64,000 nt of DNA from Methanolobus sediminis (GTDB lineage Archaea > Halobacteriota > Methanosarcinia > Methanosarcinales > Methanosarcinaceae): positions 186,001 to 250,000 of the forward strand of contig NZ_CP133592.1 in NCBI RefSeq assembly GCF_031312595.1. Reading direction: 5' to 3'. Every line of letters begins with the position of its first letter. The first letter of the stretch is position 1. Below, piece by piece: positions 1 to 64,000 of this stretch. Made by a program: the position numbers and the translations under genes. The notes under the pieces were generated by a model that was not told the origin of the DNA, did no database searches, and saw nothing but the letters and a program-made list of their open reading frames with translations.

Positions 1-23
1 ATAGATATTTATAACATACATAC

Positions 24-58
24 AATTCACAATTGTTAATTCACAATCGTGAAATTGC
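24..58. promoter_or_regulatory. Repeated AATTCACAAT operator-like block
   Basis: AATTCACAAT occurs twice, at 24-33 and 38-47, as direct repeats with a 14-base period. The second copy runs into GTGAA, giving TTCAC-N4-GTGAA. The block lies about 50 bases upstream of the Shine-Dalgarno of the winged-helix gene, so an autoregulatory site is a reasonable inference. Nothing in the sequence proves binding. Confidence 0.35.
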
Positions 59-104
59 TGTCTGAAAAACGACAGAACTCAAAAAATAATAAGGAGCAAT
101 TTAA

Positions 105-498
105 ATGAGGGATCGCTTTTGTTGATACTTACCGAGAAAAAGTAAAGATAAACACGAATAACAAGGAAAGAAAAGACAGTGATATTAAAAAAACCATAGA
201 AGGGCTTCCACCTTCTGCAAAGCTTGTCTTTAAAGTCCTCGAGTATGGCGGACTCCTTACACAAAAGGAGATAGCCGAACAAAGTTACCTGCCTCCCAGA
301 ACCATCAGATACGCGCTTGCCAGATTGAAGGATGAGGATTTCCTGCAGGAAAAGTTCTATTTCAAGGATGCAAGGCAAAGTCTCTATTGCCTGAAAAATA
401 TACCTGGCACCGGGAATAAACCAATGGGTAATACCCCTGGAATGGAACAGAAGACAATCAACATGAGTGCAGATAACTACGAAATAGCAGTTATGTAA
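105..498 (+). pseudogene. Winged-helix (MarR-like) regulator, +1 frameshift near its start
   Basis: The frame ending with TAA at 496-498 encodes about 125 residues with a clear helix-turn-helix: PPSAKLVFKVLEYGG, then TQKEIAEQSYLPPRTIRYAL, a recognition-helix layout typical of archaeal MarR/TrmB-type winged helices. This frame has no start codon of its own after the TGA at 106-108. An ideal start, AAGGAG at about 91-96 followed by ATG at 105, lies in another frame that stops after six codons (MRDRFC). Removing one T from the TTTT run at 117-120 joins them as MRDRFVDTYREKV. The gene is therefore a frameshifted pseudogene, a homopolymer sequencing error, or less likely a programmed frameshift. 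It precedes symporter locus 1 and could regulate it. Confidence 0.6.
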
Positions 499-515
499 GA
501 CCAGTCATAGAAAAT

Positions 516-638
516 ATGACTGAACTGATTAACAACTTGTCCATAGCGGGAAAAGCCAGGAATATGGTATACAACATGTACCTGTTCCAACAGCTTATTC
601 CCGCTTCCCTAGCACTACTTCTTTTATTTAAGACTTGA
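516..638 (+). CDS. Possible 40-residue small protein
   Basis: ATG at 516 opens a 40-codon frame (MTELINNLSIAGKARNMVYN, then a hydrophobic tail rich in Leu/Ala ending LLLFKT) that closes with TGA at 636-638. It begins 18 bases after the winged-helix stop. There is no strong ribosome binding site, and the frame could be a remnant. I do not recognise it. The rest of 639-777 shows no gene. Confidence 0.25.
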   Translation: MTELINNLSIAGKARNMVYNMYLFQQLIPASLALLLLFKT

Positions 639-777
639 TCTGGCAGTGAATACTGAAACGCTGTCTATGCTATTTATTCTATAAGGAATGGAAATCAGAT
701 ATATGCCGAGTTCATTATTCCATATCCAAACCCTCTGATCATGAAATAATCAAAACCTTTTTAAAATATTGATATTT

Positions 778-791
778 TTTAGTGCACTAAA
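778..791. promoter_or_regulatory. Perfect 14-bp palindrome TTTAGTGCACTAAA
   Basis: TTTAGTG/CACTAAA is a perfect palindrome. It is followed by the related half-sites AGCACATTTTAG and TTAGTTCA, and lies about 20 bases upstream of the first Shine-Dalgarno of the symporter 1 operon. The form and position suit a dimeric winged-helix operator. The winged-helix gene just upstream is the obvious candidate binder (inference). Confidence 0.4.
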
Positions 792-826
792 GCACATTTT
801 AGTTCATTGAAGGAGGAGAATAATAC

Positions 827-901
827 TTGGTGTTGATACACAATATTTTAACTGAGGTTTACTTCAAACCCCATTATGTGGCTGAAAGGAGGAAAAACTA
901 A
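827..901 (+). CDS. Candidate 24-residue leader ORF of symporter operon 1
   Basis: A strong AGGAGGAG at 811-818 is followed by TTG at 827 or GTG at 830. The frame reads MVLIHNILTEVYFKPHYVAE..., ends in basic residues, and stops with TAA at 899-901, which overlaps the ATG (901) of the next gene as TAATG. Its last codons contain the AAGGAGG used by that gene. Signals and coupling are good, but the product is too short to recognise. It could be a translated leader peptide rather than a functional protein. Confidence 0.4.
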   Translation: MVLIHNILTEVYFKPHYVAERRKN

Positions 902-990
902 TGCCATTGCCTTATCTTTATTTGATAGTTTCTGTTATCGTTATGCTTGGAATAACTTTCTTTTTCGTGTTGAGGCGGGACCATGATTAA
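901..990 (+). CDS. Symporter small accessory membrane protein (29 aa)
   Basis: The frame encodes 29 residues starting MPLPYLYLIVSVIVMLGITF and ending RRDHD: a single transmembrane helix with a charged cytoplasmic end. AAGGAGG stands 8 bases before the ATG. The stop at 988-990 overlaps the symporter start at 983 by 8 bases, so the two are translationally coupled. Position and size match the one-helix proteins encoded upstream of the other two symporters here (18177 and 24633), although the sequence differs from theirs. I infer it is a small subunit or stabiliser of the transporter. Confidence 0.65.
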   Translation: MPLPYLYLIVSVIVMLGITFFFVLRRDHD

Positions 991-2386
991 CCAAATACTT
1001 CTTGTTTTGTATGTAATAGGTATTCTGCTGTTATCAATTAAACTCAAGCAGGGAACTTTTTCAGGATTTGTGATATCTGACCGTAACATCACACATCCCG
1101 CGGTTATCGGTATTGCATATATGGCAGCATATTTCAGTGCGGCCTCATTCCTCGGTGGCGGCGGGTACGGACTTGTTGCAGGACTACCATGGGTAATATG
1201 GGCAGTGTTCTTCCACGTCGCATTTGCATGTATAGCTTTTCTGGTTGCACCTAGAATATGGGCAGCTTCACAGAAATACGATGCAAAAACAGTACCACAA
1301 CTTCTGGAACGCCGCTACAATTCACAAAAAGGAAAGGTACTCCTTGCAGCAATAATGCTCTTGATGTATACCGTTTACTTGGTTGCGATCTTTAAAGGAT
1401 GCGCAAATCTTTTCCAGGGACTTCTCGGAGTAACCTATGTCCAGGGTCTTATAATAGCTGTGATAATTGTTGCTCTTTACTACGTGATAGGTGGACTGCC
1501 AGCCATTCTCTGGATCAGTTTCCTCCAGGGACTTATCATGCTCGTTGGTGCCGTATTCCTTTACGGCGGACTTATATCAAGCGGTGGCGGTGCTGATATC
1601 TGGAGCAGTATCCCGGCAGACATACTGAATATGGGTGGTGCTATGGTTCCGTGGCAAAAGACATTTGGAACTGCCTTTGCAATAAGTCTCGGGCTGCTGG
1701 CACTTCCTGACCTGCTTATCATGCTGTTCTCAGCGAAGGATAAGAGAGTCGTGCGCTTTGCAGGAATATATGGACCAATTTCCATCACAATATACGCTCT
1801 TTGTATCTTCTCACTGGGAATTCTGGCATACGGAGCTTTCAGTCAGGAACAACTTGCACCTTATATCGCAAACCCTGACGGACTTGTGCCATTCCTTGCA
1901 ACTTCACTGCTTCCTACAGGATTTGACAGCATTGTGCTGCTTGCAGCTATCTCAGCCGCAATGTCTACAATGAGTGCAATTGTACTTGTCACAACAACAT
2001 CCCTTACCTCAGATATACTGAAATACTTCAAACCTGAAACAACAGACGATAAGATACTCAAGATAACAAGAATAGTCGGAGTTGTGATCATCATTGTCTC
2101 TGCTTTCTTCGCAATAGATGTACCACAACTCATCGTGCCTCTGGTTTCCGTAAGTATGGGAGTTATCGCATGCTGTGTCTTCGTACCCCTTTTCTTCGGA
2201 CTATACTGGAAACGTGGTACATCAACAGGATTCATTGCAAGCCTCGTTGCAAGTTTCGGTTCAATTGTCCTGTGGCAGCTCTTTGGTAACCCGCTTATCC
2301 ATCCGGTTTTCATCGGACTGATATGCGGAATCGTGGCTTATCTTGGTGGCAGTCTTGCAAGTCCTGCACCTGCAACAGACAATTAA
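983..2386 (+). CDS. Sodium:solute symporter family protein (SSS), locus 1
   Basis: The 467-residue protein is almost entirely membrane-spanning helices (about 12-13). SSS hallmarks include a glycine-rich GGGGYGLVAGLPW stretch near residue 58, EAR/ERR-like LLERRYN near 110, the GGLPAILWISFLQG helix near 170, and SAAMSTMSAIVLV near 325, which is the SSS sodium-site helix. It would import a small solute with Na+. The substrate cannot be told from sequence. It is more distant from the other two symporters here, which resemble each other closely. The start overlaps the accessory gene. A hairpin terminator follows. Confidence 0.9.
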   Translation: MINQILLVLYVIGILLLSIKLKQGTFSGFVISDRNITHPAVIGIAYMAAYFSAASFLGGGGYGLVAGLPWVIWAVFFHVAFACIAFLVAPRIWAASQKYDAKTVPQLLERRYNSQKGKVLLAAIMLLMYTVYLVAIFKGCANLFQGLLGVTYVQGLIIAVIIVALYYVIGGLPAILWISFLQGLIMLVGAVFLYGGLISSGGGADIWSSIPADILNMGGAMVPWQKTFGTAFAISLGLLALPDLLIMLFSAKDKRVVRFAGIYGPISITIYALCIFSLGILAYGAFSQEQLAPYIANPDGLVPFLATSLLPTGFDSIVLLAAISAAMSTMSAIVLVTTTSLTSDILKYFKPETTDDKILKITRIVGVVIIIVSAFFAIDVPQLIVPLVSVSMGVIACCVFVPLFFGLYWKRGTSTGFIASLVASFGSIVLWQLFGNPLIHPVFIGLICGIVAYLGGSLASPAPATDN

Positions 2387-2408
2387 TTAACTTAATGATT
2401 TGAAACTA

Positions 2409-2440
2409 TGCGGAGAATTGCTCCGCAACGTCTTTTTTTA
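2409..2440 (+). terminator. Hairpin terminator after symporter 1
   Basis: TGCGGAG (2409-2415) pairs perfectly with CTCCGCA (2421-2427) across a 5-base loop, and a T run follows at about 2431-2439. It ends the symporter 1 operon. Confidence 0.65.
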
Positions 2441-2522
2441 TACATTATTGTAGCTAGCTTGAAAGTTCATCACAAAAACAGTTTTAAGTCTTTAAATCTA
2501 TGAAAATATCAGGTGTTCTGAT

Positions 2523-2879
2523 TTGAAGAATGTAATAAGCAAAAGTTTCGAGATTAAGGACTATATGCTTGATGACACTGTAATGAATGGTTTCTGGATG
2601 AATCTCATAGACAGGGAAAAACTAACCACGGAAGTTGTTTATTCTTCAGTTGATGCCGAAGGCTTCAGCTTAGAGGATACGAAAAGACTTGTCACAGAGA
2701 TTACAGAAAAATGCGATCATTTCAAAACCCAGCTTCCTGAGAATATAAACTGTGAAGTTGTCTTTAAAGACTTTAATGATCTGAAGTATTCAGCAAACGA
2801 TAACGAGATTCAGTTTGATTCAAAAGAGCTGGATGAAATAAGAGTTGTCTACCGCTTCTGTGTCGGATACCACATCTGA
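2523..2879 (+). CDS. Unrecognised 118-residue protein
   Basis: This acidic soluble protein has no signal peptide or membrane segment and begins MKNVISKSFEIKDYMLDD. The best start is TTG at 2523, since AGGTG stands just upstream and no ATG lies near. It carries one Cys in the middle and FCVGYHI at the C-terminus, but no motif I recognise. The composition (beta/alpha mix, DLKYSANDNEIQFDSKELDE) looks like a real folded protein. It stands alone between two terminators and converges with the HdrD-like gene. Confidence 0.6.
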   Translation: MKNVISKSFEIKDYMLDDTVMNGFWMNLIDREKLTTEVVYSSVDAEGFSLEDTKRLVTEITEKCDHFKTQLPENINCEVVFKDFNDLKYSANDNEIQFDSKELDEIRVVYRFCVGYHI

Positions 2880-2909
2880 CATTGTAATTTGATTTTGAAA
2901 AAGTAATTA

Positions 2910-2929
2910 AAAGGGCAAGATTGCCCTTT
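2910..2929. terminator. Bidirectional hairpin terminator
   Basis: AAAGGGCAA (2910-2918) and TTGCCCTTT (2921-2929) form a perfect 9-bp stem with a 2-base gap between convergent genes. Pyrimidine-rich DNA follows on the plus strand and TTACTTTTTC on the minus strand. Confidence 0.6.
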
Positions 2930-2946
2930 CTTGTGTTTCCTTGTTC

Positions 2947-3027
2947 TTATTTCTGTTTTCTGCTTACAAAAACCGCAAGTGAGACAAACACAATTCCTGC
3001 AAGAGCAGTGAATCCAGAAGTATCAGG
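2947..3027 (-). pseudogene. Orphan PGF-CTERM-like sorting tail
   Basis: On the minus strand, 3027 down to 2947 encodes PDTSGFTALAGIVFV..., then a hydrophobic helix and SRKQK before a TAA. This is almost the C-terminal sorting signal of the large surface protein at 20262 (DTPGFTALAGIVFV...ARRK). About 30 consecutive bases of the two DNA segments differ at one position. Here the tail has no surface protein attached. It begins where the HdrD-like gene stops, one base out of frame across an A7 run. A remnant of a deleted surface-protein gene is most likely. Confidence 0.6.
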
Positions 3028-4141
3028 CTTTTTTTCTAATAAAATCCTCACCCAGCACACTTTCTGCAAGCAGCACCGAAACATCCTTTATTTTCATTTC
3101 CTCGTTCTTTGACTCGCAGGCACCTGACATGTGATGCACACAGAAAGGACAGTATGAAGCAAGCATGTCAGCCTTATCCTTGTAACTCTGCACTGTCAGC
3201 ATAGCAATGTCATTTGCAATATCCGGGAAGTTTGGTTTCAGACCGGCAGGTCCTCCACAGCATACCTGTTTGCCGTCAAAGAGTTCCTTGATTTCCACAC
3301 CCATGCTTGTAAGGATACTTCGCGGGACATCCTTTGTTTCTCTCAGCGGACATGCGTCCCTCACAGCAACAGTAAGGTCAAGTTTCTGCGGTTTCAGGAT
3401 GCCTTTATCGATCATATCCTTAAAGATATTCAGGGAATGTTCAACCTCAAAGTTCAGTTCACGGTAAAGTTTCGGATAATCATGACTGAGAACAAGATAG
3501 CATCCAGGACATGAAGCTATAACCTTCTTCACTCCCAGTGACTCAATGTAATCCACAAACTTCTTTGCATGCTCAGCAGCCTGCTCAAAATGGCCACTAT
3601 CAATAAGGAAAAGTCCGCAGCATTTCTCCTCTTTCAGCATCATGGGTCTTATTCCTGCATGATTGAGCAGGCGGATAGTGGCTCTGGCAACCTCTTGCTG
3701 ACTATATGATACCCAACAGCCTGCCATGTAAGCGATCTCGGAACTTTCGGCAAGGTCAAGGTCATCAGTAACCCAGTCAAATCTCTTTGAGGGATCCTTG
3801 GCTCCGGGACTGTTGTGCTTGATGATGTTATTTGAGATAGCTGTGGTCTTTGCAGGCTCTCTACCCTGTTCTGCCAGAAGTTGTCTCTCGTACTGAATAA
3901 TATCGGTTATGGGAATATTCACCGGACACACATCATCACATGCACCGCAGCGTGATGAAAGATAGATGTTGTCGTACTCTTCCTGCGTAAGTTCTTCACC
4001 TGCAACTACCTTTGCCAGAGACTCGATCTTACCCTGCGGTGTGTAGATGTTGCCTTCTGTAACCTTATTAACAGGACAAACATCCCAACATTTCTTACAG
4101 TCGATACAATAACTTACTTCAAGCTCGAATTTCTGCATCAT
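3023..4141 (-). CDS. HdrD-like iron-sulfur (CCG-domain) oxidoreductase
   Basis: The order is two [4Fe-4S] motifs at the N-terminus (CIDCKKCWDVCP and CGACDDVCP), then two cysteine-rich CCG domains: EKCCGLFLIDSG plus CPGCY, and QVCCGGPAG plus CPFCVHH. This is the layout of heterodisulfide reductase subunit D and related (Fe-S) subunits such as GlcF. At about 372 residues it is somewhat shorter than methanogen HdrD (about 400), so it is more safely called a paralog than the true HdrDE catalytic subunit. No membrane cytochrome HdrE is adjacent. The start at 4141 is chosen because GGTGA lies just upstream and the DUF523 gene stop (4143-4145) is 1 base away. A longer frame to 4258 would overlap that gene. 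A PGF-CTERM remnant adjoins its 3' end. Confidence 0.8.
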   Translation of the reverse strand: MMQKFELEVSYCIDCKKCWDVCPVNKVTEGNIYTPQGKIESLAKVVAGEELTQEEYDNIYLSSRCGACDDVCPVNIPITDIIQYERQLLAEQGREPAKTTAISNNIIKHNSPGAKDPSKRFDWVTDDLDLAESSEIAYMAGCWVSYSQQEVARATIRLLNHAGIRPMMLKEEKCCGLFLIDSGHFEQAAEHAKKFVDYIESLGVKKVIASCPGCYLVLSHDYPKLYRELNFEVEHSLNIFKDMIDKGILKPQKLDLTVAVRDACPLRETKDVPRSILTSMGVEIKELFDGKQVCCGGPAGLKPNFPDIANDIAMLTVQSYKDKADMLASYCPFCVHHMSGACESKNEEMKIKDVSVLLAESVLGEDFIRKKA

Positions 4142-4142
4142 T

Positions 4143-5126
4143 TCACCATTTGTTCCATTCATTATCCCAGTAATCTTTCTCCCTGTTCTCATCCGAAGGT
4201 GCTTTAATTTCCTCTGGATAAGGATACAGGAACCTGTCCTTATAAGAATTCTTGCCAAAAGCCCTGAAGGAAATCATTCTGAGAATTTCAATAACAGCAT
4301 CCCAGCTAATTCTGTTGTCTGCATAGCGTCTTAGCATTTCCTCAAAGAAAGAACTTTCATTGATGTCTTTACCATCAGAAATTAAGAACATCTTCTTTGC
4401 GGTTTCAATTTTCAGATATTCAGAACCCGGTCTTCTCAGTATTTCCTTCAGAAGAGACCCATACTCTTCAAATACCTGATCTGCTTTCCCGGAACCTGTA
4501 AGCAATCCGGACATTTTTTCAAAAAGCTCCGGATTGCAGGACATAAATAGAAAACTGTTCTTTCTGTGAAAATCCAGCAGTGAATCTACGGATGCATTGG
4601 ATTTTATATTTCTGAAATCTGCAAAAGCATAGATACTTGTCAGGAAATGATGCCTTATGCTTGCATTAAGCAGCCTTTCACTTTCTTCCATGGGATAACC
4701 ACGATATCGATTTATAACATGTCCGGCAAAAAATCCTGCAGACCTGTCAACAACAGGGGACATTTGCATCCTGGCATAGACCTTCACATTTCCAAGACCC
4801 ATACTCGGGGAAAGTCCTTTGAAAATAAAACCGTCAACCTCTCCCAATTCATCAAGAAAGCTTTCAGCAAAAGCATTCATCTTTTCTGTAAGATCCAGAC
4901 CTGTGCCTGGCTGCACAAGTCTGTATTTATCATTCATTCTGATAATCCTAAGAGGAGCTCTGGGAACACCAAGACCAATTTCAACCTCGGGACAGACTAT
5001 TTTCATATCTGCAAATTGCATTAGGTTCCGGACAATAGGAGAACTTACCTTCTGTCCATTAAATCGAACCTTGTCAAATTCAAGGCACCTGCTTACCAGA
5101 AGTACCGGTCTTGGAAACTCTTCCAT
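4143..5126 (-). CDS. DUF523 and DUF1722 domain protein
   Basis: Residues 1-150 match DUF523: VLLVSRCLEFDKVRFNGQ, a CPEVEIGLGVPR motif near residue 45, and FIFKGLSPSMGLGNVKVY near 103. Residues about 170-310 match DUF1722 (YbgA-like): LNASIRHHFLTSIYAF. The fusion is common in bacteria and archaea, but its reaction is not established. The gene is adjacent to and probably cotranscribed with the HdrD-like gene, and lies 30 bases from pepD. In DUF523 the conserved cysteines suggest metal binding (inference). Confidence 0.8.
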   Translation of the reverse strand: MEEFPRPVLLVSRCLEFDKVRFNGQKVSSPIVRNLMQFADMKIVCPEVEIGLGVPRAPLRIIRMNDKYRLVQPGTGLDLTEKMNAFAESFLDELGEVDGFIFKGLSPSMGLGNVKVYARMQMSPVVDRSAGFFAGHVINRYRGYPMEESERLLNASIRHHFLTSIYAFADFRNIKSNASVDSLLDFHRKNSFLFMSCNPELFEKMSGLLTGSGKADQVFEEYGSLLKEILRRPGSEYLKIETAKKMFLISDGKDINESSFFEEMLRRYADNRISWDAVIEILRMISFRAFGKNSYKDRFLYPYPEEIKAPSDENREKDYWDNEWNKW

Positions 5127-5156
5127 GTCAACAATATTGTAACTGATGGATTATAA

Positions 5157-6686
5157 TTATGACCTTGAACTCTGACCTTTTCCCTTCTTTTTAGCCTTGC
5201 CACGTTTTTTCTTTTCATCCATTACAGCAAAAGATTCCAGTAACACTACCATGAAATCCCATATCTTCCTGATGGAAGGAATGTGAAGACATTCATCAGG
5301 AGAATGCGGATTTTTTATAGTAGGTCCGAAGGATATCATATCAATGTTCTCAAACTTTGAACCTATAACAGCACATTCCAGACCTGCATGTATTACCTCT
5401 ATCTTTGCTTTTTTAGTAAAAACAGACGAATAAATTTCCATGCAGCGTTTCAGTAAAGGAGAAGACATATCCGGCTGCCACGGTGGATAACCTGAATTAT
5501 GTTCATAATCTGCACCGTATTTCTTTGCTATATTTTCTATTGATGAAGTGAGAGCTGCAAGCCCTGAGTCAACGGAACTACGCTGGCTTGAGATAACTAC
5601 AAGTTTTCCGTCTTTGATGTTGATCGTAGCGAGATTACTTGAGGTTTCAACAAGTCCTTCTATGTCAGCTGACATTGAAGCAACTCCATGTGGAAGCTCC
5701 TGCAAAAGTCCGATGATCCGGGATGAAGTTTCAGGACCTATTGATTCCATTGTTTCTTTTTGCAAATCAAAAGAAGGAGAAGAACATCCTTCAATTCTAA
5801 TAGCAAGCCCGGTTTCGATCTCAGAATAATCTGACTTCATTTCACTTTCAAGATCAGATATGAGTTTAGATAATTCTTCTTGCTTATTAGCCAAAACAGC
5901 TACTATAGCCTGAGCATAACGGGGAATTGCATTATGAGCAGAACCACCTTTTATATCTACAATTCTAATATCCATCCTGTCAGCAATTGAGTTTAATGCT
6001 CCTGCAATCAGTTTATTGGCATTTGCACGACCTTCATGGATATCCACACCTGAATGACCACCCGCAAGACCATTAACCACCAGGTTGAAAGTTATCATGT
6101 TTTCAGGCAGAGGTGAAAGATCAACTGGCATGGTGATTGTAGTATTAAGTCCTCCTGCACACCCGACTGTGAATACACCCTCATCCTCGGAATCCACATT
6201 AAGCAATATTTCCCCGGAGATAAAATCATGTGTAAGGGCATTGGCTCCGGTAAGCCCGGTTTCCTCGTCCACCGTAAAGAGAAGTTCAAGTGGAGGGTGT
6301 TTTAAGCCTTTGTCTTCTGCCAGTGCAAGCGCAATGGCAATTGCTATACCGTTATCAGCTCCCAGAGTTGTACCCTGTGCTCTGAGCCACTCACCATCCA
6401 CTACAGGAACTATGTAATCCTTACTGAAATCGTGATCGATGTCCTGTGTCTTCTCACAAACCATGTCCATGTGTCCCTGGACAACAATTGAAGGCAGGTA
6501 CTCACATCCTTTTGAACCCGCAACTCCGATAACAATATTATTCACACTATCGAACTTTACACTAAAACCATGATGTAATGCCCACTGTTTAAGCCACATG
6601 GCTATTTTTTCCTCATTCTTGGAGCATCTGGGAATACTACTGACTTCCCTGAAATGTGAAAGTATTCGTTCTGTGATCTCGTCCAT
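5157..6686 (-). CDS. pepD: Aminoacyl-histidine dipeptidase (M20 family)
   Basis: The 509-residue cytosolic metallopeptidase of the M20C/PepD type hydrolyses Xaa-His and other dipeptides. Zinc ligands and catalytic residues are visible: GHMDMV (His72, Asp74), LGADNG (Asp111), the catalytic glutamate in DEETGLTGA (residues 140-142), and the C-terminal HAGLECAVIG. The central dimerisation domain contains GGHSGVDIHEGRANA, typical of the family. The C-terminus is a lysine-rich tail (KKKRGKAKKKGKGQ), unusual for the family and possibly nucleic-acid or membrane associated. ATG at 6686 is the only plausible start. Confidence 0.9.
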   Translation of the reverse strand: MDEITERILSHFREVSSIPRCSKNEEKIAMWLKQWALHHGFSVKFDSVNNIVIGVAGSKGCEYLPSIVVQGHMDMVCEKTQDIDHDFSKDYIVPVVDGEWLRAQGTTLGADNGIAIAIALALAEDKGLKHPPLELLFTVDEETGLTGANALTHDFISGEILLNVDSEDEGVFTVGCAGGLNTTITMPVDLSPLPENMITFNLVVNGLAGGHSGVDIHEGRANANKLIAGALNSIADRMDIRIVDIKGGSAHNAIPRYAQAIVAVLANKQEELSKLISDLESEMKSDYSEIETGLAIRIEGCSSPSFDLQKETMESIGPETSSRIIGLLQELPHGVASMSADIEGLVETSSNLATINIKDGKLVVISSQRSSVDSGLAALTSSIENIAKKYGADYEHNSGYPPWQPDMSSPLLKRCMEIYSSVFTKKAKIEVIHAGLECAVIGSKFENIDMISFGPTIKNPHSPDECLHIPSIRKIWDFMVVLLESFAVMDEKKKRGKAKKKGKGQSSRS

Positions 6687-6874
6687 GTGTCTTACCTGCC
6701 TTTCTGCTATTTTCCCATTCGGTTATTCTGCAATTTATACTGAAATAATTCTCATCGTTCATACAATAAACTGCCTGCTCTGTATAAAATATATCACACA
6801 ACAATGATAAGAACCATCTTGAGAATCTCATTCTATAGAAAATACACAAATATAAGATGAAATGAGGAACTAAC

Positions 6875-7417
6875 ATGAGCTATCATGATACTATCAGTGT
6901 TATCTTAGGCGATATCGTAGAGCAGGAAGTTGATGCAATAGTGAATGCAGCCAACAATTCTCTGCTTGGAGGAGGAGGCGTTGACGGTGCCATCCACCAT
7001 GCAGCAGGTCCAGAACTCCTAAAGGAATGCCGGACCCTTGGCGGGTGCCCTACTGGCGAGGCAAAGATCACTGAAGGATACCTTCTACCTGCTAAATGGG
7101 TTATACACACTGTCGGCCCTATATGGAACGGAGGACATAACCGGGAGGATGAACTTCTTGTTAATGCTTACAGGAATTCGCTTCTGCTTGCAGAAGAATA
7201 TGATATCAAAAGTATCGCATTCCCGGGAATTAGTATCGGAGCCTATGGTTTCCCGGTTAGCAGAGCATCAGTACTGGCAGTGAGGACTATTCTTGAACAC
7301 ATGGAAACCGGTGGGTCACTTGAAGATATCAGGCTTATCTGTTTTAATAATGAAGCCTATCATTTTTATTCAAATGCCCTTGAGCTCACTGTACCAGACA
7401 TATACAGTAATGAATAA
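6875..7417 (+). CDS. Macro-domain protein (O-acetyl-ADP-ribose deacetylase type)
   Basis: The 180-residue single macro domain contains [21 protein letters not shown] at residues 10-30, the loop [10 protein letters not shown] at 32-41, and CPTGEAKIT followed by [10 protein letters not shown]. These are the signature of MacroD-type hydrolases that remove ADP-ribose or deacetylate O-acetyl-ADP-ribose. Asn24/Asn27 and the GGGVD loop that contact substrate are intact. It has its own promoter region, with GAGGAACTAAC before the ATG. It is not obviously linked to its neighbours, although acetyl-group enzymes recur elsewhere in this window. Confidence 0.9.
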
Positions 7418-7816
7418 ATTGTAGAGGCCATGCCTCATCATAATAAGGATTAGCATATCCCTTCCAAGAGATATGTTTTTATATTATGATTTCCAGGTAA
7501 ACACATAATAAGTTTGGTTATAACACAAAAAAATCAGACTTAAAGAGCCGTGCAGGCTTGAAGCTTATCGTGTGGTACGATAGGTTGGTTGGTTGGTTGA
7601 TAAAAATTAGTGGTTGGTGGTGCTGGAATTTTCCGGCAAGCAGACCCGTAGAACAGGATTCCCTACAATTAAAAACAAGAAAGGGCTGTTATCAGCATCT
7701 TCAAAAAACAAATATGGAAATCCTGTTCAGGGCGCTCTCTTTTATTACAATTTTGCGATTCCACTATTTGGGTTCATTCATAAGTCATTTATTCGAAAAT
7801 TGCATACTAATTATCC
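7418..7816. other. 400-base noncoding region with G-rich tract and inverted repeat
   Basis: I see no convincing gene. GGTTGGTTGGTTGG at 7583-7596 contains four GG pairs spaced by TT, and more GG runs follow to 7620. A perfect 10-bp inverted repeat, GAACAGGATT (7651-7660) and AATCCTGTTC (7719-7728), brackets about 58 bases and could form a structured RNA. Short frames across here lack ribosome binding sites. Confidence 0.4.
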
Positions 7817-8524
7817 ATGAGTCTGCTTATTGTTAAGAACATCACCAGGGAAGGACCCGGGATACTGGAAAAAATACTGAAGGAAAACGACATTGATTTC
7901 CATATTGCAGACCTTGATGCAGGAGACAAAGTTCTGGAGCCTGACAATTACTCTGCAGTTATCGTCTGTGGCGGACCTGACAGTGCCAATGACAAAACCC
8001 GAAAGATGGAACAAGAACTTGCAATGATAAAAAAGGCAATCGAACTTGAAATTCCTTATCTTGGGATATGTCTTGGAATGCAGACACTTGCTAAATCCCA
8101 GGGTGCTGTTGTTCGCAAAAACGACGTAAGGGAAATAGGATTCAGAGATAAGGATGGAGAATATTATTCAGTTAATATTGAAGATAAATGGATAAATGAT
8201 CCTCTGTTCAAAGATCTTGGAAATCTCGTAAAGATATTCCATCTGCACGGTGAAACTGTGGATCTGAGTGATAATATTGAACTGCTGGCTACTGGAAAAT
8301 ACTGCAAAAACCAGATAATCAAAGTAGGTAGCAATGCTTATGGGATTCAGGGTCATTTTGAGCTTACACCTGAAATGTTTGAAGTCTGGCTGGATAACGA
8401 CCCTGAACTTATGGAACTTGACAAGACCATGCTTTTAGAGGATTTTGATGAGCTTGCTGAGGAATACAGGAACAATGGTTACACATTTTTCAGCAATTTC
8501 CTTAAAATAGCAGGCTTACTCTGA
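7817..8524 (+). CDS. Class-I glutamine amidotransferase-like protein
   Basis: The 235-residue protein has the GATase-1 fold: VIVCGGPDSAND near residue 48, the nucleophile elbow YLGICLGMQT (Cys85), and the C-terminal GHFELTPEMF that supplies the catalytic His and Glu. It resembles free-standing GuaA-like or gamma-glutamyl-hydrolase-like amidotransferases rather than the GMP synthase subunit. No synthetase gene is next to it. It probably hydrolyses glutamine or a gamma-glutamyl compound in the cytosol; the acceptor is unknown. Confidence 0.8.
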   Translation: MSLLIVKNITREGPGILEKILKENDIDFHIADLDAGDKVLEPDNYSAVIVCGGPDSANDKTRKMEQELAMIKKAIELEIPYLGICLGMQTLAKSQGAVVRKNDVREIGFRDKDGEYYSVNIEDKWINDPLFKDLGNLVKIFHLHGETVDLSDNIELLATGKYCKNQIIKVGSNAYGIQGHFELTPEMFEVWLDNDPELMELDKTMLLEDFDELAEEYRNNGYTFFSNFLKIAGLL

Positions 8525-8575
8525 CCCTGCAGGAAAATCAAAACTTTTTAGTATCAGTCAGGAAAATAGCAAAGC

Positions 8576-9109
8576 ATGAGAATTCCCCAGAGGCTGGAAA
8601 CCGGTCGTCTCGTCATTCGAAGATACACGGAAGATGATCTGGAAGAGTTACATCAATTCCTGAATAATAAGGATGTTATCGGTTTAACCGACATGCCATC
8701 GAATACGAGTCAGGAAGAAACAGAAGCTTTTCTCCAAATGCTCCTAAAGTCATATTATAGCGAGGAACCAGTAGCTGCAATGGCGATCTGCCTGAAGGAA
8801 AACGGAAAGGTGATCGGTTCCTGTGGATTTGCTGCAGTAGAATTCTCAAAGAACACACAGATATATTATGCACTTAAACCGGATTTCAGGAACAATGGAT
8901 ATGCTACCGAAGCCATGGAAAAATTGATTGAATACATGATACTTGTTTTTGATATTGACAGGATCTGCATTTATTGTCCTCCTGATAATATTGCATCCAT
9001 GAACCTTGCAAAAAGAATCGGCATGGAACAGCATGGCACTATTCACGTAAAAAACATGGATTTCAAATATTTTTTACTGACACGGGAAATGTACCTTAAC
9101 AGTAATTAG
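8576..9109 (+). CDS. GNAT N-acetyltransferase (RimJ/RimL type)
   Basis: The 177-residue protein starts RIPQRLETGRLVIRRYTEDD, the usual opening of RimJ/RimL acetyltransferases. It then has VIGSCGFAAVEF, YYALKPDFRNNGYATEAM (acetyl-CoA pyrophosphate loop R/Q-x-x-G-x-A) and NIASMNLAKRIGM. It transfers acetyl from acetyl-CoA to an amine, commonly a protein N-terminus or small molecule. The substrate cannot be inferred. It starts 51 bases after the amidotransferase and may share its transcript. Confidence 0.85.
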   Translation: MRIPQRLETGRLVIRRYTEDDLEELHQFLNNKDVIGLTDMPSNTSQEETEAFLQMLLKSYYSEEPVAAMAICLKENGKVIGSCGFAAVEFSKNTQIYYALKPDFRNNGYATEAMEKLIEYMILVFDIDRICIYCPPDNIASMNLAKRIGMEQHGTIHVKNMDFKYFLLTREMYLNSN

Positions 9110-9223
9110 TGATACAAATCCTTTTTATTCCAGACGCTACACTATTGATGTGCAAGCATGCACAATACATAGGCGCTGCATATCAAAAACATTTTTATGC
9201 AATAAAAAAGCACCACGTAGTAT

Positions 9224-11356
9224 ATGTGGTTGGATATATTATTAAAGACTATATTAATTGTTGTTTTGATAACTACACCCATAGTTACAGCAGAATACAA
9301 CTATGAAGAAGTAAGAACGATAATCTACGAAGCCGGGGTAGAGGTAAAACCCGGTTTAACTGAAGATCTTGTATGGTATGTCGGAGATGAGGAGCATTCC
9401 GGAGTAGTGGGATTCTGGGAAAATGGTCGTCTGACAGCTGAAATGAAGACTCTGGATTACTGGGACACGGATGATCCGATGATCATGATGACAGGGGAAA
9501 CGACAGATCAGTTTGGTTTCACTATCAGTTATGCTTCATTCACAGCTCCAACTCCCGGAGGAGATCAGGTTTATGTAGACATTACGGGTTATGACATTCC
9601 TTTGTCTGAAATTGAGCCGGTAGCCGATTCTATTTTACTCAGACTTATAGAGGAATCAGCAGCAAGTGGAGCAATTTCAGTATCTGTGAATACAATATAC
9701 ATTGAATCAGAAATCTATGGTGAAGTCGTTGAAGCTATAAAAGATATCAGGCCCGGTTTCAATGATGACGGATACTGGTATGTTGGTGATGATGAACATG
9801 CAGGTGTAGTCGCCTATTCAGAACTGGTCCTGGGACCTGAAATGAAAAATCCAGATTACTGGAATATCAATGAACGAATGATGATGTCTGAAAATCCAGA
9901 CATGATAATAAGTAGTGATATTACGTTTGATGCCCCGACACCCTATGGAACCAGAGTTTATGTCACTGTTGATGGCTATAATGTTCCACTCTCGGAGATA
10001 CAGCCAGTAGCAGAGGTCATCTATAATACGCTTGTAGAGCGATCCTTTGAAAGTGGTGCTATTGGTGACGGAGTAGCAGGAGATACAGTCACACAGGATG
10101 CTTCCATAGGAACTTCAATTGGAGCTATAGAAAGCGATTCCCTGCAGGACACTATCCCTGATGATATTCCGACGGTTACAGATAATGGGGTCGAATCTGA
10201 TGAAGATTCTACAGATGATGATAATCTCGAAGACAAGCTTGCTGAGATAGATGAACTGTTTTCATTATATGATGAACTGTTAGAAAAAGGACTTCTCGAA
10301 TATGAAAAGGAAATGGATGTCGATTACATTGGAAAACAGGACATCGAAGATCTTCAGAACATCCAGATGAATTATATTCTTCCTGAGGAATTCGTAGAAT
10401 CAATACAGGAACAGGCTATAATCATCGACATGCTTAGGTCTGAAAGCTCCGAAGACATAGACAAACTTGATGAAATAGATACAGACGAAGAGCAAGATAT
10501 CGAGACTAATAGAGCTATTATCAAAGATGTTTTTGGAAATGATTTTAACTTTGATGCCGGAAGCTCTGTAAGTGTTGGAAGCGGACCGGAGTATGAAGGC
10601 AAGGAAAAGGTTGCTGAAAAACTCAGCGAGAACCTATACCTTGATGCACTGGACAATACCAGAAAGGAAAGCATGGAGAAGTTGAAGACCGGACACGAAG
10701 CAGCATCTTTCTTTTTGGATAGTTATGGAGACTCAAAAATAGCAAAGAACTTTGAGAAAATAGACAAGATCAACAGTTTCAAAGAAGAGATAGACAAGTA
10801 CTATGGTGCCTACAAGGACACAAAGAAGCTAAGTGAAATGAAAGGAGCTTCAGGCACATCTGCAAAAGCTCTGTATGCCCTTGCAAAAAGCGGCCAGGAG
10901 GTAGCAGATAAAATACCTGTGGTTGGTGACCTGATCAAAACAGAATTAGAAGCTGTTGAAAAGATAGTAATGGTTATTCCTGAACTTGATGATGCTATAA
11001 ACAGCGGTGCAAGACAGGGAGTTATAACAAATGGTCCGATCGGAACTTCCACACCTAATGCATTCCTGAGTTCTTACGGAAAAGTAACACAGACAGATGA
11101 TGGACCATCTTATTCTTTGCCTTATACCGATGAGAACGGAGAAGAGCATGAGATAAGTCCGGACCAATGGGTGAAGGTCACAACAAAGACCGGAACTTAT
11201 TACATACCAACAGATGAATGGGAGAATCCTATTGGCGATATTGCCCTGAAAGACTCTGGCAGCAGCTGGAAACCATGGAAATGGGATAACTGTCAGATTG
11301 TCAAGCGTAGCAATCCCGGAATAACCTACAATAACGGGGAGGAATACGACCTATGA
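9224..11356 (+). CDS. Large secreted protein with two N-terminal repeats and a coiled-coil region
   Basis: Residues 1-23 form a signal peptide (DILLKTILIVVLITTPIVTA). Two homologous modules of about 125 residues follow (about 30-155 and 165-290), each with WYVGD-EEH/DEHAGVV, a PEMK-x-x-DYW block, FDAPTPxGxxVYV and GYxxPLSEIxPVA. An acidic Asp/Glu-rich stretch comes at 300-340, then charged helical segments (DELFSLYDELLEKG, EKIDKINSFKEEIDKYY), and a C-terminal region with KVTTKTGTYYIPTDEWENP. I do not recognise the family. There is no C-terminal anchor or PGF tail, so it is released or held by its partner. The stop overlaps the next gene (ATGA), so the two products probably work together. Confidence 0.7.
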   Translation: MWLDILLKTILIVVLITTPIVTAEYNYEEVRTIIYEAGVEVKPGLTEDLVWYVGDEEHSGVVGFWENGRLTAEMKTLDYWDTDDPMIMMTGETTDQFGFTISYASFTAPTPGGDQVYVDITGYDIPLSEIEPVADSILLRLIEESAASGAISVSVNTIYIESEIYGEVVEAIKDIRPGFNDDGYWYVGDDEHAGVVAYSELVLGPEMKNPDYWNINERMMMSENPDMIISSDITFDAPTPYGTRVYVTVDGYNVPLSEIQPVAEVIYNTLVERSFESGAIGDGVAGDTVTQDASIGTSIGAIESDSLQDTIPDDIPTVTDNGVESDEDSTDDDNLEDKLAEIDELFSLYDELLEKGLLEYEKEMDVDYIGKQDIEDLQNIQMNYILPEEFVESIQEQAIIIDMLRSESSEDIDKLDEIDTDEEQDIETNRAIIKDVFGNDFNFDAGSSVSVGSGPEYEGKEKVAEKLSENLYLDALDNTRKESMEKLKTGHEAASFFLDSYGDSKIAKNFEKIDKINSFKEEIDKYYGAYKDTKKLSEMKGASGTSAKALYALAKSGQEVADKIPVVGDLIKTELEAVEKIVMVIPELDDAINSGARQGVITNGPIGTSTPNAFLSSYGKVTQTDDGPSYSLPYTDENGEEHEISPDQWVKVTTKTGTYYIPTDEWENPIGDIALKDSGSSWKPWKWDNCQIVKRSNPGITYNNGEEYDL

Positions 11357-11805
11357 AGAAAAGAACAATTGCAATTATAGGAATAGTATTGTTGTTCCTC
11401 CTGTTCTCAGGCGGGGACGATGACAGTTCGTCTAGTGCTGAATGGGATTCAATGGTATCAGACAGTTATGATGTTGACAGGGCCGCAAGCATGTCAATTT
11501 ATGAATCCCTTGCTTTCCAGGGAATTGATTATTCTGTAGTTGAAGTCACTGAAGAGCACGTACTTGTCAAATATGACCAGCCACCAGTAAAATCAGACAC
11601 AGATGCACTCTTTATCTGGTTCTATATCATGGGAGTTGCAGCTGAGACAGCGCCTGATACTGATGAGGTTATCATCGAGATGTATGATGGAACTGAAGAG
11701 CTGTATGAGGTTACTGTGCAGACATCAGACATTCAGGACTATCTGGATTCCTACACAACCCTTGATGAGTTCAAGACAAAGGTGAACGTCAGGGCAGTAA
11801 TGTAA
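11353..11805 (+). CDS. Small membrane-anchored extracytoplasmic protein
   Basis: The 150-residue protein has an N-terminal hydrophobic segment (TIAIIGIVLLFLLFSGG), then an Asp/Ser-rich linker and a soluble acidic domain. No lipobox cysteine is present, so the helix probably stays as an anchor. The start is set by GGGGAGGAA upstream and the 4-base overlap with the preceding secreted protein. Its family is not recognised. Cotranslation suggests a complex at the cell surface. Confidence 0.7.
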   Translation: MKKRTIAIIGIVLLFLLFSGGDDDSSSSAEWDSMVSDSYDVDRAASMSIYESLAFQGIDYSVVEVTEEHVLVKYDQPPVKSDTDALFIWFYIMGVAAETAPDTDEVIIEMYDGTEELYEVTVQTSDIQDYLDSYTTLDEFKTKVNVRAVM

Positions 11806-11814
11806 GCAAAAAAT

Positions 11815-11850
11815 GAAATGATGGATATAAACGGGGTTTTCCATCATTTC
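11815..11850 (+). terminator. Hairpin terminator
   Basis: GAAATGATGGA (11815-11825) pairs perfectly with TCCATCATTTC (11840-11850), and the T-rich TATTACATTTTATTC follows. It ends the secreted-protein operon. Confidence 0.6.
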
Positions 11851-12029
11851 TATTACATTTTATTCTTTTCTGCAAATGCAATATTAAAAAAGGAAACTGA
11901 TAAACTAATGCCTTAATGAAAACATCGAAACCTGTAGATTGTCAGTCTTACTGCTAAGTATGTAATTAAAATAATAAAATATAAATATATATATTAACTA
12001 ATGTATTTCTCATAGTTTAAGGTGTGAGA

Positions 12030-13328
12030 ATGATGAGGGTACAACAAGCTTGCAGATATGACTCTAAAAAGCCACTATTTTTTTTCATAATCGTTTCAAC
12101 AATACTTCTAAGCATCCTTACTTTTCCTGTATCTGCATCCTCAGTTGTAAGTATAGAGCAGACAACACAGGAAGTACAGGCTGGTGAGAATTTTGAGATA
12201 GAAATCATTATAACACCTTCCACCGCAGTTGCAGGTGCGCAGCTTGACCTGATTTTTGACAGTAGTATGGTAACAGTAAATAATGTTGAGGAAGGAGACT
12301 TCTTTGACAGGAATAATGCGATGTCTATTTTCATCCCGGGTACCGTTGATAACCAGCAGGGAATTGCCAGCGGACTATTTGCAGTCACTTTGGGACAGAC
12401 TGTGGTAGAATCTTCCGGAACCTTCGCACATATTACGTTAACAGCAGGTAACCAGTCAGGAGAAAGCACCATCATTCTCTCAAATGTAATATTAAGTGAT
12501 GCAAACGGGAATGCGATTCCCACTAGCATTGAAAATGCACAGGTCACTATTACAGGAAATTCAATAACAGGTTCCACAGAAGAAGCATCAGCAAGTTCAT
12601 CTGGCGGAGGAGGCGGTGGCGGTGGAGACACTGGAGAGAACACTGAAAACATCGAACTCAAGGAAGTCAACAAATTATACATCATAGGAAACACTGCTGT
12701 TACTTACACTTTTGATGAAAACAATAATCCGGTAAAAGCCATCAGTTATACTTCACTAAAAAGTGCTGGCTTTATCAGCAGTACAATTGAAGTCCTGAAA
12801 GATGTTTCTACAATGGTCCCTCAAAAACCTGATGGACTTATTTACAGAAATATGAATATCTGGATCGGAAACGCAGGATACGCAACTGAAAACAATATGG
12901 AAGATATGAAAATATCCTTTGCGGTGCCTAAAAGCTGGATTCAGGTCAATGGTGTTAAAACTACGGACATCCGCTTAAACCGCTACCATGATGAAAACTG
13001 GCAGGTGCTTGATACCAAAATTAACGGGGAGGATAATGATTTTTATTTTTTTGAAGCAAAAACTCCTGGGTTTTCTCCTTTTGCAATTACAGCAAATGTA
13101 ACAAGCAAAAATGTAACAGAAAACGAACAGGTCAATGCAGCTTCATCTTACGATGACAACGACCCTGACGGGCAAATTGAAGAGGTTGATGTAGAAGAAG
13201 TTTCAGATTCCACATCTACTTACATTAAAGAGAAAGCAAGTTCTGCAAAACTATCGCAAAATAGTATTTTATTAAGTTTTGTTTCAATATCATTTGTAGT
13301 TCTTCTTAGACATAGAGAAAAATTGTAA
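12030..13328 (+). CDS. Surface protein with cohesin-like and PGF-pre-PGF domains
   Basis: A signal peptide at residues 15-40 is followed by a cohesin-type beta domain at about 40-170 (VVSIEQTTQEVQAGENFEI, AGAQLDLIFDSSMVTV, SGTFAHITLTAG). A Ser/Gly linker (SSGGGGGGGG) leads to a PGF-pre-PGF domain at about 215-345 (SAGFISSTIEVLKDVS, ISFAVPKSWI, TPGFSPFAITA). The C-terminus is a hydrophobic helix ending RHREKL, but the canonical PGF before it is absent (KLSQNSILL). ATG 12030 is preferred over GTG 12024 because the GGTG ribosome site would overlap the latter. It is an S-layer-attached or cell-envelope protein, and the cohesin domain suggests binding to another surface protein. Confidence 0.75.
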   Translation: MMRVQQACRYDSKKPLFFFIIVSTILLSILTFPVSASSVVSIEQTTQEVQAGENFEIEIIITPSTAVAGAQLDLIFDSSMVTVNNVEEGDFFDRNNAMSIFIPGTVDNQQGIASGLFAVTLGQTVVESSGTFAHITLTAGNQSGESTIILSNVILSDANGNAIPTSIENAQVTITGNSITGSTEEASASSSGGGGGGGGDTGENTENIELKEVNKLYIIGNTAVTYTFDENNNPVKAISYTSLKSAGFISSTIEVLKDVSTMVPQKPDGLIYRNMNIWIGNAGYATENNMEDMKISFAVPKSWIQVNGVKTTDIRLNRYHDENWQVLDTKINGEDNDFYFFEAKTPGFSPFAITANVTSKNVTENEQVNAASSYDDNDPDGQIEEVDVEEVSDSTSTYIKEKASSAKLSQNSILLSFVSISFVVLLRHREKL

Positions 13329-13394
13329 TCTCAAAACACTCCTGAAAAAGAATAAATCCTCTCCGCACCATCTATAAGATAGAGAGGTTAGAGA

Positions 13395-13883
13395 ATGATA
13401 GGGATAATGTCAGACTCACATGACAACATGGATGCTATAAGGGCTGCTGTGGAATTATTCAATAAGAAGAAAGTAAAAACTGTTCTTCATGCCGGTGACA
13501 TAATTTCACCTTTTACGGCATCTGCTTTCAGCAAACTGGATGCCCAGCTGTTTTTTGTTTTCGGGAACAATGACGGTGACAGGTTACTCTTAAAACAGAA
13601 ATTCGATGAAATCGGTGCTGAGTGCTGTGGTGACTTTGGCGATCTGGAAATAGACGGGAAAAGAATTGCACTTATCCATGGAATATACGAACCACCGGTT
13701 GATGCCATGGCAGAATCAGGAGACTTTGACATAGTTGTCAGAGGGCATACGCATCACGCAGGTGTGACAAAAATTAACGAAACACTGCTTATAAATCCGG
13801 GCGAAACAGCCGGAGTACTCACCGGAAAAAGGACAGTTGCACTCCTTGACCCTGAACTTGGAGTGGAAATAGTAGAGATCTGA
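13395..13883 (+). CDS. YfcE/MJ0936-type phosphodiesterase
   Basis: This 162-residue calcineurin-like phosphoesterase has all metal motifs: SDSHDN (residues 6-11), HAGDII (33-38), GNNDGD (57-62), IHGIYE, and RGHTHHAG near 117. The size matches the MJ0936/YfcE family, which hydrolyses phosphodiesters with Mn or Ni. The physiological substrate is unknown. It converges with the DGC gene across a hairpin. Confidence 0.88.
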   Translation: MIGIMSDSHDNMDAIRAAVELFNKKKVKTVLHAGDIISPFTASAFSKLDAQLFFVFGNNDGDRLLLKQKFDEIGAECCGDFGDLEIDGKRIALIHGIYEPPVDAMAESGDFDIVVRGHTHHAGVTKINETLLINPGETAGVLTGKRTVALLDPELGVEIVEI

Positions 13884-13889
13884 TAAAGG

Positions 13890-13905
13890 GATGCTTTAAA
13901 GCATC
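13890..13905. terminator. Bidirectional hairpin between convergent genes
   Basis: GATGCTTTAAAGCATC is a perfect 16-bp palindrome in the 12-base gap and adjoining codons of two convergent genes. It can terminate in either direction, though T runs are weak. Confidence 0.45.
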
Positions 13906-14291
13906 TCCTTCACCTTTGACAGGACTTCCTCTACCTGTGCAGGGTCAAGGTCAAGTTCCTTGTTCTTTTTGATATCCATTTCAGTGAGCAGTATGTGTTT
14001 TCCTATTGGAATGCCTGCTTCATCCATGGTTGCCTTTGCACAATTGAGAGGACACCCATCGATAACAATAATAGATTCGCAACCTTCTGCAGATTTAACC
14101 AGACCGGAAACCTTGCCACCGACACCTACGGTGCACATCATGTTACCGACACCCTCCTTGTGTAATTCAACTGCAATAGCATTGCTTAACTGACCAACAT
14201 TGGATGCACCTGCGCATGGGAAGATTCCTATAATGGAAGCACCACATGAGCATTTTGCCTTCTCAGACATAGGTATTACTGTGTTATCCAT
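13896..14291 (-). CDS. DGC-domain putative zinc-binding protein
   Basis: The 131-residue protein has the DGC family pattern: CSCGASIIGIFPCAGASNVGQ near the N-terminus and VIDGCPLNCAKATMDEAG near residue 76, with conserved Cys pairs thought to bind zinc or iron. It commonly co-occurs with thioredoxin-like proteins and DUF318 permeases, as here. It starts inside the thioredoxin-like gene (16-base overlap) if ATG 14291 is used. ATG 14270 (MSEKAKCSCG) is an alternative that starts 6 bases past that gene's stop. Function is unproven. Confidence 0.8.
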   Translation of the reverse strand: MDNTVIPMSEKAKCSCGASIIGIFPCAGASNVGQLSNAIAVELHKEGVGNMMCTVGVGGKVSGLVKSAEGCESIIVIDGCPLNCAKATMDEAGIPIGKHILLTEMDIKKNKELDLDPAQVEEVLSKVKEML

Positions 14292-14518
14292 TCAATAACC
14301 TCGTCTACCTTTGGTACTCTGCCAACTATCTTCACATCGCCATCAACAACAACAGCAGGAGTTATGAGAACGCCGTATGCAATTATGTCATCCATGTTCT
14401 CGACCTTTACTATCTCAGCATCAACACCTGCCTTGGCAACTGCTTCTTCAACGAACCTCTTTGTCTTGTCGCATTTAGCGCAACCTGTACCCAATATTTC
14501 TATTTTCATATTATTCAT
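14276..14518 (-). CDS. Thioredoxin-like redox-active disulfide protein
   Basis: The 80-residue small thioredoxin fold has the active site GTGCAKCDKT (residues 8-17), a CxxC variant of the MTH895/redox-active disulfide protein 2 family, and the cis-proline segment LITPAVVVDGDV near 52. It transfers electrons to or from a thiol partner in the cytosol. The DUF318 permease, DGC protein and ferredoxin in the same run are the likely partners. This family recurs next to DUF318 permeases (established association), whose cargo may be a thiol-bound metalloid or sulfur species (inference). Confidence 0.85.
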   Translation of the reverse strand: MNNMKIEILGTGCAKCDKTKRFVEEAVAKAGVDAEIVKVENMDDIIAYGVLITPAVVVDGDVKIVGRVPKVDEVIEWITQ

Positions 14519-14537
14519 CTCTTTAACTCAAATCAAC

Positions 14538-14720
14538 TCAAGGGAACACTTTTATAGCGTCAAAATCACAGGCATGAACACAAGTCATGCAATATTTACA
14601 TGACTTCATCCCTGCCGGGAAACATATTCCATCCTTTAGCTCAAGGATACCGTTCTGGCACGCATCAACACATGATCCGCAGCCTGTACATTTTTTCTCA
14701 TAAACTGCAACAAATACCAT
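14538..14720 (-). CDS. Small [4Fe-4S] ferredoxin-like protein
   Basis: The 60-residue protein has CTGCGSCVDACQNG and CKYCMTCVHACDFDAI, two [4Fe-4S] motifs. The second, like the first, has Ala in place of the usual Pro after the fourth Cys spacing (DACQ, HACD), which is a small deviation from the classical CxxCxxCxxxCP. An additional stretch LKDGICFPAGMKSC lies between them. It is a probable electron carrier for the adjacent thioredoxin-like protein. Confidence 0.8.
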   Translation of the reverse strand: MVFVAVYEKKCTGCGSCVDACQNGILELKDGICFPAGMKSCKYCMTCVHACDFDAIKVFP

Positions 14721-14762
14721 CTGAATACTTCCTGTTATGTAATGATAACTGTAAAGAGAATG

Positions 14763-15452
14763 TCAGTACCCTCTCTTTAATATAGTTATCAGTTCCTCAG
14801 GGTGAGGCATAGATTCTTTAATATTGCGGCATGTTTTTTCAATATCATAATCAAGTCGGATAATTTCAGCTTCACCTGATGCAGTGTCAAACACTGCACA
14901 ACTGACTTTAGAGTCTCCATCCCTTGGCTGCCCTACTGAACCAGGATTTACTATCAACATATCCCTGAACTTTCTGACAAACGGCTGATGTGAATGACCA
15001 ATAAAAAGAACGTCGGTATCAATTCCACAGATCATTTCTTTAATTTCGTCATCGGGAGTTTCCGGTCTCATGTACTCATAATTTGACCTTGGGCTTCCAT
15101 GTGTGAAATAAAGTTTTAAGCCATTAATCTCCTTCTGGATGCTGAATGGGAGATGACGTAAAAAATCCATCTGCCTTTCAGATGTCACTTCCCATGTGTA
15201 ATCACGGGTTGCAACTGAAAGATGCTTGTACTTGTATCCGCAGCCACATTCTATACGTGAACCTACGGCAGCATCGTGATTTCCAAGAACGGTTTCGATA
15301 TTATTCTCCATGATAAAATCAATACACTCGGATGGAGAGGGACCGTAATCTGCAAGGTCACCAAGGCAAACTACCAGATCATGAGGAACAGACATTACGG
15401 CATCAAGAGCTTCCTTATTTCCGTGAATGTCTGATATAAGTAACATTTTCAT
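14763..15452 (-). CDS. Calcineurin-like metallophosphoesterase
   Basis: This 229-residue phosphoesterase has complete motifs: SDIHGN (residues 7-12), CLGDLADYGP near 30, ETVLGNHDAA near 54, YFTHGSPRS, and FIGHSHQPF near 150 with NPGSVGQPRDGD after it. It belongs to the YfcE-like/DUF2437 superfamily of archaeal phosphodiesterases. It sits between the permease and ferredoxin genes on the same strand, so it is probably cotranscribed. Its substrate is unknown. Confidence 0.85.
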   Translation of the reverse strand: MKMLLISDIHGNKEALDAVMSVPHDLVVCLGDLADYGPSPSECIDFIMENNIETVLGNHDAAVGSRIECGCGYKYKHLSVATRDYTWEVTSERQMDFLRHLPFSIQKEINGLKLYFTHGSPRSNYEYMRPETPDDEIKEMICGIDTDVLFIGHSHQPFVRKFRDMLIVNPGSVGQPRDGDSKVSCAVFDTASGEAEIIRLDYDIEKTCRNIKESMPHPEELITILKRGY

Positions 15453-15494
15453 CTTAGCACCAATCTTTTAGTTATAGTAATTGGGAATTATGTG

Positions 15495-16532
15495 TTAAAA
15501 AATATACATTCCAAACACGTATCCTGCTATTGCCGCTACTACAACTACCAGAGATATATAGGTCATTCCTTTCTGGAAACCCATAATCCTGTTTATTACT
15601 ATCATATTCGGAAGACTCAGTGCCGGGCCTGCAAGCAGCATTGACAGAGCAGGACCTTTTCCCATTCCAAGAATAGTAAGTGCACTTATGATAGGAACTT
15701 CTGTCAGTGTGGAGAAATACATAAGAGCTGCAGCAACTGAGGCAATTATGTAGGAACTTACGGTGCTGCCACCTACGTATTTCACAACATATTCTGCCGG
15801 GAGAAGCTCTACAATGATACCCGCAAAGAACACACCGATAAGCAGGAGCGGAGTTATCTGCTTTACAAGGAACCAGGTTTCTCCCATCCAGCTTTCGAGT
15901 TCATCCCTGTCAAACCATTTCAGAGATACATATACTGTAATAAGTATCAATGGGATTTCCACAAAGAGCATTGGATTCCATGTTGGCAGGATTTCCGGTG
16001 TTACAAGGATTGCAAGCAGCAAAAGGAAAAGCCAGACTGTATGAGCATGCTTTTCGTCACCGAATGTCTTGATGCCTTTTTTCTCGACATCCTTTCTTTC
16101 GTATAGGAAAGACATTACAAGACCGATGAAAACTGAAAGCAGAATTGCAATGACAGCTCTTGCAACACCAAGGTCGTATCCGAGTATCTTTGCAGTATAG
16201 ACAATTGCCAGTACATTGATGGCAGGAGCTGAGAACAGGAACGTGGTGGCCGGCCCAATTCCGGCGCCTCTCTTATATATACCTGCAAAAAGTGGCAGGA
16301 CCGTGCAACTACACACGGCAAGAAGACAACCGGAAATGGCGGCAACCGAATAGGAAACATATTTTGGTGCGTCGGCCCCGAAGAATTTCAGGACAGACTC
16401 TTTCGAGAAGAGTGAAGCTATCGCACCTGCCAGGAAAAAGGCAGGGATCAGACAAAGAAGTACGTGCAGTGCCAGATACTCCTTGACCGATGCAATACCA
16501 ATATAAGCGAGATCTATGATGTAAGAGGTCAT
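15495..16532 (-). CDS. DUF318-family permease (ArsP-like)
   Basis: The 345-residue permease has about 9-10 membrane helices and two homologous halves. DUF318 (PF03773) hallmarks include CSCTVLPLFAGIYKRGAGIGPATTFLFSAPAINVLA split over helices 3-4, and a second-half STLTEVPIISALTILGMGKGPALSML. Characterised relatives export trivalent organoarsenicals. The pair CSC-TVLP near residue 75 supplies the thiols expected for metalloid passage. The start at 16532 abuts a TTTCAA-N6-TTGAAA operator and the TATA box lies about 25 bases upstream, so the transcript is probably leaderless and metalloid- or redox-regulated. Downstream redox genes support such a role. Confidence 0.85.
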   Translation of the reverse strand: MTSYIIDLAYIGIASVKEYLALHVLLCLIPAFFLAGAIASLFSKESVLKFFGADAPKYVSYSVAAISGCLLAVCSCTVLPLFAGIYKRGAGIGPATTFLFSAPAINVLAIVYTAKILGYDLGVARAVIAILLSVFIGLVMSFLYERKDVEKKGIKTFGDEKHAHTVWLFLLLLAILVTPEILPTWNPMLFVEIPLILITVYVSLKWFDRDELESWMGETWFLVKQITPLLLIGVFFAGIIVELLPAEYVVKYVGGSTVSSYIIASVAAALMYFSTLTEVPIISALTILGMGKGPALSMLLAGPALSLPNMIVINRIMGFQKGMTYISLVVVVAAIAGYVFGMYIF

Positions 16533-16534
16533 TG

Positions 16535-16589
16535 TTTCAAAATATGTTGAAATGCTATTTATAGATTATGGTTTCAAATGTTTTTGAAA
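16535..16589. promoter_or_regulatory. Twin TTTCAA-N6-TTGAAA operators flanking a TATA box
   Basis: Two identical-pattern palindromes, TTTCAA-N6-TTGAAA, stand at 16535-16552 and 16572-16589, with centres 37 bases apart. Between them at 16555-16564 is CTATTTATAG, which reads CTATAAATAG on the minus strand and is the likely TATA box of the permease gene. The arrangement suits an ArsR/TrmB-type repressor that blocks TBP access. It also lies in front of the divergent methyltransferase gene. No regulator gene is adjacent. Confidence 0.65.
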
Positions 16590-16663
16590 TACAGTGCTGC
16601 AAAAAATTGCCATTCTAATCAGTAAACCATTAAAGGTATATGCAAAAAATACAATTGTGCACT

Positions 16664-17530
16664 ATGTCACTGAAAGCCATTGGAAAAGTATCTAATTTTG
16701 CAGATGAAAAAACAATGCAGTTACTTGCTCTCTGGAAAGAGAGTGTCAGTATTGTTGAGCTTGATGAAACAGATGCAGAAACTATGGTTTATGAAGACTA
16801 TACTCACTACATAGTTGTCCATGACCCTCTAGGCATGAAATTCCCGGAAAAGAGAGATGAATGGAACAAGAGATTCTGTAAGACGGCAGGTGTATCCGTT
16901 GTCGAGCTTATAAAGGTCAATGGAAAACAGATCTATTTCAAAGGTCTTTTTGCTATGGATCATGCTTCTGTTTATGGAATTGTTCCTTACACATCATTTG
17001 ATAATCCGGATGCTGATTTCCCACCAGCAGAAATGGAGATACTGAAGAAGCAGACAATGGAAGTTGCAATGCCACAGGCCAACGGTAAAACTATACTTGA
17101 TGTTGGATGTGGTGTCGGAAGCCTTACATTACAGATGGCAAGGATGAATCCGAAGTCACAGGTCATGGGAATAGACCTTCTTGATAAGACAATGGAACAA
17201 TGCCGCCTGAACGCTATCGCATATGATATTAAAAATGCGGAGTTCGAGGCTGAAAGTGTTTATGAGCTTCCTTTTGATGATGAAAGCTATGAGACTGTTA
17301 CATGCTTCTTTATGCTGCACCACCTTGATGATATTCCAAAAGCCCTCTCTGAAGTAAAGAGAGTTGTTTCAAAGAACGGTATCGTACTGGCAGTTGAACC
17401 ACTGGAGCACCACCATGGAACTGAAAGAGGTATTCAGGACTGGGTAAACCACTTTGAGAAGGCAGGTTTTTTAGTTGAGACACAGCAGATAAGCAGAGCC
17501 GTTTTTATAAAGGCAAAAGTCAACTGTTGA
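16664..17530 (+). CDS. TsaA/TrmO-like domain fused to SAM-dependent methyltransferase
   Basis: Residues about 1-120 resemble the TsaA/TrmO fold: SLKAIGKVSNFADE, YEDYTHYIVVHDP, GVSVVELIKVNG and YFKGLFAMDHASVYGIVPY, which parallels the family's VxLLxxxxxxLxVxGLDAxDGTPVLDIKPY. The family's RPNPIG segment has become RFCKTAGVSV. Residues 140-290 are a class-I methyltransferase: ILDVGCGVGSLTLQMA, VMGIDLLDKT, FFMLHHLDDIPKAL. The combination suggests a two-step or self-contained methyl donor enzyme. The substrate may be tRNA (TrmO) or a metalloid, given the divergent permease. ATG 16664 is chosen by TsaA alignment; 16640 would add 8 residues. Confidence 0.7.
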   Translation: MSLKAIGKVSNFADEKTMQLLALWKESVSIVELDETDAETMVYEDYTHYIVVHDPLGMKFPEKRDEWNKRFCKTAGVSVVELIKVNGKQIYFKGLFAMDHASVYGIVPYTSFDNPDADFPPAEMEILKKQTMEVAMPQANGKTILDVGCGVGSLTLQMARMNPKSQVMGIDLLDKTMEQCRLNAIAYDIKNAEFEAESVYELPFDDESYETVTCFFMLHHLDDIPKALSEVKRVVSKNGIVLAVEPLEHHHGTERGIQDWVNHFEKAGFLVETQQISRAVFIKAKVNC

Positions 17531-18136
17531 TTTTAATCAAATTGCATTTGCAATTTTAATCAAATAAATATTGTTGACCACAAAAAAGGACGTGGATAGT
17601 GCTTGGAAAAAGTGGTCAACAATGATTGAAGTAGGATTTATCTGAATTGATTTTTGGGGAAGGGATGGTACTTCATTGGTTGTGCCATAAAGTTCCTGCT
17701 TCAACTAATTACTGGTGAGAGTGCATAGTATTTAAATAGGGTCCATTCTTATTAAAGACATCATGTCTACTGCTACTGAAATGAACTTGAAACAACTTAT
17801 ACAGGGTTTATTTCAGAGAGATTATTGTGCAGAGATGGACTTGTTAATAAGCTCTTTTTAGGAAAGATATCCATCAATCCAAATTATTTTACCATCAATC
17901 ATAAGGAGGAGCGGGCGATTGTCACCCGCAGAAAAAAGATGTGCAATGTCCTCTTTTTAGAGGAAGTGCCTGACATGTTTTTGTCATTGCACCGTTTTAG
18001 TCTAGTGTTACAAACAGTACTTGTTTTTAACACTAAATCTAGTGTGATTCGTTTTTATTTAAAATTTGTGCCAGACTTTAATCTAATTGATAAAATTTAA
18101 ATGTCTCAATTATGTCGAAAAGTTAAAGTACGTTTC
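17531..18136. other. 600-base intergenic region with inverted repeats
   Basis: There is no convincing gene. ATTGTTGACCAC (17570-17581) and GTGGTCAACAAT (17612-17623) are a perfect 12-bp inverted repeat with a 30-base spacer. GCGGGCGATTGTCACCCGC at about 17914-17932 is a short hairpin followed by an A-rich tract. TAGTGTTA...TAACACTA (18003-18035) forms a 15-bp stem with one mismatch and a GTAC loop. The density of unlinked inverted repeats and broken frames suggests decayed mobile DNA or a small RNA. Confidence 0.35.
17763..17861 (+). pseudogene. Short frame resembling a truncated protein N-terminus
   Basis: MSTATEMNLKQLIQGLFQRD then YCAEMDLLISSF ends at a TAG (17859-17861) after 32 residues. 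It has amphipathic helical character as in the start of a larger protein, possibly a transposase, but the downstream frames do not continue it. There is no strong ribosome binding site. Confidence 0.2.
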
Positions 18137-18153
18137 ATGTTAACAGTTGGCAT
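18137..18153. promoter_or_regulatory. ATGTTAACAGTTGGCAT element upstream of symporter 2
   Basis: This 17-base element differs at one base from 24568-24584 upstream of symporter 3. It contains the 8-bp palindrome TGTTAACA. It lies 24 bases before the accessory gene start. Conservation between two otherwise diverged upstream regions points to a shared regulator. Confidence 0.5.
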
Positions 18154-18176
18154 TATCACTAATGGAGTTGCTAATT

Positions 18177-18296
18177 ATGTTGGGAATAACAGACCCACAA
18201 ATATGGATTGCATATATTTTATGTTTTGTAAGTGCTATCGGATGTATCATCTATGGTATTTTACATTGGAACGACGATGAAGAGGATGATAACTGA
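18177..18296 (+). CDS. Symporter small accessory protein (39 aa), locus 2
   Basis: The 39 residues start MLGITDPQIWIAYILCFVSA and end in WNDDEEDDN: one transmembrane helix with Cys16 and Cys23 and an acidic cytoplasmic tail. GGAGTTG stands 8 bases upstream of the ATG. The stop TGA at 18294-18296 overlaps the symporter ATG (18296) in TGATG. The locus 3 counterpart at 24633 shares DPQIW, AYILCFVSAIGCIIYG and WNDD. This is a recognisable one-helix partner of SSS transporters, inferred to be a subunit. Confidence 0.8.
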   Translation: MLGITDPQIWIAYILCFVSAIGCIIYGILHWNDDEEDDN

Positions 18297-19882
18297 TGGC
18301 AGTTAGCACTCCTGTTCTTGGACTGGCCGTACTAGCCTACATGATGGTGGTTTTCTACCTTGGCTGGGTCGGTTACAAACAGACAAAAGACAATGATGAC
18401 TACATGCTTGCAGGAAGGAAAGTGAATCCTTTTGTGCTTGCATTCTCCTATGGTGCTGCATTTATCAGTACTTCAGCCATTATAGGATTCGGAGGTTATG
18501 CCGGAGCATTCGGTCTTGGAATACTGTGGCTGGTTTTCATGAATATCTTCGTGGGAATCTTTATCGCCTTTGTGATATTCGGGTCAAGGACCAGACGTAT
18601 GGGCGTAAACCTCAAAGCAGTTACTTTCCCGGAGCTTATAGGAAGAAGATTCCAGTCAAGGTTCATTCAGGGATTTTCAGGTGCACTCATCACTATATTC
18701 ATGCCACTTTATGCAGGAAGTGTACTGATAGGTGGTGCACGTTTCATGGAAACTGCTCTGAATATCGATTATAATATCGCGATTCTCATTCTTGCCATAA
18801 TAGTTGCAGCCTACGTAATTACAGGCGGACTCATTGCTGTTATGTACACTGACGCCCTACAGGGTGTACTTATGTTCGTAGGAATGGCAATTTTGCTTGT
18901 AATCACCTACTCTAAACTTGGCGGAGTTACTGAAGCTCACCAGGCACTCACAAATATGGCATACCTTGTGCCGGATAATCTTGCAGCCGTCGGTCACACC
19001 GGATGGACCACTATGCCGGCATTTGGTTCACCGACATGGTGGACACTTGTTTCAACCATCATTCTTGGTGTCGGTGTCGGTGTACTTGCACAGCCCCAGC
19101 TTGCTGTGAGATTCATGACAGTAAAGAACACACGCTCCCTGAAAAGAGCTGTACTTTCAGGCGGTCCTTTCATCTTCATGATGGCAGGTGTGGCATATAT
19201 TGTGGGTGCACTGTCAAATGTGTATTTCTACAACACCCAGGGAATGATATCTCTAGAGGTTGCAGGTGGAAATATCGACAAAATCATGCCTGAATACATC
19301 AACAGTGCAATGCCCGATTATATTGTTGTTTTCTTCCTGCTTACCCTACTGGCAGCAGCCATGTCAACCCTGAGTTCACAGTTCCATGCAATGGGAACAG
19401 CTTTCGGCCATGACTTCTATCGTCAGGGAATTATGAATGGAAAGATAGGAAAAACGATCACTGTAACCAGAGTCGGTATCGCTGTTACAATTTTTATCAG
19501 TGTCGTCCTTGCATATATCCTTCCACCGGGAATTATCGCAAGAGCAACAGCAATATTCTTCGGACTCTGCGCAGCAGCATTCCTTCCGATGTATTCAGGA
19601 GCTATCTTCTGGAAACGTATGAACAGACAAGGAGCAACTGCAAGCCTTCTTATAGGTACTTTCAGCAGCCTTTTCTGGCTTACATTTGTGCATGCTAAAG
19701 AAGCAACAGCCCTTGGAATCTGCCAGGCACTTTTTGGACAGGCAACACTCCTTACGGGAACATGGACCCTTGTAGACCCTATCCTTGTTGCTACACCACT
19801 GTCATTTTTGGTGGCAATTATCGTGAGCCTCATGACAGAACCAATGGCATCAGAGCATGTTAAAAACTGTTTCAAGAAATAG
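18296..19882 (+). CDS. Sodium:solute symporter family protein, locus 2
   Basis: The 528-residue, 13-helix SSS transporter has the motifs GRKVNPFVLAFSYGAAFIST (residues 42-61), GFGGYAGAFGLG, RRMGVNLKAVTFPELIGRRF near 105, and LLAAAMSTLSSQFHAMGTAF near 355, the Na+-site helix. It resembles the transporter at 24758 along its whole length, with the same size and near-identical ends (CFKK), so the two are paralogs from a duplication. Na+-driven uptake in the plasma membrane is expected. The substrate is not known; related archaeal SSS carry acetate, pyruvate, proline or betaine-like solutes. Confidence 0.92.
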   Translation: MAVSTPVLGLAVLAYMMVVFYLGWVGYKQTKDNDDYMLAGRKVNPFVLAFSYGAAFISTSAIIGFGGYAGAFGLGILWLVFMNIFVGIFIAFVIFGSRTRRMGVNLKAVTFPELIGRRFQSRFIQGFSGALITIFMPLYAGSVLIGGARFMETALNIDYNIAILILAIIVAAYVITGGLIAVMYTDALQGVLMFVGMAILLVITYSKLGGVTEAHQALTNMAYLVPDNLAAVGHTGWTTMPAFGSPTWWTLVSTIILGVGVGVLAQPQLAVRFMTVKNTRSLKRAVLSGGPFIFMMAGVAYIVGALSNVYFYNTQGMISLEVAGGNIDKIMPEYINSAMPDYIVVFFLLTLLAAAMSTLSSQFHAMGTAFGHDFYRQGIMNGKIGKTITVTRVGIAVTIFISVVLAYILPPGIIARATAIFFGLCAAAFLPMYSGAIFWKRMNRQGATASLLIGTFSSLFWLTFVHAKEATALGICQALFGQATLLTGTWTLVDPILVATPLSFLVAIIVSLMTEPMASEHVKNCFKK

Positions 19883-20233
19883 CAAAACTAATTTGATTTT
19901 GGGAAATGATCAGTCAATTGTTTTGTTGGTTGATCGTTTTATTCTCTTTTTAATAATGATAATTGAAAACGTTTTTCTTATTAGAGAATTTGTTGAAAAG
20001 GATGCCCATTATTTTGTTCATTGAATTTGTTTTGTTCTTCTTCAGAAACAGACTCTATAACCAGAACGCATCTTTTTCGAAATATCCTCCTAAACTCCAC
20101 ACTTTTGATATCATTAAATCTAATGCAGGTATGATTTAAGATTACATATTTAACTAAATAACTCTAAAAAATTTAATTTCAGTACTTTGTATCGATTTTA
20201 ATTTTAAAACAGAAAAGATAAATAAAAAAGAGA
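19883..20233. other. 350-base AT-rich intergenic region
   Basis: Apart from the symporter 2 terminator at its left end and the surface-protein terminator at its right end, I see no gene, repeat or promoter that I can support. Confidence 0.5.
19908..19952 (+). terminator. Hairpin terminator after symporter 2
   Basis: GATCAGTCAA (19908-19917) pairs with TTGGTTGATC (19926-19935) with one mismatch and an 8-base loop. GTTTTATTCTCTTTTT follows. Confidence 0.6.
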
Positions 20234-20256
20234 AAAGAGAGCTTATTGCTCTCTTT
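20234..20256 (-). terminator. Hairpin terminator of the surface protein gene
   Basis: AAAGAGAGC (20234-20242) pairs perfectly with GCTCTCTTT (20248-20256) across a 5-base loop, just past the stop of the large surface protein gene on the minus strand. The minus strand continues with TTCTCTTTTTTATT. Confidence 0.65.
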
Positions 20257-20261
20257 ATACT

Positions 20262-23200
20262 TTATTTTCTTCTTGCAAAGAAAGAAAGTAGAACAAACAC
20301 AATTCCTGCAAGAGCAGTAAATCCTGGAGTATCCGATGTTTCATCTTCAACTGATTCTGTTTCTTCTTCAGTTACTGATGCTGATGCAGGATCCTGTAGT
20401 ATTTCTTCAACTATCTCTTCTGCGTCATCTCCAAACAGAGCGTAGAGTGAGAAGTGGGTGGTATATGCAGTTGCTCTGCCATTCTCCCAGTCAATAGTTG
20501 TTTCAAGAGCAGTCCAGCCGTCTTCTGAATTGTAGGTATAGATTAACGGAGTTTTGCCTTCAAAATCTTCCGGATCGAAGTCTATAGTTATCAGGACTTC
20601 CTTGTTAAATGTGGTTCCCGAAGGTCCGAAATCATAGTAAAGACCTGATTCAAGTACTTCATCAGGAGTATCGGCAGGCATGGACGCAGGAGTAGTTACT
20701 ATTATCGTATTAACAGGATTTCCAGATGTGTCTGTTCCAACTGTTCCCTTGTACAAAGTCACAGTTGTTATAGTATCTTTTGATTTGACAACAGTGTCAC
20801 CTGTTAGTTCCCCAGCACCGTTTGTTGAAAGTGTGGCTATTGTTCCCTGTGATCTTACTCTTGTAGCTACAGAACCACCACTTGAACCGGATGAACTTGA
20901 ACTACTGGAAGTTGTTGGTTCAGGATCTTTGAACAATCCGTAGGTTCCTTCACTAATTGTTACATTTAGCTGATTGACAGAGATATTAAGTGTTGTATCA
21001 TTCACTACAGACCATGTACTGTCACTATTGTTATACTTATACAGATTAATAGAAGATTCTCCAGTACTGCTCATGTCTGAATCATCGTAGGAAAGGAAAA
21101 TCTCTAAAGGAGTGCTTCTTTCGATAGTGAAATAATTACCAACATTTATTTTTTCTGATAAAGTAGAGATTAAATAATTTCCTATGAAATTGGTTGCTGT
21201 ATCATCTGAAGTGTAAGATATCAGAATACCATTTAAAGTAATTTCGAGATTTTCAACTGTATTGTTGAGAGATGCTGTCCAGAAATCACCAAGTATATTA
21301 CTTGTTACAATATTGTCAGTTAGAATATTATTAATGGAAGTAGAAATTGCAATTCCATATACATCATTGTTAACTGCAATATTATTTGCCAAAGTGTTGG
21401 TATTTGAATATATAAGGTAAATACCAAATTCGTCATTATTATCTAAAATATTATCTGTTAGAGTGTTGGTATTTGAATAACTAAGTGTAATACCATCATA
21501 GTTGTTGTAGATATTATTGTCAGTTAGAATATTGTTGTCGGAGTCACTCACTAGAATACCTATATCATAATTGTCATGAACTCTGTTGTGTTCTATGGTA
21601 TTATTGTTACATGAATTATCTAAGTAAATACCAGTTCCTTCATTATAATTTACAAAGTTATCTGTTAGGGTATTGTAAGATGAAGTATGTAGGTAAATAC
21701 CATCGTTTCCATTGTTATTTATCTCATTGTTTGTCAGAGTATTATAACTAGAGTATGAAGTTAGAATACCAGCATTGATGTTATTATTGAGAATGTTATC
21801 CGTCACTGTAATATTATTGGAGTGATCGAGGTAAATACCGAAACTATTTACAGTACAGGTATTGTTTATTATTATGCTGTCATTTGAGGAGGAGAGAGAA
21901 ATACCTTCATAAGTACCTGATCCTGTGACATTGAAACCATCAATAGTTACATTATCTGCATATATATTAATTATAGGAGCAGGCTCACCTTCCAGTAAAG
22001 TAGTGTTTTCTGCACCATTTTCAGAACGAAGTACAATACCTTTGTTAATGATAATACACTCGGCATAAATACCGTCAGTTACAATGATTGTGTCACCTTC
22101 GGCTGCATCATTTATTGCATCCTGGATAGTTGTGTAATCATAGCCGCTGCTTCCAACATAAAAGGTAGTTGGTGCATTTGTCACTGTGATTGTAATTACC
22201 TGAGTAGCAGTAGATTCAACGCCATCACTTACAGTAAACTCAATAGAGTAAGTTCCAGAACTTGTATAATTGGTCTGCCAAGTTCCTTCTCCTGTGCTTG
22301 TGTTGAAATCTGTGAATAGGTCAGTTCTGTTACAGCTGAAGGTTGGTGTATCTTCATCCAGATCAGAGTATCCTGCATTAACAGAAATTAGTTCAGATTC
22401 ATTGACTTCAATATTGTCCAAACCGGATATTGAGATTAGGTTGTTAGCAAGAGTTATTGAATCACTGACTGCATCAGACAATGCTCCGTATGTTTCATTG
22501 TATGCAAGGACTTGAATTGTAGAGGTAGCATGTGCATCCATAGGAGTATTATTCATTTCAAGAACAGTAGTACCATTAGTCCAAATTCCATTCAGACTTA
22601 CATTATAGGAGTCTGCATTTTCTACTGCATCCCAAGTCCAGTCTACATAGAAATTGCCTGTTGAATTGCTAAGAGTAGGAGCAGATAGGGTGAAATCATT
22701 TACAGTGATTGTAATTATTTGAGACGAAATTGAACCGTAACCATCAGTCACATTGAATTCAACAGAGTAAATTCCTGCATCAGTCAAATCTGTGATCCAT
22801 GAACCTTCTCCTGTTTCAGTATTGAAACTATCGAACAGGGAAGTATTGTTGCAGGCAAATGTAGGAGTATCGCCGTCTGCGTCTGATGAATTAATGTCAA
22901 AGGTAATAGTCTCTCCTTCAGTTACCGTAATGTCTGTTATGTCAAGAATTGTAACAACATTATTTGGCATCTGAACATTGTCAATAGTTCCATCTGAGAG
23001 AGTGGAATCTGTGGCATTGTAGGCATAGACAGTTATGTTTGACCATGCGTGTGCTGAAAGGCCAGAATGGTTGAAGAAATTGTATGTACTTCCATTTATC
23101 CAGCTTTCACCAATACTAATGTTATAGGAATCTGTTTTACCGCTTGTGTCAGCAGTCCAGGTATGATTGATCCAGTCATCGCCGGTGGTGTTTGTGAAAC

Positions 23201-24233
23201 CTTCTGGAGCAGATGGAATGATTATTGTGTCTGCAAAAAGACCGAATGTAACATACACATTTTCTGAGAAACCAGTAAGGGTTGCGGAGACTTTATTATT
23301 GGTTGTGTCAAGCGTAGCTCCTTCTACAGCTGTCCATGTGGTATCATTGAGCCAATAGAGAGAGATGTCTGATTCAGCAACGCTATCTAAATCAGATTCA
23401 TCATAAGAGAATGAAGCATCTAAATCAACATCAGAAGTTCTGTTAATGGAAATATAACCATTGATGTTTGTCATTTCAGGGAAGGCTGTAGATGTTTCAA
23501 GTCCTTTGAAATATGTTGATGTATCTATTGATGCAGGGATGATTGTTGATATTCGACTGGAATTATTTGTCAATATCATGTCAGTTATTATTTTATTAGC
23601 ACTAGGGACACTAAAGAAAACATCATATTCAGTATTGTTCAAAACGGTGTTACTTATTAGGTTAGTGATATAAGTACCACTATCATAAATACCATAAGTA
23701 TTTTCATAAATAGTATTTCCTATTAGAGTGTTGTCATTAGAAAGACCTACTAACTGGATACCATAGTTATTGTCAGTAATAACATTGTTTAATATAGTAT
23801 TAGACTGACTAAATGAGACTAAAATACCGGTAGAAGATGTAGTTATAAGATTGTTACTGATAGTACAATTATTTGAATTTGTTATTTCTATAACTGCACT
23901 CGCTCCACCATAGAATTTAAAACCGTCAATTGTGACATTGCTGACACCATCGATTGAAAGTGCGTCAGATGCTATACCTGTCCATGATGTAGTATCCGAT
24001 CCATTTTCGGAACAAATTGTTAGGTTAGATGTAGAGACATATACCCATTCAACATAAAGACCATCAGATACGATAATAGTATCACCGTCATTGGCTGCAC
24101 TAACAGCATTGCTAATCGTTGGATAACCACCTGTATCATTAACATAGAGATTTGTTGCGGAAACTGTACCAATGCTAAAAAGCATTATGCAGACTAAAGC
24201 TGCTAAAAGAATAAATAAAATTTTTCTTGTCAT
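20262..24233 (-). CDS. Giant beta-helix surface protein with PGF-CTERM tail
   Basis: The protein is about 1,323 residues from ATG 24233. In order it has a signal peptide (ILFILLAALVCIMLFSIG), a first right-handed beta-helix of NosD/PbH1 repeats (TISNAVSAANDGDTIIVSDG, then NCTISNN, NTILNN, NTLIGN), and two cadherin/Ig-like modules with DxDxDTPTFxCN and TYSIEFTVSDG. A second longer beta-helix follows, with NTLTDN repeats at about 21 residues per turn. Then come a Ser-rich hinge, a beta domain (YNSEDGWTALETTIDW) and the sorting tail TPGFTALAGIVFVLL plus ARRK. PGF-CTERM proteins are cut by archaeosortase and lipid-anchored at the S-layer. It is rich in Asn-x-Thr/Ser glycosylation sites. Start alternatives at 24245 and 24269 exist. 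It is probably an adhesin or glycan-binding surface protein. Confidence 0.85.
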   Translation of the reverse strand: MTRKILFILLAALVCIMLFSIGTVSATNLYVNDTGGYPTISNAVSAANDGDTIIVSDGLYVEWVYVSTSNLTICSENGSDTTSWTGIASDALSIDGVSNVTIDGFKFYGGASAVIEITNSNNCTISNNLITTSSTGILVSFSQSNTILNNVITDNNYGIQLVGLSNDNTLIGNTIYENTYGIYDSGTYITNLISNTVLNNTEYDVFFSVPSANKIITDMILTNNSSRISTIIPASIDTSTYFKGLETSTAFPEMTNINGYISINRTSDVDLDASFSYDESDLDSVAESDISLYWLNDTTWTAVEGATLDTTNNKVSATLTGFSENVYVTFGLFADTIIIPSAPEGFTNTTGDDWINHTWTADTSGKTDSYNISIGESWINGSTYNFFNHSGLSAHAWSNITVYAYNATDSTLSDGTIDNVQMPNNVVTILDITDITVTEGETITFDINSSDADGDTPTFACNNTSLFDSFNTETGEGSWITDLTDAGIYSVEFNVTDGYGSISSQIITITVNDFTLSAPTLSNSTGNFYVDWTWDAVENADSYNVSLNGIWTNGTTVLEMNNTPMDAHATSTIQVLAYNETYGALSDAVSDSITLANNLISISGLDNIEVNESELISVNAGYSDLDEDTPTFSCNRTDLFTDFNTSTGEGTWQTNYTSSGTYSIEFTVSDGVESTATQVITITVTNAPTTFYVGSSGYDYTTIQDAINDAAEGDTIIVTDGIYAECIIINKGIVLRSENGAENTTLLEGEPAPIINIYADNVTIDGFNVTGSGTYEGISLSSSNDSIIINNTCTVNSFGIYLDHSNNITVTDNILNNNINAGILTSYSSYNTLTNNEINNNGNDGIYLHTSSYNTLTDNFVNYNEGTGIYLDNSCNNNTIEHNRVHDNYDIGILVSDSDNNILTDNNIYNNYDGITLSYSNTNTLTDNILDNNDEFGIYLIYSNTNTLANNIAVNNDVYGIAISTSINNILTDNIVTSNILGDFWTASLNNTVENLEITLNGILISYTSDDTATNFIGNYLISTLSEKINVGNYFTIERSTPLEIFLSYDDSDMSSTGESSINLYKYNNSDSTWSVVNDTTLNISVNQLNVTISEGTYGLFKDPEPTTSSSSSSSGSSGGSVATRVRSQGTIATLSTNGAGELTGDTVVKSKDTITTVTLYKGTVGTDTSGNPVNTIIVTTPASMPADTPDEVLESGLYYDFGPSGTTFNKEVLITIDFDPEDFEGKTPLIYTYNSEDGWTALETTIDWENGRATAYTTHFSLYALFGDDAEEIVEEILQDPASASVTEEETESVEDETSDTPGFTALAGIVFVLLSFFARRK

Positions 24234-24269
24234 ATTGAACCACATTCTAATCTGACATCCAACCCTCAA

Positions 24270-24567
24270 ATAAGAAGTATGAACTTAATCAATAATTATA
24301 CAGTAGCGATTTATAATACGCTGGTTATATATAAATGTTGAGACTGTTAGACAGTAATAATAAACATCAAAATTAACAAACATCATGTTTAAATTTTAAA
24401 TAATTGACATATTATCTTTGGAAATATGGAAGACTTAATATCATGTACAAATATTGAATAGATAGATTTTTAATTTTTAGATATTATTGAGAAACGAATA
24501 TTTCTATTCAAACATTTTTTATCAGCCGCAGGCACGCAATCTTTTCCTAACCTTTAAATATAGTGGT
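24270..24567. other. 300-base AT-rich intergenic region
   Basis: This is the divergent promoter region between the surface protein and symporter 3. TATA-like CTTTAAATATAG at about 24552-24563 precedes the TGTTAACA sites. No small gene is seen. Confidence 0.5.
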
Positions 24568-24591
24568 ATGTTAACAGTTGACATGTTAACA
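24568..24591. promoter_or_regulatory. Tandem TGTTAACA operator upstream of symporter 3
   Basis: TGTTAACA occurs at 24569-24576 and again at 24584-24591, separated by GTTGACA. The first 17 bases match the symporter 2 element except for one base. The pair sits directly downstream of a TATA-like CTTTAAATATAG, where a repressor would block transcription start. Confidence 0.55.
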
Positions 24592-24632
24592 AATATCATT
24601 ATTATTTATAGCAAATACACGGAAGGAGAAAA

Positions 24633-24758
24633 ATGCTTGGAATAGATGACCCACAAATATGGCTGGCTTACATACTATGCTTTGTAAGTGCCATCGGCTG
24701 CATTATATATGGAGCACTTAAATGGAACGACGATTCCGATGATGGTGAGGTGGATTAA
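24633..24758 (+). CDS. Symporter small accessory protein (41 aa), locus 3
   Basis: The 41-residue protein, MLGIDDPQIWLAYILCFVSA and onward, ends in acidic WNDDSDDGEVD. It is a single-helix homolog of the 18177 protein, with about two-thirds of residues identical, including both cysteines. GGAAGGAG precedes the ATG. The stop TAA at 24756-24758 overlaps the symporter start in TAATG. The repeated arrangement shows the small protein travels with its transporter. Confidence 0.82.
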   Translation: MLGIDDPQIWLAYILCFVSAIGCIIYGALKWNDDSDDGEVD

Positions 24759-26344
24759 TGGCACTCGACACACCGGTTCTCGGAATAATCATACTTGTAT
24801 ATCTTATGGTGATCTTTTATCTGGGATGGCTCGGATACAAGAAAACAAAAGAAACTGAAGACTACATGGTGGCAGGAAGGAAAATTCATCCTTATATTCT
24901 TGCACTCTCCTATGGTGCTACATTTATCAGTACTTCGGCTATAGTCGGTTTTGGTGGAGCCGCCGGTGCTCTTGGTATGGGACTCTTATGGCTTGCATTC
25001 ATGAACATTTTTGTAGGAATTTTTATCGCATTCGTAGTATTCGGTTCAAAAACCCGCCGTATGGGACTTAACCTCAATGCTGTTACATTTCCTGAACTTA
25101 TCGGAAGACGTTTCCAGTCAAGGTTCATCCAGGGATTCTCAGGAGCACTCATTGGTATATTCATGCCGCTTTACGCCGGTATCGTACTTATCGGAGGAGC
25201 AAGATTCCTTGAATCAACCCTCAGTATAAACTATGACGTTGCAGTTCTTATTCTCACAGTTATCGTAGCCGCTTATGTAATCACAGGTGGACTTATCGCT
25301 GTTATGTATACAGATGCCCTTCAGGGAACTCTCATGTTCATTGGAATGGTATTCCTGCTGGTATTCACATATGCAAAACTTGGTGGAGTTACTGCAGCCC
25401 ATTCAGCACTCACTGCAATGAACAATCTTGTACCTGAAAGTCTTGCAGCAGGAGGACATCTGGGATGGACCTCCATGCCGGCATTCGGTTCACCAATTTG
25501 GTGGACACTGGTTTCAACACTTGTACTCGGTGTGGGAATTGGTGTGGTTGCACAACCTCAGCTTGCAGTAAGGTTCATGACAGTAAAGAACGACACAGCA
25601 CTCAACAGAGCTGCACTTGTAGGCGGCCCTTTTATCCTCATGATGACAGGAGTAGCTTTCACAGTTGGTGCACTCTCAAATGCATACTTCTACCAGACAG
25701 TTGGCAAGATATCAGTAGTCGTTGCAGGTGGAAACACCGACCTTATAATGCCGGAGTTCATCAACAGTGCCATGCCAAGTACTTTTGTAGTCTTGTTCAT
25801 GCTGACCCTGCTGGCAGCAGCAATGTCAACTCTCAGTTCACAGTTCCACACAATGGGAACATCGATCGGACACGATTTCTATCGTGAATACCTGAAGAAA
25901 GGTGAACTTGGACAGACAATCAACATAACAAAGGCAGCAATCGCATTCACAATCCTTGCAAGTGTAGTACTGGCATACATACTTCCGATCAGTATTATCG
26001 CCCGTGCAACCGCGATCTTCTTCGGACTTTGTGCAGCAGCTTTCCTGCCAATGTACACAGGAGCGCTGTTCTGGAAACGTATGACAAAGGAAGGTGCAAT
26101 TGCAAGCCTGCTTGTTGGTACTTTCAGTAGTCTTTTCTGGCTTGCGTTCGTTCACAAATCAGAAGCAGTACCACTTGGAATAAGCAAAGCGATCTTTGGT
26201 GTCGACACTATTCTTACAGGAACATGGACAGTTGTAGATCCGATACTTGTAGCTACACCACTTGCTTTTGTAGTTGCCATCGTAGTCAGTCTTATGACTA
26301 AACCAACACCGCAGGAACACCTTGACACCTGCTTTAAGAAATAG
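24758..26344 (+). CDS. Sodium:solute symporter family protein, locus 3
   Basis: The 528-residue SSS transporter is a close paralog of the one at 18296. The shared blocks RKIHPYILALSYGATFISTS, RRMGLNLNAVTFPELIGRRF, GGLIAVMYTDALQG and LLAAAMSTLSSQFHTMGTS are nearly identical. Differences concentrate in helix-connecting loops and the C-terminal quarter, which suggests duplication with possible substrate or regulatory divergence. A hairpin terminator follows at 26368. Confidence 0.92.
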   Translation: MALDTPVLGIIILVYLMVIFYLGWLGYKKTKETEDYMVAGRKIHPYILALSYGATFISTSAIVGFGGAAGALGMGLLWLAFMNIFVGIFIAFVVFGSKTRRMGLNLNAVTFPELIGRRFQSRFIQGFSGALIGIFMPLYAGIVLIGGARFLESTLSINYDVAVLILTVIVAAYVITGGLIAVMYTDALQGTLMFIGMVFLLVFTYAKLGGVTAAHSALTAMNNLVPESLAAGGHLGWTSMPAFGSPIWWTLVSTLVLGVGIGVVAQPQLAVRFMTVKNDTALNRAALVGGPFILMMTGVAFTVGALSNAYFYQTVGKISVVVAGGNTDLIMPEFINSAMPSTFVVLFMLTLLAAAMSTLSSQFHTMGTSIGHDFYREYLKKGELGQTINITKAAIAFTILASVVLAYILPISIIARATAIFFGLCAAAFLPMYTGALFWKRMTKEGAIASLLVGTFSSLFWLAFVHKSEAVPLGISKAIFGVDTILTGTWTVVDPILVATPLAFVVAIVVSLMTKPTPQEHLDTCFKK

Positions 26345-26367
26345 AAAAATAGATCGCTTCAAAATTC

Positions 26368-26400
26368 GGGCATTAATTGCCCATACTTCTTTTTCCGCTC
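26368..26400 (+). terminator. Hairpin terminator after symporter 3
   Basis: GGGCA (26368-26372) pairs with TGCCC (26378-26382), and ATACTTCTTTTTCC follows. It overlaps the 3' end of the minus-strand 55-codon frame. Confidence 0.5.
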
Positions 26401-26540
26401 AGTTCAAACAGATTCATAAGCCTGAATGCATTGTCCCTGTCACATGGAACTGACTTGGTTCCTGGTAAGAACAAGAATTTGTTATTGAATGAATCAAGCA
26501 CGGTGTAAGATATACTGTAATCCTTGCAAAAACTATCCAT
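26373..26540 (-). CDS. Possible 55-residue small protein
   Basis: ATG at 26540 opens a frame reading MDSFCKDYSISYTVLDSFNN, then FLFLPGTKSVPCDRDNAFRL and a basic end KRSMGN. AGGAG lies about 10 bases upstream. Composition is protein-like. A neighbouring frame upstream (MEYGFTDLVNVGELREW) ends where this one begins, so a single frameshifted gene is an alternative. I do not recognise the product. Confidence 0.4.
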   Translation of the reverse strand: MDSFCKDYSISYTVLDSFNNKFLFLPGTKSVPCDRDNAFRLMNLFELSGKRSMGN

Positions 26541-26832
26541 TCACGTAGTTCTCCTACATTAACAAGATCAGTAAATCCATACTCCATAGTTATCACTACT
26601 CGATAGCGCATGCACTTCCGAACCAATTAAATCCATGCAGCACATGATTTAATGACAAATAAGAATACAGAACAGTCAATCATAGAGGCAAAAGCCGTAT
26701 GACGAGAACTAGAGGGGATATATGTTATAAATAAATGTAACTCGACTTTTGCCTAAGACTCCTTCGACATAATGAAATATAAAGCTATCCGTAGTATATA
26801 AATGAAGAATAAAATATTTTATAGCCAAAGCT
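26541..26832. other. Intergenic region with a long-range stem
   Basis: AGGCAAAAG (26686-26694) pairs perfectly with CTTTTGCCT (26746-26754), enclosing about 51 bases. A structured noncoding RNA is possible. AT-rich DNA with TATATAAATG follows. I see no gene. Confidence 0.3.
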
Positions 26833-27528
26833 TTATAAAATCATAGGGCAGTCAATTTCCATAATAAGCACGTCTGCATCGGACACTGTTTTTACAAGAC
26901 TTACAAAATAATGTGAATCCTGGGTAATAGCTTCAAATGTGTTGTAATGCATTGGAACAACCATTCTGGGGCGCAACATCTCCACTGCCAGTGCGGCATC
27001 TTCCGGACCCATTGTATAACGTCCCCCTATCGGAAGAAGTGCAATTTCCGGGTGATATAATCTGGATATGAGTGCCATGTCACCAAATAATCCGGTGTCA
27101 CCTGCATGATAGATTGATCTTTCACCTGCTTTTATAACAAAACCCGCAGCTCTGCCACCATCTACCTCCCTCCCTGCTTCATCAATGGAAGAAGAATGTC
27201 TGGCGTCAGTCATTGTAAAACTTAAGTTTCCTATCTTAATTGTCCCGCCAATATTCATACCCTCTGTTTTAATGTCCTTAGACTTCAGATACTGAGACAA
27301 CTCATGTATACAAACTACTGTACAACCCGTTCTTTTAGCAATTTCCACAGTATCCCCAAGGTGATCCCAATGACCATGAGTGACTGCAATAATATCCGGG
27401 CAGAGTTCATCTACACTAACCCTGGCAGAGGGGTTTTCCGTAATAAAAGGATCAACAAGAATAATGGTTTCATCCACATCTATCCTGAAACATGAATGCC
27501 CGATCCAGGTAAGTACAACGTTATCCAT
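26833..27528 (-). CDS. UPF0173 metallo-beta-lactamase-fold hydrolase
   Basis: The 231-residue protein has THGHWDHLGDTV near residue 50, which supplies the HxHxDH metal site, YHAGDTGLFGD near 140 with the further ligand, and MHYNTFE near 193 with the last histidine. This matches UPF0173 (YtkL-like) exactly in length. It is a cytosolic metal-dependent hydrolase of unknown substrate. It is divergent from the DUF2117 gene with 83 bases between starts. Confidence 0.88.
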   Translation of the reverse strand: MDNVVLTWIGHSCFRIDVDETIILVDPFITENPSARVSVDELCPDIIAVTHGHWDHLGDTVEIAKRTGCTVVCIHELSQYLKSKDIKTEGMNIGGTIKIGNLSFTMTDARHSSSIDEAGREVDGGRAAGFVIKAGERSIYHAGDTGLFGDMALISRLYHPEIALLPIGGRYTMGPEDAALAVEMLRPRMVVPMHYNTFEAITQDSHYFVSLVKTVSDADVLIMEIDCPMIL

Positions 27529-27611
27529 GAGACAAAAACAATACAGCAGAATAAGAGTCTATCGACAGGAACAATAATGGTAGCAATAATAGATTTAAGT
27601 TGAGAGACTGA

Positions 27612-28796
27612 ATGATTATCATGGAAATAGGCATTGTAGTGCATGGACCCGATGTTGTGGATTCAGGGATGGCCGCAAAAGTAATTGACAGGATGAGAGA
27701 ACTTGGAAACGTTTCTGTTGTCATGGCAGGGACGATCGGGAAAACAGCAGTCCTTGACGCACATCTTGAGAACTTAATAGATATAAGTAAAAGTCTCAAG
27801 CCCAGCAAGTGTATAGAAGAATTCTTTCTTACAAAGGATTTAATCATACTGTTGAACCATGGCAAAACTACTGAAAACGGACTTCTTTTTGCAAATATTG
27901 TTGTTTCAAGGATTGAAGACAGGAATATAAAACCGCTTGTACAGATCGAACGTCCGGGTTTATCCGATGGAAAGGTAATTCCATGGAATTTCAAATCTAC
28001 GAATGAAGCTGAGAAAATCTCAGAAATGCTTGATCTGGAACTTGAAGATGTACCTGAACTTGTTAAGCCGATAAGTATTGAAGACCACGGACACCGTATC
28101 ATCAGGAATGTTTACGGTGTCCATGTGGGAGAGAAGATAATGATCAACGGAATTATAGTAGGATTTGCAGAATCTGAAGATATCCGTATCATAAGTGAGA
28201 ACGGTTTTATCCGTGAAATTGAAGGTGCCAGAATAAAAGAGCATGGCCTGGAAAAACTTCATGGATACAAGAACAGAATTCCAATCGACTTGCGTACATG
28301 TTGGATTAAAAGCGGACCTTTAAGAAGTGGTAAATTCTCTGTTCGCAGGAAAGAAAAAGCTCCTGAAACTTATGGAAAAACGAAAAAAAACATACCAGAC
28401 GCCAATAATAATGCAAATACTGCACCAGGCAAGATTAAGGCTGTAATCATCGACCATGAAGCTGAGAGCACGTTTGAACTTATAGGCGATGCAGATATTG
28501 CAGTAACCATAGGTGATGATACCACAGATCTTGCTGCTGATATACTGTACAGGCTAAGAATACCTGTAATAGGAATAACTGATGGAGATCTTGATGGATT
28601 CTCACACATGAAACACATTTATCCTGGCTCTGTTGTGATACGTCTGGAATCAGGGAATGACGATATTGTTGGAAAAAAAATACGGGAGGATATCTTTGAT
28701 GGAAAAACGGCTGCTGAGTTCGACTCTATAAATGCATTAAGGAACAATATATTCAGATTGTCGAAAAAATTAATCATTTTTAGAAAAGATTATTAA
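27612..28796 (+). CDS. DUF2117 protein
   Basis: The 394-residue methanogen-conserved protein has an N-terminal domain with IGIVVHGPDVVDSGMAAKVI and VVMAGTIGKTAVLDAHLEN, and a middle PVQIERPG segment. The C-terminal region has AVTIGDDTTDLAADILYR and PVIGITDGDLDGF, a nucleotide- or phosphate-binding-like pattern. DUF2117 is widespread in methanogens, but its role is not established. The start may be 27621 (MEIGIVVHG), which would trim three residues. It stands alone as a single gene. Confidence 0.8.
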   Translation: MIIMEIGIVVHGPDVVDSGMAAKVIDRMRELGNVSVVMAGTIGKTAVLDAHLENLIDISKSLKPSKCIEEFFLTKDLIILLNHGKTTENGLLFANIVVSRIEDRNIKPLVQIERPGLSDGKVIPWNFKSTNEAEKISEMLDLELEDVPELVKPISIEDHGHRIIRNVYGVHVGEKIMINGIIVGFAESEDIRIISENGFIREIEGARIKEHGLEKLHGYKNRIPIDLRTCWIKSGPLRSGKFSVRRKEKAPETYGKTKKNIPDANNNANTAPGKIKAVIIDHEAESTFELIGDADIAVTIGDDTTDLAADILYRLRIPVIGITDGDLDGFSHMKHIYPGSVVIRLESGNDDIVGKKIREDIFDGKTAAEFDSINALRNNIFRLSKKLIIFRKDY

Positions 28797-28895
28797 TTAT
28801 TATCTGCTTTAAATTTGCGCATATATAACTTTAAATATAATAATGTCATATTAGCAAGTAGAGCTCACTAGAGCATAACGTAATAAGGGGTTATT

Positions 28896-29276
28896 ATGAA
28901 AGACTTTGAAGTAAAAATACTAGATGACACAGACTACAAGTTCATTGAAGCACTGAAAAGCCTGGGAATGTCCAGGAATGTAGCAACCACACTTACCTAC
29001 CTTTCAAATGTGGAAGAAGCATCCTCTCAGGAGATCGAGATGAGCACAGGTCTGAGACAGCCAGAAGTAAGCGTTGCCATGAGGCACATGCGTGAAAGAA
29101 GCTGGATCGATATCCACAACAAGAAAGCAGTCGGAAAAGGCAGACCTACAAAGATCTACAGACTTTCCGCTCCGGTTGAAGATATCATCAAACACTATGA
29201 GCAGAAGATCATAGAAGACACTAAGACAACGATGGACGCTATCACAAAACTTAAGGACATTACTAAAAGAATGTAA
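28896..29276 (+). CDS. Winged-helix regulator (TrmB/ArsR-like)
   Basis: In this 126-residue protein the helix-turn-helix lies at about residues 30-85: ALKSLGMSRNVATTLTYLSN, SSQEIEMSTGLRQPEVSVAM, RHMRERSWID. It is followed by a basic wing KKAVGKGRPTKIYRLS and a C-terminal amphipathic helix for dimerisation. It is compact and highly helical, as in conserved methanogen regulators. AAGGGGTT before the ATG is a weak ribosome site. The target is unknown. Confidence 0.8.
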   Translation: MKDFEVKILDDTDYKFIEALKSLGMSRNVATTLTYLSNVEEASSQEIEMSTGLRQPEVSVAMRHMRERSWIDIHNKKAVGKGRPTKIYRLSAPVEDIIKHYEQKIIEDTKTTMDAITKLKDITKRM

Positions 29277-29301
29277 AGTTTTTAAGCGTGTCCGGTCGGA
29301 A

Positions 29302-29514
29302 TCATCCTTGTGAAGCAATACACATGATGGTCAGATTACCGGGCACAGCAATTCCATCAATCGGGACAGCTTTTTTATCTTTTAAAAGAAGGACAGTTTC
29401 CTGGTTTATACCAAGAATGTCCAGAACGTTTTCATAAGTAGTATCAATCGGAACAGTCAGTTTTTTATTTGAAAGGTCCGAATTGACCAGTTCAATATCA
29501 AGCGTTATTGTCAC
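29302..29514 (-). CDS. Ubiquitin-fold (ThiS/MoaD-like) small protein
   Basis: The 70-residue protein has ThiS-type topology, DIELVNSDLSNKKLTVPIDT, then VLDILGINQETVLLLKDKKA and a beta strand end. It finishes CIASQG and lacks the C-terminal Gly-Gly that sulfur carriers or SAMPs need for adenylation. It may be a structural relative, or be processed. The GTG start at 29514 overlaps the stop of the upstream 41-residue gene (GTGA), so the pair is translationally coupled. Confidence 0.7.
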   Translation of the reverse strand: MTITLDIELVNSDLSNKKLTVPIDTTYENVLDILGINQETVLLLKDKKAVPIDGIAVPGNLTIMCIASQG

Positions 29515-29636
29515 TCTACTATTTCACCTTCCGGGGACCTTAGATCTTTGAGGTTTTCCTGTATAAGCTTTGCATCTAGTTCTTCGTACTTCTTTTCACC
29601 CTTACGTTCATAGTCTCTTTTATGGAACTTTGACAT
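29511..29636 (-). CDS. 41-residue charged protein coupled to the ThiS-like gene
   Basis: The frame reads MSKFHKRDYERKGEKKYEEL and onward to LRSPEGEIVE. It is highly charged, helical, with no cysteine. Its stop TGA (29511-29513) overlaps the GTG start of the ThiS-like gene. The coupling and clean composition favour a real gene. It could be a partner that binds the ubiquitin-like protein. I do not recognise a family. Confidence 0.65.
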   Translation of the reverse strand: MSKFHKRDYERKGEKKYEELDAKLIQENLKDLRSPEGEIVE

Positions 29637-29818
29637 ACGAAAACACCTCAGATTGTATCTGCTGCAATAGGTATTAATCTTTTCGGGAAAAACAGGATAC
29701 TTTCTTCACAAATAAGAGATGAATGAATATTAAACCAAAAAATCAAATAAAGTCCGGCATCAATTAGAAAGATATAAATTCTCCAGGTACAGTTTAATTA
29801 TACATCGTAAATAATAAA

Positions 29819-30517
29819 ATGGCAATGGTAGCGATAGAGATGAGTAATAGTACGCATGAGAGAACACTTATAGATTTCCTTGCGGTGCTCAGGGGAAAAA
29901 GCTCCGTTTTTTGCTATAAGGATTATTTACAGACAGCAGAACTTGTAACAAAGATCGCACAGGAAATAGAAAAAGAAGATAAGATCCCTGTGATCAGGAT
30001 CTGCTGGAACGAAAACGAAATGGATAGCGGGAACTTTTCAGGTAATACAAGCTCATTCTATATTTTCAGGAATTTTACCACTGCACTTATCAAAATTGAA
30101 AAAATGCTATCTCAGGGAAAACACCTGATAATAGTATCGGACATAAGCTACCTTGAAAAAGATCAGAACTCACGTCCATATATTCGCTTCCTGTCAATAC
30201 TTCTTCGCAAGAGTGAGGAATATGGTAGTGCCATGATAGCCATGGTCGGTGAAAAATGCAGTAATCCACTGGTAAAGGCTGAACTCATACCTTATTTCAA
30301 GAATGAATTCCTGCTTGCAGAAGGAAAGATAATAAAAAATAGAGAGGAATTCCCTGATGTTAAATATACAATCAAAGGTGACAATCTCTATCTTAAACCT
30401 TCCATGCAGGATGATGTAAACAAAATAAAAGAGATATTCAGCCTTACGCCTGAAGAAAAGAAAGAACTTGACAGAATAGTTGGAGAGAGCCTTGAAGAAT
30501 ACAGGACATCCCTATAA
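29819..30517 (+). CDS. Unrecognised 232-residue KaiC-like protein lacking a P-loop
   Basis: The protein has an alternating strand/helix pattern, LIDFLAVLRGKSSVFCYKDY then a long helix, KHLIIVSDISYLEKDQ near residue 100 as a Walker-B-like strand, and a charged C-terminal helix ending EEKKELDRIVGESLEEYRTS. No Walker A is visible. It resembles degenerate RecA/KaiC-fold proteins and stands beside the MinD/KaiC genes. ATG 29819 is used; ATG 29840 is possible. It is convergent with the MinD gene with 21 bases between them. Confidence 0.5.
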   Translation: MAMVAIEMSNSTHERTLIDFLAVLRGKSSVFCYKDYLQTAELVTKIAQEIEKEDKIPVIRICWNENEMDSGNFSGNTSSFYIFRNFTTALIKIEKMLSQGKHLIIVSDISYLEKDQNSRPYIRFLSILLRKSEEYGSAMIAMVGEKCSNPLVKAELIPYFKNEFLLAEGKIIKNREEFPDVKYTIKGDNLYLKPSMQDDVNKIKEIFSLTPEEKKELDRIVGESLEEYRTSL

Positions 30518-30538
30518 ACAATTCCTATCCAACCATAT

Positions 30539-31273
30539 CTAATTTATAAGCTTTTCTGATACCTTTTTTAACTCATTGCAATATTCGCATTCAGGATCAT
30601 CCTGCATTGCGATCTTCCTGGACCATGATTTAGCAACGTAATCGTCGTACGCAATAAGTCCCAAAAGCTCTGTGCCAAGCTTATTACTGAAATCAGAGAC
30701 AATAGACATGAGATCATCCCTTTTATCAGCAGGTATCCTGTTAAACAGAAGAGCTGCATGGGTTTCCAGTTTGGCAGACATACTTGACAGCACATAGGTT
30801 CCCCTGATATCCTGAATATCAATGGTTGAAACGATCACTGCCTTATCAACCAGGTTCATGGTCAAAAGACTTGACTTATTGATACCCGGACTGCAATCAA
30901 AGAGAAAATGATCGATATCCAATTTTTCCCCAAGTTTTTTTACCAGAGAAAGTAATTTGTCCCTGGCTTCACCAGGTGTGTTAAACATGGTAGATATGTC
31001 TTCTTCACATGCTTTGGACGGAACTACATAAACATCAGTGTTCCCGTATTTGTAAACAATATCTTCTGAACTGCAAACACCCTGCAGATAATCAATGAGT
31101 GTCATATCATATCTTATGTCAAACAAAGAATGCAGACCCGGACCATTTACATCGGTATCGATTATGCATATTTTGTTTCCCTTTTGAGAGAGCATGACCC
31201 CCAGATTTCCAACAAATGTTGTTTTGCCCGTACCACCTTTATATGAATGAAAACTCAAAAGCATTTTACTCAC
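30539..31273 (-). CDS. MinD/ParA family ATPase
   Basis: The 244-residue protein has the deviant Walker A SYKGGTGKTTFVGNLG (residues 10-25), a switch region IDTDVNGPGLHSLF near 38, and FLFDCSPGINKSSLL near 125 as the Walker B-like element. Members position cell structures. In haloarchaea MinD4 localises archaella and chemoreceptors at the pole (established family knowledge). The C-terminus has an acidic CEYCNELKK pair of cysteines. The start codon overlaps the upstream winged-helix gene by 4 bases (ATGA). An archaellum-positioning role is an inference from context. Confidence 0.85.
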   Translation of the reverse strand: MSKMLLSFHSYKGGTGKTTFVGNLGVMLSQKGNKICIIDTDVNGPGLHSLFDIRYDMTLIDYLQGVCSSEDIVYKYGNTDVYVVPSKACEEDISTMFNTPGEARDKLLSLVKKLGEKLDIDHFLFDCSPGINKSSLLTMNLVDKAVIVSTIDIQDIRGTYVLSSMSAKLETHAALLFNRIPADKRDDLMSIVSDFSNKLGTELLGLIAYDDYVAKSWSRKIAMQDDPECEYCNELKKVSEKLIN

Positions 31274-31689
31274 CCAAGTAATTGGTCAAGTTTGTTCTCA
31301 ACCTCTTCCACCACAGACCAATGTTCATTGTTCTTATTATCAACTTTCTTGCTCAGAGAATAATAGATCTTTTTACCTTTCCGCTCTCTTTCAAGCCACC
31401 CGGCCCTGTAAAGCTCATTAAGGTATTTGTTCTCTATTGAGCGATGTCTTCCTGTAATTTCGCTCACTTCATCTGCTGTGCATGAAGTCAACTTTGAAAC
31501 GGCGAACAATGATTTACGGATAGAATCAGGAACTGTCAGAAAAACAGCCATTTTATCATTGATTGCTGGAGAATTACGGGCTTCAAGATCTGCTATGCGT
31601 AATTCCAGTAACTTCAAATGCTCGTTTATATCATTAAGATATTCCAAAATCCCGTTATTGTTATGAAGGTCGGACATGATAATCAACAT
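31270..31689 (-). CDS. Winged-helix protein cotranslated with MinD/ParA
   Basis: The 139-residue protein has a short coiled coil at residues 12-42 (EYLNDINEHLKLLELRIADL). A winged helix at 50-115 follows, with VSKLTSCTADEVSEITGRHR, SIENKYLNELYRAGWLE and basic wing KGKKIYYSL, then an acidic tail. It overlaps the MinD gene by 4 bases, so the two make one unit. It could be a DNA-binding adaptor or regulator. ATG 31677 is an alternative start. Confidence 0.7.
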   Translation of the reverse strand: MLIIMSDLHNNNGILEYLNDINEHLKLLELRIADLEARNSPAINDKMAVFLTVPDSIRKSLFAVSKLTSCTADEVSEITGRHRSIENKYLNELYRAGWLERERKGKKIYYSLSKKVDNKNNEHWSVVEEVENKLDQLLG

Positions 31690-31840
31690 AATGAAAAATT
31701 ATTTGATTGTAATATGCAATTTAATTGGGCTGATTATATATAAGCTTGCTTAAATACATTCTATATTTAATGAGAATAAAGCATTATTCTTTTTAGAATT
31801 ACGACAAACTTATAAAATATCAATACGTAAACAAAAGAAA

Positions 31841-32527
31841 GTGGATGAAATGAGAAGCCCGTCATATATCACAAAGCTGGATGATCTTCTTTACGGGGGA
31901 TTAATCAAACCATCATCCATTCTGATCGCGGGTTCTTGTGGAACGGGTAAAACAAATCTCTGTATGCAATCGCTTTTCAATGCTGCCAGAGAAGGAGAAA
32001 AATGTGCTTACGTCTCACTACTTTCAGAATCAAAGGATAAGATATTAAGAGCAATATCTTCATTCTCATTTTATGATGAGAAACTTATAGGCAACAAACT
32101 GAAAGTTTTTTCGATAAATTCAGATGTTGTGGCTAAAGGTGATTTTGCTATCTTTGAATACATCAATGAGAATATCCTGAAGGACAAACCTTCCAGAGTT
32201 GTAATTGATACAATGAATATACTGGAAGACATAGAAAGTACTTTTGACGAACGCCCATTCCACAAATCTGAACTTCGTGCTTTTGTACAGAACCTACTCC
32301 AGGAGTTTGACGATAATAACATCCTCCTGATGGCCACAGGTGAAATCCCTGCTACAGATATCAATTCAAGTCAGTGGTCATACATCTTTGACACCGTAAT
32401 AGTACTTGATAAAGCAAATGGAGATGATAATAGCTACCGGTTCCTTGAGATAATCAAGGAAAGAGGAAGCGATTTCATCGCAGGGAAACATAAATTCAGC
32501 ATCACAAATGATGGAATTATTTTCTAG
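31841..32527 (+). CDS. KaiC/RecA-like ATPase, short form
   Basis: The 228-residue protein has Walker A SCGTGKTNLCMQSL near residue 32, the KaiC-type EKCAYVSLLSESKD segment, RVVIDTMNILEDIEST near 125 as Walker B, and LLMATGEIPATDINS near 170. The domain start TKLDDLLYGGLIKPSSILI is the usual KaiC opening (G-x-x-x-LD-x-LL-x-GG). This is one KaiC domain without a partner domain, as in ArlH-like archaellum ATPases. ArlH itself has additional conserved residues I cannot confirm. GTG 31841 or ATG 31850 starts it. Confidence 0.75.
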   Translation: MDEMRSPSYITKLDDLLYGGLIKPSSILIAGSCGTGKTNLCMQSLFNAAREGEKCAYVSLLSESKDKILRAISSFSFYDEKLIGNKLKVFSINSDVVAKGDFAIFEYINENILKDKPSRVVIDTMNILEDIESTFDERPFHKSELRAFVQNLLQEFDDNNILLMATGEIPATDINSSQWSYIFDTVIVLDKANGDDNSYRFLEIIKERGSDFIAGKHKFSITNDGIIF

Positions 32528-32554
32528 ACAATGCTAAATCACTGAAATATCGTT

Positions 32555-33136
32555 TCAAAGATAAATGGACAAATCATCCAGTTCACGCTGGCAATGATTC
32601 TTGATAATATTATTAAGTCTCATACGCACGGTTTTTATTCCTTCTTCACTTGTGAAATGTGAAAGCACATCTGAAAGCTGATCAACCATTAACTGATAGT
32701 CCCTTTCGGTACCCACATCCCTTAATTTTTGAATTGCAGACTCTGCAATCTCGGAGGTCCATTCCTCATTTGTATAATATATCTTATCTTCAACCTCGAG
32801 TTTTTTCCTTGCCACATCATTATTGACCCTGGCAAAAATAAGCTCCACAGTATGAGGATCACCAACAAATTCATTCATGAACTGCATGATATCCATAACA
32901 ACTTCAAAGTAAGGTATTTCCGGATTCTCAGAGTCCTTGAAAATCTGAGATAACTCCAGTTTTATATTCCTCTCGGATGGTTTTAGAAGATAACTGGCAA
33001 TATCATCAATAATAGCCGCACAATTACTTCCATCCATATTTGAGGAGAATTCGTATGTATTAGCCGGTAATACGTTAAACTTTCCGTAATATTTCAATAA
33101 ATTCTTACGTAAACGCTGGACATCTAAATTTGCCAA
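32555..33136 (-). CDS. Unrecognised 193-residue helical protein
   Basis: The protein is soluble and acidic, mostly predicted helix: NLDVQRLRKNLLKYYGKFNV, then VMDIMQFMNEFVGDPHTVEL, and DVLSHFTSEEGIKTVRMRLN at the end. The N-terminal 70 residues resemble an adaptor domain, but I recognise no family. It is the last gene of the long leftward archaellum-associated run, 20 bases after the GNAT, so probably part of it. Confidence 0.65.
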   Translation of the reverse strand: MANLDVQRLRKNLLKYYGKFNVLPANTYEFSSNMDGSNCAAIIDDIASYLLKPSERNIKLELSQIFKDSENPEIPYFEVVMDIMQFMNEFVGDPHTVELIFARVNNDVARKKLEVEDKIYYTNEEWTSEIAESAIQKLRDVGTERDYQLMVDQLSDVLSHFTSEEGIKTVRMRLNNIIKNHCQRELDDLSIYL

Positions 33137-33156
33137 AATACCACCTGAATTACTGA

Positions 33157-33921
33157 TTATTTTAAGTCTAATCCCCTGATAAAAGAATTCATCTCGCCTT
33201 CCAGTTTACTATCCAGAAGCTCCTTTGAACTTTCAAATAATGTTATAAAATCACTTATATCCTCTGAAGTGATGTTCTTTCCCATATTACGCCTGAACTT
33301 GAGTGCTTCGTAACTGCCAATAAGCTCAGGCATTACCATTCTGGGATAATCCCCCGCCATGGTTTTCAGAATGCTTCTCGCACGCGGGTATGGAAGCATC
33401 AGGTATCCTTTGTATCTTGGAGAAAGACCGCTACTTTTTGGATTAAGAGACGTAAAACCAAGTTTATCTTTAAAAAAACTTGCTGCACCTGAATTATCCG
33501 GCATTGTTATTACATTGGTCTTCAAGTGGTTTACAGAAATTGAAAAAAGCAGGCGACCTATCCCAACATGCCTGTGTGCCGGATGTATCTCAATACTTCT
33601 TAGCAAATGAATTGAATGATGAACTACATTGGTCTTTCCACGATAGGTTTTTTCAATTTCCTCGGATATTTGCTCAAACCTCGCAAAACCAAGTAACTTA
33701 TTGTTAGCTTTCACTGCAACAAACAATGAATGACCGGAACTTAAAGAGCTTTTGAGCAGGAAATCATATGGCATACCAAACTTGTTATGGAAATAATTAA
33801 AGCCAATATTAGAAGAATTTCCAATATCTATGTCAAGCTGATCCACCGATGAGCCTGCTTCAAGTATACCATAGCTGATGTTTCCTGCTACGTGTAGTAT
33901 TTTCATACCATCAATTGACAT
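33157..33921 (-). CDS. GNAT-type acetyltransferase in the archaellum-linked run
   Basis: Within the 254 residues, the acetyl-CoA site is plain at about 110-150: LLRSIEIHPAHRHVGIGRLL, then VITMPDNSGAASFFKDKLGF. The N-terminal half contains FVAVKANNKLLGFARFEQIS, the beta4 region of GNATs. The C-terminal 80 residues are additional and helical. Together with the second GNAT (40377) and two deacetylases (41253, 42329) in the same run, it suggests reversible lysine acetylation as an activity of this locus. It sits between a helical protein and the large coiled-coil protein. Confidence 0.75.
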   Translation of the reverse strand: MSIDGMKILHVAGNISYGILEAGSSVDQLDIDIGNSSNIGFNYFHNKFGMPYDFLLKSSLSSGHSLFVAVKANNKLLGFARFEQISEEIEKTYRGKTNVVHHSIHLLRSIEIHPAHRHVGIGRLLFSISVNHLKTNVITMPDNSGAASFFKDKLGFTSLNPKSSGLSPRYKGYLMLPYPRARSILKTMAGDYPRMVMPELIGSYEALKFRRNMGKNITSEDISDFITLFESSKELLDSKLEGEMNSFIRGLDLK

Positions 33922-33937
33922 TCTTAATCATCTGAGC

Positions 33938-36322
33938 TCAAACATTTACGGCCCCTGCAACCGAATAGAATGTGTATCTGCCTTTCTTGACAGTATCCAC
34001 CATCCGTTCCTGTTCTAAATAATCCATTACAAGAGATATCTTTTCAAAGTCTATAGGATAACCACTTGCCTGAATCTGTTTCTCCAGCTGTTTCAGGGTT
34101 GCTGACCCCGCAATCGAAAGCTGCCCGACTATCACTTCCTCTATAGGCATGTCTTTTAATCGTATGGGCTGTGGCTGTTCAGGAGCATCCTGTATGACTA
34201 TTTCAGCTTCCGATAAGGTTAATTCCATTTGATTTCCCAAAATCTCGTCAGGACTAAGATCCAAAGATTCAAGATCAAGAGGAACTTCTTCGGGAACAAC
34301 TTCAGATTCAAAAATAACTGGAACCTCATCAGGACTAAGATCCAAAGACTCAAGATCAAGAGGGACTTCTTCGGGAACAACTTCAGATTCAAAAATAACT
34401 GGAACCTCATCAGGACTAAGATCCAAAGACTCAAGATCAAGAGGAACTTCTTCGGGAACAACTTCAGATTCAAAAACAACTGGAACTTCATCAGGATTCA
34501 TATCCAAAGACTCAAAATCAAGAGGAACTTCTTCGGGAGTGACTTCAGAAGATTCAAAGTCAACTGGAACTTCATCAGGACTGAGATCCAAAGACTCGAG
34601 GTCAAGAGGAACTTCCTCGGGAGTGACATCCGCAAATTCAAAACCAACAGGTATACTTTCTGCTTCTGGAACCAGATCATTCTGATCAGGAGCAAAGTCC
34701 TCAAGATTCAACGGCTCTGGAGAAATTTCAGCTGTTTCAGCCGGCATTGGTGATTGGTCTGCAAACATCTGATCAGGTTCAGAAATGACTTCTACTGGCT
34801 CTGGCAAGAACTCTTCCTGTTCTAATTGACCTGCCTGGACATTTATATCAGGAGATTCTTCAGAGAAAGCACCTTCATTCACATTATCTTGCAGAGAAGT
34901 ATCATTTTCCTGTACAATTTGCTCTGGATAATCATGGATAAAAGATTCCCCATATCCCGGAATATGAATCTGGAGCTGCTCCTGCAGGGAATTGAACATT
35001 CCACCTACAACAACCTTAAAAGATTCTATTTCCCCGGCTATTGCCATTATTTCTTCTTTGCTTGCATTTGAAGCTTCACTTTCCTGCTCAGAAACTGAGG
35101 AACCTGAAAAGATTTCACTTTCCTTTCCTGTAGCAGATGTAACAAGTTCTGAAGAATTTAACTCTTTAAGTGTACGGTTCAGCTTGGTTATTGCTTTAGT
35201 ATGCAGATTTACAGCCTTTGCAATGCTTTTCATCTGTTCTTTAATATCTTCGAGCTGCTGAGTATTGGAAGCACTTTCTTCAAGCTGGTTATTCTGAAGT
35301 TCTGCGATAAAGGTTACATTTTCAGTTAGATTATCCAGCTCACCCTTGTGCTCAGTGAGATCTGAAACTATCTTTTCAAGGTGCTTTTCGTGAGAAACTA
35401 CTTTTTCAATTGTATATTCCCGGCTTCCGGTCTCTACAAAGGAACGGAAGTCCTGGGAGTTATAATTAGGAACATACTGGAATAGCATTTTGAACAGTTC
35501 CACATAGGTTCCATGTATCTGCTTAACAGAAACTATTTTGGAAGCAATCGCATCAGAGAGCCCTCTGACTACAAATGTTTCGTTCTCGAAACTGAAAAAG
35601 TCAACACCTGCACTGAATTCACGAACCTGATCCCTGGCAGTTTCCACCATATCAGCAGATTCACGGTCACCATAAATGGAAATCATGGCACCATAAAGAT
35701 CATTCAGGGTCTTTGCATAAGTTATTTCCAGAACATCAGGAGGGACTTTAGTAGGGTCCAGTGTTTCTGCATTTACAGAATCCTCTGCCTGAACTACACG
35801 TTTAAGTCTCTTGGAAAATAGATCGAAGTCCTGCCTTAGTTGCTTATAATCAGATTCATGCACTTTAGAATAAAGATCATTCTCTAAAGTGGATAACTTA
35901 TCACCGCTTGATTCAAGTTTTTCTGACATCTTTTTCTGCATGTCATTGAACTTTTCTTCAAATAGGAATAAACGAGTTTCAAGCTCATTATAACGAGTTT
36001 CAGCATCTTCAAGCCTTGTAATTAGTTCGGAGTTCGCAAGTTCGGAATCGGATTCAAGACCTGAAGCACTGTTATCCAAAATATTTGCACTATTGCCTAT
36101 TTCATTATTTGTTTTACTTGTCTGCTTCAAGTTTTCATTTGTAACATCTTCAACATCAGCTTTGGAATCTTCCACGTACCCTGTGACATCAGTATCCTGT
36201 TCATCTTCGCCAGGCTCCATGGAATAATCTTGTGATCCGGTTTGTGAAACTTCATTATCCATACTTTCATGATTTATCATTTCAGTCTCACATTTTTCCA
36301 GTGTGCATATTTCGTTATCCAT
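33938..36322 (-). CDS. Large coiled-coil, acidic-repeat and winged-helix scaffold protein
   Basis: This 794-residue scaffold has an acidic disordered N-terminus (1-100), a coiled coil at about 105-180 (RLEDAETRYNELETRLFLFE), and a globular domain at 190-320 (ITYAKTLNDLYGAMISIYGD). A second coiled coil spans about 320-410. A Glu/Pro-rich low-complexity part leads to five tandem repeats of about 27 residues (VPLDLESLDLSPDEVP plus variable EV/ES), lying at DNA 34250-34640 with an 81-base period. A C-terminal winged helix follows at 720-790 (LSIAGSATLKQLEKQIQASG, MVDTVKKGRYTFYS). It links the roadblock-like gene and the GNAT. It probably assembles a large complex. The repeats imply recent slippage expansion. 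Confidence 0.75.
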   Translation of the reverse strand: MDNEICTLEKCETEMINHESMDNEVSQTGSQDYSMEPGEDEQDTDVTGYVEDSKADVEDVTNENLKQTSKTNNEIGNSANILDNSASGLESDSELANSELITRLEDAETRYNELETRLFLFEEKFNDMQKKMSEKLESSGDKLSTLENDLYSKVHESDYKQLRQDFDLFSKRLKRVVQAEDSVNAETLDPTKVPPDVLEITYAKTLNDLYGAMISIYGDRESADMVETARDQVREFSAGVDFFSFENETFVVRGLSDAIASKIVSVKQIHGTYVELFKMLFQYVPNYNSQDFRSFVETGSREYTIEKVVSHEKHLEKIVSDLTEHKGELDNLTENVTFIAELQNNQLEESASNTQQLEDIKEQMKSIAKAVNLHTKAITKLNRTLKELNSSELVTSATGKESEIFSGSSVSEQESEASNASKEEIMAIAGEIESFKVVVGGMFNSLQEQLQIHIPGYGESFIHDYPEQIVQENDTSLQDNVNEGAFSEESPDINVQAGQLEQEEFLPEPVEVISEPDQMFADQSPMPAETAEISPEPLNLEDFAPDQNDLVPEAESIPVGFEFADVTPEEVPLDLESLDLSPDEVPVDFESSEVTPEEVPLDFESLDMNPDEVPVVFESEVVPEEVPLDLESLDLSPDEVPVIFESEVVPEEVPLDLESLDLSPDEVPVIFESEVVPEEVPLDLESLDLSPDEILGNQMELTLSEAEIVIQDAPEQPQPIRLKDMPIEEVIVGQLSIAGSATLKQLEKQIQASGYPIDFEKISLVMDYLEQERMVDTVKKGRYTFYSVAGAVNV
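34250..34640. repeat. In-frame 81-base tandem repeat, about five units
   Basis: The unit AGATCAAGAGGAACTTCTTC and onward recurs at 34272, 34353, 34434 and 34515 with exact 81-base spacing. A fifth, more diverged unit starts at about 34599 after a 3-base insertion. The first three are nearly identical. It lies wholly inside the scaffold gene and encodes the acidic 27-residue repeats. Confidence 0.85.
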
Positions 36323-36335
36323 AGCAACTCACCTT

Positions 36336-37106
36336 TCACACGAAGGACTCAAGTTTGTGAGTAATATCCGGTATCCATTCGGCTTCGCATACATCTGCCA
36401 CATAGTCACCATGCAGAGGCCGTATCTGATCATTGATTATCATTTCAAGAAGCAGTGGCCAAAGATCTTCTGTCATCCATTTGGGTGATGATGCAATTTC
36501 ATTGAAAGCCATAGCAAGTACCTGCTCAACTTCACCTCTGCCCATGACACTTGTGATCTTTTCCTTGATATCAGCAAGTATCTCCATATTCTTCTTATAC
36601 TCGGAAGACTGGGTGTACATCTCATCAAATACTATCTTTGCCAATATACGCAATTCATTAGCCACTTCTTCCGGATAAGTTGCCAGTTGTTCCTTGGACA
36701 TTGGACGCTGCTCAAAAACATGCTGAATTACAGCCTTAGCGACATCTATCTTATCCATGTTCCCCGCAAGATCTGCTTTTCCGGTAAACAGGGAAATCAA
36801 AAGTGCTCCGCGTCCTACGGAAGAGAAAATTACCGTACCAAACTCATATTCAATAACAGATTGCTTAAGTCCCATGGCAAGCTGCTGGCTTACATGCAGC
36901 AGATTGTTGCTGATCAGATTTGTCAGCTCAAAAATTTTATGGCCAATACTATCAGGTATGTAGGATGCATATATCCTTCCGTCCGCACCGGCAAACAAAA
37001 GTACATCCACATCACTGGATTGGTGTGTCCTTTTAAGCTGTGCGACCAGAGCGAACTTCAGAAGGGAAACATCCTCAAGGTCATCCTTTGTTTTTTTAAC
37101 TGACAC
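36336..37106 (-). CDS. Roadblock/LC7-like domain protein
   Basis: Within the 256 residues, 30-125 look like a roadblock/LC7 fold: VDVLLFAGADGRIYASYIPD, IFELTNLISNNLLHVSQQLA, EFGTVIFSSVGRGALLISLF. Such MglB-like domains regulate small GTPases or polarity. The C-terminal half is helical, with a long amphipathic segment (KKNMEILADIKEKITSVMGR). It is 13 bases from the scaffold gene and 18 from the KaiC gene. No small GTPase gene is nearby, so a KaiC partner is more likely (inference). Confidence 0.65.
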   Translation of the reverse strand: MSVKKTKDDLEDVSLLKFALVAQLKRTHQSSDVDVLLFAGADGRIYASYIPDSIGHKIFELTNLISNNLLHVSQQLAMGLKQSVIEYEFGTVIFSSVGRGALLISLFTGKADLAGNMDKIDVAKAVIQHVFEQRPMSKEQLATYPEEVANELRILAKIVFDEMYTQSSEYKKNMEILADIKEKITSVMGRGEVEQVLAMAFNEIASSPKWMTEDLWPLLLEMIINDQIRPLHGDYVADVCEAEWIPDITHKLESFV

Positions 37107-37124
37107 GTCAATCCACCTCTTACC

Positions 37125-38213
37125 TTAACGGATAAGCTCTTCCAGCTCACTCAGACTGTCTATTTCAATAAGACTTTCTTCATCCGAATCAAATGCCTCT
37201 TCCTGGAAGTCAGGCATGACAACGTTATCATCAACCTGAAGTGTACCTCCTGAAAGTTCAGCAATATCAAGCTGAGACTGCGGAGAGCTTGCTTCTATTT
37301 TTTTTCTTTTTTCAAGCTCTTCTTTTGTTACTGCATCATTAAGACCCTGAGATTCGAAGAATATCTGGAGTGTCTCCTTTGGAGAGAACGGATATGACCA
37401 ATTCTCTTTGACATATACCAGGCGCTCAAGCATTCTCTCACTGGCACCAATGTCAGCGGCTGTCCTGATAGCTTTGTCAAAGACATCATCATACTTGTGT
37501 ATGTCTTCAGCTGATATGAGTGGAGTAGTTCTTACAACAACACCTACACCACGAACAAATATGTATGGATAGACTTCCTCACCATGTCTTGTTGCACGCA
37601 TCTTGACTATCTCAAGTGCCCTGTTAAATGCTCCACCAATAGGCCTGTATGTCAGGTGTACTGCACCGTCTGACATGTAGATAGGAATCAGCACATCCTC
37701 TCCAATGGTCTCACCTGGTGCTGCGTGTTCTTCTGTAGTGATAAGAACAGGACCAAGCTGCTTTAGTGTATAGAACAGTTTTGTGATGATCTCACGCTGC
37801 TCCTGTTTATCCTGTATCGCCCAAATAAGCGGAGTCAAAGGATCGATTATCACACGCGTCTTTACAGCATAATTCTTATTTGCTTCCACAAGGGCCGGAA
37901 GCTGCTCGTCTACGAGTTTGACGAAATCCTTTCCTTTTGAATGGAAGAAGAATAATTCTTTTTCATAATACTTATCAAGGTTAAATCCAAGCATCTTTGC
38001 TTCACGCATGATCTGCTCAGGTGGTTCTTCCATACTGATGTAGAGACCGTTCTCTCCATGCTCAAGACCATAATTCAGATACTGCATTGCAAAGGTTGAT
38101 TTTCCGGTACCACTGGAACCTACGACCAGAAGGGTGGACTTATCGCGTACACCACCTTCAATTACTCTGTCAAGACCTGCAATTCCGGTTGGTATTCGTG
38201 TTTCGCTGCTCAT
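37125..38213 (-). CDS. KaiC-domain ATPase
   Basis: In this 362-residue protein the KaiC domain starts RIPTGIAGLDRVIEGGVRDK, with Walker A VVGSSGTGKSTFAMQYL (residues 31-47). The catalytic pair lies in YISMEEPPEQIMREAKMLGF, and Walker B near 125-132 reads RVIIDPLTPLIWAI. The C-terminal 110 residues are acidic and contain DIAELSGGTLQVDDNVVMPD, ending in an acidic EESLIEIDSLSELEELIR that looks like an interaction tail. Such single-domain KaiC ATPases act in signalling in archaea, often with roadblock proteins. It overlaps the Sm-like gene by 4 bases (ATGA). Confidence 0.85.
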   Translation of the reverse strand: MSSETRIPTGIAGLDRVIEGGVRDKSTLLVVGSSGTGKSTFAMQYLNYGLEHGENGLYISMEEPPEQIMREAKMLGFNLDKYYEKELFFFHSKGKDFVKLVDEQLPALVEANKNYAVKTRVIIDPLTPLIWAIQDKQEQREIITKLFYTLKQLGPVLITTEEHAAPGETIGEDVLIPIYMSDGAVHLTYRPIGGAFNRALEIVKMRATRHGEEVYPYIFVRGVGVVVRTTPLISAEDIHKYDDVFDKAIRTAADIGASERMLERLVYVKENWSYPFSPKETLQIFFESQGLNDAVTKEELEKRKKIEASSPQSQLDIAELSGGTLQVDDNVVMPDFQEEAFDSDEESLIEIDSLSELEELIR

Positions 38214-38629
38214 TTAAATTCCTCCGGAAGTACTACTTCATCAAGGCTGTATAATTCACTAATATTTGTAATCTCAATATTTTCTGTAATTCTATCCAGT
38301 CCTTCAATAGCTGGTTGAGAATCTGAAAGCTCAGACCCATGCTTAATTGAAAGAATGAGCGATTCATTGCTGTCAAAAGGAAAGCTCTTTTCAACATAGA
38401 CCGACTCGATTGAGTGACCCATGACCAGCATATAATCACTAACTTCTACCCATCCGGTTTCATTTTTCTTAACAACATTTCTCAGAAGTACATTGTTATT
38501 TTCCCGGTCTATCTTTTCACATTCACCTCTGTAATGTGAACTATTTGTTATCACCCTCACATTCTCACCTACGAATTCATCCAGATGAGTATAGGACGAA
38601 ACTGATCTGTAACCTGCCATGATAATCAC
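38210..38629 (-). CDS. Sm/SH3-like small-barrel protein
   Basis: In this 139-residue protein, residues 12-60 read LDEFVGENVRVITNSSHYRG, then GECEKIDRENNNVLLRNVVK, an Sm-like or SH3-type barrel start as in LSM proteins. VSDYMLVMGHSIESVYVEKS ends the barrel. An acidic C-terminal tail follows, ending EVVLPEEFK. The barrel could bind RNA or protein. It overlaps both neighbours by 4 bases (ATGA), so it is part of a tightly coupled set with the V4R and KaiC genes. Confidence 0.55.
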   Translation of the reverse strand: MIIMAGYRSVSSYTHLDEFVGENVRVITNSSHYRGECEKIDRENNNVLLRNVVKKNETGWVEVSDYMLVMGHSIESVYVEKSFPFDSNESLILSIKHGSELSDSQPAIEGLDRITENIEITNISELYSLDEVVLPEEFK

Positions 38630-39543
38630 TGCTGATCCTTCTTCATTTTAGCAAGAAGCTCGGCAAAGCTATCCGTCTTTTTAGCTTCTTCCTGTAATTT
38701 TGCTGTTTCCTCAGACACAGCTGGTGCAGCTGCAGCCGGAGCAGAATTGTCTGGTACCTGTATCTTCTGGGCCATTGCACCAAAAGCACCGCCAAAAGTA
38801 CTATGTGATTCAGCTATGGAAGAAAGTTCTTCCTGAAGCTTCCATGGAGGATCAAACACCTTCTCCTGTACCGGCATGCTGTTGGCAAACTGCATGTAAG
38901 CGTTACCAATTTCAGACAGACGACCGCTGTCAAGTAATTTGTAAATCGTAAGTATCCTTACCCTGTCCCTGAGCTCATTATCATCAACAGGTGGCCTGAT
39001 ACCGGATAATATTTTTTTATCATACTCATCCAGCATGACCTGATATGCGGATATAGGCTGGAGGTCTACCTTGAATTTACAATATGGATCTCCATTCTTG
39101 ATGCACTCGGTTTCCTCAACAGAGCATTCAAGTTCTAGGTCTTCCCTGAAGAACCTGTGCAGAGCATCAGTTGTAGCTACACAAACCTTCTGGTTCTGCA
39201 GTGCCGGATAAAAATTGCATACGGGATTGTTTGGAACTGCAAATATATAGTGCATTGGTGCATACGAGATCAGTTGCATGTTTCCAAGACCAATATCCTT
39301 GAAGAATTTCATATGGAACTTGTAAAGCGATGTTGCTCTTATCTGGTCTATTGTGCTTGCTTTAAGGAATTTCCTCGTTTCATTCCAGGGAACCTTAGCT
39401 TTTGGGAACCTGTCACTGATGTTCTGCTGGAGTTTCAGTAGTGCTCCAAAAGCTCCCATGGACTGTCCAAAACTACCATCCATTGCCGGAGGCGGTCCAC
39501 CGGCCGAATTAGTCATAAAAGGAGGGAGACCAGGATCTGCCAC
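38626..39543 (-). CDS. V4R-domain sensor-like protein
   Basis: The 305-residue protein has a Gly/Pro N-terminus, then the V4R (4-vinyl reductase) small-molecule-binding fold at about 50-180, with YKFHMKFFKDIGLGNMQLIS, CVATTDALHRFFREDLELEC and CIKNGDPYCKFKVDL. The C-terminal region is helical and ends in a Lys-rich KMKKDQQ. V4R domains bind hydrocarbons or heme-related ligands and commonly act as sensors. The cysteine-rich segment near residues 150-176 may add metal binding. It is coupled to the Sm-like gene. Confidence 0.75.
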   Translation of the reverse strand: MADPGLPPFMTNSAGGPPPAMDGSFGQSMGAFGALLKLQQNISDRFPKAKVPWNETRKFLKASTIDQIRATSLYKFHMKFFKDIGLGNMQLISYAPMHYIFAVPNNPVCNFYPALQNQKVCVATTDALHRFFREDLELECSVEETECIKNGDPYCKFKVDLQPISAYQVMLDEYDKKILSGIRPPVDDNELRDRVRILTIYKLLDSGRLSEIGNAYMQFANSMPVQEKVFDPPWKLQEELSSIAESHSTFGGAFGAMAQKIQVPDNSAPAAAAPAVSEETAKLQEEAKKTDSFAELLAKMKKDQQ

Positions 39544-39577
39544 TTATAATTCCCCCTCTGTAATGATTAGAATCATT

Positions 39578-40165
39578 TCACATCATCTCCTTGATCTGCT
39601 TTAGACCCTGTTCAGTAAGCTTTCCTGAAGTGTCACACATGTTTGCTTCCCTCAGATTCTTAAAACTGGATGCAAGCGTGTCATTATCGACACCGATGAA
39701 GAAGGTCAGTTTCTGCAAATCATTCACACCGGTGAAAAGCATGTAAAGGAGCTTTTTATCAACATCAGAAAGGGATTGTTTCTTTGGAGGTGTGCCACAC
39801 ATTGGTTGCAGATAAGCCTTGAGCGTATTGATCACTGCTTCATTACCTGCAAGTAAAGCAGTAGCTGTAGCTGTGGCTCCTTCTACAACAGATGATGGCT
39901 GGAGATAATCTAGCAAAAGGACGTGTGAAGTCCCGATTGTGCGTTGAGCCTTTGCACGAATTGGATCCGATACTTCCCTGCCTACCATGGTAACACTTTT
40001 CAGGGGAATTGTTAACCATCCTCCACCTTCTGAGAACCAAAGGTTTAGATTGGTAAGATAGAGAACACCTTTCTCCCAATTGTCAGAGTAAAGAGAATTA
40101 CCCATCATCACTGCTTTATAAATATAACTAAGATCAACTTTTGCGATACCCTGCTCTTGAGCCAT
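39578..40165 (-). CDS. CheF-like adaptor protein
   Basis: In this 195-residue protein, N-terminal residues 30-130 form a PH-like beta domain: EKGVLYLTNLNLWFSEGGGW, TIPLKSVTMVGREVSD and LLAGNEAVINTLKAYL. The C-terminus is a winged helix: LSDVDKKLLYMLFTGVNDLQ, NDTLASSFKNLREANM, KLTEQGLKQIKEMM. The order matches archaeal CheF (DUF439), which links CheY to the archaellum motor. The match is by pattern, so another PH/wHTH adaptor is possible. It opens the second leftward operon with its own promoter. Confidence 0.65.
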   Translation of the reverse strand: MAQEQGIAKVDLSYIYKAVMMGNSLYSDNWEKGVLYLTNLNLWFSEGGGWLTIPLKSVTMVGREVSDPIRAKAQRTIGTSHVLLLDYLQPSSVVEGATATATALLAGNEAVINTLKAYLQPMCGTPPKKQSLSDVDKKLLYMLFTGVNDLQKLTFFIGVDNDTLASSFKNLREANMCDTSGKLTEQGLKQIKEMM

Positions 40166-40376
40166 AATAAAAAGACCCCATACAAATAAATTATATATCT
40201 AGTATTATAATTATGGATATTATTGTATTGACTGTATTAATACCCTTCTGTTGAATGGAGGAAATTAGCAACTTTTGCACTTATGAGACAAAATACCATT
40301 TTGATAATGAATGTAAAAATACTACTAATAATAACAATAATAACCAAAAAGTAAATACAAGTAAAGAAATGTCCAT

Positions 40377-41237
40377 TTACTTTTTCTTCATCGGAAGGAA
40401 ATACCTTTCAACATTGCAATTTGCACATATAAAAGCTGTACCGCTTCTTTTGCCTGTGACCATATATTTGTTCACCAGATAATTTCCACATTTACACGGA
40501 GACATCATTTTTTGCTCTCCAAGGAACTTACCTTCAAAGTCCACAGGACTTGGGGTGTCCTCAGGAAGTTGTTCAGCAGAAATATGAGTAGTCATATGCT
40601 CAGGACTGCCTGCAGAAGAATCTGAATCTGAGACTTCAGGTTCCTTTTTCATATTAATAAGGGAGCCAGAAACCGCCTCCTTTGGGAAAAGTTTGAGCCT
40701 GCAAGCTTTTACACCACTTTCATTGGGAATGATCCCCTCACATGTTATTGTCTTCTTTCTACTTTCCTCAAGTATCAGATAACCAGGATAATTTCCCAGA
40801 TCTACAGGACTCTTGTATGTTGATTCTGCAAAATCCAGTGACTCAAAGAACAGTTTTGCGATCTTGTTCACAGGTTTTGTAATAATATGTCCTACAAGTA
40901 TTCCTGAAATAAAGCAGAATATCTTTTTTCCCATACCAGTCCTGGCCAGCTTTGGTGATACTTCTATACCACGGAGGACAAACGTTGGCCTTCCATCACT
41001 TGCAGGAGAGCTCCATTTCTCATTCATGGACCAGCCAAGCACAGTATTGTCTTTTACAGCAACCACAAGAACTACAGTTGGCCTTTTAAGCCAGCTCTGG
41101 AAATTTGACAGGTAATCAGACATGCCAAGATATTTCCTGAAATAAGTGAATTCACCTATTGTCAACTTGTCCAGCTCAAAAGCATGTTCAAGTTTATAAA
41201 ACGTAATACCATCTTCACTTTTTCCAAGTTCGAACAT
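40377..41237 (-). CDS. GNAT-like protein with C-terminal zinc ribbon
   Basis: In this 286-residue protein, residues about 50-160 form a GNAT domain: VLVVAVKDNTVLGWSMNEKW, then VLRGIEVSPKLARTGMGKKI (CoA loop) and ITKPVNKIAKLFFESLDF. The extra C-terminal part holds CKCGNYLVNKYMV and ICANCNVERYF, a four-cysteine zinc ribbon. It lies directly next to two deacetylase genes on the same strand, so this acetyltransferase and those deacetylases are probably cotranscribed. The zinc ribbon may target it to a protein or nucleic-acid partner. Confidence 0.75.
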   Translation of the reverse strand: MFELGKSEDGITFYKLEHAFELDKLTIGEFTYFRKYLGMSDYLSNFQSWLKRPTVVLVVAVKDNTVLGWSMNEKWSSPASDGRPTFVLRGIEVSPKLARTGMGKKIFCFISGILVGHIITKPVNKIAKLFFESLDFAESTYKSPVDLGNYPGYLILEESRKKTITCEGIIPNESGVKACRLKLFPKEAVSGSLINMKKEPEVSDSDSSAGSPEHMTTHISAEQLPEDTPSPVDFEGKFLGEQKMMSPCKCGNYLVNKYMVTGKRSGTAFICANCNVERYFLPMKKK

Positions 41238-41252
41238 TTAACCAACTACCCC

Positions 41253-42329
41253 TTAACTACGATCCCATGGACCCCAATATGGCTCAAGCCTTGTTTTCAG
41301 AAGAGACAGATTATTATTAAACTCTTTTCTGGTTTTAACATGCCTTGATGCAAGCAGATCAATCTGATCAACCTCATCCCCAATATTCTCAATTCCTGCC
41401 AGTGCTCGCAGGACAACAGATGCGAGAAGACCAAGATCATCATGATAACCGCCTTCAAGCAAGGTTACAACGCTCCATTTACTTGCAAGTTTAAATATCA
41501 TTCTATAGTACCCATCAATAGTCAGATTCAATTTTGCCAGTGGCTCTTTGTGATAAGCATCGAAACCACATTCAAGAATAACTAACTGTGGATCAAACTT
41601 GTCAAGCACTTTTTCCGCGACTTCATCATAAAATAAGGAATATTCGGGATTGCCTGATTCAGTAGGCATTTCCATGTTTATACAGTATCCGAGTGCGGGC
41701 CTGACACCAATATCCCTGATGAAACCCTTAAACGGGTAAAGTGTTTTCTGATTCTGGTGTATCGATATACATAATACCTGCTGATCCGCTTCAAAAGCAG
41801 AATATGTACCATCCGAAGCGTGTGCATCAATATTGACAATTGCAATCCTTTCAAGTCCTTTTACTTCTTGCATATAACGGGCCAGAATTCCTGAATTGTT
41901 GAACAGGCAAAAGCCATTACATGAATCTGGGCCTGCATGATGACCCGGAGGACGTATTATCGCGTAAGAATGTTTGCATTCACCTGTTGCCACCAGCTCC
42001 CCGGCTTTCAGAACACATCCTAATGCCTGGAGGACCACATCAAAAGAAGAAGGACAAACATATACATCCTTACCAGGGCTTTGACGTGGATCTCTGGTGC
42101 AGGCCTTTATGAGGTCTACATACTCTCCCGTATGCACCCGCAAAATGTCCCTCATAGATGCCGGAGAAGCATCATAGAAATGGAATTTATCATCATCAAT
42201 AAGACCGCTGTTCTCAAGATATTCAAGTATATTCTTGATCCTCAAAGGATTTTCAGGACAGGGGTAGCCATTCAATAATGAATCATGCAAATAATGATTT
42301 TTATTGAAAGTGATACCTACCCGGGTCAT
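41253..42329 (-). CDS. Histone-deacetylase-fold amidohydrolase 2
   Basis: This 358-residue class-II HDAC/acetylpolyamine amidohydrolase fold has RPPGHHAGPDSCNGFCLFNN with His130-His131 (the catalytic pair), NIDAHASDGT with zinc ligands Asp168 and His170, and LVILECGFDAYHKEPLAKLN with the third Asp. EGGYHD near residue 306 completes the active site. All catalytic residues are kept. The substrate could be acetyl-lysine or acetylpolyamine. The start ATG at 42329 overlaps the stop of the preceding deacetylase (TGATG). Confidence 0.88.
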   Translation of the reverse strand: MTRVGITFNKNHYLHDSLLNGYPCPENPLRIKNILEYLENSGLIDDDKFHFYDASPASMRDILRVHTGEYVDLIKACTRDPRQSPGKDVYVCPSSFDVVLQALGCVLKAGELVATGECKHSYAIIRPPGHHAGPDSCNGFCLFNNSGILARYMQEVKGLERIAIVNIDAHASDGTYSAFEADQQVLCISIHQNQKTLYPFKGFIRDIGVRPALGYCINMEMPTESGNPEYSLFYDEVAEKVLDKFDPQLVILECGFDAYHKEPLAKLNLTIDGYYRMIFKLASKWSVVTLLEGGYHDDLGLLASVVLRALAGIENIGDEVDQIDLLASRHVKTRKEFNNNLSLLKTRLEPYWGPWDRS

Positions 42330-44347
42330 CAGGACTCCTCTGATAATAGAACAGGGTGATTGCTTTTTGTTTCAGCAACCTTTTTCTGCGTCTCTGCAAA
42401 TATCTGTTTTTGTTGGTTCTGCTTAAAGCTAGATATTTCCTGTTTATCCTGAACCGGATTGGGACGTCCGTGGAGAGAACTTAATACACTATGACATAGC
42501 TGCCCATTAAAATCATGATAGCCACCTTCAAGCAGGAAAACAATAGGCCCCTTAAACACTGAATGCAATTTTGCGGTCATCTGGTGATAAGCATCTGAAT
42601 CCAGTGCCAGCCCGATATTCATTTCATGATAATGGGCATCAAAACCACAGCTAAGTACTACAAAATCAGGATTGAAATGCTCTATCATAGGAATAACTGC
42701 TTCATCAAAAGCATACATATACTCATCATTACTTGATCCTGCAGGCATTTCTATATTCATTGTGTATCCTTTACCTGCATTCTCACCGGTTTCATTGCTG
42801 AAACCCTTTCTTGGATAGAAACCATGAGGATCACGGTGAAGAGATATCAGCATCACAGAAGGGTCTTCATAGAATATTTCCATGGTACCGTCACCTGCAT
42901 GAGCATCCCAGTCAAGGATCAATACCTTACCAACCTTCCTGTTATGCTGAAGATGTCTTGCAAGCACTGCTGCATTATTAAAAAGACAGAAACCTCCGTA
43001 TTTCTCAGAACTTGCATGATGTCCCGGAGGTCGTGTCAGGACAAAAGCATGGGTAAACTTACCATCAACAAGCAGATCTCCAGCTTGCATAGCTGCCCCC
43101 ACTGCTGTTTTTGCGATATCGTACGAACCTGATGTCATATACGTACTGTCACCTAAAAATCCTCCACCTGAACCTGAATATGATTTTACGAAAGAAACAT
43201 ATTCTTTACCATGAACCCTGTACAGATCCTCTTCTTTAGCAGTCTGGAAATCACTGATCAATGTGCATGTACCATCAGTAAAAACCTTGTTCTTTTCCAG
43301 ATACCACATGGCCTTGATTATACGCTCCGGTTTCTCATGAGTAATAATCGAAAGTAATGAAGCATCATGCTTCATATGATCCTCATTGTAAAGGAATGCA
43401 ATATTCACAGGAGAAGCCGGTTCATCTGAAATTTTCTTTTTTACTGCAACAGTTGGCTTTGGAGCATCAGTCGTTACCGGAGGAACTACTTTCGGAGTTG
43501 CGGGTTTAGGAGTAACTTTAGCGGGCTTCGTTGATGCAGCTTTTACAGAAGAAACAGGAGCATGCTTTCCTGCACTTACATCAGCCCTGGCCATCGAAGG
43601 AGTTGGAACTTTAGCTGCAACAGTTCCAGTTTGTGCTTTAGTCGGTGCAACCGATGGCGCTTCAGGCACAGAATCGGCTACATAATTCTGTGCAATCGGT
43701 TTTTGCATAGTCTTTGCTGGTTGCGGAGGTATTTCCTTTTTTGGAATGGATACCTGTTGAAGAGACTTTGCCTCAGTAGACTGCTTACTGGTGGTTTGTG
43801 AAACTTGTGAGTGTGCATTAACAGTTTCAGAGCCTTCAGAATGCTGATAAGAAGAAATTTTAGGAACTTTTGGGGTCTTTTGAAGAATATCAGACACAGC
43901 TTTTGAGTAATCTTTTTCTTCATCCTTTACAGTACTTTTCTCGTCATCCGTTTCAATTTCAACAGACTGATAAGATACATCATCAAAAGCACCTGACAGG
44001 ACATCAGGAACATTTACTTCAAAAGAAGGAAATGTTGCAGATGGCTCAATTTCCATATCCTGATCATCAGAATAAGTTATAGTCTCATCCCCTGCCTCAA
44101 TAAAGCCTTCACCGATGACAATCATTTTTTTGCCCTCGGTAACCTTGTCCGAATCGCTGGCATCTTCATCTACAGCACCAGATTTTATAAGATTAAGAAT
44201 GGCATCTTTTTCTGAAAGGTCAATTGTACTTTTACCAGGCTTATTCCCATCAAAATGAGAGAGAAATGCCTCGTTCAGCTTTTTCATAACGTCAGAAGAC
44301 AAATGTTTATCTGATTCACCGTTTTTTTCTGCATCTGAAGACACCAT
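42329..44347 (-). CDS. Histone-deacetylase-fold enzyme with long disordered N-terminus
   Basis: The protein is 672 residues from ATG 44347. Residues 1-300 are acidic, then Pro/Ala/Lys/Thr-rich (KVTPKPATPKVVPPVTT), with no fold seen. The HDAC domain runs from about 310 to 650: TRPPGHHASSEKYGGFCLFN, LDWDAHAGDGTMEIF and VLSCGFDAHYHEMN, with LLEGGYHDFNG. The catalytic residues are kept. Start 44347 is preferred because GGGTGAT precedes it. A longer frame would overlap the lipoprotein gene. The long linker is unusual for archaeal HDAC-fold enzymes and may tether it to the scaffold complex. Confidence 0.85.
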   Translation of the reverse strand: MVSSDAEKNGESDKHLSSDVMKKLNEAFLSHFDGNKPGKSTIDLSEKDAILNLIKSGAVDEDASDSDKVTEGKKMIVIGEGFIEAGDETITYSDDQDMEIEPSATFPSFEVNVPDVLSGAFDDVSYQSVEIETDDEKSTVKDEEKDYSKAVSDILQKTPKVPKISSYQHSEGSETVNAHSQVSQTTSKQSTEAKSLQQVSIPKKEIPPQPAKTMQKPIAQNYVADSVPEAPSVAPTKAQTGTVAAKVPTPSMARADVSAGKHAPVSSVKAASTKPAKVTPKPATPKVVPPVTTDAPKPTVAVKKKISDEPASPVNIAFLYNEDHMKHDASLLSIITHEKPERIIKAMWYLEKNKVFTDGTCTLISDFQTAKEEDLYRVHGKEYVSFVKSYSGSGGGFLGDSTYMTSGSYDIAKTAVGAAMQAGDLLVDGKFTHAFVLTRPPGHHASSEKYGGFCLFNNAAVLARHLQHNRKVGKVLILDWDAHAGDGTMEIFYEDPSVMLISLHRDPHGFYPRKGFSNETGENAGKGYTMNIEMPAGSSNDEYMYAFDEAVIPMIEHFNPDFVVLSCGFDAHYHEMNIGLALDSDAYHQMTAKLHSVFKGPIVFLLEGGYHDFNGQLCHSVLSSLHGRPNPVQDKQEISSFKQNQQKQIFAETQKKVAETKSNHPVLLSEES

Positions 44348-44373
44348 ATCACCCACATATAGATAGCTGTAAA

Positions 44374-45309
44374 TCACTGAACCTGCAACCACACTGAATC
44401 AAGCACACCCATATACTTCGTTCCACCATAATTGAATACTACTGTTGGATCTTCAATGGAAGCCCAGCCCGAAAGCTTTGGTTTCACTACCCAAGTCCTC
44501 TTTACAGTTTCTCCAGGAGCTATTGTATCAAAGAACAGATTGATCTTTTCAGGCTCAAGGGTATTTGCGAACTTACCTTTGATAGCAAAATCGTGATATG
44601 GCTGCTGTGTAAAATTCTTAACCCACACATCTATGGTAGCTGTTTTCCCTATGGTGATCTGCTGTGAAGGAACAAATTTTACATATTGTGCAATGGATTC
44701 CTTCTGTATCGGAGTTGCACCAGAAACATCAATAATTCTGCTGTTCTCCTTTTTCCTGGCTTTATCTTTCTTATCAATGTAAAGACCGAGGCCGAGCATA
44801 ATCACAGCAGCAATAAATATCAGTGGAGCATTATTTGCAATAACATCGATTTTTGTAGTCTCCATCTCGATATTTACTTCGTCTACATTATCAAGTGTTA
44901 ATGGAACTGTGAATGACACTCTTGTAATGATCCATCCCAGCTGACTATTCTGGAGAATAAAATATATAGGAATAGTGCTGTTTTGGCCATCAGGGCTTAA
45001 CACTGTACATTCCACATCAACAACAGCAGCCGATCCATTAATTTCCTGAGAAACAATATTTATATTCTGGATCGTACCAGGTTCAATTCCTTTATTGCTG
45101 AATATCATTTCAATACTTGCAACCGCAAGGAAATCCTTACCTGTGTACATATTAAAGGCAGTATTAAAATCATCATCATTAATAGCAGTCAAAAATGTGG
45201 TCACTATTTCAGGTACTTCTTCTTCGGGGTCACTACTGACACAACCACTACTATACACACTTAACAGGATAACAAATACCAAAATAACTGAACAATACTT
45301 GTGTTTCAT
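44374..45309 (-). CDS. Lipoprotein with NTF2-like and Ig-like parts and one internal helix
   Basis: The 311-residue protein has a signal with lipobox-like SVYSSGCVSSDP (Cys23). An outer domain with IVTTFLTAINDDDFNTAFNM and DVECTVLSPDGQNS suggests an NTF2-like stress or ligand fold. A membrane helix at about 158-180 (IFIAAVIMLGLGLYIDKKDK) precedes a cytoplasmic or second domain with ATIDVWVKNFTQQPYHDFAI, an Ig-like beta sandwich. The topology places one domain on each side of the membrane. It is next to the deacetylase gene and probably cotranscribed, so it could be the membrane input of the system. Confidence 0.65.
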   Translation of the reverse strand: MKHKYCSVILVFVILLSVYSSGCVSSDPEEEVPEIVTTFLTAINDDDFNTAFNMYTGKDFLAVASIEMIFSNKGIEPGTIQNINIVSQEINGSAAVVDVECTVLSPDGQNSTIPIYFILQNSQLGWIITRVSFTVPLTLDNVDEVNIEMETTKIDVIANNAPLIFIAAVIMLGLGLYIDKKDKARKKENSRIIDVSGATPIQKESIAQYVKFVPSQQITIGKTATIDVWVKNFTQQPYHDFAIKGKFANTLEPEKINLFFDTIAPGETVKRTWVVKPKLSGWASIEDPTVVFNYGGTKYMGVLDSVWLQVQ

Positions 45310-45427
45310 TTAAGCACCTGAGATGATCAAATATTATTATTAAGCTATTATAATATAGGCATAGTACTTAATTTTATTTGTGCTAATTGTATATATTGCG
45401 CGTTAGAAAAATGAATAAAGATGAAAA

Positions 45428-46108
45428 TTAGAATAAAGAAGGAAAACGAGAGAAATCTGCAATAAATCTTGATTTGCCCGTTTCAATCATTACAGCATAC
45501 TCAAATGCCTGGCGATCATCAACAATAAATGAACGAATACCGCTACGCCCTTCGATCAACTGCCGTCCGGAATCACAGGATGTATGAAGTTCATCAATGC
45601 CATCTATATCAGTTATTATCATTTCAGAAGGCAGAGAAATACTCATCTTTTCAATTGCAGGATGTCCTAGAACCCATAAGCTATGTTTTCCACTTTCCAG
45701 TGATTCAGGCACACCATATACAATATTAACTGTGACCTTTATTTCAGAAGTGCTTACATTGCCTCTTGCACCGGAAACATTCATATTAAAGGAATCAAGA
45801 GAAAGTACGGCATTCCCACCATCTATTAAAACATAACTTAAGTATTGGCCTGTACAGTTCCTTTTGAATTCATCTACAAAATTTTCAACTTCATCCTCAC
45901 TTACGATACTATTATTGTCAGCATCAAGACTCAATCTGAAGGCTTCAGCATCAGTTCCGGTATACACTTCATTAATCGTGAAATCAATAGAAGTATCATA
46001 AAACTGCAACCCATTTGTAAAAATAGCATCTGCAGAGGATAAAGGAATAAATGATAAAATAATAATCAAAGATATTAACAGACTTTTTTTTGACATGAAA
46101 TCCCTCAA
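45428..46108 (-). CDS. Secreted protein with an EF-hand-like calcium loop
   Basis: The 226-residue protein has a signal peptide at about 6-26 (LLISLIIILSFIPLSSADA). Residues 62-73 carry DADNNSIVSEDE, an EF-hand-type calcium loop. A beta-rich region follows with an Asn-x-Ser/Thr site in MNVSGARGNVS. No C-terminal anchor is present. Its family is not recognised. It is the first leftward gene after the archaellins and is separated from them by a terminator, so it may be transcribed separately. Confidence 0.65.
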   Translation of the reverse strand: MRDFMSKKSLLISLIIILSFIPLSSADAIFTNGLQFYDTSIDFTINEVYTGTDAEAFRLSLDADNNSIVSEDEVENFVDEFKRNCTGQYLSYVLIDGGNAVLSLDSFNMNVSGARGNVSTSEIKVTVNIVYGVPESLESGKHSLWVLGHPAIEKMSISLPSEMIITDIDGIDELHTSCDSGRQLIEGRSGIRSFIVDDRQAFEYAVMIETGKSRFIADFSRFPSLF

Positions 46109-46140
46109 AAAAGTAAAGGTGAATATTATTATTTCACCTT
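46105..46140 (-). terminator. Terminator of the first archaellin pair
   Basis: AAGGTGAA (46116-46123) pairs with TTCACCTT (46133-46140) at the end of the second archaellin gene. The minus strand then reads CTTTACTTTTTTGAGGG. Confidence 0.6.
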
Positions 46141-46915
46141 ATGGATATAATTGTATCGTTTCTCTGGTACCATATGATGAAGGTGTTATAAATTCAGCCT
46201 TTGTAGTAGCTCCAGCCTCAGGAGTCATAACTATTGATACAGCCGACCGTGGTGCAACATCCAGATTGGAATCTTTCTGATTACTATTGGTTGTTACCCC
46301 ATCTATTGTTGTATATGAAAGATCACCATCTGCTACTACTGATATATAGATTGTCACCAGATCACCTGTATTCATGATAGGGTTGCCCTGTGAAAATGAA
46401 ATGTCTTCATCCCTTATTTTCTGCACAGTAAAGAAGTATCTAGCATTTGCACCTGGTGTAGCCTGAGTACCTGTCAACAAATGACCTAAGTTTGCACTTG
46501 CATTGTTAGATGAAGAGAAATTTGCCATCAAACTACCATAGGTTTTATCGTTATTTCCATAAATAAGGTCATTCGTGTTAGTACTATCAGTTATTGTGAT
46601 TATTAACTGATTAAGATCTACAGGAGAACTTCCAACATTAAGACCCACTTTTACTTTTAGAAGTGATATATTAGAAGCCATTGTTGAACTTGTTTTTGCA
46701 CGAACTCCCTCTATACTTTTAATGATAAGATTTGATGACACTTCCTGAGTAGCCTGTTTTCCGGTAGATTGAGCTTGCTGTTGAAGTGTGCCCGATGTCT
46801 GAATGAGCACAGATGCAGCTACAGCAGCAATCAATACCATGGCTATGAAAATAATTAGAGTACCAATACCTACCTGAGCAGTATTGCTCCTCGAAAAGAG
46901 ATTTGAATTAGGCAC
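46139..46915 (-). CDS. arlB: Archaellin B of pair 1
   Basis: The 258-residue type-IV-pilin-like archaellum filament protein has a class-III signal with processing before QVGIGTLIIFIAMVLIAAVA, then QTSGTLQQQAQSTGKQATQE as in all archaellins, and a C-terminal beta domain ending TIQLYP. The GTG start at 46915 follows GAGGGGGGTC. It lies 58 bases downstream of archaellin A and is diverged from it in the surface-exposed half, so it probably makes a minor or specialised filament subunit. The numbering arlB1/B2 is not assigned. Confidence 0.9.
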   Translation of the reverse strand: MPNSNLFSRSNTAQVGIGTLIIFIAMVLIAAVAASVLIQTSGTLQQQAQSTGKQATQEVSSNLIIKSIEGVRAKTSSTMASNISLLKVKVGLNVGSSPVDLNQLIITITDSTNTNDLIYGNNDKTYGSLMANFSSSNNASANLGHLLTGTQATPGANARYFFTVQKIRDEDISFSQGNPIMNTGDLVTIYISVVADGDLSYTTIDGVTTNSNQKDSNLDVAPRSAVSIVMTPEAGATTKAEFITPSSYGTRETIQLYP

Positions 46916-46942
46916 TATATTGACCCCCCTCTGAAAATATCA

Positions 46943-46966
46943 GTTGATGTGTTGATACACATCAAC
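46943..46966. promoter_or_regulatory. Perfect hairpin between archaellins A and B, pair 1
   Basis: GTTGATGTG (46943-46951) pairs perfectly with CACATCAAC (46958-46966) across a 6-base loop, between the two archaellin genes. It lacks a strong T run, so partial termination or RNA stabilisation of the upstream message is more likely than full stop. A hairpin of different sequence occupies the same place in pair 2. Confidence 0.55.
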
Positions 46967-46973
46967 CATATAA

Positions 46974-47777
46974 TTACGGATACAGCTGAACAGTCTCAGT
47001 CACACCGTATGAAGATGGCAGTACGAAATCTGCTGTTGTCGCTGCACCAGATTCAGGAGTCAGAACAATATTCACAGTTGTCCTTGGAACAAGAGTGAGT
47101 CCTGAACTTTTAAGGGTGCTTAAACCAGTAATGTCGCCTACATTAGGATAAGTAGTACCCTGTGAAGCAGAAGATGTAGTAGCAATATACAAAGTGATAA
47201 GGTCACCAGTATTCATTACGGGGTTTGCTTGAGAGAATGAGGAATCTTCATCACGGATCTTTTCTACAGTATAATAGTATTCTGAATTATTACCTACCGT
47301 ACTGGTCGCACTAAGAAGCTTTTCAAGATTTGCAGTAGCATTAGTATCTGAGAAAGCGCTCATGTTACCATCAGAAGCACCGGTTGATGCATAGGACTTT
47401 TCATTGCCTGCATAGACAAGGTTGTTAGCTGTTGTACCATCACTAATAGAAACGACTACCTGATTTACATCCACAGAAGCACTACCTACATTAAGACCGA
47501 CCTTAAGCTTAAGAAGGTCAATTGTGTCTGACATGTCGGTTGAAGTGTTCTTAGCACGTACTCCCTCAATGGTTTTTACCATGAGGTTAGATGATACTTC
47601 CTGTGTTGCCTGCTTACCGGTTGACTGAGCTTTCTGCTGAAGTGTACCGGAAGTCTGAATCAATACAGCAGCAGCAACTGCTGCTACTAGAACCATAGCG
47701 ATGAATATGATAAGAGTACCAATACCCACCTGAGCTCTGGTATTATTTTTCAAATGTAATGCGTTGTTTGCTTTCAT
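46974..47777 (-). CDS. arlB: Archaellin A of pair 1
   Basis: The 267-residue archaellin begins MKANNALHLKNNTRAQVGIG. The prepilin site precedes QVGIGTLIIF, the hydrophobic assembly helix follows, then the beta domain ends ETVQLYP. The predicted protein is identical to the archaellin at 50518-51321. Its DNA is identical over about 516 bases (47275-47790) including the ribosome site GGAGGATCGTAC. It is first in its pair and so likely the major filament subunit. Confidence 0.93.
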   Translation of the reverse strand: MKANNALHLKNNTRAQVGIGTLIIFIAMVLVAAVAAAVLIQTSGTLQQKAQSTGKQATQEVSSNLMVKTIEGVRAKNTSTDMSDTIDLLKLKVGLNVGSASVDVNQVVVSISDGTTANNLVYAGNEKSYASTGASDGNMSAFSDTNATANLEKLLSATSTVGNNSEYYYTVEKIRDEDSSFSQANPVMNTGDLITLYIATTSSASQGTTYPNVGDITGLSTLKSSGLTLVPRTTVNIVLTPESGAATTADFVLPSSYGVTETVQLYP

Positions 47778-47843
47778 GTACGATCCTCCTATAATCCAAA
47801 TATATGGATGTTTTTATATATCAATTAATAATATATATAGTGG

Positions 47844-47869
47844 TTGGTTGGAAATATCAAACATTAAAC
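47844..47869. promoter_or_regulatory. Conserved element upstream of the 7TM gene, copy 1
   Basis: TTGGTTGGAAATATCAAACA continues with TTAAAC. The same 26 bases occur at 51395-51420 with one difference, upstream of the paralogous 7TM gene. It lies in the divergent archaellin/7TM promoter region, so it may control either direction. Confidence 0.55.
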
Positions 47870-47935
47870 AATGAGAGTTCGTGATGAGGAAGCATTATAT
47901 ATTAAAAATGTGTAAATAATAATCAGAGGGATGCG

Positions 47936-48727
47936 ATGAATGCAGGCTTATTACTAAATGCCACTATCTGTTTTGCAATAACAATATCATCATTTGCTTT
48001 TGCATGGGTGCTCGCCCGCAGTGAAGAAGAGCATACTGATAAGAGCAAACCTGCCCTCTGGTCACTCGTGATATTATGGTCACTTGTGGGACTTACTTAT
48101 CTGCCCACTACTATCAGAATGATAGCTGCTTACGTGGGAAGGGAAAATCTAGATCTCGTAATGTACAGCCTTGCAGCAGTACCATTTTCTTTTGTAGCTG
48201 TTCCACTAGTATTTTTTATATTATATGTTATAGTAGGGAATAAAAAAATAAGCGCATATATTTCACTACTTTTTGTACTCTTTGGAGTATCATACCTTAT
48301 GCTACTATTTACAAGTGGTGTAATCGGACCCATCGTTTCAGATTACTCATCCTTATTCACAATAAATAGTGATATTGCAATTAATATCTACATGATAGGG
48401 CTTTTTGTGATACCCACCGCAATGATCATAGGATTTTTATTGTTGATCTTCCTTCAGAAAATGCCAAAACACCTCAGATACAGAACAGCATTACCGCTAG
48501 TTGCAATATCATTTGTGTTTGACTTTATGTTGACAGATATGATTACGATGTTGGATGTAATGCAGCTTGTTGCAAGAATATTTGTACTGATAGGAACTGT
48601 ACAGGCATTCTTAGCATATTTCCCGCCAATGACATTGCAGGAAAAACTGGGAATTAAGAAATACCAGTACGAACTTTACGATGACGAAGACTCCGACATT
48701 GATGAGGAGGAAGATGTAGATGTCTGA
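47936..48727 (+). CDS. Seven-helix membrane protein divergent from archaellin A (copy 1)
   Basis: The 263-residue protein has about seven transmembrane helices, beginning MNAGLLLNATICFAITISSF, with conserved inter-helix blocks SKPALWSLVILWSLVGLTYL, PTTIRM, PLVFFILYV, LRYRTALPLVAISFVFDFML and YFPPMT. An acidic cytoplasmic tail (DDEDSDIDEEEDVDV) is seen only here. It is a paralog of the 51482 protein. I recognise no family. The wHTH gene overlaps its end by 8 bases, which suggests a membrane sensor plus regulator unit next to archaellins. Confidence 0.75.
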   Translation: MNAGLLLNATICFAITISSFAFAWVLARSEEEHTDKSKPALWSLVILWSLVGLTYLPTTIRMIAAYVGRENLDLVMYSLAAVPFSFVAVPLVFFILYVIVGNKKISAYISLLFVLFGVSYLMLLFTSGVIGPIVSDYSSLFTINSDIAINIYMIGLFVIPTAMIIGFLLLIFLQKMPKHLRYRTALPLVAISFVFDFMLTDMITMLDVMQLVARIFVLIGTVQAFLAYFPPMTLQEKLGIKKYQYELYDDEDSDIDEEEDVDV

Positions 48728-49082
48728 TGATATTGATGTAGAACTTGAGAACGCTGTGGCAGAGTTCTACCAATCATTAGGAATCCATCAGGGACCAGGA
48801 GACATTCAATACAGGTTGATATTGAAAGTGCTTGGAAGAAATGAGGGAAAGATCACTGAATTCTCAGAGATTAGAAAATATACAGACCAGTTTGCAGACA
48901 AGGGTAGTATTGGAAGCAAAATGAAAACTGTATTCCAGCTTGAAGGCCTAGTTGAAAAAGTCAAACGTGGCGGATACGTTATCACTGACAAGGGAATAAC
49001 TGCATCCAATTTTCTTAAAGATAGCACTGCATTCTATAAGAAGAATAAGAGAATGGGCGAGATTATAGAAAGGATGCCATAA
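48720..49082 (+). CDS. Winged-helix protein coupled to the 7TM protein
   Basis: The 120-residue protein has a helical N-terminus, then a winged helix with YRLILKVLGRNEGKITEFSE, KTVFQLEGLVEKVKRGG and YVITDKGITASNFL, and a basic C-terminal helix. It overlaps the 7TM gene by 8 bases. It may regulate the divergent archaellin promoter, by analogy with membrane-linked winged-helix regulators of archaella in other archaea (inference). The second 7TM copy has no such partner. Confidence 0.7.
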   Translation: MSDDIDVELENAVAEFYQSLGIHQGPGDIQYRLILKVLGRNEGKITEFSEIRKYTDQFADKGSIGSKMKTVFQLEGLVEKVKRGGYVITDKGITASNFLKDSTAFYKKNKRMGEIIERMP

Positions 49083-49665
49083 AAAGCCGCATTAAACAAT
49101 AAGGATACATTTTTCTTAATGGACATGATCCATAACATCAATAAGTGTCAGACTCTGAAGAGATGCTATTTTCACAAAAAAACAAATTTGAACACCCACA
49201 TCGTTTTTGAACTTCATCTTGATGGGGGGTTTTAATTAATAATATCTTTTTGCCGATACAATACCATTGAATGTTTTGCATTATGTACAGGTTACCTGAT
49301 AGCTTGAAACTACTGACAAATATTTTTCTGTAAAAGATACGGTATTCAGGAATACCTATTTTTTCTGGCCTCTAAAAATAGCATTTGCTAAACGACAACT
49401 AATTAACCACTTGAATCTATCTTGCTAATCACTGTTTATTCTTCACAAGAATAAAACAGCTTACTGTTCTTTGCAATAAACTATTAAGTTGAGAGAGTTT
49501 AAAGATAACTAGCAAAAGTGCGACTAAATAAAGCAAAAGAAATAAGTTAAAACCAGTTGTGCATAACGTTGATAGGCATTTCAAGGCCATTATTTATTTA
49601 GAAAAATAAGAACTCCAAAATACATTGATATTGAAAAAGCATTTTAATTTAAAAATAAGAAATAT
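49083..49665. other. 580-base AT-rich intergenic region
   Basis: I see no gene. GATGGGGGGTTTTAATTAATAATA near 49222 and TTCTTCACAAGAATAAA near 49440 are minor features. The only supported element at its right end is the archaellin terminator. Broken frames are all under 40 codons. The space separates two duplicate archaellin blocks and may be degraded duplicate sequence. Confidence 0.4.
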
Positions 49666-49684
49666 AAGGTGAAATATTCACCTT
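49650..49684 (-). terminator. Terminator of the second archaellin pair
   Basis: AAGGTGAA (49666-49673) pairs with TTCACCTT (49677-49684) at the stop of archaellin B of pair 2, followed on the minus strand by TATTTCTTATTTTTAAATT. The stem is identical to that of pair 1. Confidence 0.65.
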
Positions 49685-50465
49685 ATGGATACAAGCTAAC
49701 TGTTTCAAGTGTTCCGTATGAAGAAGGAGTTACAAAGTCTGCAGATGTAGCTGCACCAGCTTCTGGCGTAAACACAATACTTATGGATGACCTAGGAGCA
49801 ATTTCAAGACCAGTGCCCAATAATGTGAGACTAGACAAGTCACCAACTGTAGTATAACCAGTGGTATCACCATCTGCTACTGTTGAAATATACACCGTAA
49901 TAAGATCACCAGTATTCATTACCGGCTTCTCCTGCGTAAATGAACCATCTTCATCACGAATCTTTTCTGCAGTGAAGAAATATGCACCATTATTGCCGAC
50001 ATCAGTAGTCGAATTTATCAATAGCGCTTGTAAATTATCACTTGCATCACCATCAGTATCGAAACCCTCCATTGCAGAATCATATGTCTTCTCATTATTT
50101 GCGTAAATAAGATTGTTTGTTGTCGTACCGTCCGTAATTGAAATGACTACTTGGTTCATGTCAACAGGAGAGCTACCAACATTTAAGCCGACCTTAACCT
50201 CCAACAAGGAAACGTTGGCAGTTAGATCAGTTGAAGTGTTCTTTGCACGAATACCCTCAATTGTCTTTACCATCAAATTAGATGACACTTCCTGAGTTGC
50301 TTCTTTTCCAGTAGACTGTGCTTTCTGTTGTAATGTGCCAGATGTCTGGATAAGAACTGCTGCTGCTACTGCGGCAACAAGTACCATTGCAATGAATATG
50401 ATAAGGGTACCAATACCCACCTGAGCATTTGTATCCACATTAAAGAATCTTTTGTTTGCTTTCAT
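49683..50465 (-). CDS. arlB: Archaellin B of pair 2
   Basis: The 260-residue archaellin with the prepilin site before QVGIGTLIIFIAMVLVAAVA is closer to archaellin A in its N-terminal half than the pair 1 B protein is. The C-terminal part (DTTGYTTVGDLSSLTLLGTG) is its own. It ends ETVSLYP. AGAGG precedes the ATG. It is 52 bases downstream of archaellin A of pair 2, across a hairpin. Confidence 0.9.
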   Translation of the reverse strand: MKANKRFFNVDTNAQVGIGTLIIFIAMVLVAAVAAAVLIQTSGTLQQKAQSTGKEATQEVSSNLMVKTIEGIRAKNTSTDLTANVSLLEVKVGLNVGSSPVDMNQVVISITDGTTTNNLIYANNEKTYDSAMEGFDTDGDASDNLQALLINSTTDVGNNGAYFFTAEKIRDEDGSFTQEKPVMNTGDLITVYISTVADGDTTGYTTVGDLSSLTLLGTGLEIAPRSSISIVFTPEAGAATSADFVTPSSYGTLETVSLYP

Positions 50466-50490
50466 AACAATAACCTCTTTAGAAAATAAT

Positions 50491-50511
50491 ATGTGCGAAC
50501 AAATCGCACAT
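50491..50511. promoter_or_regulatory. Perfect hairpin between archaellins A and B, pair 2
   Basis: ATGTGCGA (50491-50498) pairs perfectly with TCGCACAT (50504-50511), loop ACAAA. Outer AATAAT and ATTATT extend the stem. The minus strand continues ATTATTTTCTAAAG. It is the positional counterpart of the pair 1 hairpin but unrelated in sequence. Confidence 0.55.
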
Positions 50512-50517
50512 CATTAT

Positions 50518-51321
50518 TTATGGATACAACTGAACGGTCTCTGTCACACCATATGATGATGGCAGTACGAAATCTGCTGTTGTTGCTGCACCAGATTCAG
50601 GAGTAAGAACGATATTCACAGTTGTCCTTGGAACAAGGGTAAGTCCTGAACTTTTAAGGGTGCTTAAACCAGTAATGTCGCCTACATTAGGATAAGTAGT
50701 ACCCTGTGAAGCAGAAGATGTAGTAGCAATATACAAAGTGATAAGGTCACCAGTATTCATTACGGGGTTTGCTTGAGAGAATGAAGAATCTTCATCACGG
50801 ATCTTTTCTACAGTATAGTAGTATTCTGAATTATTACCTACCGTACTGGTCGCACTAAGAAGCTTTTCAAGATTTGCAGTAGCATTAGTATCTGAGAAAG
50901 CGCTCATGTTACCATCAGAAGCACCGGTTGATGCATAGGACTTTTCATTGCCTGCATAGACAAGGTTGTTAGCTGTTGTACCATCACTAATAGAAACGAC
51001 TACCTGATTTACATCCACAGAAGCACTACCTACATTAAGACCGACCTTAAGCTTAAGAAGGTCAATTGTGTCTGACATGTCGGTTGAAGTGTTCTTAGCA
51101 CGTACTCCCTCAATGGTTTTTACCATGAGGTTAGATGATACTTCCTGTGTTGCCTGCTTACCGGTTGACTGAGCTTTCTGCTGAAGTGTACCGGAAGTCT
51201 GAATCAATACAGCAGCAGCAACTGCTGCTACTAGAACCATAGCGATGAATATGATAAGAGTACCAATACCCACCTGAGCTCTGGTATTATTTTTCAAATG
51301 TAATGCGTTGTTTGCTTTCAT
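50518..51321 (-). CDS. arlB: Archaellin A of pair 2, identical protein to pair 1
   Basis: The 267-residue protein is identical to the one at 46974-47777, with the copies 3,544 bases apart. The last 120 or so bases of the gene carry about eleven synonymous differences. The rest carries two, then 516 bases match exactly. This pattern fits recent gene conversion. ATG 51321 is chosen over the earlier in-frame start at 51345 because GGAGGATC precedes it. It is likely the second source of the major filament protein. Confidence 0.93.
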   Translation of the reverse strand: MKANNALHLKNNTRAQVGIGTLIIFIAMVLVAAVAAAVLIQTSGTLQQKAQSTGKQATQEVSSNLMVKTIEGVRAKNTSTDMSDTIDLLKLKVGLNVGSASVDVNQVVVSISDGTTANNLVYAGNEKSYASTGASDGNMSAFSDTNATANLEKLLSATSTVGNNSEYYYTVEKIRDEDSSFSQANPVMNTGDLITLYIATTSSASQGTTYPNVGDITGLSTLKSSGLTLVPRTTVNIVLTPESGAATTADFVLPSSYGVTETVQLYP

Positions 51322-51394
51322 GTACGATCCTCCTCTTATATCCATTTATTTTTGGATATGTCACTAATATAGTAATGAATAATATAAATACCAT

Positions 51395-51420
51395 TTGGTT
51401 GGAAATATCAAACATCAAAC
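51395..51420. promoter_or_regulatory. Conserved element upstream of the 7TM gene, copy 2
   Basis: TTGGTTGGAAATATCAAACA followed by TCAAAC repeats the 47844 element with one base changed, although the DNA on either side has diverged. It lies 62 bases before the 7TM start. Confidence 0.55.
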
Positions 51421-51481
51421 TCGCAACTTTTGAACAATGAAAATATATAAATAAAATATAACTAATTAATAGTAGACAGGA

Positions 51482-52285
51482 ATGAACCAAGGACTTCTGT
51501 TAAATGGAACAATATGTTTTGCAATCACATTGACATCCCTTGCCTTTGCATGGGTACTTTCCAGAAACAAGGAGAGTTACAAAGAAAATAGCAAGCCTGC
51601 TCTTTTTTCACTGATCGTATTCTGGACCATGGTCGGACTTATGTACCTGCCAACAACAATCAGAATGTTTGCAGCTTATTCAGGTAATCAGGAAATTGAT
51701 GCAATAATGTATTTTGTTACAGCAATTCCTTTTGCATTCATTTCAGTCCCGCTTGTTTTTTTCATAATATATGTAATAACAGGTAGCAAAAAGATCGGAG
51801 AATATACTTCACTCTTCTTCACACTTATAGGAGCAGCATATCTTACTTTCCTTTACGATAGTGGAATAGTTGGACCTATAGTTACAGAATGGGGTTCCAT
51901 TTTTATGATCAATAGCGATGCTGCAATTAATTTGTATCTCATGGGATTGTTTGTCATTCCCACTTCCATGATACTTGGATTGTTACTGTTGATACTGCTA
52001 CAGAGGATGCCAAAAAGATTAAGGTACAGAACAGCTCTGCCACTTGTAGCTATTTCTTTTGTATTTGATTTTATGCTTACCGACATGATAGCAATAGTTG
52101 ATGTAATGCAAATGTTTGCAAGATTATTTGTTTTTATAGGGATAATACTTGCTTATCTTGCTTATTTCCCTCCGATGACGGTTCAGGAAAAGCTGGGCAT
52201 TCAGGAACAGACAAACGGTAAGCAGAGTATGCACACTGATCATAATATTGAGTTTTATCTGAAAGATGAGACTGATATAGCATGA
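51482..52285 (+). CDS. Seven-helix membrane protein divergent from archaellin A (copy 2)
   Basis: The 267-residue paralog of the 47936 protein has the same seven-helix plan and the blocks GTICFAITLTSLAFAWVLSR, YLPTTIRMFAAY, PLVFFIIYVITGSKK and RLRYRTALPLVAISFVFDFM. The cytoplasmic tail is different and not acidic. About two thirds of residues match by eye. No winged-helix partner follows. It is divergent from archaellin A of pair 2 as in copy 1, so the whole block was duplicated. Confidence 0.75.
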   Translation: MNQGLLLNGTICFAITLTSLAFAWVLSRNKESYKENSKPALFSLIVFWTMVGLMYLPTTIRMFAAYSGNQEIDAIMYFVTAIPFAFISVPLVFFIIYVITGSKKIGEYTSLFFTLIGAAYLTFLYDSGIVGPIVTEWGSIFMINSDAAINLYLMGLFVIPTSMILGLLLLILLQRMPKRLRYRTALPLVAISFVFDFMLTDMIAIVDVMQMFARLFVFIGIILAYLAYFPPMTVQEKLGIQEQTNGKQSMHTDHNIEFYLKDETDIA

Positions 52286-52394
52286 GATCCCATTATTATT
52301 TAGGAATTCTTTTTTAGAAAATCTTACACCTGAATAAACAGCAAAAGGAAAGGCTGCAGGAAAACTAGGTATTATATGTAGAAGACCGGCAGTC

Positions 52395-52430
52395 TTATAT
52401 ACATTTACATCCATGTACGTTTTTGTACAT
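52395..52430 (+). promoter_or_regulatory. trp promoter with TrpY-box-like palindrome
   Basis: The TATA-like TTATATAC (52395-52402) is followed by the perfect palindrome ATGTAC-N6-GTACAT (52413-52430), positioned over the expected start site. TrpY of methanogens binds TGTACA boxes at trp promoters (established). The palindrome has two such near-complete half-sites. No trpY gene lies in the window. Confidence 0.65.
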
Positions 52431-52453
52431 TACAGAACATAAGTGGTTATTAG

Positions 52454-53257
52454 ATGCATGCCGTAATAAATGATATAGTCAGCTCTACTGAAAAAAGAGT
52501 CCAGAACCTTAACACAAAGACAGAACGATCTTCAGCTAAAAAAAGAAGTAGCAATAAAAGGGACATAGTTGCTGCTATCAAGGAAAAGAAACTCCAGGGA
52601 AAAGTTGCAGTTATCTCTGAAGTTAAACCTGCATCACCTGGAAAAAAACTTAGGGATATTAATCCTGAAGATGCAGCTATGATAGCATCAGAAATGGAAA
52701 AAGCCGGAGCAGTAGCAATATCTGTTTTAACGGAGCCTGAATTTTTCCATGGGTCAACAGACAATCTCATATCAGTGAGAAAGAAAATATCACTTCCTGT
52801 TTTACGCAAGGATTTCATTATCGATGAGATTCAATTCAATGAAATTGAAAGCGACCTTATATTATTAATAGCAGGTATTCTTGGCGACAAGCTTGGAAAA
52901 ATGACGGACATGGCCATATCAAAAGGATTTGAGCCTCTTGTTGAAGTCCACAATGAGAATGAACTTAAAAATGCGCTTGAAACTAAAACAAGGATAATTG
53001 GAATAAATAATAGGGATCTAAGCAATCTTGGGATAGATCTTGCTACAACGCTTCAACTTATACCGCTTGTTAAAGATTTTGATAGGATAAATGGACAAGA
53101 GCACACCATAATCAGTGAAAGCGGAATGCACACCATTGATGATGTAAAGATGGTTGTTAAAGCCGGGGCTGATGCAGTACTTGTTGGTACATCCATCATA
53201 AAGAGCGGAGAGATATACGCAAAGACGAAAGAGCTTGTCGATGCACTTGACGATTAA
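52454..53257 (+). CDS. trpC: Indole-3-glycerol-phosphate synthase
   Basis: The 267-residue TIM barrel catalyses ring closure of CdRP to indole-3-glycerol phosphate in tryptophan synthesis. Motifs: VAVISEVKPASPGK, the catalytic Lys in LPVLRKDFIIDEIQ, IIGINNRDLSNLGIDL, ISESGMHTIDDVKMV and AVLVGTSIIKS. It is the first gene of trpCBA, with 15 bases to trpB. The fused PRAI (trpF) of some species is absent. The ATG start is preceded by no clear ribosome site, so a nearly leaderless transcript is possible. Confidence 0.93.
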   Translation: MHAVINDIVSSTEKRVQNLNTKTERSSAKKRSSNKRDIVAAIKEKKLQGKVAVISEVKPASPGKKLRDINPEDAAMIASEMEKAGAVAISVLTEPEFFHGSTDNLISVRKKISLPVLRKDFIIDEIQFNEIESDLILLIAGILGDKLGKMTDMAISKGFEPLVEVHNENELKNALETKTRIIGINNRDLSNLGIDLATTLQLIPLVKDFDRINGQEHTIISESGMHTIDDVKMVVKAGADAVLVGTSIIKSGEIYAKTKELVDALDD

Positions 53258-53272
53258 TAAAAGATACGGAGA

Positions 53273-54490
53273 ATGATAATGAAAAAATCAATGTATGGTA
53301 AATTCGGAGGGCAGTTCGTTCCCGAAGTGCTCATGCCGGCACTTACAGAGCTTGAAGAAGCCTATGAACGTTACAAGGATGATCCTGAGTTCCTGAAAGA
53401 ACTGGATTTCTATATGAAAGAGTTTGCAGGCAGGGAAACTCCTCTTTATTTTGCCAAAAATCTCAGTAAGAAATACGGAATTAAGATCTACCTGAAACGC
53501 GAGGACCTTGTTCATGGTGGTGCCCATAAATTGAACAATACTCTTGGACAGGCACTTCTGGCCAAGTATATGGGCAAGAAACGTCTTATTGCTGAAACAG
53601 GGGCAGGACAGCATGGAACCGCAACTGCAATGGCAGCTGCAAATATGGGATTTGAATCTGAGGTTTATATGGGTGCAAAAGATGTTATCCGCCAGCACAT
53701 GAATGTTTACAGAATGGAGCTTATGGGTTCCAAAGTAAATGCTGTTGAATCCGGTTCAAAGACACTAAAGGATGCAATCAATGAAGCCCTCAGGGACTGG
53801 GTTACCAATGTTGAGAATACTCACTACCTTATCGGTTCAGTTGTAGGACCTCACCCATATCCTATGATCGTGCGTGATTTCCAGAGTGTTATTGGAAAGG
53901 AAGTCAAAGAGCAGATCATGGAGAAAGAGGGCAGGTACCCGGATTCCATTGTTGCCTGTGCTGGCGGTGGAAGTAATGCGATGGGTATTTTCTATCCATT
54001 CATTGAAGACAAGGAAGTTAAACTCTTCCCGGTTGAAGCAGGTGGAAAGGAATTAAAGACCACTGAAAAGGAAGCGCTGCATTCTGCATCACTTTGTGTT
54101 GGTGAGGAAGGCATCCTCCAGGGTGCACACACACTCATACTTCAGGACAAGTACGGACAGATACTTGAATCCAGTTCTATATCAGCAGGACTTGATTATT
54201 CAGGAGTCGGGCCTGAACTTGCATACCTCGCGGATATTGGCAGGATAAATCCGTGTACTGTCAGTGATGACGAGGCACTGGAAGCATTCTATGAGCTCAG
54301 CCGTCTTGAAGGAATTATTCCCGCACTGGAATCATCACATGCTGTTGCTTATGTTATGAAGATGGCAAAGAATGGGGAACTTGAGAAACTTGGTGATCTT
54401 GTTGTTATTAACCTTTCCGGAAGAGGAGATAAGGACCTTGAAACAGTGTTTAAATTAAAGGAAGAAAAGGCAAAGGAGGCTTGCCAGTGA
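53273..54490 (+). CDS. trpB: Tryptophan synthase beta chain
   Basis: The 405-residue PLP enzyme joins indole and serine. [20 protein letters not shown] opens the protein. [17 protein letters not shown] contains the PLP lysine (Lys86 by this start). [12 protein letters not shown] and [15 protein letters not shown] are the indole-serine and phosphate loops. [15 protein letters not shown] is near the C-terminus. This is the TrpB1 type that pairs with TrpA. An in-frame ATG six nucleotides later is possible. Its stop overlaps the trpA start. Confidence 0.95.
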
Positions 54491-55260
54491 GAATCGCAGA
54501 TAAATTTGCAGAACTTAAAGAAAAGAATGAAAAGGCTCTTATTGCCTATGTCTGTGCAGGCGATCCTTCAGCCGAAGCTACAAAAGAGATAGTTCATGCA
54601 CTTGTAAAAGGCGGGGCAGATATTGTTGAACTTGGACTTCCATTCTCAGATCCGGTTGCAGACGGACCTACCATACAGGCTGCATCAACCAGGGCACTTG
54701 AAGCTGGCATGAACCCGGACATTTATTTTGAGATGGCAGCATCCATCAAGGAAAATGTTCCTCTGGTCTGCATGACATATTATAATCTAATATATAAGAG
54801 AGGGAATGAGAAATTTGCTAAAGATTGTGCTGAAGCAGGTATTACCGGAATTATCGTACCTGACCTTCCGGCAGAAGAAGCAGATGAACTACATGTTGCA
54901 TGTAAGAATAATGGTGTTGACCTGATATTCCTTATCACACCGGTAACTACAGGAAAGAGAATGGAAAAGAATCTGGAAAAAACATCCGGTTTTGTCTATA
55001 TTGTTTCAAGACTTGGAGTCACCGGAGAAAGAGTCGATGTAGCAGAATCAACAAAGAACATCCTTGCACGCATTGATACAGAAGTTCCAAAAGCAGTTGG
55101 TTTTGGAATCTCCAACGGGCAGCAGGCTGCGGAAGTTATCAAAGCAGGTGCTGATGCGGTTATTGTAGGTTCTGCTTTTGTCAGCATAATCGCTTCAGGT
55201 GAGAATGTAAATGAAAGAGTGGAGAAACTTGCATCAGAATTAAAGATAAGCTGCAGATGA
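54487..55260 (+). CDS. trpA: Tryptophan synthase alpha chain
   Basis: The 257-residue TIM barrel cleaves indole-3-glycerol phosphate. [20 protein letters not shown] holds the catalytic Glu and Asp-containing loop, [15 protein letters not shown] the second loop, and [20 protein letters not shown] the phosphate site. GTG 54487 overlaps the trpB stop (GTGA) and follows GGAGG by 7 bases, so it is preferred over TTG 54481. This ends the operon. Confidence 0.95.
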
Positions 55261-55342
55261 TTATCTGCCAGCTTTTTAATTTTATGATTTTAAATCAAAT
55301 TCTAATAAAACAGTTTTTAAAAAACAAATTGAGGAATGCAGA

Positions 55343-56473
55343 TCACTCTGCAAAAAGCTGATCCACGAACCACTGCGGATCGAATTTGCGAAGGTCGTCA
55401 TATCCCTGTCCCATTCCAAGGAACAAAATTGGTTTTCCTGTGATGTATGCAATGGAAATTGCTGCACCACCCTTGGAATCAGCATCTGTTTTTGTCAGGA
55501 TTGAACCGCTTATAGGAACTGCATCATTAAATTGTGCTGCCCTTTCCACAGCATCGTTACCTGCAACTGCCTCATCCACAAAGATTATGAGGTCTGGTGG
55601 GGCTACACGGCAGACTTTCTTAAGCTGCTCCATGAGGTTAATATTGGTATGCATCCTGCCAGCGGTGTCAGATAATACAACATCCACATTATGTGCCTTA
55701 GCATGCTGCATTGCATCATAAATAACAGCAGCCGGGTCGCCCTGCTCCTGATGTTTGATTATCTTTACTCCGATCTTGTTGGCATGGATGGCAAGCTGGT
55801 CAATTGCACCGGCCCTGAATGTGTCACCTGCAGCAACTACAACTGACATTCCCTGATCCTTAAAACGTTTGGAAAGCTTGGCAATGGAGGTGGTCTTTCC
55901 AGTTCCGTTTATACCAATAAAAACAATGTGTACCGGCTTTTTAGCATTCTTCACATATTCATCAAGGTCAAATACATTGGCACTCATCACATCATAGATC
56001 GCATTTTTAAGGGCATCTTCAACAATGTTGCCAGTGTTGCTACCAATGCGTCTTCTGGTTCCAACCAGCTGACTCTTTACTGAGCTTACAATTGCTTCTG
56101 AAACTGAAAGTGCGATATCACTCTCAAGAAGAGCCATTTCCAGATCCCAAAGAGGTTCTTCAAGATCATCTTCATCCAGAATAAATTCCCTTTCAAAAAC
56201 AAGAGCTTTAGCTTTTTGTGCAAAACCAAATTTCTTAGCAGTTTTGCCTTCCTCTTCTGGAACTGGTTTAGTTTCTTCAGCGGAAAGTTCGGGTTTTTCT
56301 CTTAATTCTTCCTGTGAAGAAGGGGAAACTACGACAGGAGATCCCAATTCTTCTGAAGACTCCACAATTTCCTCTACTGGTTCGATTGCAACAGCTTTTT
56401 CATCTATTTTGCTGCCAATCTTATCCTTGAATCCACTGAGTTTTGCCTTGAGTTTATTGAACACGTGATACAA
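55343..56473 (-). CDS. ftsY: Signal recognition particle receptor
   Basis: The 376-residue SRP GTPase has a charged acidic N-terminal A domain (1-90), the N domain, and the G domain with GINGTGKTTSIAKLSKRF, DTFRAGAIDQL, SDTAGRMHTN and TKTDADSKGGAA. It docks SRP to the membrane for cotranslational insertion. It heads the conserved archaeal prefoldin/ribosomal cluster as the most downstream gene. It is transcribed after pfdA with a 41-base gap. Confidence 0.95.
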   Translation of the reverse strand: MYHVFNKLKAKLSGFKDKIGSKIDEKAVAIEPVEEIVESSEELGSPVVVSPSSQEELREKPELSAEETKPVPEEEGKTAKKFGFAQKAKALVFEREFILDEDDLEEPLWDLEMALLESDIALSVSEAIVSSVKSQLVGTRRRIGSNTGNIVEDALKNAIYDVMSANVFDLDEYVKNAKKPVHIVFIGINGTGKTTSIAKLSKRFKDQGMSVVVAAGDTFRAGAIDQLAIHANKIGVKIIKHQEQGDPAAVIYDAMQHAKAHNVDVVLSDTAGRMHTNINLMEQLKKVCRVAPPDLIIFVDEAVAGNDAVERAAQFNDAVPISGSILTKTDADSKGGAAISIAYITGKPILFLGMGQGYDDLRKFDPQWFVDQLFAE

Positions 56474-56514
56474 CTCGCAAGTTTGTTAAAAATAGAAAAA
56501 AATAGAAAAAAGGT

Positions 56515-56952
56515 TCACTGGGAACCTGGGTTTCCTTGAGACTGCTGGAGTCTTGTAAGGAATGATTCAATAGCCTGCATCTGCTGGGCTAACTGGGCAA
56601 GGGTCTTATTCATATTTTCGAGAGCTGTTGTAAGTTTTTCCCTGCGGCGCTGGAGAATCTCCTTTGCTTCAGGAAGAGGCCTTTCAACAGTTAACCCTGC
56701 ACCGATATCAACCACTGCTTTGTCAGTGTGACTGATATTGGCATATACAAATGAACCGGAACCTATCGGAAACATTATTTCAGAACCAGCTGAAACATTG
56801 TTGAGCTCATCAATTGCGTTTATTGCTCTGTTACAATCTTCCAGTGATATCTGGACCATGCTCATCTGTTGCTGCACCATTTCCGCACGTTTCTGAAACT
56901 CGCGGTGCTGGTTTGCAAGAACCCTTGGATCCTGTCCATTCATATCTGCCAT
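56515..56952 (-). CDS. pfdA: Prefoldin alpha subunit
   Basis: The 145-residue protein has two long coiled-coil helices (residues 10-55 and 95-140) joined by a beta barrel segment with SEIMFPIGSGSFVYANI and VERPLPEAKEILQ. Archaeal prefoldin, with two alpha and four beta subunits, delivers unfolded proteins to the thermosome. The start at 56952 is 3 bases past the LX stop (56956-56958), so the two are tightly coupled. Confidence 0.92.
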   Translation of the reverse strand: MADMNGQDPRVLANQHREFQKRAEMVQQQMSMVQISLEDCNRAINAIDELNNVSAGSEIMFPIGSGSFVYANISHTDKAVVDIGAGLTVERPLPEAKEILQRRREKLTTALENMNKTLAQLAQQMQAIESFLTRLQQSQGNPGSQ

Positions 56953-56955
56953 GGA

Positions 56956-57132
56956 TCATGCCTCAGTTATACTTTCGATCTTTATTAAGTTCCTTTTAAG
57001 ACCATGTTTACTGCCAAAGAGAGAATACACTTTATCTTCTGCATTCTTCTCGTTCTGGCTCTCAATGACCTTTGTGAACTTTTCCCATGCTATTCCGGCC
57101 TTGAATGTGCCTTTGACCTGAAATGTCTTCAT
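56956..57132 (-). CDS. rplX: Large-subunit ribosomal protein LX (L18Ae family)
   Basis: The 58-residue protein reads [20 protein letters not shown], then [20 protein letters not shown] and [18 protein letters not shown]. It is the archaeal LX protein (L20A/L18Ae). It lies between eIF6 and prefoldin alpha, the usual archaeal order. Confidence 0.92.
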
Positions 57133-57151
57133 TTAAATCACCTAAAAACCA

Positions 57152-57808
57152 TTATTCTAATAAGCCCAGGGCATCTTCTATTCTTCCCAGTTCATGACCT
57201 GTGGTCTGCGAACCTGCAACATAACCTTTGGAATTGGCTATCAAGCCGGAACCTACCATTTGAGTTCCATAGTTTGATGTTCCAATATCCACAGGAAGAC
57301 CAAATAATTCCTCAAGCACTTCAAGTTCAGTACTTGTTGCCCGAGGATTTACAAGCAAACCTTTATTGGTTGCAACTCCGGCCATCCCTACGGTTTTAGC
57401 ACCACCTATAGTGCCTCTTTTAACTTCTACCTTGAGAGCTTTCTCAATAGTTTCCAACGACTTATCACTAAGTTCCGGATGAACAAGTGCTGCAGAATCA
57501 TTTGCAAGCACAACATTACCCACAGCATTCAGCTTACTGGGAAATTCAACTACCGGAACATCAATCTGGTCTTTGCCTCTTACATTGGAATCCATTGGAA
57601 CAAGCACTGCGTTGGAATTTCCCCGACAAAGTGAACCCACAATAGTACTTCCATTGATAAGGGTTTCCACTACATTTGCCTGCAAGAACCGGCCTATCTT
57701 TTCACGGACAGACTCAGGAGTACCCAGAGGTACAAGCACTACATCTTCGGTGCATGTTGCAAAAGCCCCTATTATGGGGCTTTCCTGTATAGTTATAGTT
57801 CGTATCAT
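57152..57808 (-). CDS. eif6: Translation initiation factor 6
   Basis: The 218-residue protein has the five-fold pseudo-symmetric eIF6 fold, with repeats such as [36 protein letters not shown] and [20 protein letters not shown]. It binds the large ribosomal subunit and prevents premature joining with the small one. The ATG at 57808 follows L31e by 33 bases. Confidence 0.93.
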
Positions 57809-57841
57809 TTTATGTTAAACTGGAATGATACCCGGAAACAT

Positions 57842-58117
57842 TTATGCGAGTTCCGCCTGAACTTCGCCATCCTCGAACTTTGCAGCTCTTACACGGATGG
57901 AAAGTGGTGGCTTCTCACAGCCGCGTTCCCATACTTTCTCATTGATGGTCTTGTCTAACTTGACCATATCAGGTTCTACCTTCATGTGCTTTGTAAGGTA
58001 TTCCCTGATAACTACCATAGTCTTCTTGGCCCTTTTCCAGCGTGGAATTGACTTAATTTCACGGAGAGGAATCGTATAGATCTGCTCTTTTACTATATCT
58101 TCTGCCATTATCATCAC
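57842..58117 (-). CDS. rpl31e: Large-subunit ribosomal protein L31e
   Basis: The 91-residue protein has the L31e pattern [20 protein letters not shown] and [20 protein letters not shown] with [11 protein letters not shown]. The frame opens MMIMAEDIV. The true start is probably the last ATG, giving MAEDIVKEQ. It follows L39e by 4 bases. Confidence 0.93.
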
Positions 58118-58121
58118 CTAC

Positions 58122-58277
58122 TTATTTCACATCGAGACTGCTTCTTCTCCAGTGTCTTCTCTTTGGATGGCTTACGACCTTACGTTCGGTCTTAATGATG
58201 ACCCAGGTAGGAACCCTGTGGTTCTGCCTGTGTGCTTTTGCCAACCTTGTCTTCTGTCCTTTAGTATTGTGGCTCAC
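58122..58277 (-). CDS. rpl39e: Large-subunit ribosomal protein L39e
   Basis: The 51-residue, strongly basic protein reads [19 protein letters not shown], then [16 protein letters not shown] and [12 protein letters not shown]. The GTG start at 58277 is the only in-frame start that gives the conserved N-terminus. It is first of the L39e-L31e-eIF6-LX run. Confidence 0.93.
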
Positions 58278-58388
58278 TTGTCTCACCTATGCTATGATTT
58301 GTATTAAAGTATCGATTGAATTTTGAACTTATAACATAATTATTGTATAAATCTTTAATCATGTTGTTCCGTTCGCTGTTTCATTCCT

Positions 58389-58988
58389 TCACGCTCTTTT
58401 GCGTTCGATAACATGTGATTGTACATGAGTGGGGAATATCTCTTTAATCTTATCTGGACCATGATTCCGAGCTATCATTTCCCTGAGCTCAGTTTCATAA
58501 TCAGCTTTTAGTACATCCTCACTCAGACCTTCCTCGATGACCAGATGCTTATTTACAAGTTCGTTCACGGCAGCACGCCCGTATCCTTTCAAAGGACACA
58601 TATAATGAACACCAAACCGATCCTCAATGCTTCTTATCTGTGACATTTCAAGCATTGGAACACGGTCATCACGGCGAATCCCGTCAGCAATGAATGTGAC
58701 ATTCGAATCGGCCGCTAGATGCTCAATGAAGCTTTTGTGAATGAAATTGATAGCGTTCTTAGGAAAGCCATCCTCCATTATCATATCGTATGCCTTTTCA
58801 AGAATTGAAACATCGGGATTGATGATCCTGTGCGGAAAACCAAGCCTCTCTGCAGTTTCAGCAGCTACTTCCCCAACAGGAAGCAGTGAAAAACTGCATG
58901 TTACAAGTTCAACCTCAAAGAAAGGCTCCAGCAGTATTGCAGACAGAGAACTGTCTTTTCCACCACTGAACATTACCGATACTTGCAT
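58389..58988 (-). CDS. PP-loop ATP-pyrophosphatase-like protein
   Basis: The 199-residue protein begins MQVSVMFSGGKDSSLSAILL, the N-type ATP-binding SGGxDS motif. EHLAADSNVTFIADGIRRDD and HYMCPLKGYGRAAVNELVNK follow. It is a small stand-alone member of the alpha-hydrolase superfamily that regularly sits between PDCD5 and L39e in methanogens. Its reaction is unproven; tRNA or diphthamide-related modification is likely by family. It is 10 bases after the PDCD5 gene. Confidence 0.82.
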   Translation of the reverse strand: MQVSVMFSGGKDSSLSAILLEPFFEVELVTCSFSLLPVGEVAAETAERLGFPHRIINPDVSILEKAYDMIMEDGFPKNAINFIHKSFIEHLAADSNVTFIADGIRRDDRVPMLEMSQIRSIEDRFGVHYMCPLKGYGRAAVNELVNKHLVIEEGLSEDVLKADYETELREMIARNHGPDKIKEIFPTHVQSHVIERKRA

Positions 58989-58997
58989 GAAGGGCGC

Positions 58998-59366
58998 TCA
59001 CATACGCTTAATAGTGGTTTCCCTCTTTTTGGGCTGCATCTGAACCAGAAGCTGTTTGAGTTTCTCATCGTCGATCATAGTTTGAAGCCTGCCACTCTGT
59101 GCAAGCATGATCAACTGATTTTCAAGCTGCTCTACAAGTTCCTTGCGGGACATACGCAGATTTGTCAGCCTCTCACGTGCTTCCGGAGTCAGGATCTGAC
59201 GCATCAGAGCCTGCTTCTTTGCTTCCATCTCAGCCTGCATCTGCTCCTGCTGCATTGCTGCCTGCATATCGGCACCGCCCATCTGCTGTTGAGCTGCCTG
59301 TTGCTGCTGGATCTGTGCAAGTCTTTTTCTTCTTATCTCTTCAAGGTCATCCGTCATGAAAGTCAC
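58998..59366 (-). CDS. PDCD5-family DNA-binding protein
   Basis: The 122-residue protein starts with DDLEEIRRKRLAQIQQQQAA and a Gln-rich helix. ILTPEARERLTNLRMSRKEL and VEQLENQLIMLAQSG follow, then a basic C-terminal end KKRETTIKRM. This matches archaeal PDCD5/TFAR19 proteins. It lies between S19e and the PP-loop gene in the standard archaeal cluster. Confidence 0.9.
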   Translation of the reverse strand: MTFMTDDLEEIRRKRLAQIQQQQAAQQQMGGADMQAAMQQEQMQAEMEAKKQALMRQILTPEARERLTNLRMSRKELVEQLENQLIMLAQSGRLQTMIDDEKLKQLLVQMQPKKRETTIKRM

Positions 59367-59426
59367 CTTTGCTTATAAGATGTAAGCAGTGTTTCCTTAT
59401 AGGAGTTATCGAACTGGAAGATGCAT

Positions 59427-59876
59427 TCAGTATTTAGCAAGACCTGGAATTGTTTCCAGAAGGCCCTGTTTTACCTCGTATGCAACATTGTCAAGCATGG
59501 ACTGTCCCTGTGGGGATACCACACGACCACTCTTGAGAGAGCGTACAAAACCTGCTTCCTCAAGCTGCTGAAGTGCAGTTCTTGCAATTGCACCGCTGCC
59601 CTTTGCCTTTTTGCCAGGAGCAACGCCTCTGTCCTTCTTTCCTCCGTAGACAGATCTCATTCTCTCAACACCGATTGGGCCCTGGGTGTATACAGTTCTA
59701 AGTACTGCTGCACATCTTGTGTACCACCATTCAGTGTCGATTGGTGGAAGTTCCTTGTGCACACCTGTTTTTACATATGTTGCCCACTCAGGTGGATTTA
59801 CTTTATCATTCTCTTTCAACTTTTCTGCTACCTTTGCTATAAACTCGGCTGCAGGAACGTCATATACAGTTGTCAT
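59427..59876 (-). CDS. rps19e: Small-subunit ribosomal protein S19e
   Basis: The 149-residue S19e protein shows [57 protein letters not shown] and [13 protein letters not shown]. It is a component of the 30S subunit in Archaea and Eukarya. It begins the leftward translation block. Confidence 0.93.
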
Positions 59877-60020
59877 TAATTATTCTCCTGAATTATAATA
59901 TCTGTTAAGATACCCACCATCTGCAGGACTCAATTGCATCAGGTGATTAGTTCAGCTGGATTTGTGATGTTTAAACTATTGAGTAGTATATACGTTTTTC
60001 GGCAGTTTTGCCTATCAGGA

Positions 60021-61292
60021 CTACTTTCTGAAGGTTTGCTCTCTTGCAGGACCTACAGAAACAATATCTATATTTACACCCATCTTATCTTCAAGATAAA
60101 TTACATAGTCCTGAGCTGCCTTTGGAAGATCACTGAACTCCTTCACACCTGTAAGGTCATTATCCCAGCCAGGAAGGTCTTCATATACAGGTTTGCATCT
60201 TGCAAGTTCGGAAGTATCCTCTGGCGGATAGTCAATTGTCTTTCCGTCCAGTTCATAAGCAACACAAACTCTTATAGGATCAAGATTGGATAAAACATCA
60301 AGTTTAGTAAGTGCAATGGATGTGTAACCATTAAGATATATTGCTTTTTTAAGTAAAGGAAGGTCGAACCATCCACATCTTCTTGATCTTCCTGTGGTAG
60401 TACCATACTCGCCACCTACTTCCTGAATCTGCTTACCGATATCATCTAAAAGCTCTGTTGGTAATGGCCCTTCGCCAACTCTGGTAATATATGCTTTTAC
60501 AATGGCCAGTACCTCATCAACCCTTGTAGGACCAACACCAATATTAGCACATGCAGAACCTGCAATTGTACAGGAAGAGGTTACGAATTTCTGGGTTCCG
60601 TGAATTACATCAAGATGAGTTCCCTGTGCACCTTCAGCAAGTACATTCTTACCCTCATCAAGTGCCTTGTTAACCTCATAAGAGACATCAGTTACATAGG
60701 AAGCAAAGCGCTCACCAAGTTTTACATACTTATCAATAAGTTCGTGATCCATAACTATAGAAGGATCGCCACCAAGCTCTTTAATAGCTGCTTCCTTTGA
60801 TGCAGCAAGATCTTCAAGTCTCTTGAGGAATTTTTCCTTATCAACAAGGTCACCCATGCGGACCTCGTCCCTGGCAACCTTATCAATGTAGGCAAAACCA
60901 ATACCACGTTTTGTAGTACCAATCTTCTCGGTCCTTTGGGATTCCCTCAGACCATCAAGTTCAACATGATATGGCATTATAATACTGGCTTTGGCATCTA
61001 CACCAACCCTGGTTGCATCTAATTTTATGCCACCATCTGCAAGCATATCAAGTTCTTCTGCCAGTACTTCGGGGTTCACAACAGTACCTGGACCAATCAA
61101 TACCCTTGAATCTAAAAGAAAACCAGAGGGGATAAGGTGGAGTTTGTATACATCCTCACCTACTTTAACGGTATGTCCAGCATTGTTTCCGCCCTGGAAA
61201 CGAACAACCAGATCATAATCACCGGAAATAAGGTCAACTATCTTGCCTTTACCTTCATCGCCAAATTGAGCACCAGTAATAATAGTAAACAT
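60021..61292 (-). CDS. purA: Adenylosuccinate synthetase
   Basis: The 423-residue GTP-dependent enzyme makes adenylosuccinate from IMP and aspartate. GAQFGDEGKGKIVDLI (residues 7-22) is the P-loop with the catalytic Asp. GGNNAGHT follows, then SIIMPYHVELDGL and GTTKRGIGFAYIDKVARDEV. GAQGTHLDVIHGT near residue 220 and TTGRSRRCGWFDLPLLKKA near 300 are the switch and IMP-binding loops. Length and all signatures are normal. It stands alone, and no gene-regulatory motif was recognised. Confidence 0.95.
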   Translation of the reverse strand: MFTIITGAQFGDEGKGKIVDLISGDYDLVVRFQGGNNAGHTVKVGEDVYKLHLIPSGFLLDSRVLIGPGTVVNPEVLAEELDMLADGGIKLDATRVGVDAKASIIMPYHVELDGLRESQRTEKIGTTKRGIGFAYIDKVARDEVRMGDLVDKEKFLKRLEDLAASKEAAIKELGGDPSIVMDHELIDKYVKLGERFASYVTDVSYEVNKALDEGKNVLAEGAQGTHLDVIHGTQKFVTSSCTIAGSACANIGVGPTRVDEVLAIVKAYITRVGEGPLPTELLDDIGKQIQEVGGEYGTTTGRSRRCGWFDLPLLKKAIYLNGYTSIALTKLDVLSNLDPIRVCVAYELDGKTIDYPPEDTSELARCKPVYEDLPGWDNDLTGVKEFSDLPKAAQDYVIYLEDKMGVNIDIVSVGPAREQTFRK

Positions 61293-61337
61293 GGGTGCAG
61301 GATTACTCTGTTGGCTTAATAAAGTTTTGATTGGCTT

Positions 61338-61697
61338 TCAGATATCTTCCTCAAACGCAAGCATACGGCAGCCTTCATCACAGAACCCAGAGGAATCAAC
61401 CTTACGACACCTTAATGCCTTAGTGACACCCATGTCTAAAAGAGTATCCAGTAATTTTTCAGACACAGTGATACTGACATTGAACTCCGATTGAAGCATA
61501 TATATGGCATCTGATCTCTTGATAGAATAAAAACAAGCTCGAGACCTTTTATCTGACTGGCAGGTGTCATATGCATCACATTTCATCACGCGGGAACTGT
61601 TCTTGAAATGAATAGCAAGTCCCTGCCATGAGTGAACATTATGCATTCCTTTTATGCCATAGAGATTTGTCTTGGTTTTTTCTTTGTGTCGTAGCAT
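61338..61697 (-). CDS. Cysteine-rich 119-residue protein
   Basis: CDAYDTCQSDKRSRACFYSI contains three cysteines, and further pairs lie in RCRKVDSSGFCDEGCRMLAF. The spacing is not that of a classical iron-sulfur or zinc ribbon, though six cysteines in 75 residues suggest metal binding. MLQSEFNVSITVSEKLLDTL and LLDMGVTKALRCRKVD look like a helix-rich domain. It starts at 61697 after a long AT-rich upstream region. The family is not recognised; a DUF2099-like role is only a guess. Confidence 0.6.
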   Translation of the reverse strand: MLRHKEKTKTNLYGIKGMHNVHSWQGLAIHFKNSSRVMKCDAYDTCQSDKRSRACFYSIKRSDAIYMLQSEFNVSITVSEKLLDTLLDMGVTKALRCRKVDSSGFCDEGCRMLAFEEDI

Positions 61698-61915
61698 GTT
61701 AATTAATTATATTTAAAAAATATAATTACTTTTTGTTTAAAATCTGAATCATTATTATTTTATGAATTAATGTAGTTAAAAAATAAAGCCGTGATATATT
61801 GCCATTGAAACAATAAATGATTTCCTTTACCACGATAGATATTTATTTCATTATTCCAGATTGAAAGTGTAGTATTATAAGTATCGTCAAATGATACTAA
61901 GGGAGTGAAAATAAA

Positions 61916-62089
61916 ATGCCAGCTATAGTTGATAAGAATACATGTACAGGATGCGAGCAGTGTGTAAATTCCTGCCCGGTAGAAGCTATTTCAATGAACG
62001 ATGATGTTGCAGTTGTTGATCCAAACGAATGTGTCGATTGTGGTGACTGCGTTGACATCTGTCCAGTGGAAGCAATCACATTAGAGTGA
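61916..62089 (+). CDS. 2x[4Fe-4S] ferredoxin
   Basis: The 57-residue protein has KNTCTGCEQCVNSCPVEAIS and NECVDCGDCVDICPVEAIT, two complete CxxCxxCxxxCP clusters as in clostridial-type ferredoxins of methanogens. It carries electrons in the cytosol. GGGAGTG lies 9 bases before the ATG. It converges with the aminotransferase gene. Confidence 0.93.
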   Translation: MPAIVDKNTCTGCEQCVNSCPVEAISMNDDVAVVDPNECVDCGDCVDICPVEAITLE

Positions 62090-62137
62090 TGCTTTTTTCT
62101 TTTTATCCTGAAATGAATTACTGTTTTACTCTGTTTT

Positions 62138-63358
62138 TTAACAGCTAAGTTTCTCCATACAAGCTGCAAGTCTTTTGATTCCCTCTTCAATGTCATCAGG
62201 ATCAGAATTAGAATAGTTCAATCTCAGCGTGTTAGAACCTGCTCCTTCAATAGTATAGAACGGACTACCCGGAACAAAGGCAACATTCTCTTTTATTGCC
62301 AGGTCAAACAAGTCCATAGAAGAAACGCCTTCCGGCAATGTTACCCAGACAAACATACCGCCTTCAGGTTTTGTATAGCTGATGCCTTCCGGGAAATATC
62401 TGGACATCATGTCAACCATATGGTCACGCCTTGAACCGTATGCCGTTTTGATCTTTGAGATATGCCCGTCAACGTCATTGTCCATAAGATACTGGGAGAT
62501 AATCCTCTGGGACAGGTAATTAGAATGAAGATCAGCCGCCTGCTTAACAACAAGGAGTTTTTCCATTATATCATTCTTTGCGCATATCCACCCAAGCCGC
62601 AGTCCCGGAGCAATTATTTTTGAAAAGGATCCCATCAGAATTGTGTTTTCCAGATAATTCCTGATAGTAGGTACATCCTCACCTGCAAACCTCAGTTCAC
62701 CGTAGGCATTGTCCTCAACACAGACAACCCCGTGTTTATCAAGAACTTTGGCAGTTGCCTCCCTTTTTTCTTGTGAGTAGGTAACACCTGAAGGATTCTG
62801 GAATGTGGGAACCGTGTAGAAAAGCTTTGCATCACTTTCTTCCAGAGTTTTATCAAGAGCATCAATATCTATTCCATCATCCAGAAGTGGAACTTCCCTG
62901 AACTCCGGTTCGAATATTGAGAAAGACTGTATAGCACCGAGATAACCAGGACTCTCTATGACAACCCTGTCCCCTTTGTTAAGGAAAACCTTGCCAATGA
63001 GATCCAGACTCTGCTGTGAACCGTTTGTTATCAGGATCTCAGAAGGATCTATCTTAAGTCCGCTTTTTTCAAGATATCTCTGTGCAATGAATTCACGTAA
63101 AGGCAAATAGCCCTCTGTAGTACTATATTGCAGGACATTCGCAGCATCCTCTGACATGACCTTCGCAGCCGCTGCTGCAAGTTCCTCTGCCGGGAATAAT
63201 GCAGGGTTTGGCAGTCCTCCGGCGAACGATATGATCTCCGGCTGCTGTGTGACTTTCAAGATCTCCCTGATGAAGGACTTTTTGCTGTTCTCCATCCTGT
63301 CAGCAAATCTATAAAATTGTACTGGTTTCTCTATCAAAGTATTTTCATCTGTTGCCAT
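62138..63358 (-). CDS. PLP-dependent aminotransferase (fold I, MocR/LysN-like)
   Basis: The 406-residue enzyme has IISFAGGLPNPALFPAEELA at the N-terminus, YSTTEGYLPLREFIAQRYLE near residue 78, the ITNGSQQSLDLIGKV segment, YTVPTFQNPSGVTYS near 180, and the PLP lysine in MGSFSKIIAPGLRLGW near 246. RLNYSNSDPDDIEEGIKRLA closes it. Similar archaeal enzymes transfer amino groups among 2-aminoadipate, aromatic or branched amino acids. The exact substrate is not determinable. No helix-turn-helix is fused. Confidence 0.9.
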   Translation of the reverse strand: MATDENTLIEKPVQFYRFADRMENSKKSFIREILKVTQQPEIISFAGGLPNPALFPAEELAAAAAKVMSEDAANVLQYSTTEGYLPLREFIAQRYLEKSGLKIDPSEILITNGSQQSLDLIGKVFLNKGDRVVIESPGYLGAIQSFSIFEPEFREVPLLDDGIDIDALDKTLEESDAKLFYTVPTFQNPSGVTYSQEKREATAKVLDKHGVVCVEDNAYGELRFAGEDVPTIRNYLENTILMGSFSKIIAPGLRLGWICAKNDIMEKLLVVKQAADLHSNYLSQRIISQYLMDNDVDGHISKIKTAYGSRRDHMVDMMSRYFPEGISYTKPEGGMFVWVTLPEGVSSMDLFDLAIKENVAFVPGSPFYTIEGAGSNTLRLNYSNSDPDDIEEGIKRLAACMEKLSC

Positions 63359-63435
63359 TGTACCATCTGGTTGATAGTTGTTAATACTAAGGTTAATATT
63401 AAAATAAATATTAATTTTAGCATGGTGATATAATC

Positions 63436-63594
63436 ATGCCAAAGTTACAGCAAAATGGCAGTCAATATATTTTAACCATACCCAAAGAGATCGTTGAGCT
63501 TGAAGGATGGAAAAAGGGACAGGATATTAAACTTCGTAGGATTAGTGCTAAAGGGGAAGAGTATATAGCACTCATACCGCAGGAGGAATTATAA
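63436..63594 (+). CDS. AbrB/SpoVT-like small DNA-binding protein
   Basis: The 52-residue protein, MPKLQQNGSQYILTIPKEIV then ELEGWKKGQDIKLRRISAKG and EEYIALIPQEEL, has the swapped-hairpin AbrB fold with YILTIPKEIVE as the first beta hairpin. In archaea such proteins often act as antitoxin or transcription factor. No toxin gene follows immediately. A DUF262 gene starts about 320 bases on. Confidence 0.75.
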   Translation: MPKLQQNGSQYILTIPKEIVELEGWKKGQDIKLRRISAKGEEYIALIPQEEL

Positions 63595-63912
63595 GGGCTA
63601 CCAATGCCTACAAACAATTTTAGATACTCCCTTTATTTGGAGTACTCTATATCCGTTTTCATATTATAGGATGTTTATGAAGCAGTTGCCGCATAATAAT
63701 TCAAATTATTAGTAATCAATTACCAAAATATGCATTTTTAATTTCGTACTTGCTTTTCTTTATATCCATTCATAACACTATAATAGTTAAGTTGGTGGTT
63801 AAGCGGTGGCTGTAGAAAAGAAAATAGAAAAAACTTATAAATATAATATGATAATTAACTGTAAAAAAAATTAAAATCTAGTATATATCAAATGTACCTG
63901 TTGGAGAGACAA
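63595..63912. other. 320-base AT-rich intergenic region before DUF262
   Basis: TACTCC (63625-63630) and GGAGTA (63639-63644) form a 6-bp stem that may terminate the AbrB gene. A TATA-like CTTATAAATATAATATG at about 63834-63850 lies 60-80 bases upstream of the DUF262 start. No gene is visible. Confidence 0.45.
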
Positions 63913-64000
63913 ATGAAAATAGATCCTACAGACCAAGACATAAAACAGATTTTTGATCGAATTGAAGAAGGAATCTATGATTTACAACCTGATTTCCAAA
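63913..64000 (+). CDS. DUF262 protein, N-terminal 29 residues (runs off window)
   Basis: MKIDPTDQDIKQIFDRIEEG then IYDLQPDFQ is the opening of DUF262 (GmrS/ParB-like nuclease) proteins: IxxG-x-Y-x-LQPDFQR. DUF262 is a nucleotide-hydrolysing restriction domain in GmrSD-type defence enzymes. The remaining protein lies beyond the window. GGAGAGACAA stands before the ATG. Together with AbrB it suggests a defence or addiction module. Confidence 0.7.
   Translation, partial: MKIDPTDQDIKQIFDRIEEGIYDLQPDFQ

Follow-up and report, generated by a model that had tools for sequence, protein, structure and literature searches.

A conserved cluster of KaiC, CheF-like, deacetylase and acetyltransferase genes accompanies CheF-less chemotaxis in archaellated Methanosarcinaceae

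The window analysed here, a stretch of 64,000 nucleotides from the 2.8-Mb genome of Methanolobus sediminis, contains a run of thirteen leftward genes (p1 to p13, positions 32555-46108, minus strand), all of them present as open reading frames and directly adjoining two archaellin genes on the same strand (46139..46915 and 46974..47777, both Pfam Arch_flagellin). Nearest to the archaellins are p13 (45428..46108), which encodes a secreted protein with a conserved EF-hand/dockerin-like loop, and p12 (44374..45309), which encodes a lipoprotein with an invariant lipobox Gly-Cys, a transmembrane segment and an Ig-like C-terminus. They are followed by genes for two HDAC-fold proteins, p11 (HDAC a, 42329..44392) and p10 (HDAC b, 41253..42329), the zinc-ribbon acetyltransferase p9 (GNATb, 40377..41237), the CheF relative p8 (39578..40165), the V4R-domain protein p7 (38626..39543), the small Sm-like protein p6 (38210..38629), the KaiC-family ATPase p5 (37125..38213), the roadblock/MglB-like protein p4 (36336..37106), the large scaffold p3 (33938..36322), a second acetyltransferase, p2 (GNATa, 33157..33921), and p1 (32555..33136), a 193-aa helical protein with one invariant Cys and no convincing relative in the PDB. 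A preliminary description of this DNA had noted coupling of several genes by 4-base overlaps; these are confined to p5/p6 and p6/p7, while p10 and p11 share 1 base and p11 and p12 overlap by 19 bases. A 211-base gap ahead of p8 divides the run into p11-p9 and p8-p1, and an Rfam scan of 29.5-52.5 kb found no RNA element. The cluster is flanked on the p1 side by KaiC2 (31841..32527, plus strand), a winged-helix protein (31270..31689, minus) and a MinD/ParA-like ATPase (30539..31273, minus). On the archaellin side, the translations of the archaellins at 46974-47777 and 50518-51345 differ only where they begin, and the membrane genes at 47936-48727 and 51482-52285 are related to each other, a pattern suggesting that a segment with an archaellin and a membrane-protein gene was duplicated.

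The gene order is kept beside archaellins in all 20 Methanolobus loci fetched, the exceptions being single-gene losses, e.g., of p1, which is absent from part of the genus. Apart from lost genes, this arrangement recurs in Methanomethylovorans, Methanosalsum, Methanohalobium and a further genus; it thus holds across five genera, and conservation of this extent excludes chance. The most conserved marker, p4, was detected in 37 of 112 Methanosarcinaceae genomes (5 of 14 genera), and its profile, run against a sample of 393 genomes from across the phylum, matched nothing beyond the family, so that a broad archaeal system was rejected at the sensitivity of the p4 profile. Since p11 and p9 were found in 31 of the 31 loci scored for each, while p10 has been lost in several genera, p2 is absent in Methanosalsum and p1 is dropped in places, one HDAC and the zinc-ribbon GNAT form the minimal pair. 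Individual loci show further variation: the spacing between p8 and p9 is about 1.9 kb in one genome (L021:8160-10063) and about 0.2 kb elsewhere, p10 is truncated in a Methanomethylovorans MAG (L047:5367-5836), and G026 has a deletion of p8 and a p7 that lacks its start (L026:11988-12205). The MAG labelled Methanococcoides sp. EBM-47 (L048) is apparently a Methanomethylovorans (g11), judging from agreeing contig coordinates.

The thirteen genes had initially been taken as one system, a view that stands for p1-p11 and has to be given up for p12 and p13. In the 99%-complete Methanolobus genome G016, the archaellins, p13 and p12 are kept and p11-p1 are gone from the locus, together with KaiC2 and MinD, only scraps of the winged-helix gene being left. 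Similarly, Methanococcoides keeps archaellin and p12 and has no cluster. As p12 and p13 remain with the archaellins where the cluster is lost, we assign them to an archaellin module and redraw the signalling unit as p1-p11.

The company that this unit keeps was established by a census of p4, ArlDE, CheF, CheW and CheA across the 112 Methanosarcinaceae genomes. All 37 genomes with an own-type CheA also carry the cluster and none has that CheA alone; the converse, a cluster without own-type CheA, occurs once, in a 72%-complete MAG. The archaellated genomes number 61: CheW is accompanied by the cluster in 38 of them and by a true CheF in five, and both CheW and cluster are missing from the other 18, whereas the cluster together with a true CheF, and CheW with neither cluster nor CheF, were each found in 0 of 61; these counts share ancestry and are not phylogenetically independent, the tree forcing only three to four events. 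In this scoring, G110 and G016, with one weak CheW match each, were treated as CheW-negative, and the 70%-complete G009, in which p4 was not found, was treated as cluster-positive because the HDAC pair and p8 are present. Mapped on a 30-genome AlaRS tree, the cluster label requires four changes, three of them forced by well-supported branches. G016, which has lost CheA and all but that one weak CheW match while keeping its archaellins, branches within Methanolobus, i.e., its loss took place inside the genus.

The preliminary description had linked the cluster to motility through the neighbouring archaellins. The link to motility is strongly supported, and it withstood the refutation that was proposed there, since relatives do keep the gene order next to archaellins; but the partner is chemotaxis, and archaellins alone do not predict the cluster; the observation is stronger than first stated for that reason. 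Methanosarcina, with a related CheA, has neither the cluster nor an archaellum of this type; the cluster thus tracks chemotaxis and archaellum combined and neither part alone. In one Methanosalsum genome (G073), the ArlDE and archaellin genes form one contiguous stretch with the cluster and a complete che operon (MCP-CheW-CheY-CheB-CheA-CheC-CheR-CheD), and there is no CheF. The che operon of M. sediminis itself carries a gene for a PilM/FtsA-like actin-family protein between cheC and cheR (L064:5523-7643). Since cluster and CheF are mutually exclusive and one of them is always present in archaellated chemotactic genomes, we read the role of the cluster as replacement of CheF.

One of the cluster proteins is itself related to CheF (PF04283, DUF439), the adaptor between CheY-P and ArlCDE. 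That p8 is CheF-like, as first proposed, is borne out by profile homology, although its Pfam match is weak (2e-3; 18.4 bits, below the cut-off of 25). In hhalign, residues 8-190 of p8 align with residues 87-259 of the 266 of the Methanosarcina/Methanococcoides CheF at an E value of 6.7e-10 (unrelated controls gave values above 0.1), and the C-terminal part matches the CheF crystal sequence weakly (E 0.055). The homology covers the PH2 domain and the C-terminal domain, whereas PH1 is missing, p8 starting at about CheF residue 87, and the dimerisation strand is short by a few residues. CheF itself binds CheY-P through its C-terminal domain, its PH domains presumably facing ArlCDE (PMC9126983). 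p8 resembles CheF further in that it occurs only with che and archaellum genes, but its gene sits in the KaiC/HDAC cluster and usually not beside cheY. We rejected p8 as a plain CheF orthologue, both because PH1 is missing and because KaiC-linked paralogues of about 400 aa are as close to it or closer; these two points and the shortened strand also count against p8 being an adaptor.

These paralogues outside the cluster apparently belong to a separate signalling module. In 10 of 23 loci a CheF-like gene stands directly before a KaiC gene (L129-L131, L133-L138 and L142, with CheF-like proteins of 290-550 aa), and at least five of these ten sit just after a receiver-domain gene. A second class of CheF-like proteins, of about 420-500 aa, has no KaiC gene alongside (L139-L141 and L143-L151). 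With hindsight, this arrangement suggests that certain CheF-like proteins link receiver proteins with KaiC ATPases.

Within the cluster, the KaiC ATPase is p5 (Pfam PF06745, E 5e-47), whose Walker A, Walker B and catalytic EE pair are intact and 97-100% conserved at key residues in 37 sequences, in contrast to the neighbouring KaiC2, which has no EE pair. It is not a circadian KaiC proper, having one domain and scoring 80.8 bits against 546 for circ_KaiC. Makarova and colleagues reportedly described archaeal KaiC-like signalling hubs in 2017; like such hubs (CirA, ArlH), p5 is a single-domain ATPase with intact catalytic residues amid sensor and adaptor domains, but it stands apart from them by its association with enzymes of the HDAC and GNAT types, with a CheF relative and with chemotaxis. 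The N-terminal fold of p4 is that of the MglB/roadblock polarity proteins (PDB profile 9jue, E 2e-4; Foldseek against MglB, E 5e-6). Unlike MglB systems, p4 has an additional, unique and conserved helical C-terminal half, and the cluster contains no MglA-type GTPase. The V4R protein p7 (Pfam V4R, E 9e-8) has five invariant Cys, and its nearest named relative is MsvR, a methanogen regulator whose DNA binding is redox-sensitive (PMC3729527); a redox input is therefore possible. Apart from this partial MsvR-like match and a generic KaiC assignment, NCBIfam names no member of the cluster. The Sm-like barrel seen earlier in p6 is matched weakly (LSM14, 8e-4). The description of p3 as a repeat/winged-helix scaffold fits its variable acidic repeats, and winged helix describes the look of its conserved C-terminal stretch; the protein has an acidic N-terminus, a conserved helical core and a coiled coil of about 100 residues, and in relatives it is 480 to 1018 aa long, a spread due in part to in-frame acidic repeats. 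A fold search with the core gave no match (best E 0.18) and sequence searches gave coiled-coil matches only, so we claim no family for it.

The KaiC ATPase, the MglB-like roadblock, the winged-helix part and the flanking MinD-like genes could also belong to a CirA-, MinD- or MglB-like hub that governs expression, polar placement or assembly of archaella and chemosensory arrays and not the switching of rotation, particularly as in Haloferax both motility and cell shape are influenced by the KaiC-like protein CirA (PMC13286277). We consider this unlikely: the complementarity with CheF and the presence of a CheF-type protein point to a signalling output, and KaiC2, which flanks the cluster in Methanolobus and Methanomethylovorans, could, like MinD, not be detected at the cluster loci of three genera.

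Of the enzymes, both HDAC-fold proteins are confirmed (Pfam E 1e-76 and 1e-86), p11 having a long variable N-terminus before its HDAC domain, and their active sites are complete as described: the Asp/His/Asp zinc ligands, the His pair and the Tyr are invariant in 32 p11 and 27 p10 sequences. Their best PDB relatives are HDAC6, and both resemble class IIb lysine deacetylases. At the position that we take to be the gatekeeper, placed by hand against the HDAC6 and HDAC10 sequences, p10 has Leu in 26 of 27 sequences and Ile in one, and p11 has Asn, His, Asp or Thr across 32 sequences; the Glu gatekeeper of HDAC10 and polyamine deacetylases is absent from both. The two GNATs stand as well: p2, with an invariant R-x-x-G-x-G motif, by Pfam, and p9, which matched no Pfam GNAT model, by profile comparison with p2 (E 1e-20). 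The motif of p9 has Arg at -2 and not the canonical Q/R at -3, and the four Cys of its C-terminal zinc ribbon are invariant in 32 orthologues. With one HDAC and the zinc-ribbon GNAT kept in every locus with coverage, and no Glu gatekeeper in either HDAC, a motility or signalling protein may be the substrate of reversible acetylation. Many prokaryotic HDAC-fold enzymes are amidohydrolases, and some of these are found among the PDB relatives of p10 and p11, as would be expected if the HDAC and GNAT genes were metabolic hitch-hikers acting on small molecules such as acetylpolyamines, in an incidental neighbourhood. With gene order kept across five genera, HDAC6 as the best PDB relatives, a gatekeeper that is never Glu, and no relative of either HDAC left in the genome of G016, where che is also lost, this seems very improbable.

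In a narrower form of the preliminary proposal, the enzymes would belong to the archaellum and would modify archaellins or the motor proteins themselves, adding and removing acetyl groups. The cluster does adjoin archaellins in the loci with coverage, and the intact HDAC active sites and the lysine-deacetylase relatives lacking the polyamine Glu gatekeeper would suit such a role. Yet not one of the 18 genomes that have archaella but no chemotaxis contains the cluster, G016 has lost it and still has its archaellins, p12 and p13, and archaellins are extracellular, whereas the GNATs and HDAC domains look cytoplasmic as read from sequence. We regard an archaellum target as decidedly improbable.

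Taken as a whole, we think it reasonably probable that p1-p11 form an alternative chemotaxis output adaptor that couples a CheF-less Che system to the archaellum motor. Which proteins touch, which way the signal runs and what is acetylated we infer as follows. The Che system served would be of the bacterial type, without CheF. CheY-P generated by CheA would bind the C-terminal domain of p8, which would relay the signal to an assembly of the KaiC p5, the roadblock p4, the Sm-like p6, the V4R protein p7 and the scaffold p3, and the ArlCDE switch would be the target of this assembly. The enzymes p9 (GNAT) and p11 (HDAC), a pair often doubled by p2 and p10, may reversibly acetylate a lysine of a relay protein or of CheY, and so set the sensitivity or adaptation of the response. 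By analogy, acetylation is plausible as a regulatory step: lysine acetylation of E. coli CheY tunes chemotaxis output (PMC8556138), a precedent for acetylation acting at this point, although the proteins involved in E. coli are acetyl-CoA synthetase and the sirtuin CobB, and those here would be class IIb HDACs and dedicated GNATs. Against the adaptor reading, the che operon lies far from the cluster in M. sediminis and other Methanolobus, the complete genome G026 keeps cluster and CheA in spite of the absence of p8, and Methanosarcina has a related CheA and no cluster. More tentatively, as a possibility that we would rate below the adaptor itself, a KaiC/roadblock complex with a minimal CheF may replace CheF while an HDAC6-like deacetylase and a GNAT control acetylation of a relay protein, making this an acetylation-gated form of archaeal chemotaxis.

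Our searches of open-access literature brought up no account of this cluster. Schlesner et al. (2009) reported that CheF is strictly tied to archaeal che genes, with the exception of the Methanosarcina che2 regions, and raised the question of how cells lacking CheF might control their motility (PMC2666748). Five genera are archaellated and chemotactic without a detectable true CheF, and as all of them have the cluster, this question becomes directly testable in cultured Methanolobus. A KaiC-like archaeal protein, p5, also gains a concrete predicted pathway, and the suggested rule, in which a receiver protein would act through a CheF-like adaptor on a KaiC ATPase, recurs elsewhere in these genomes.
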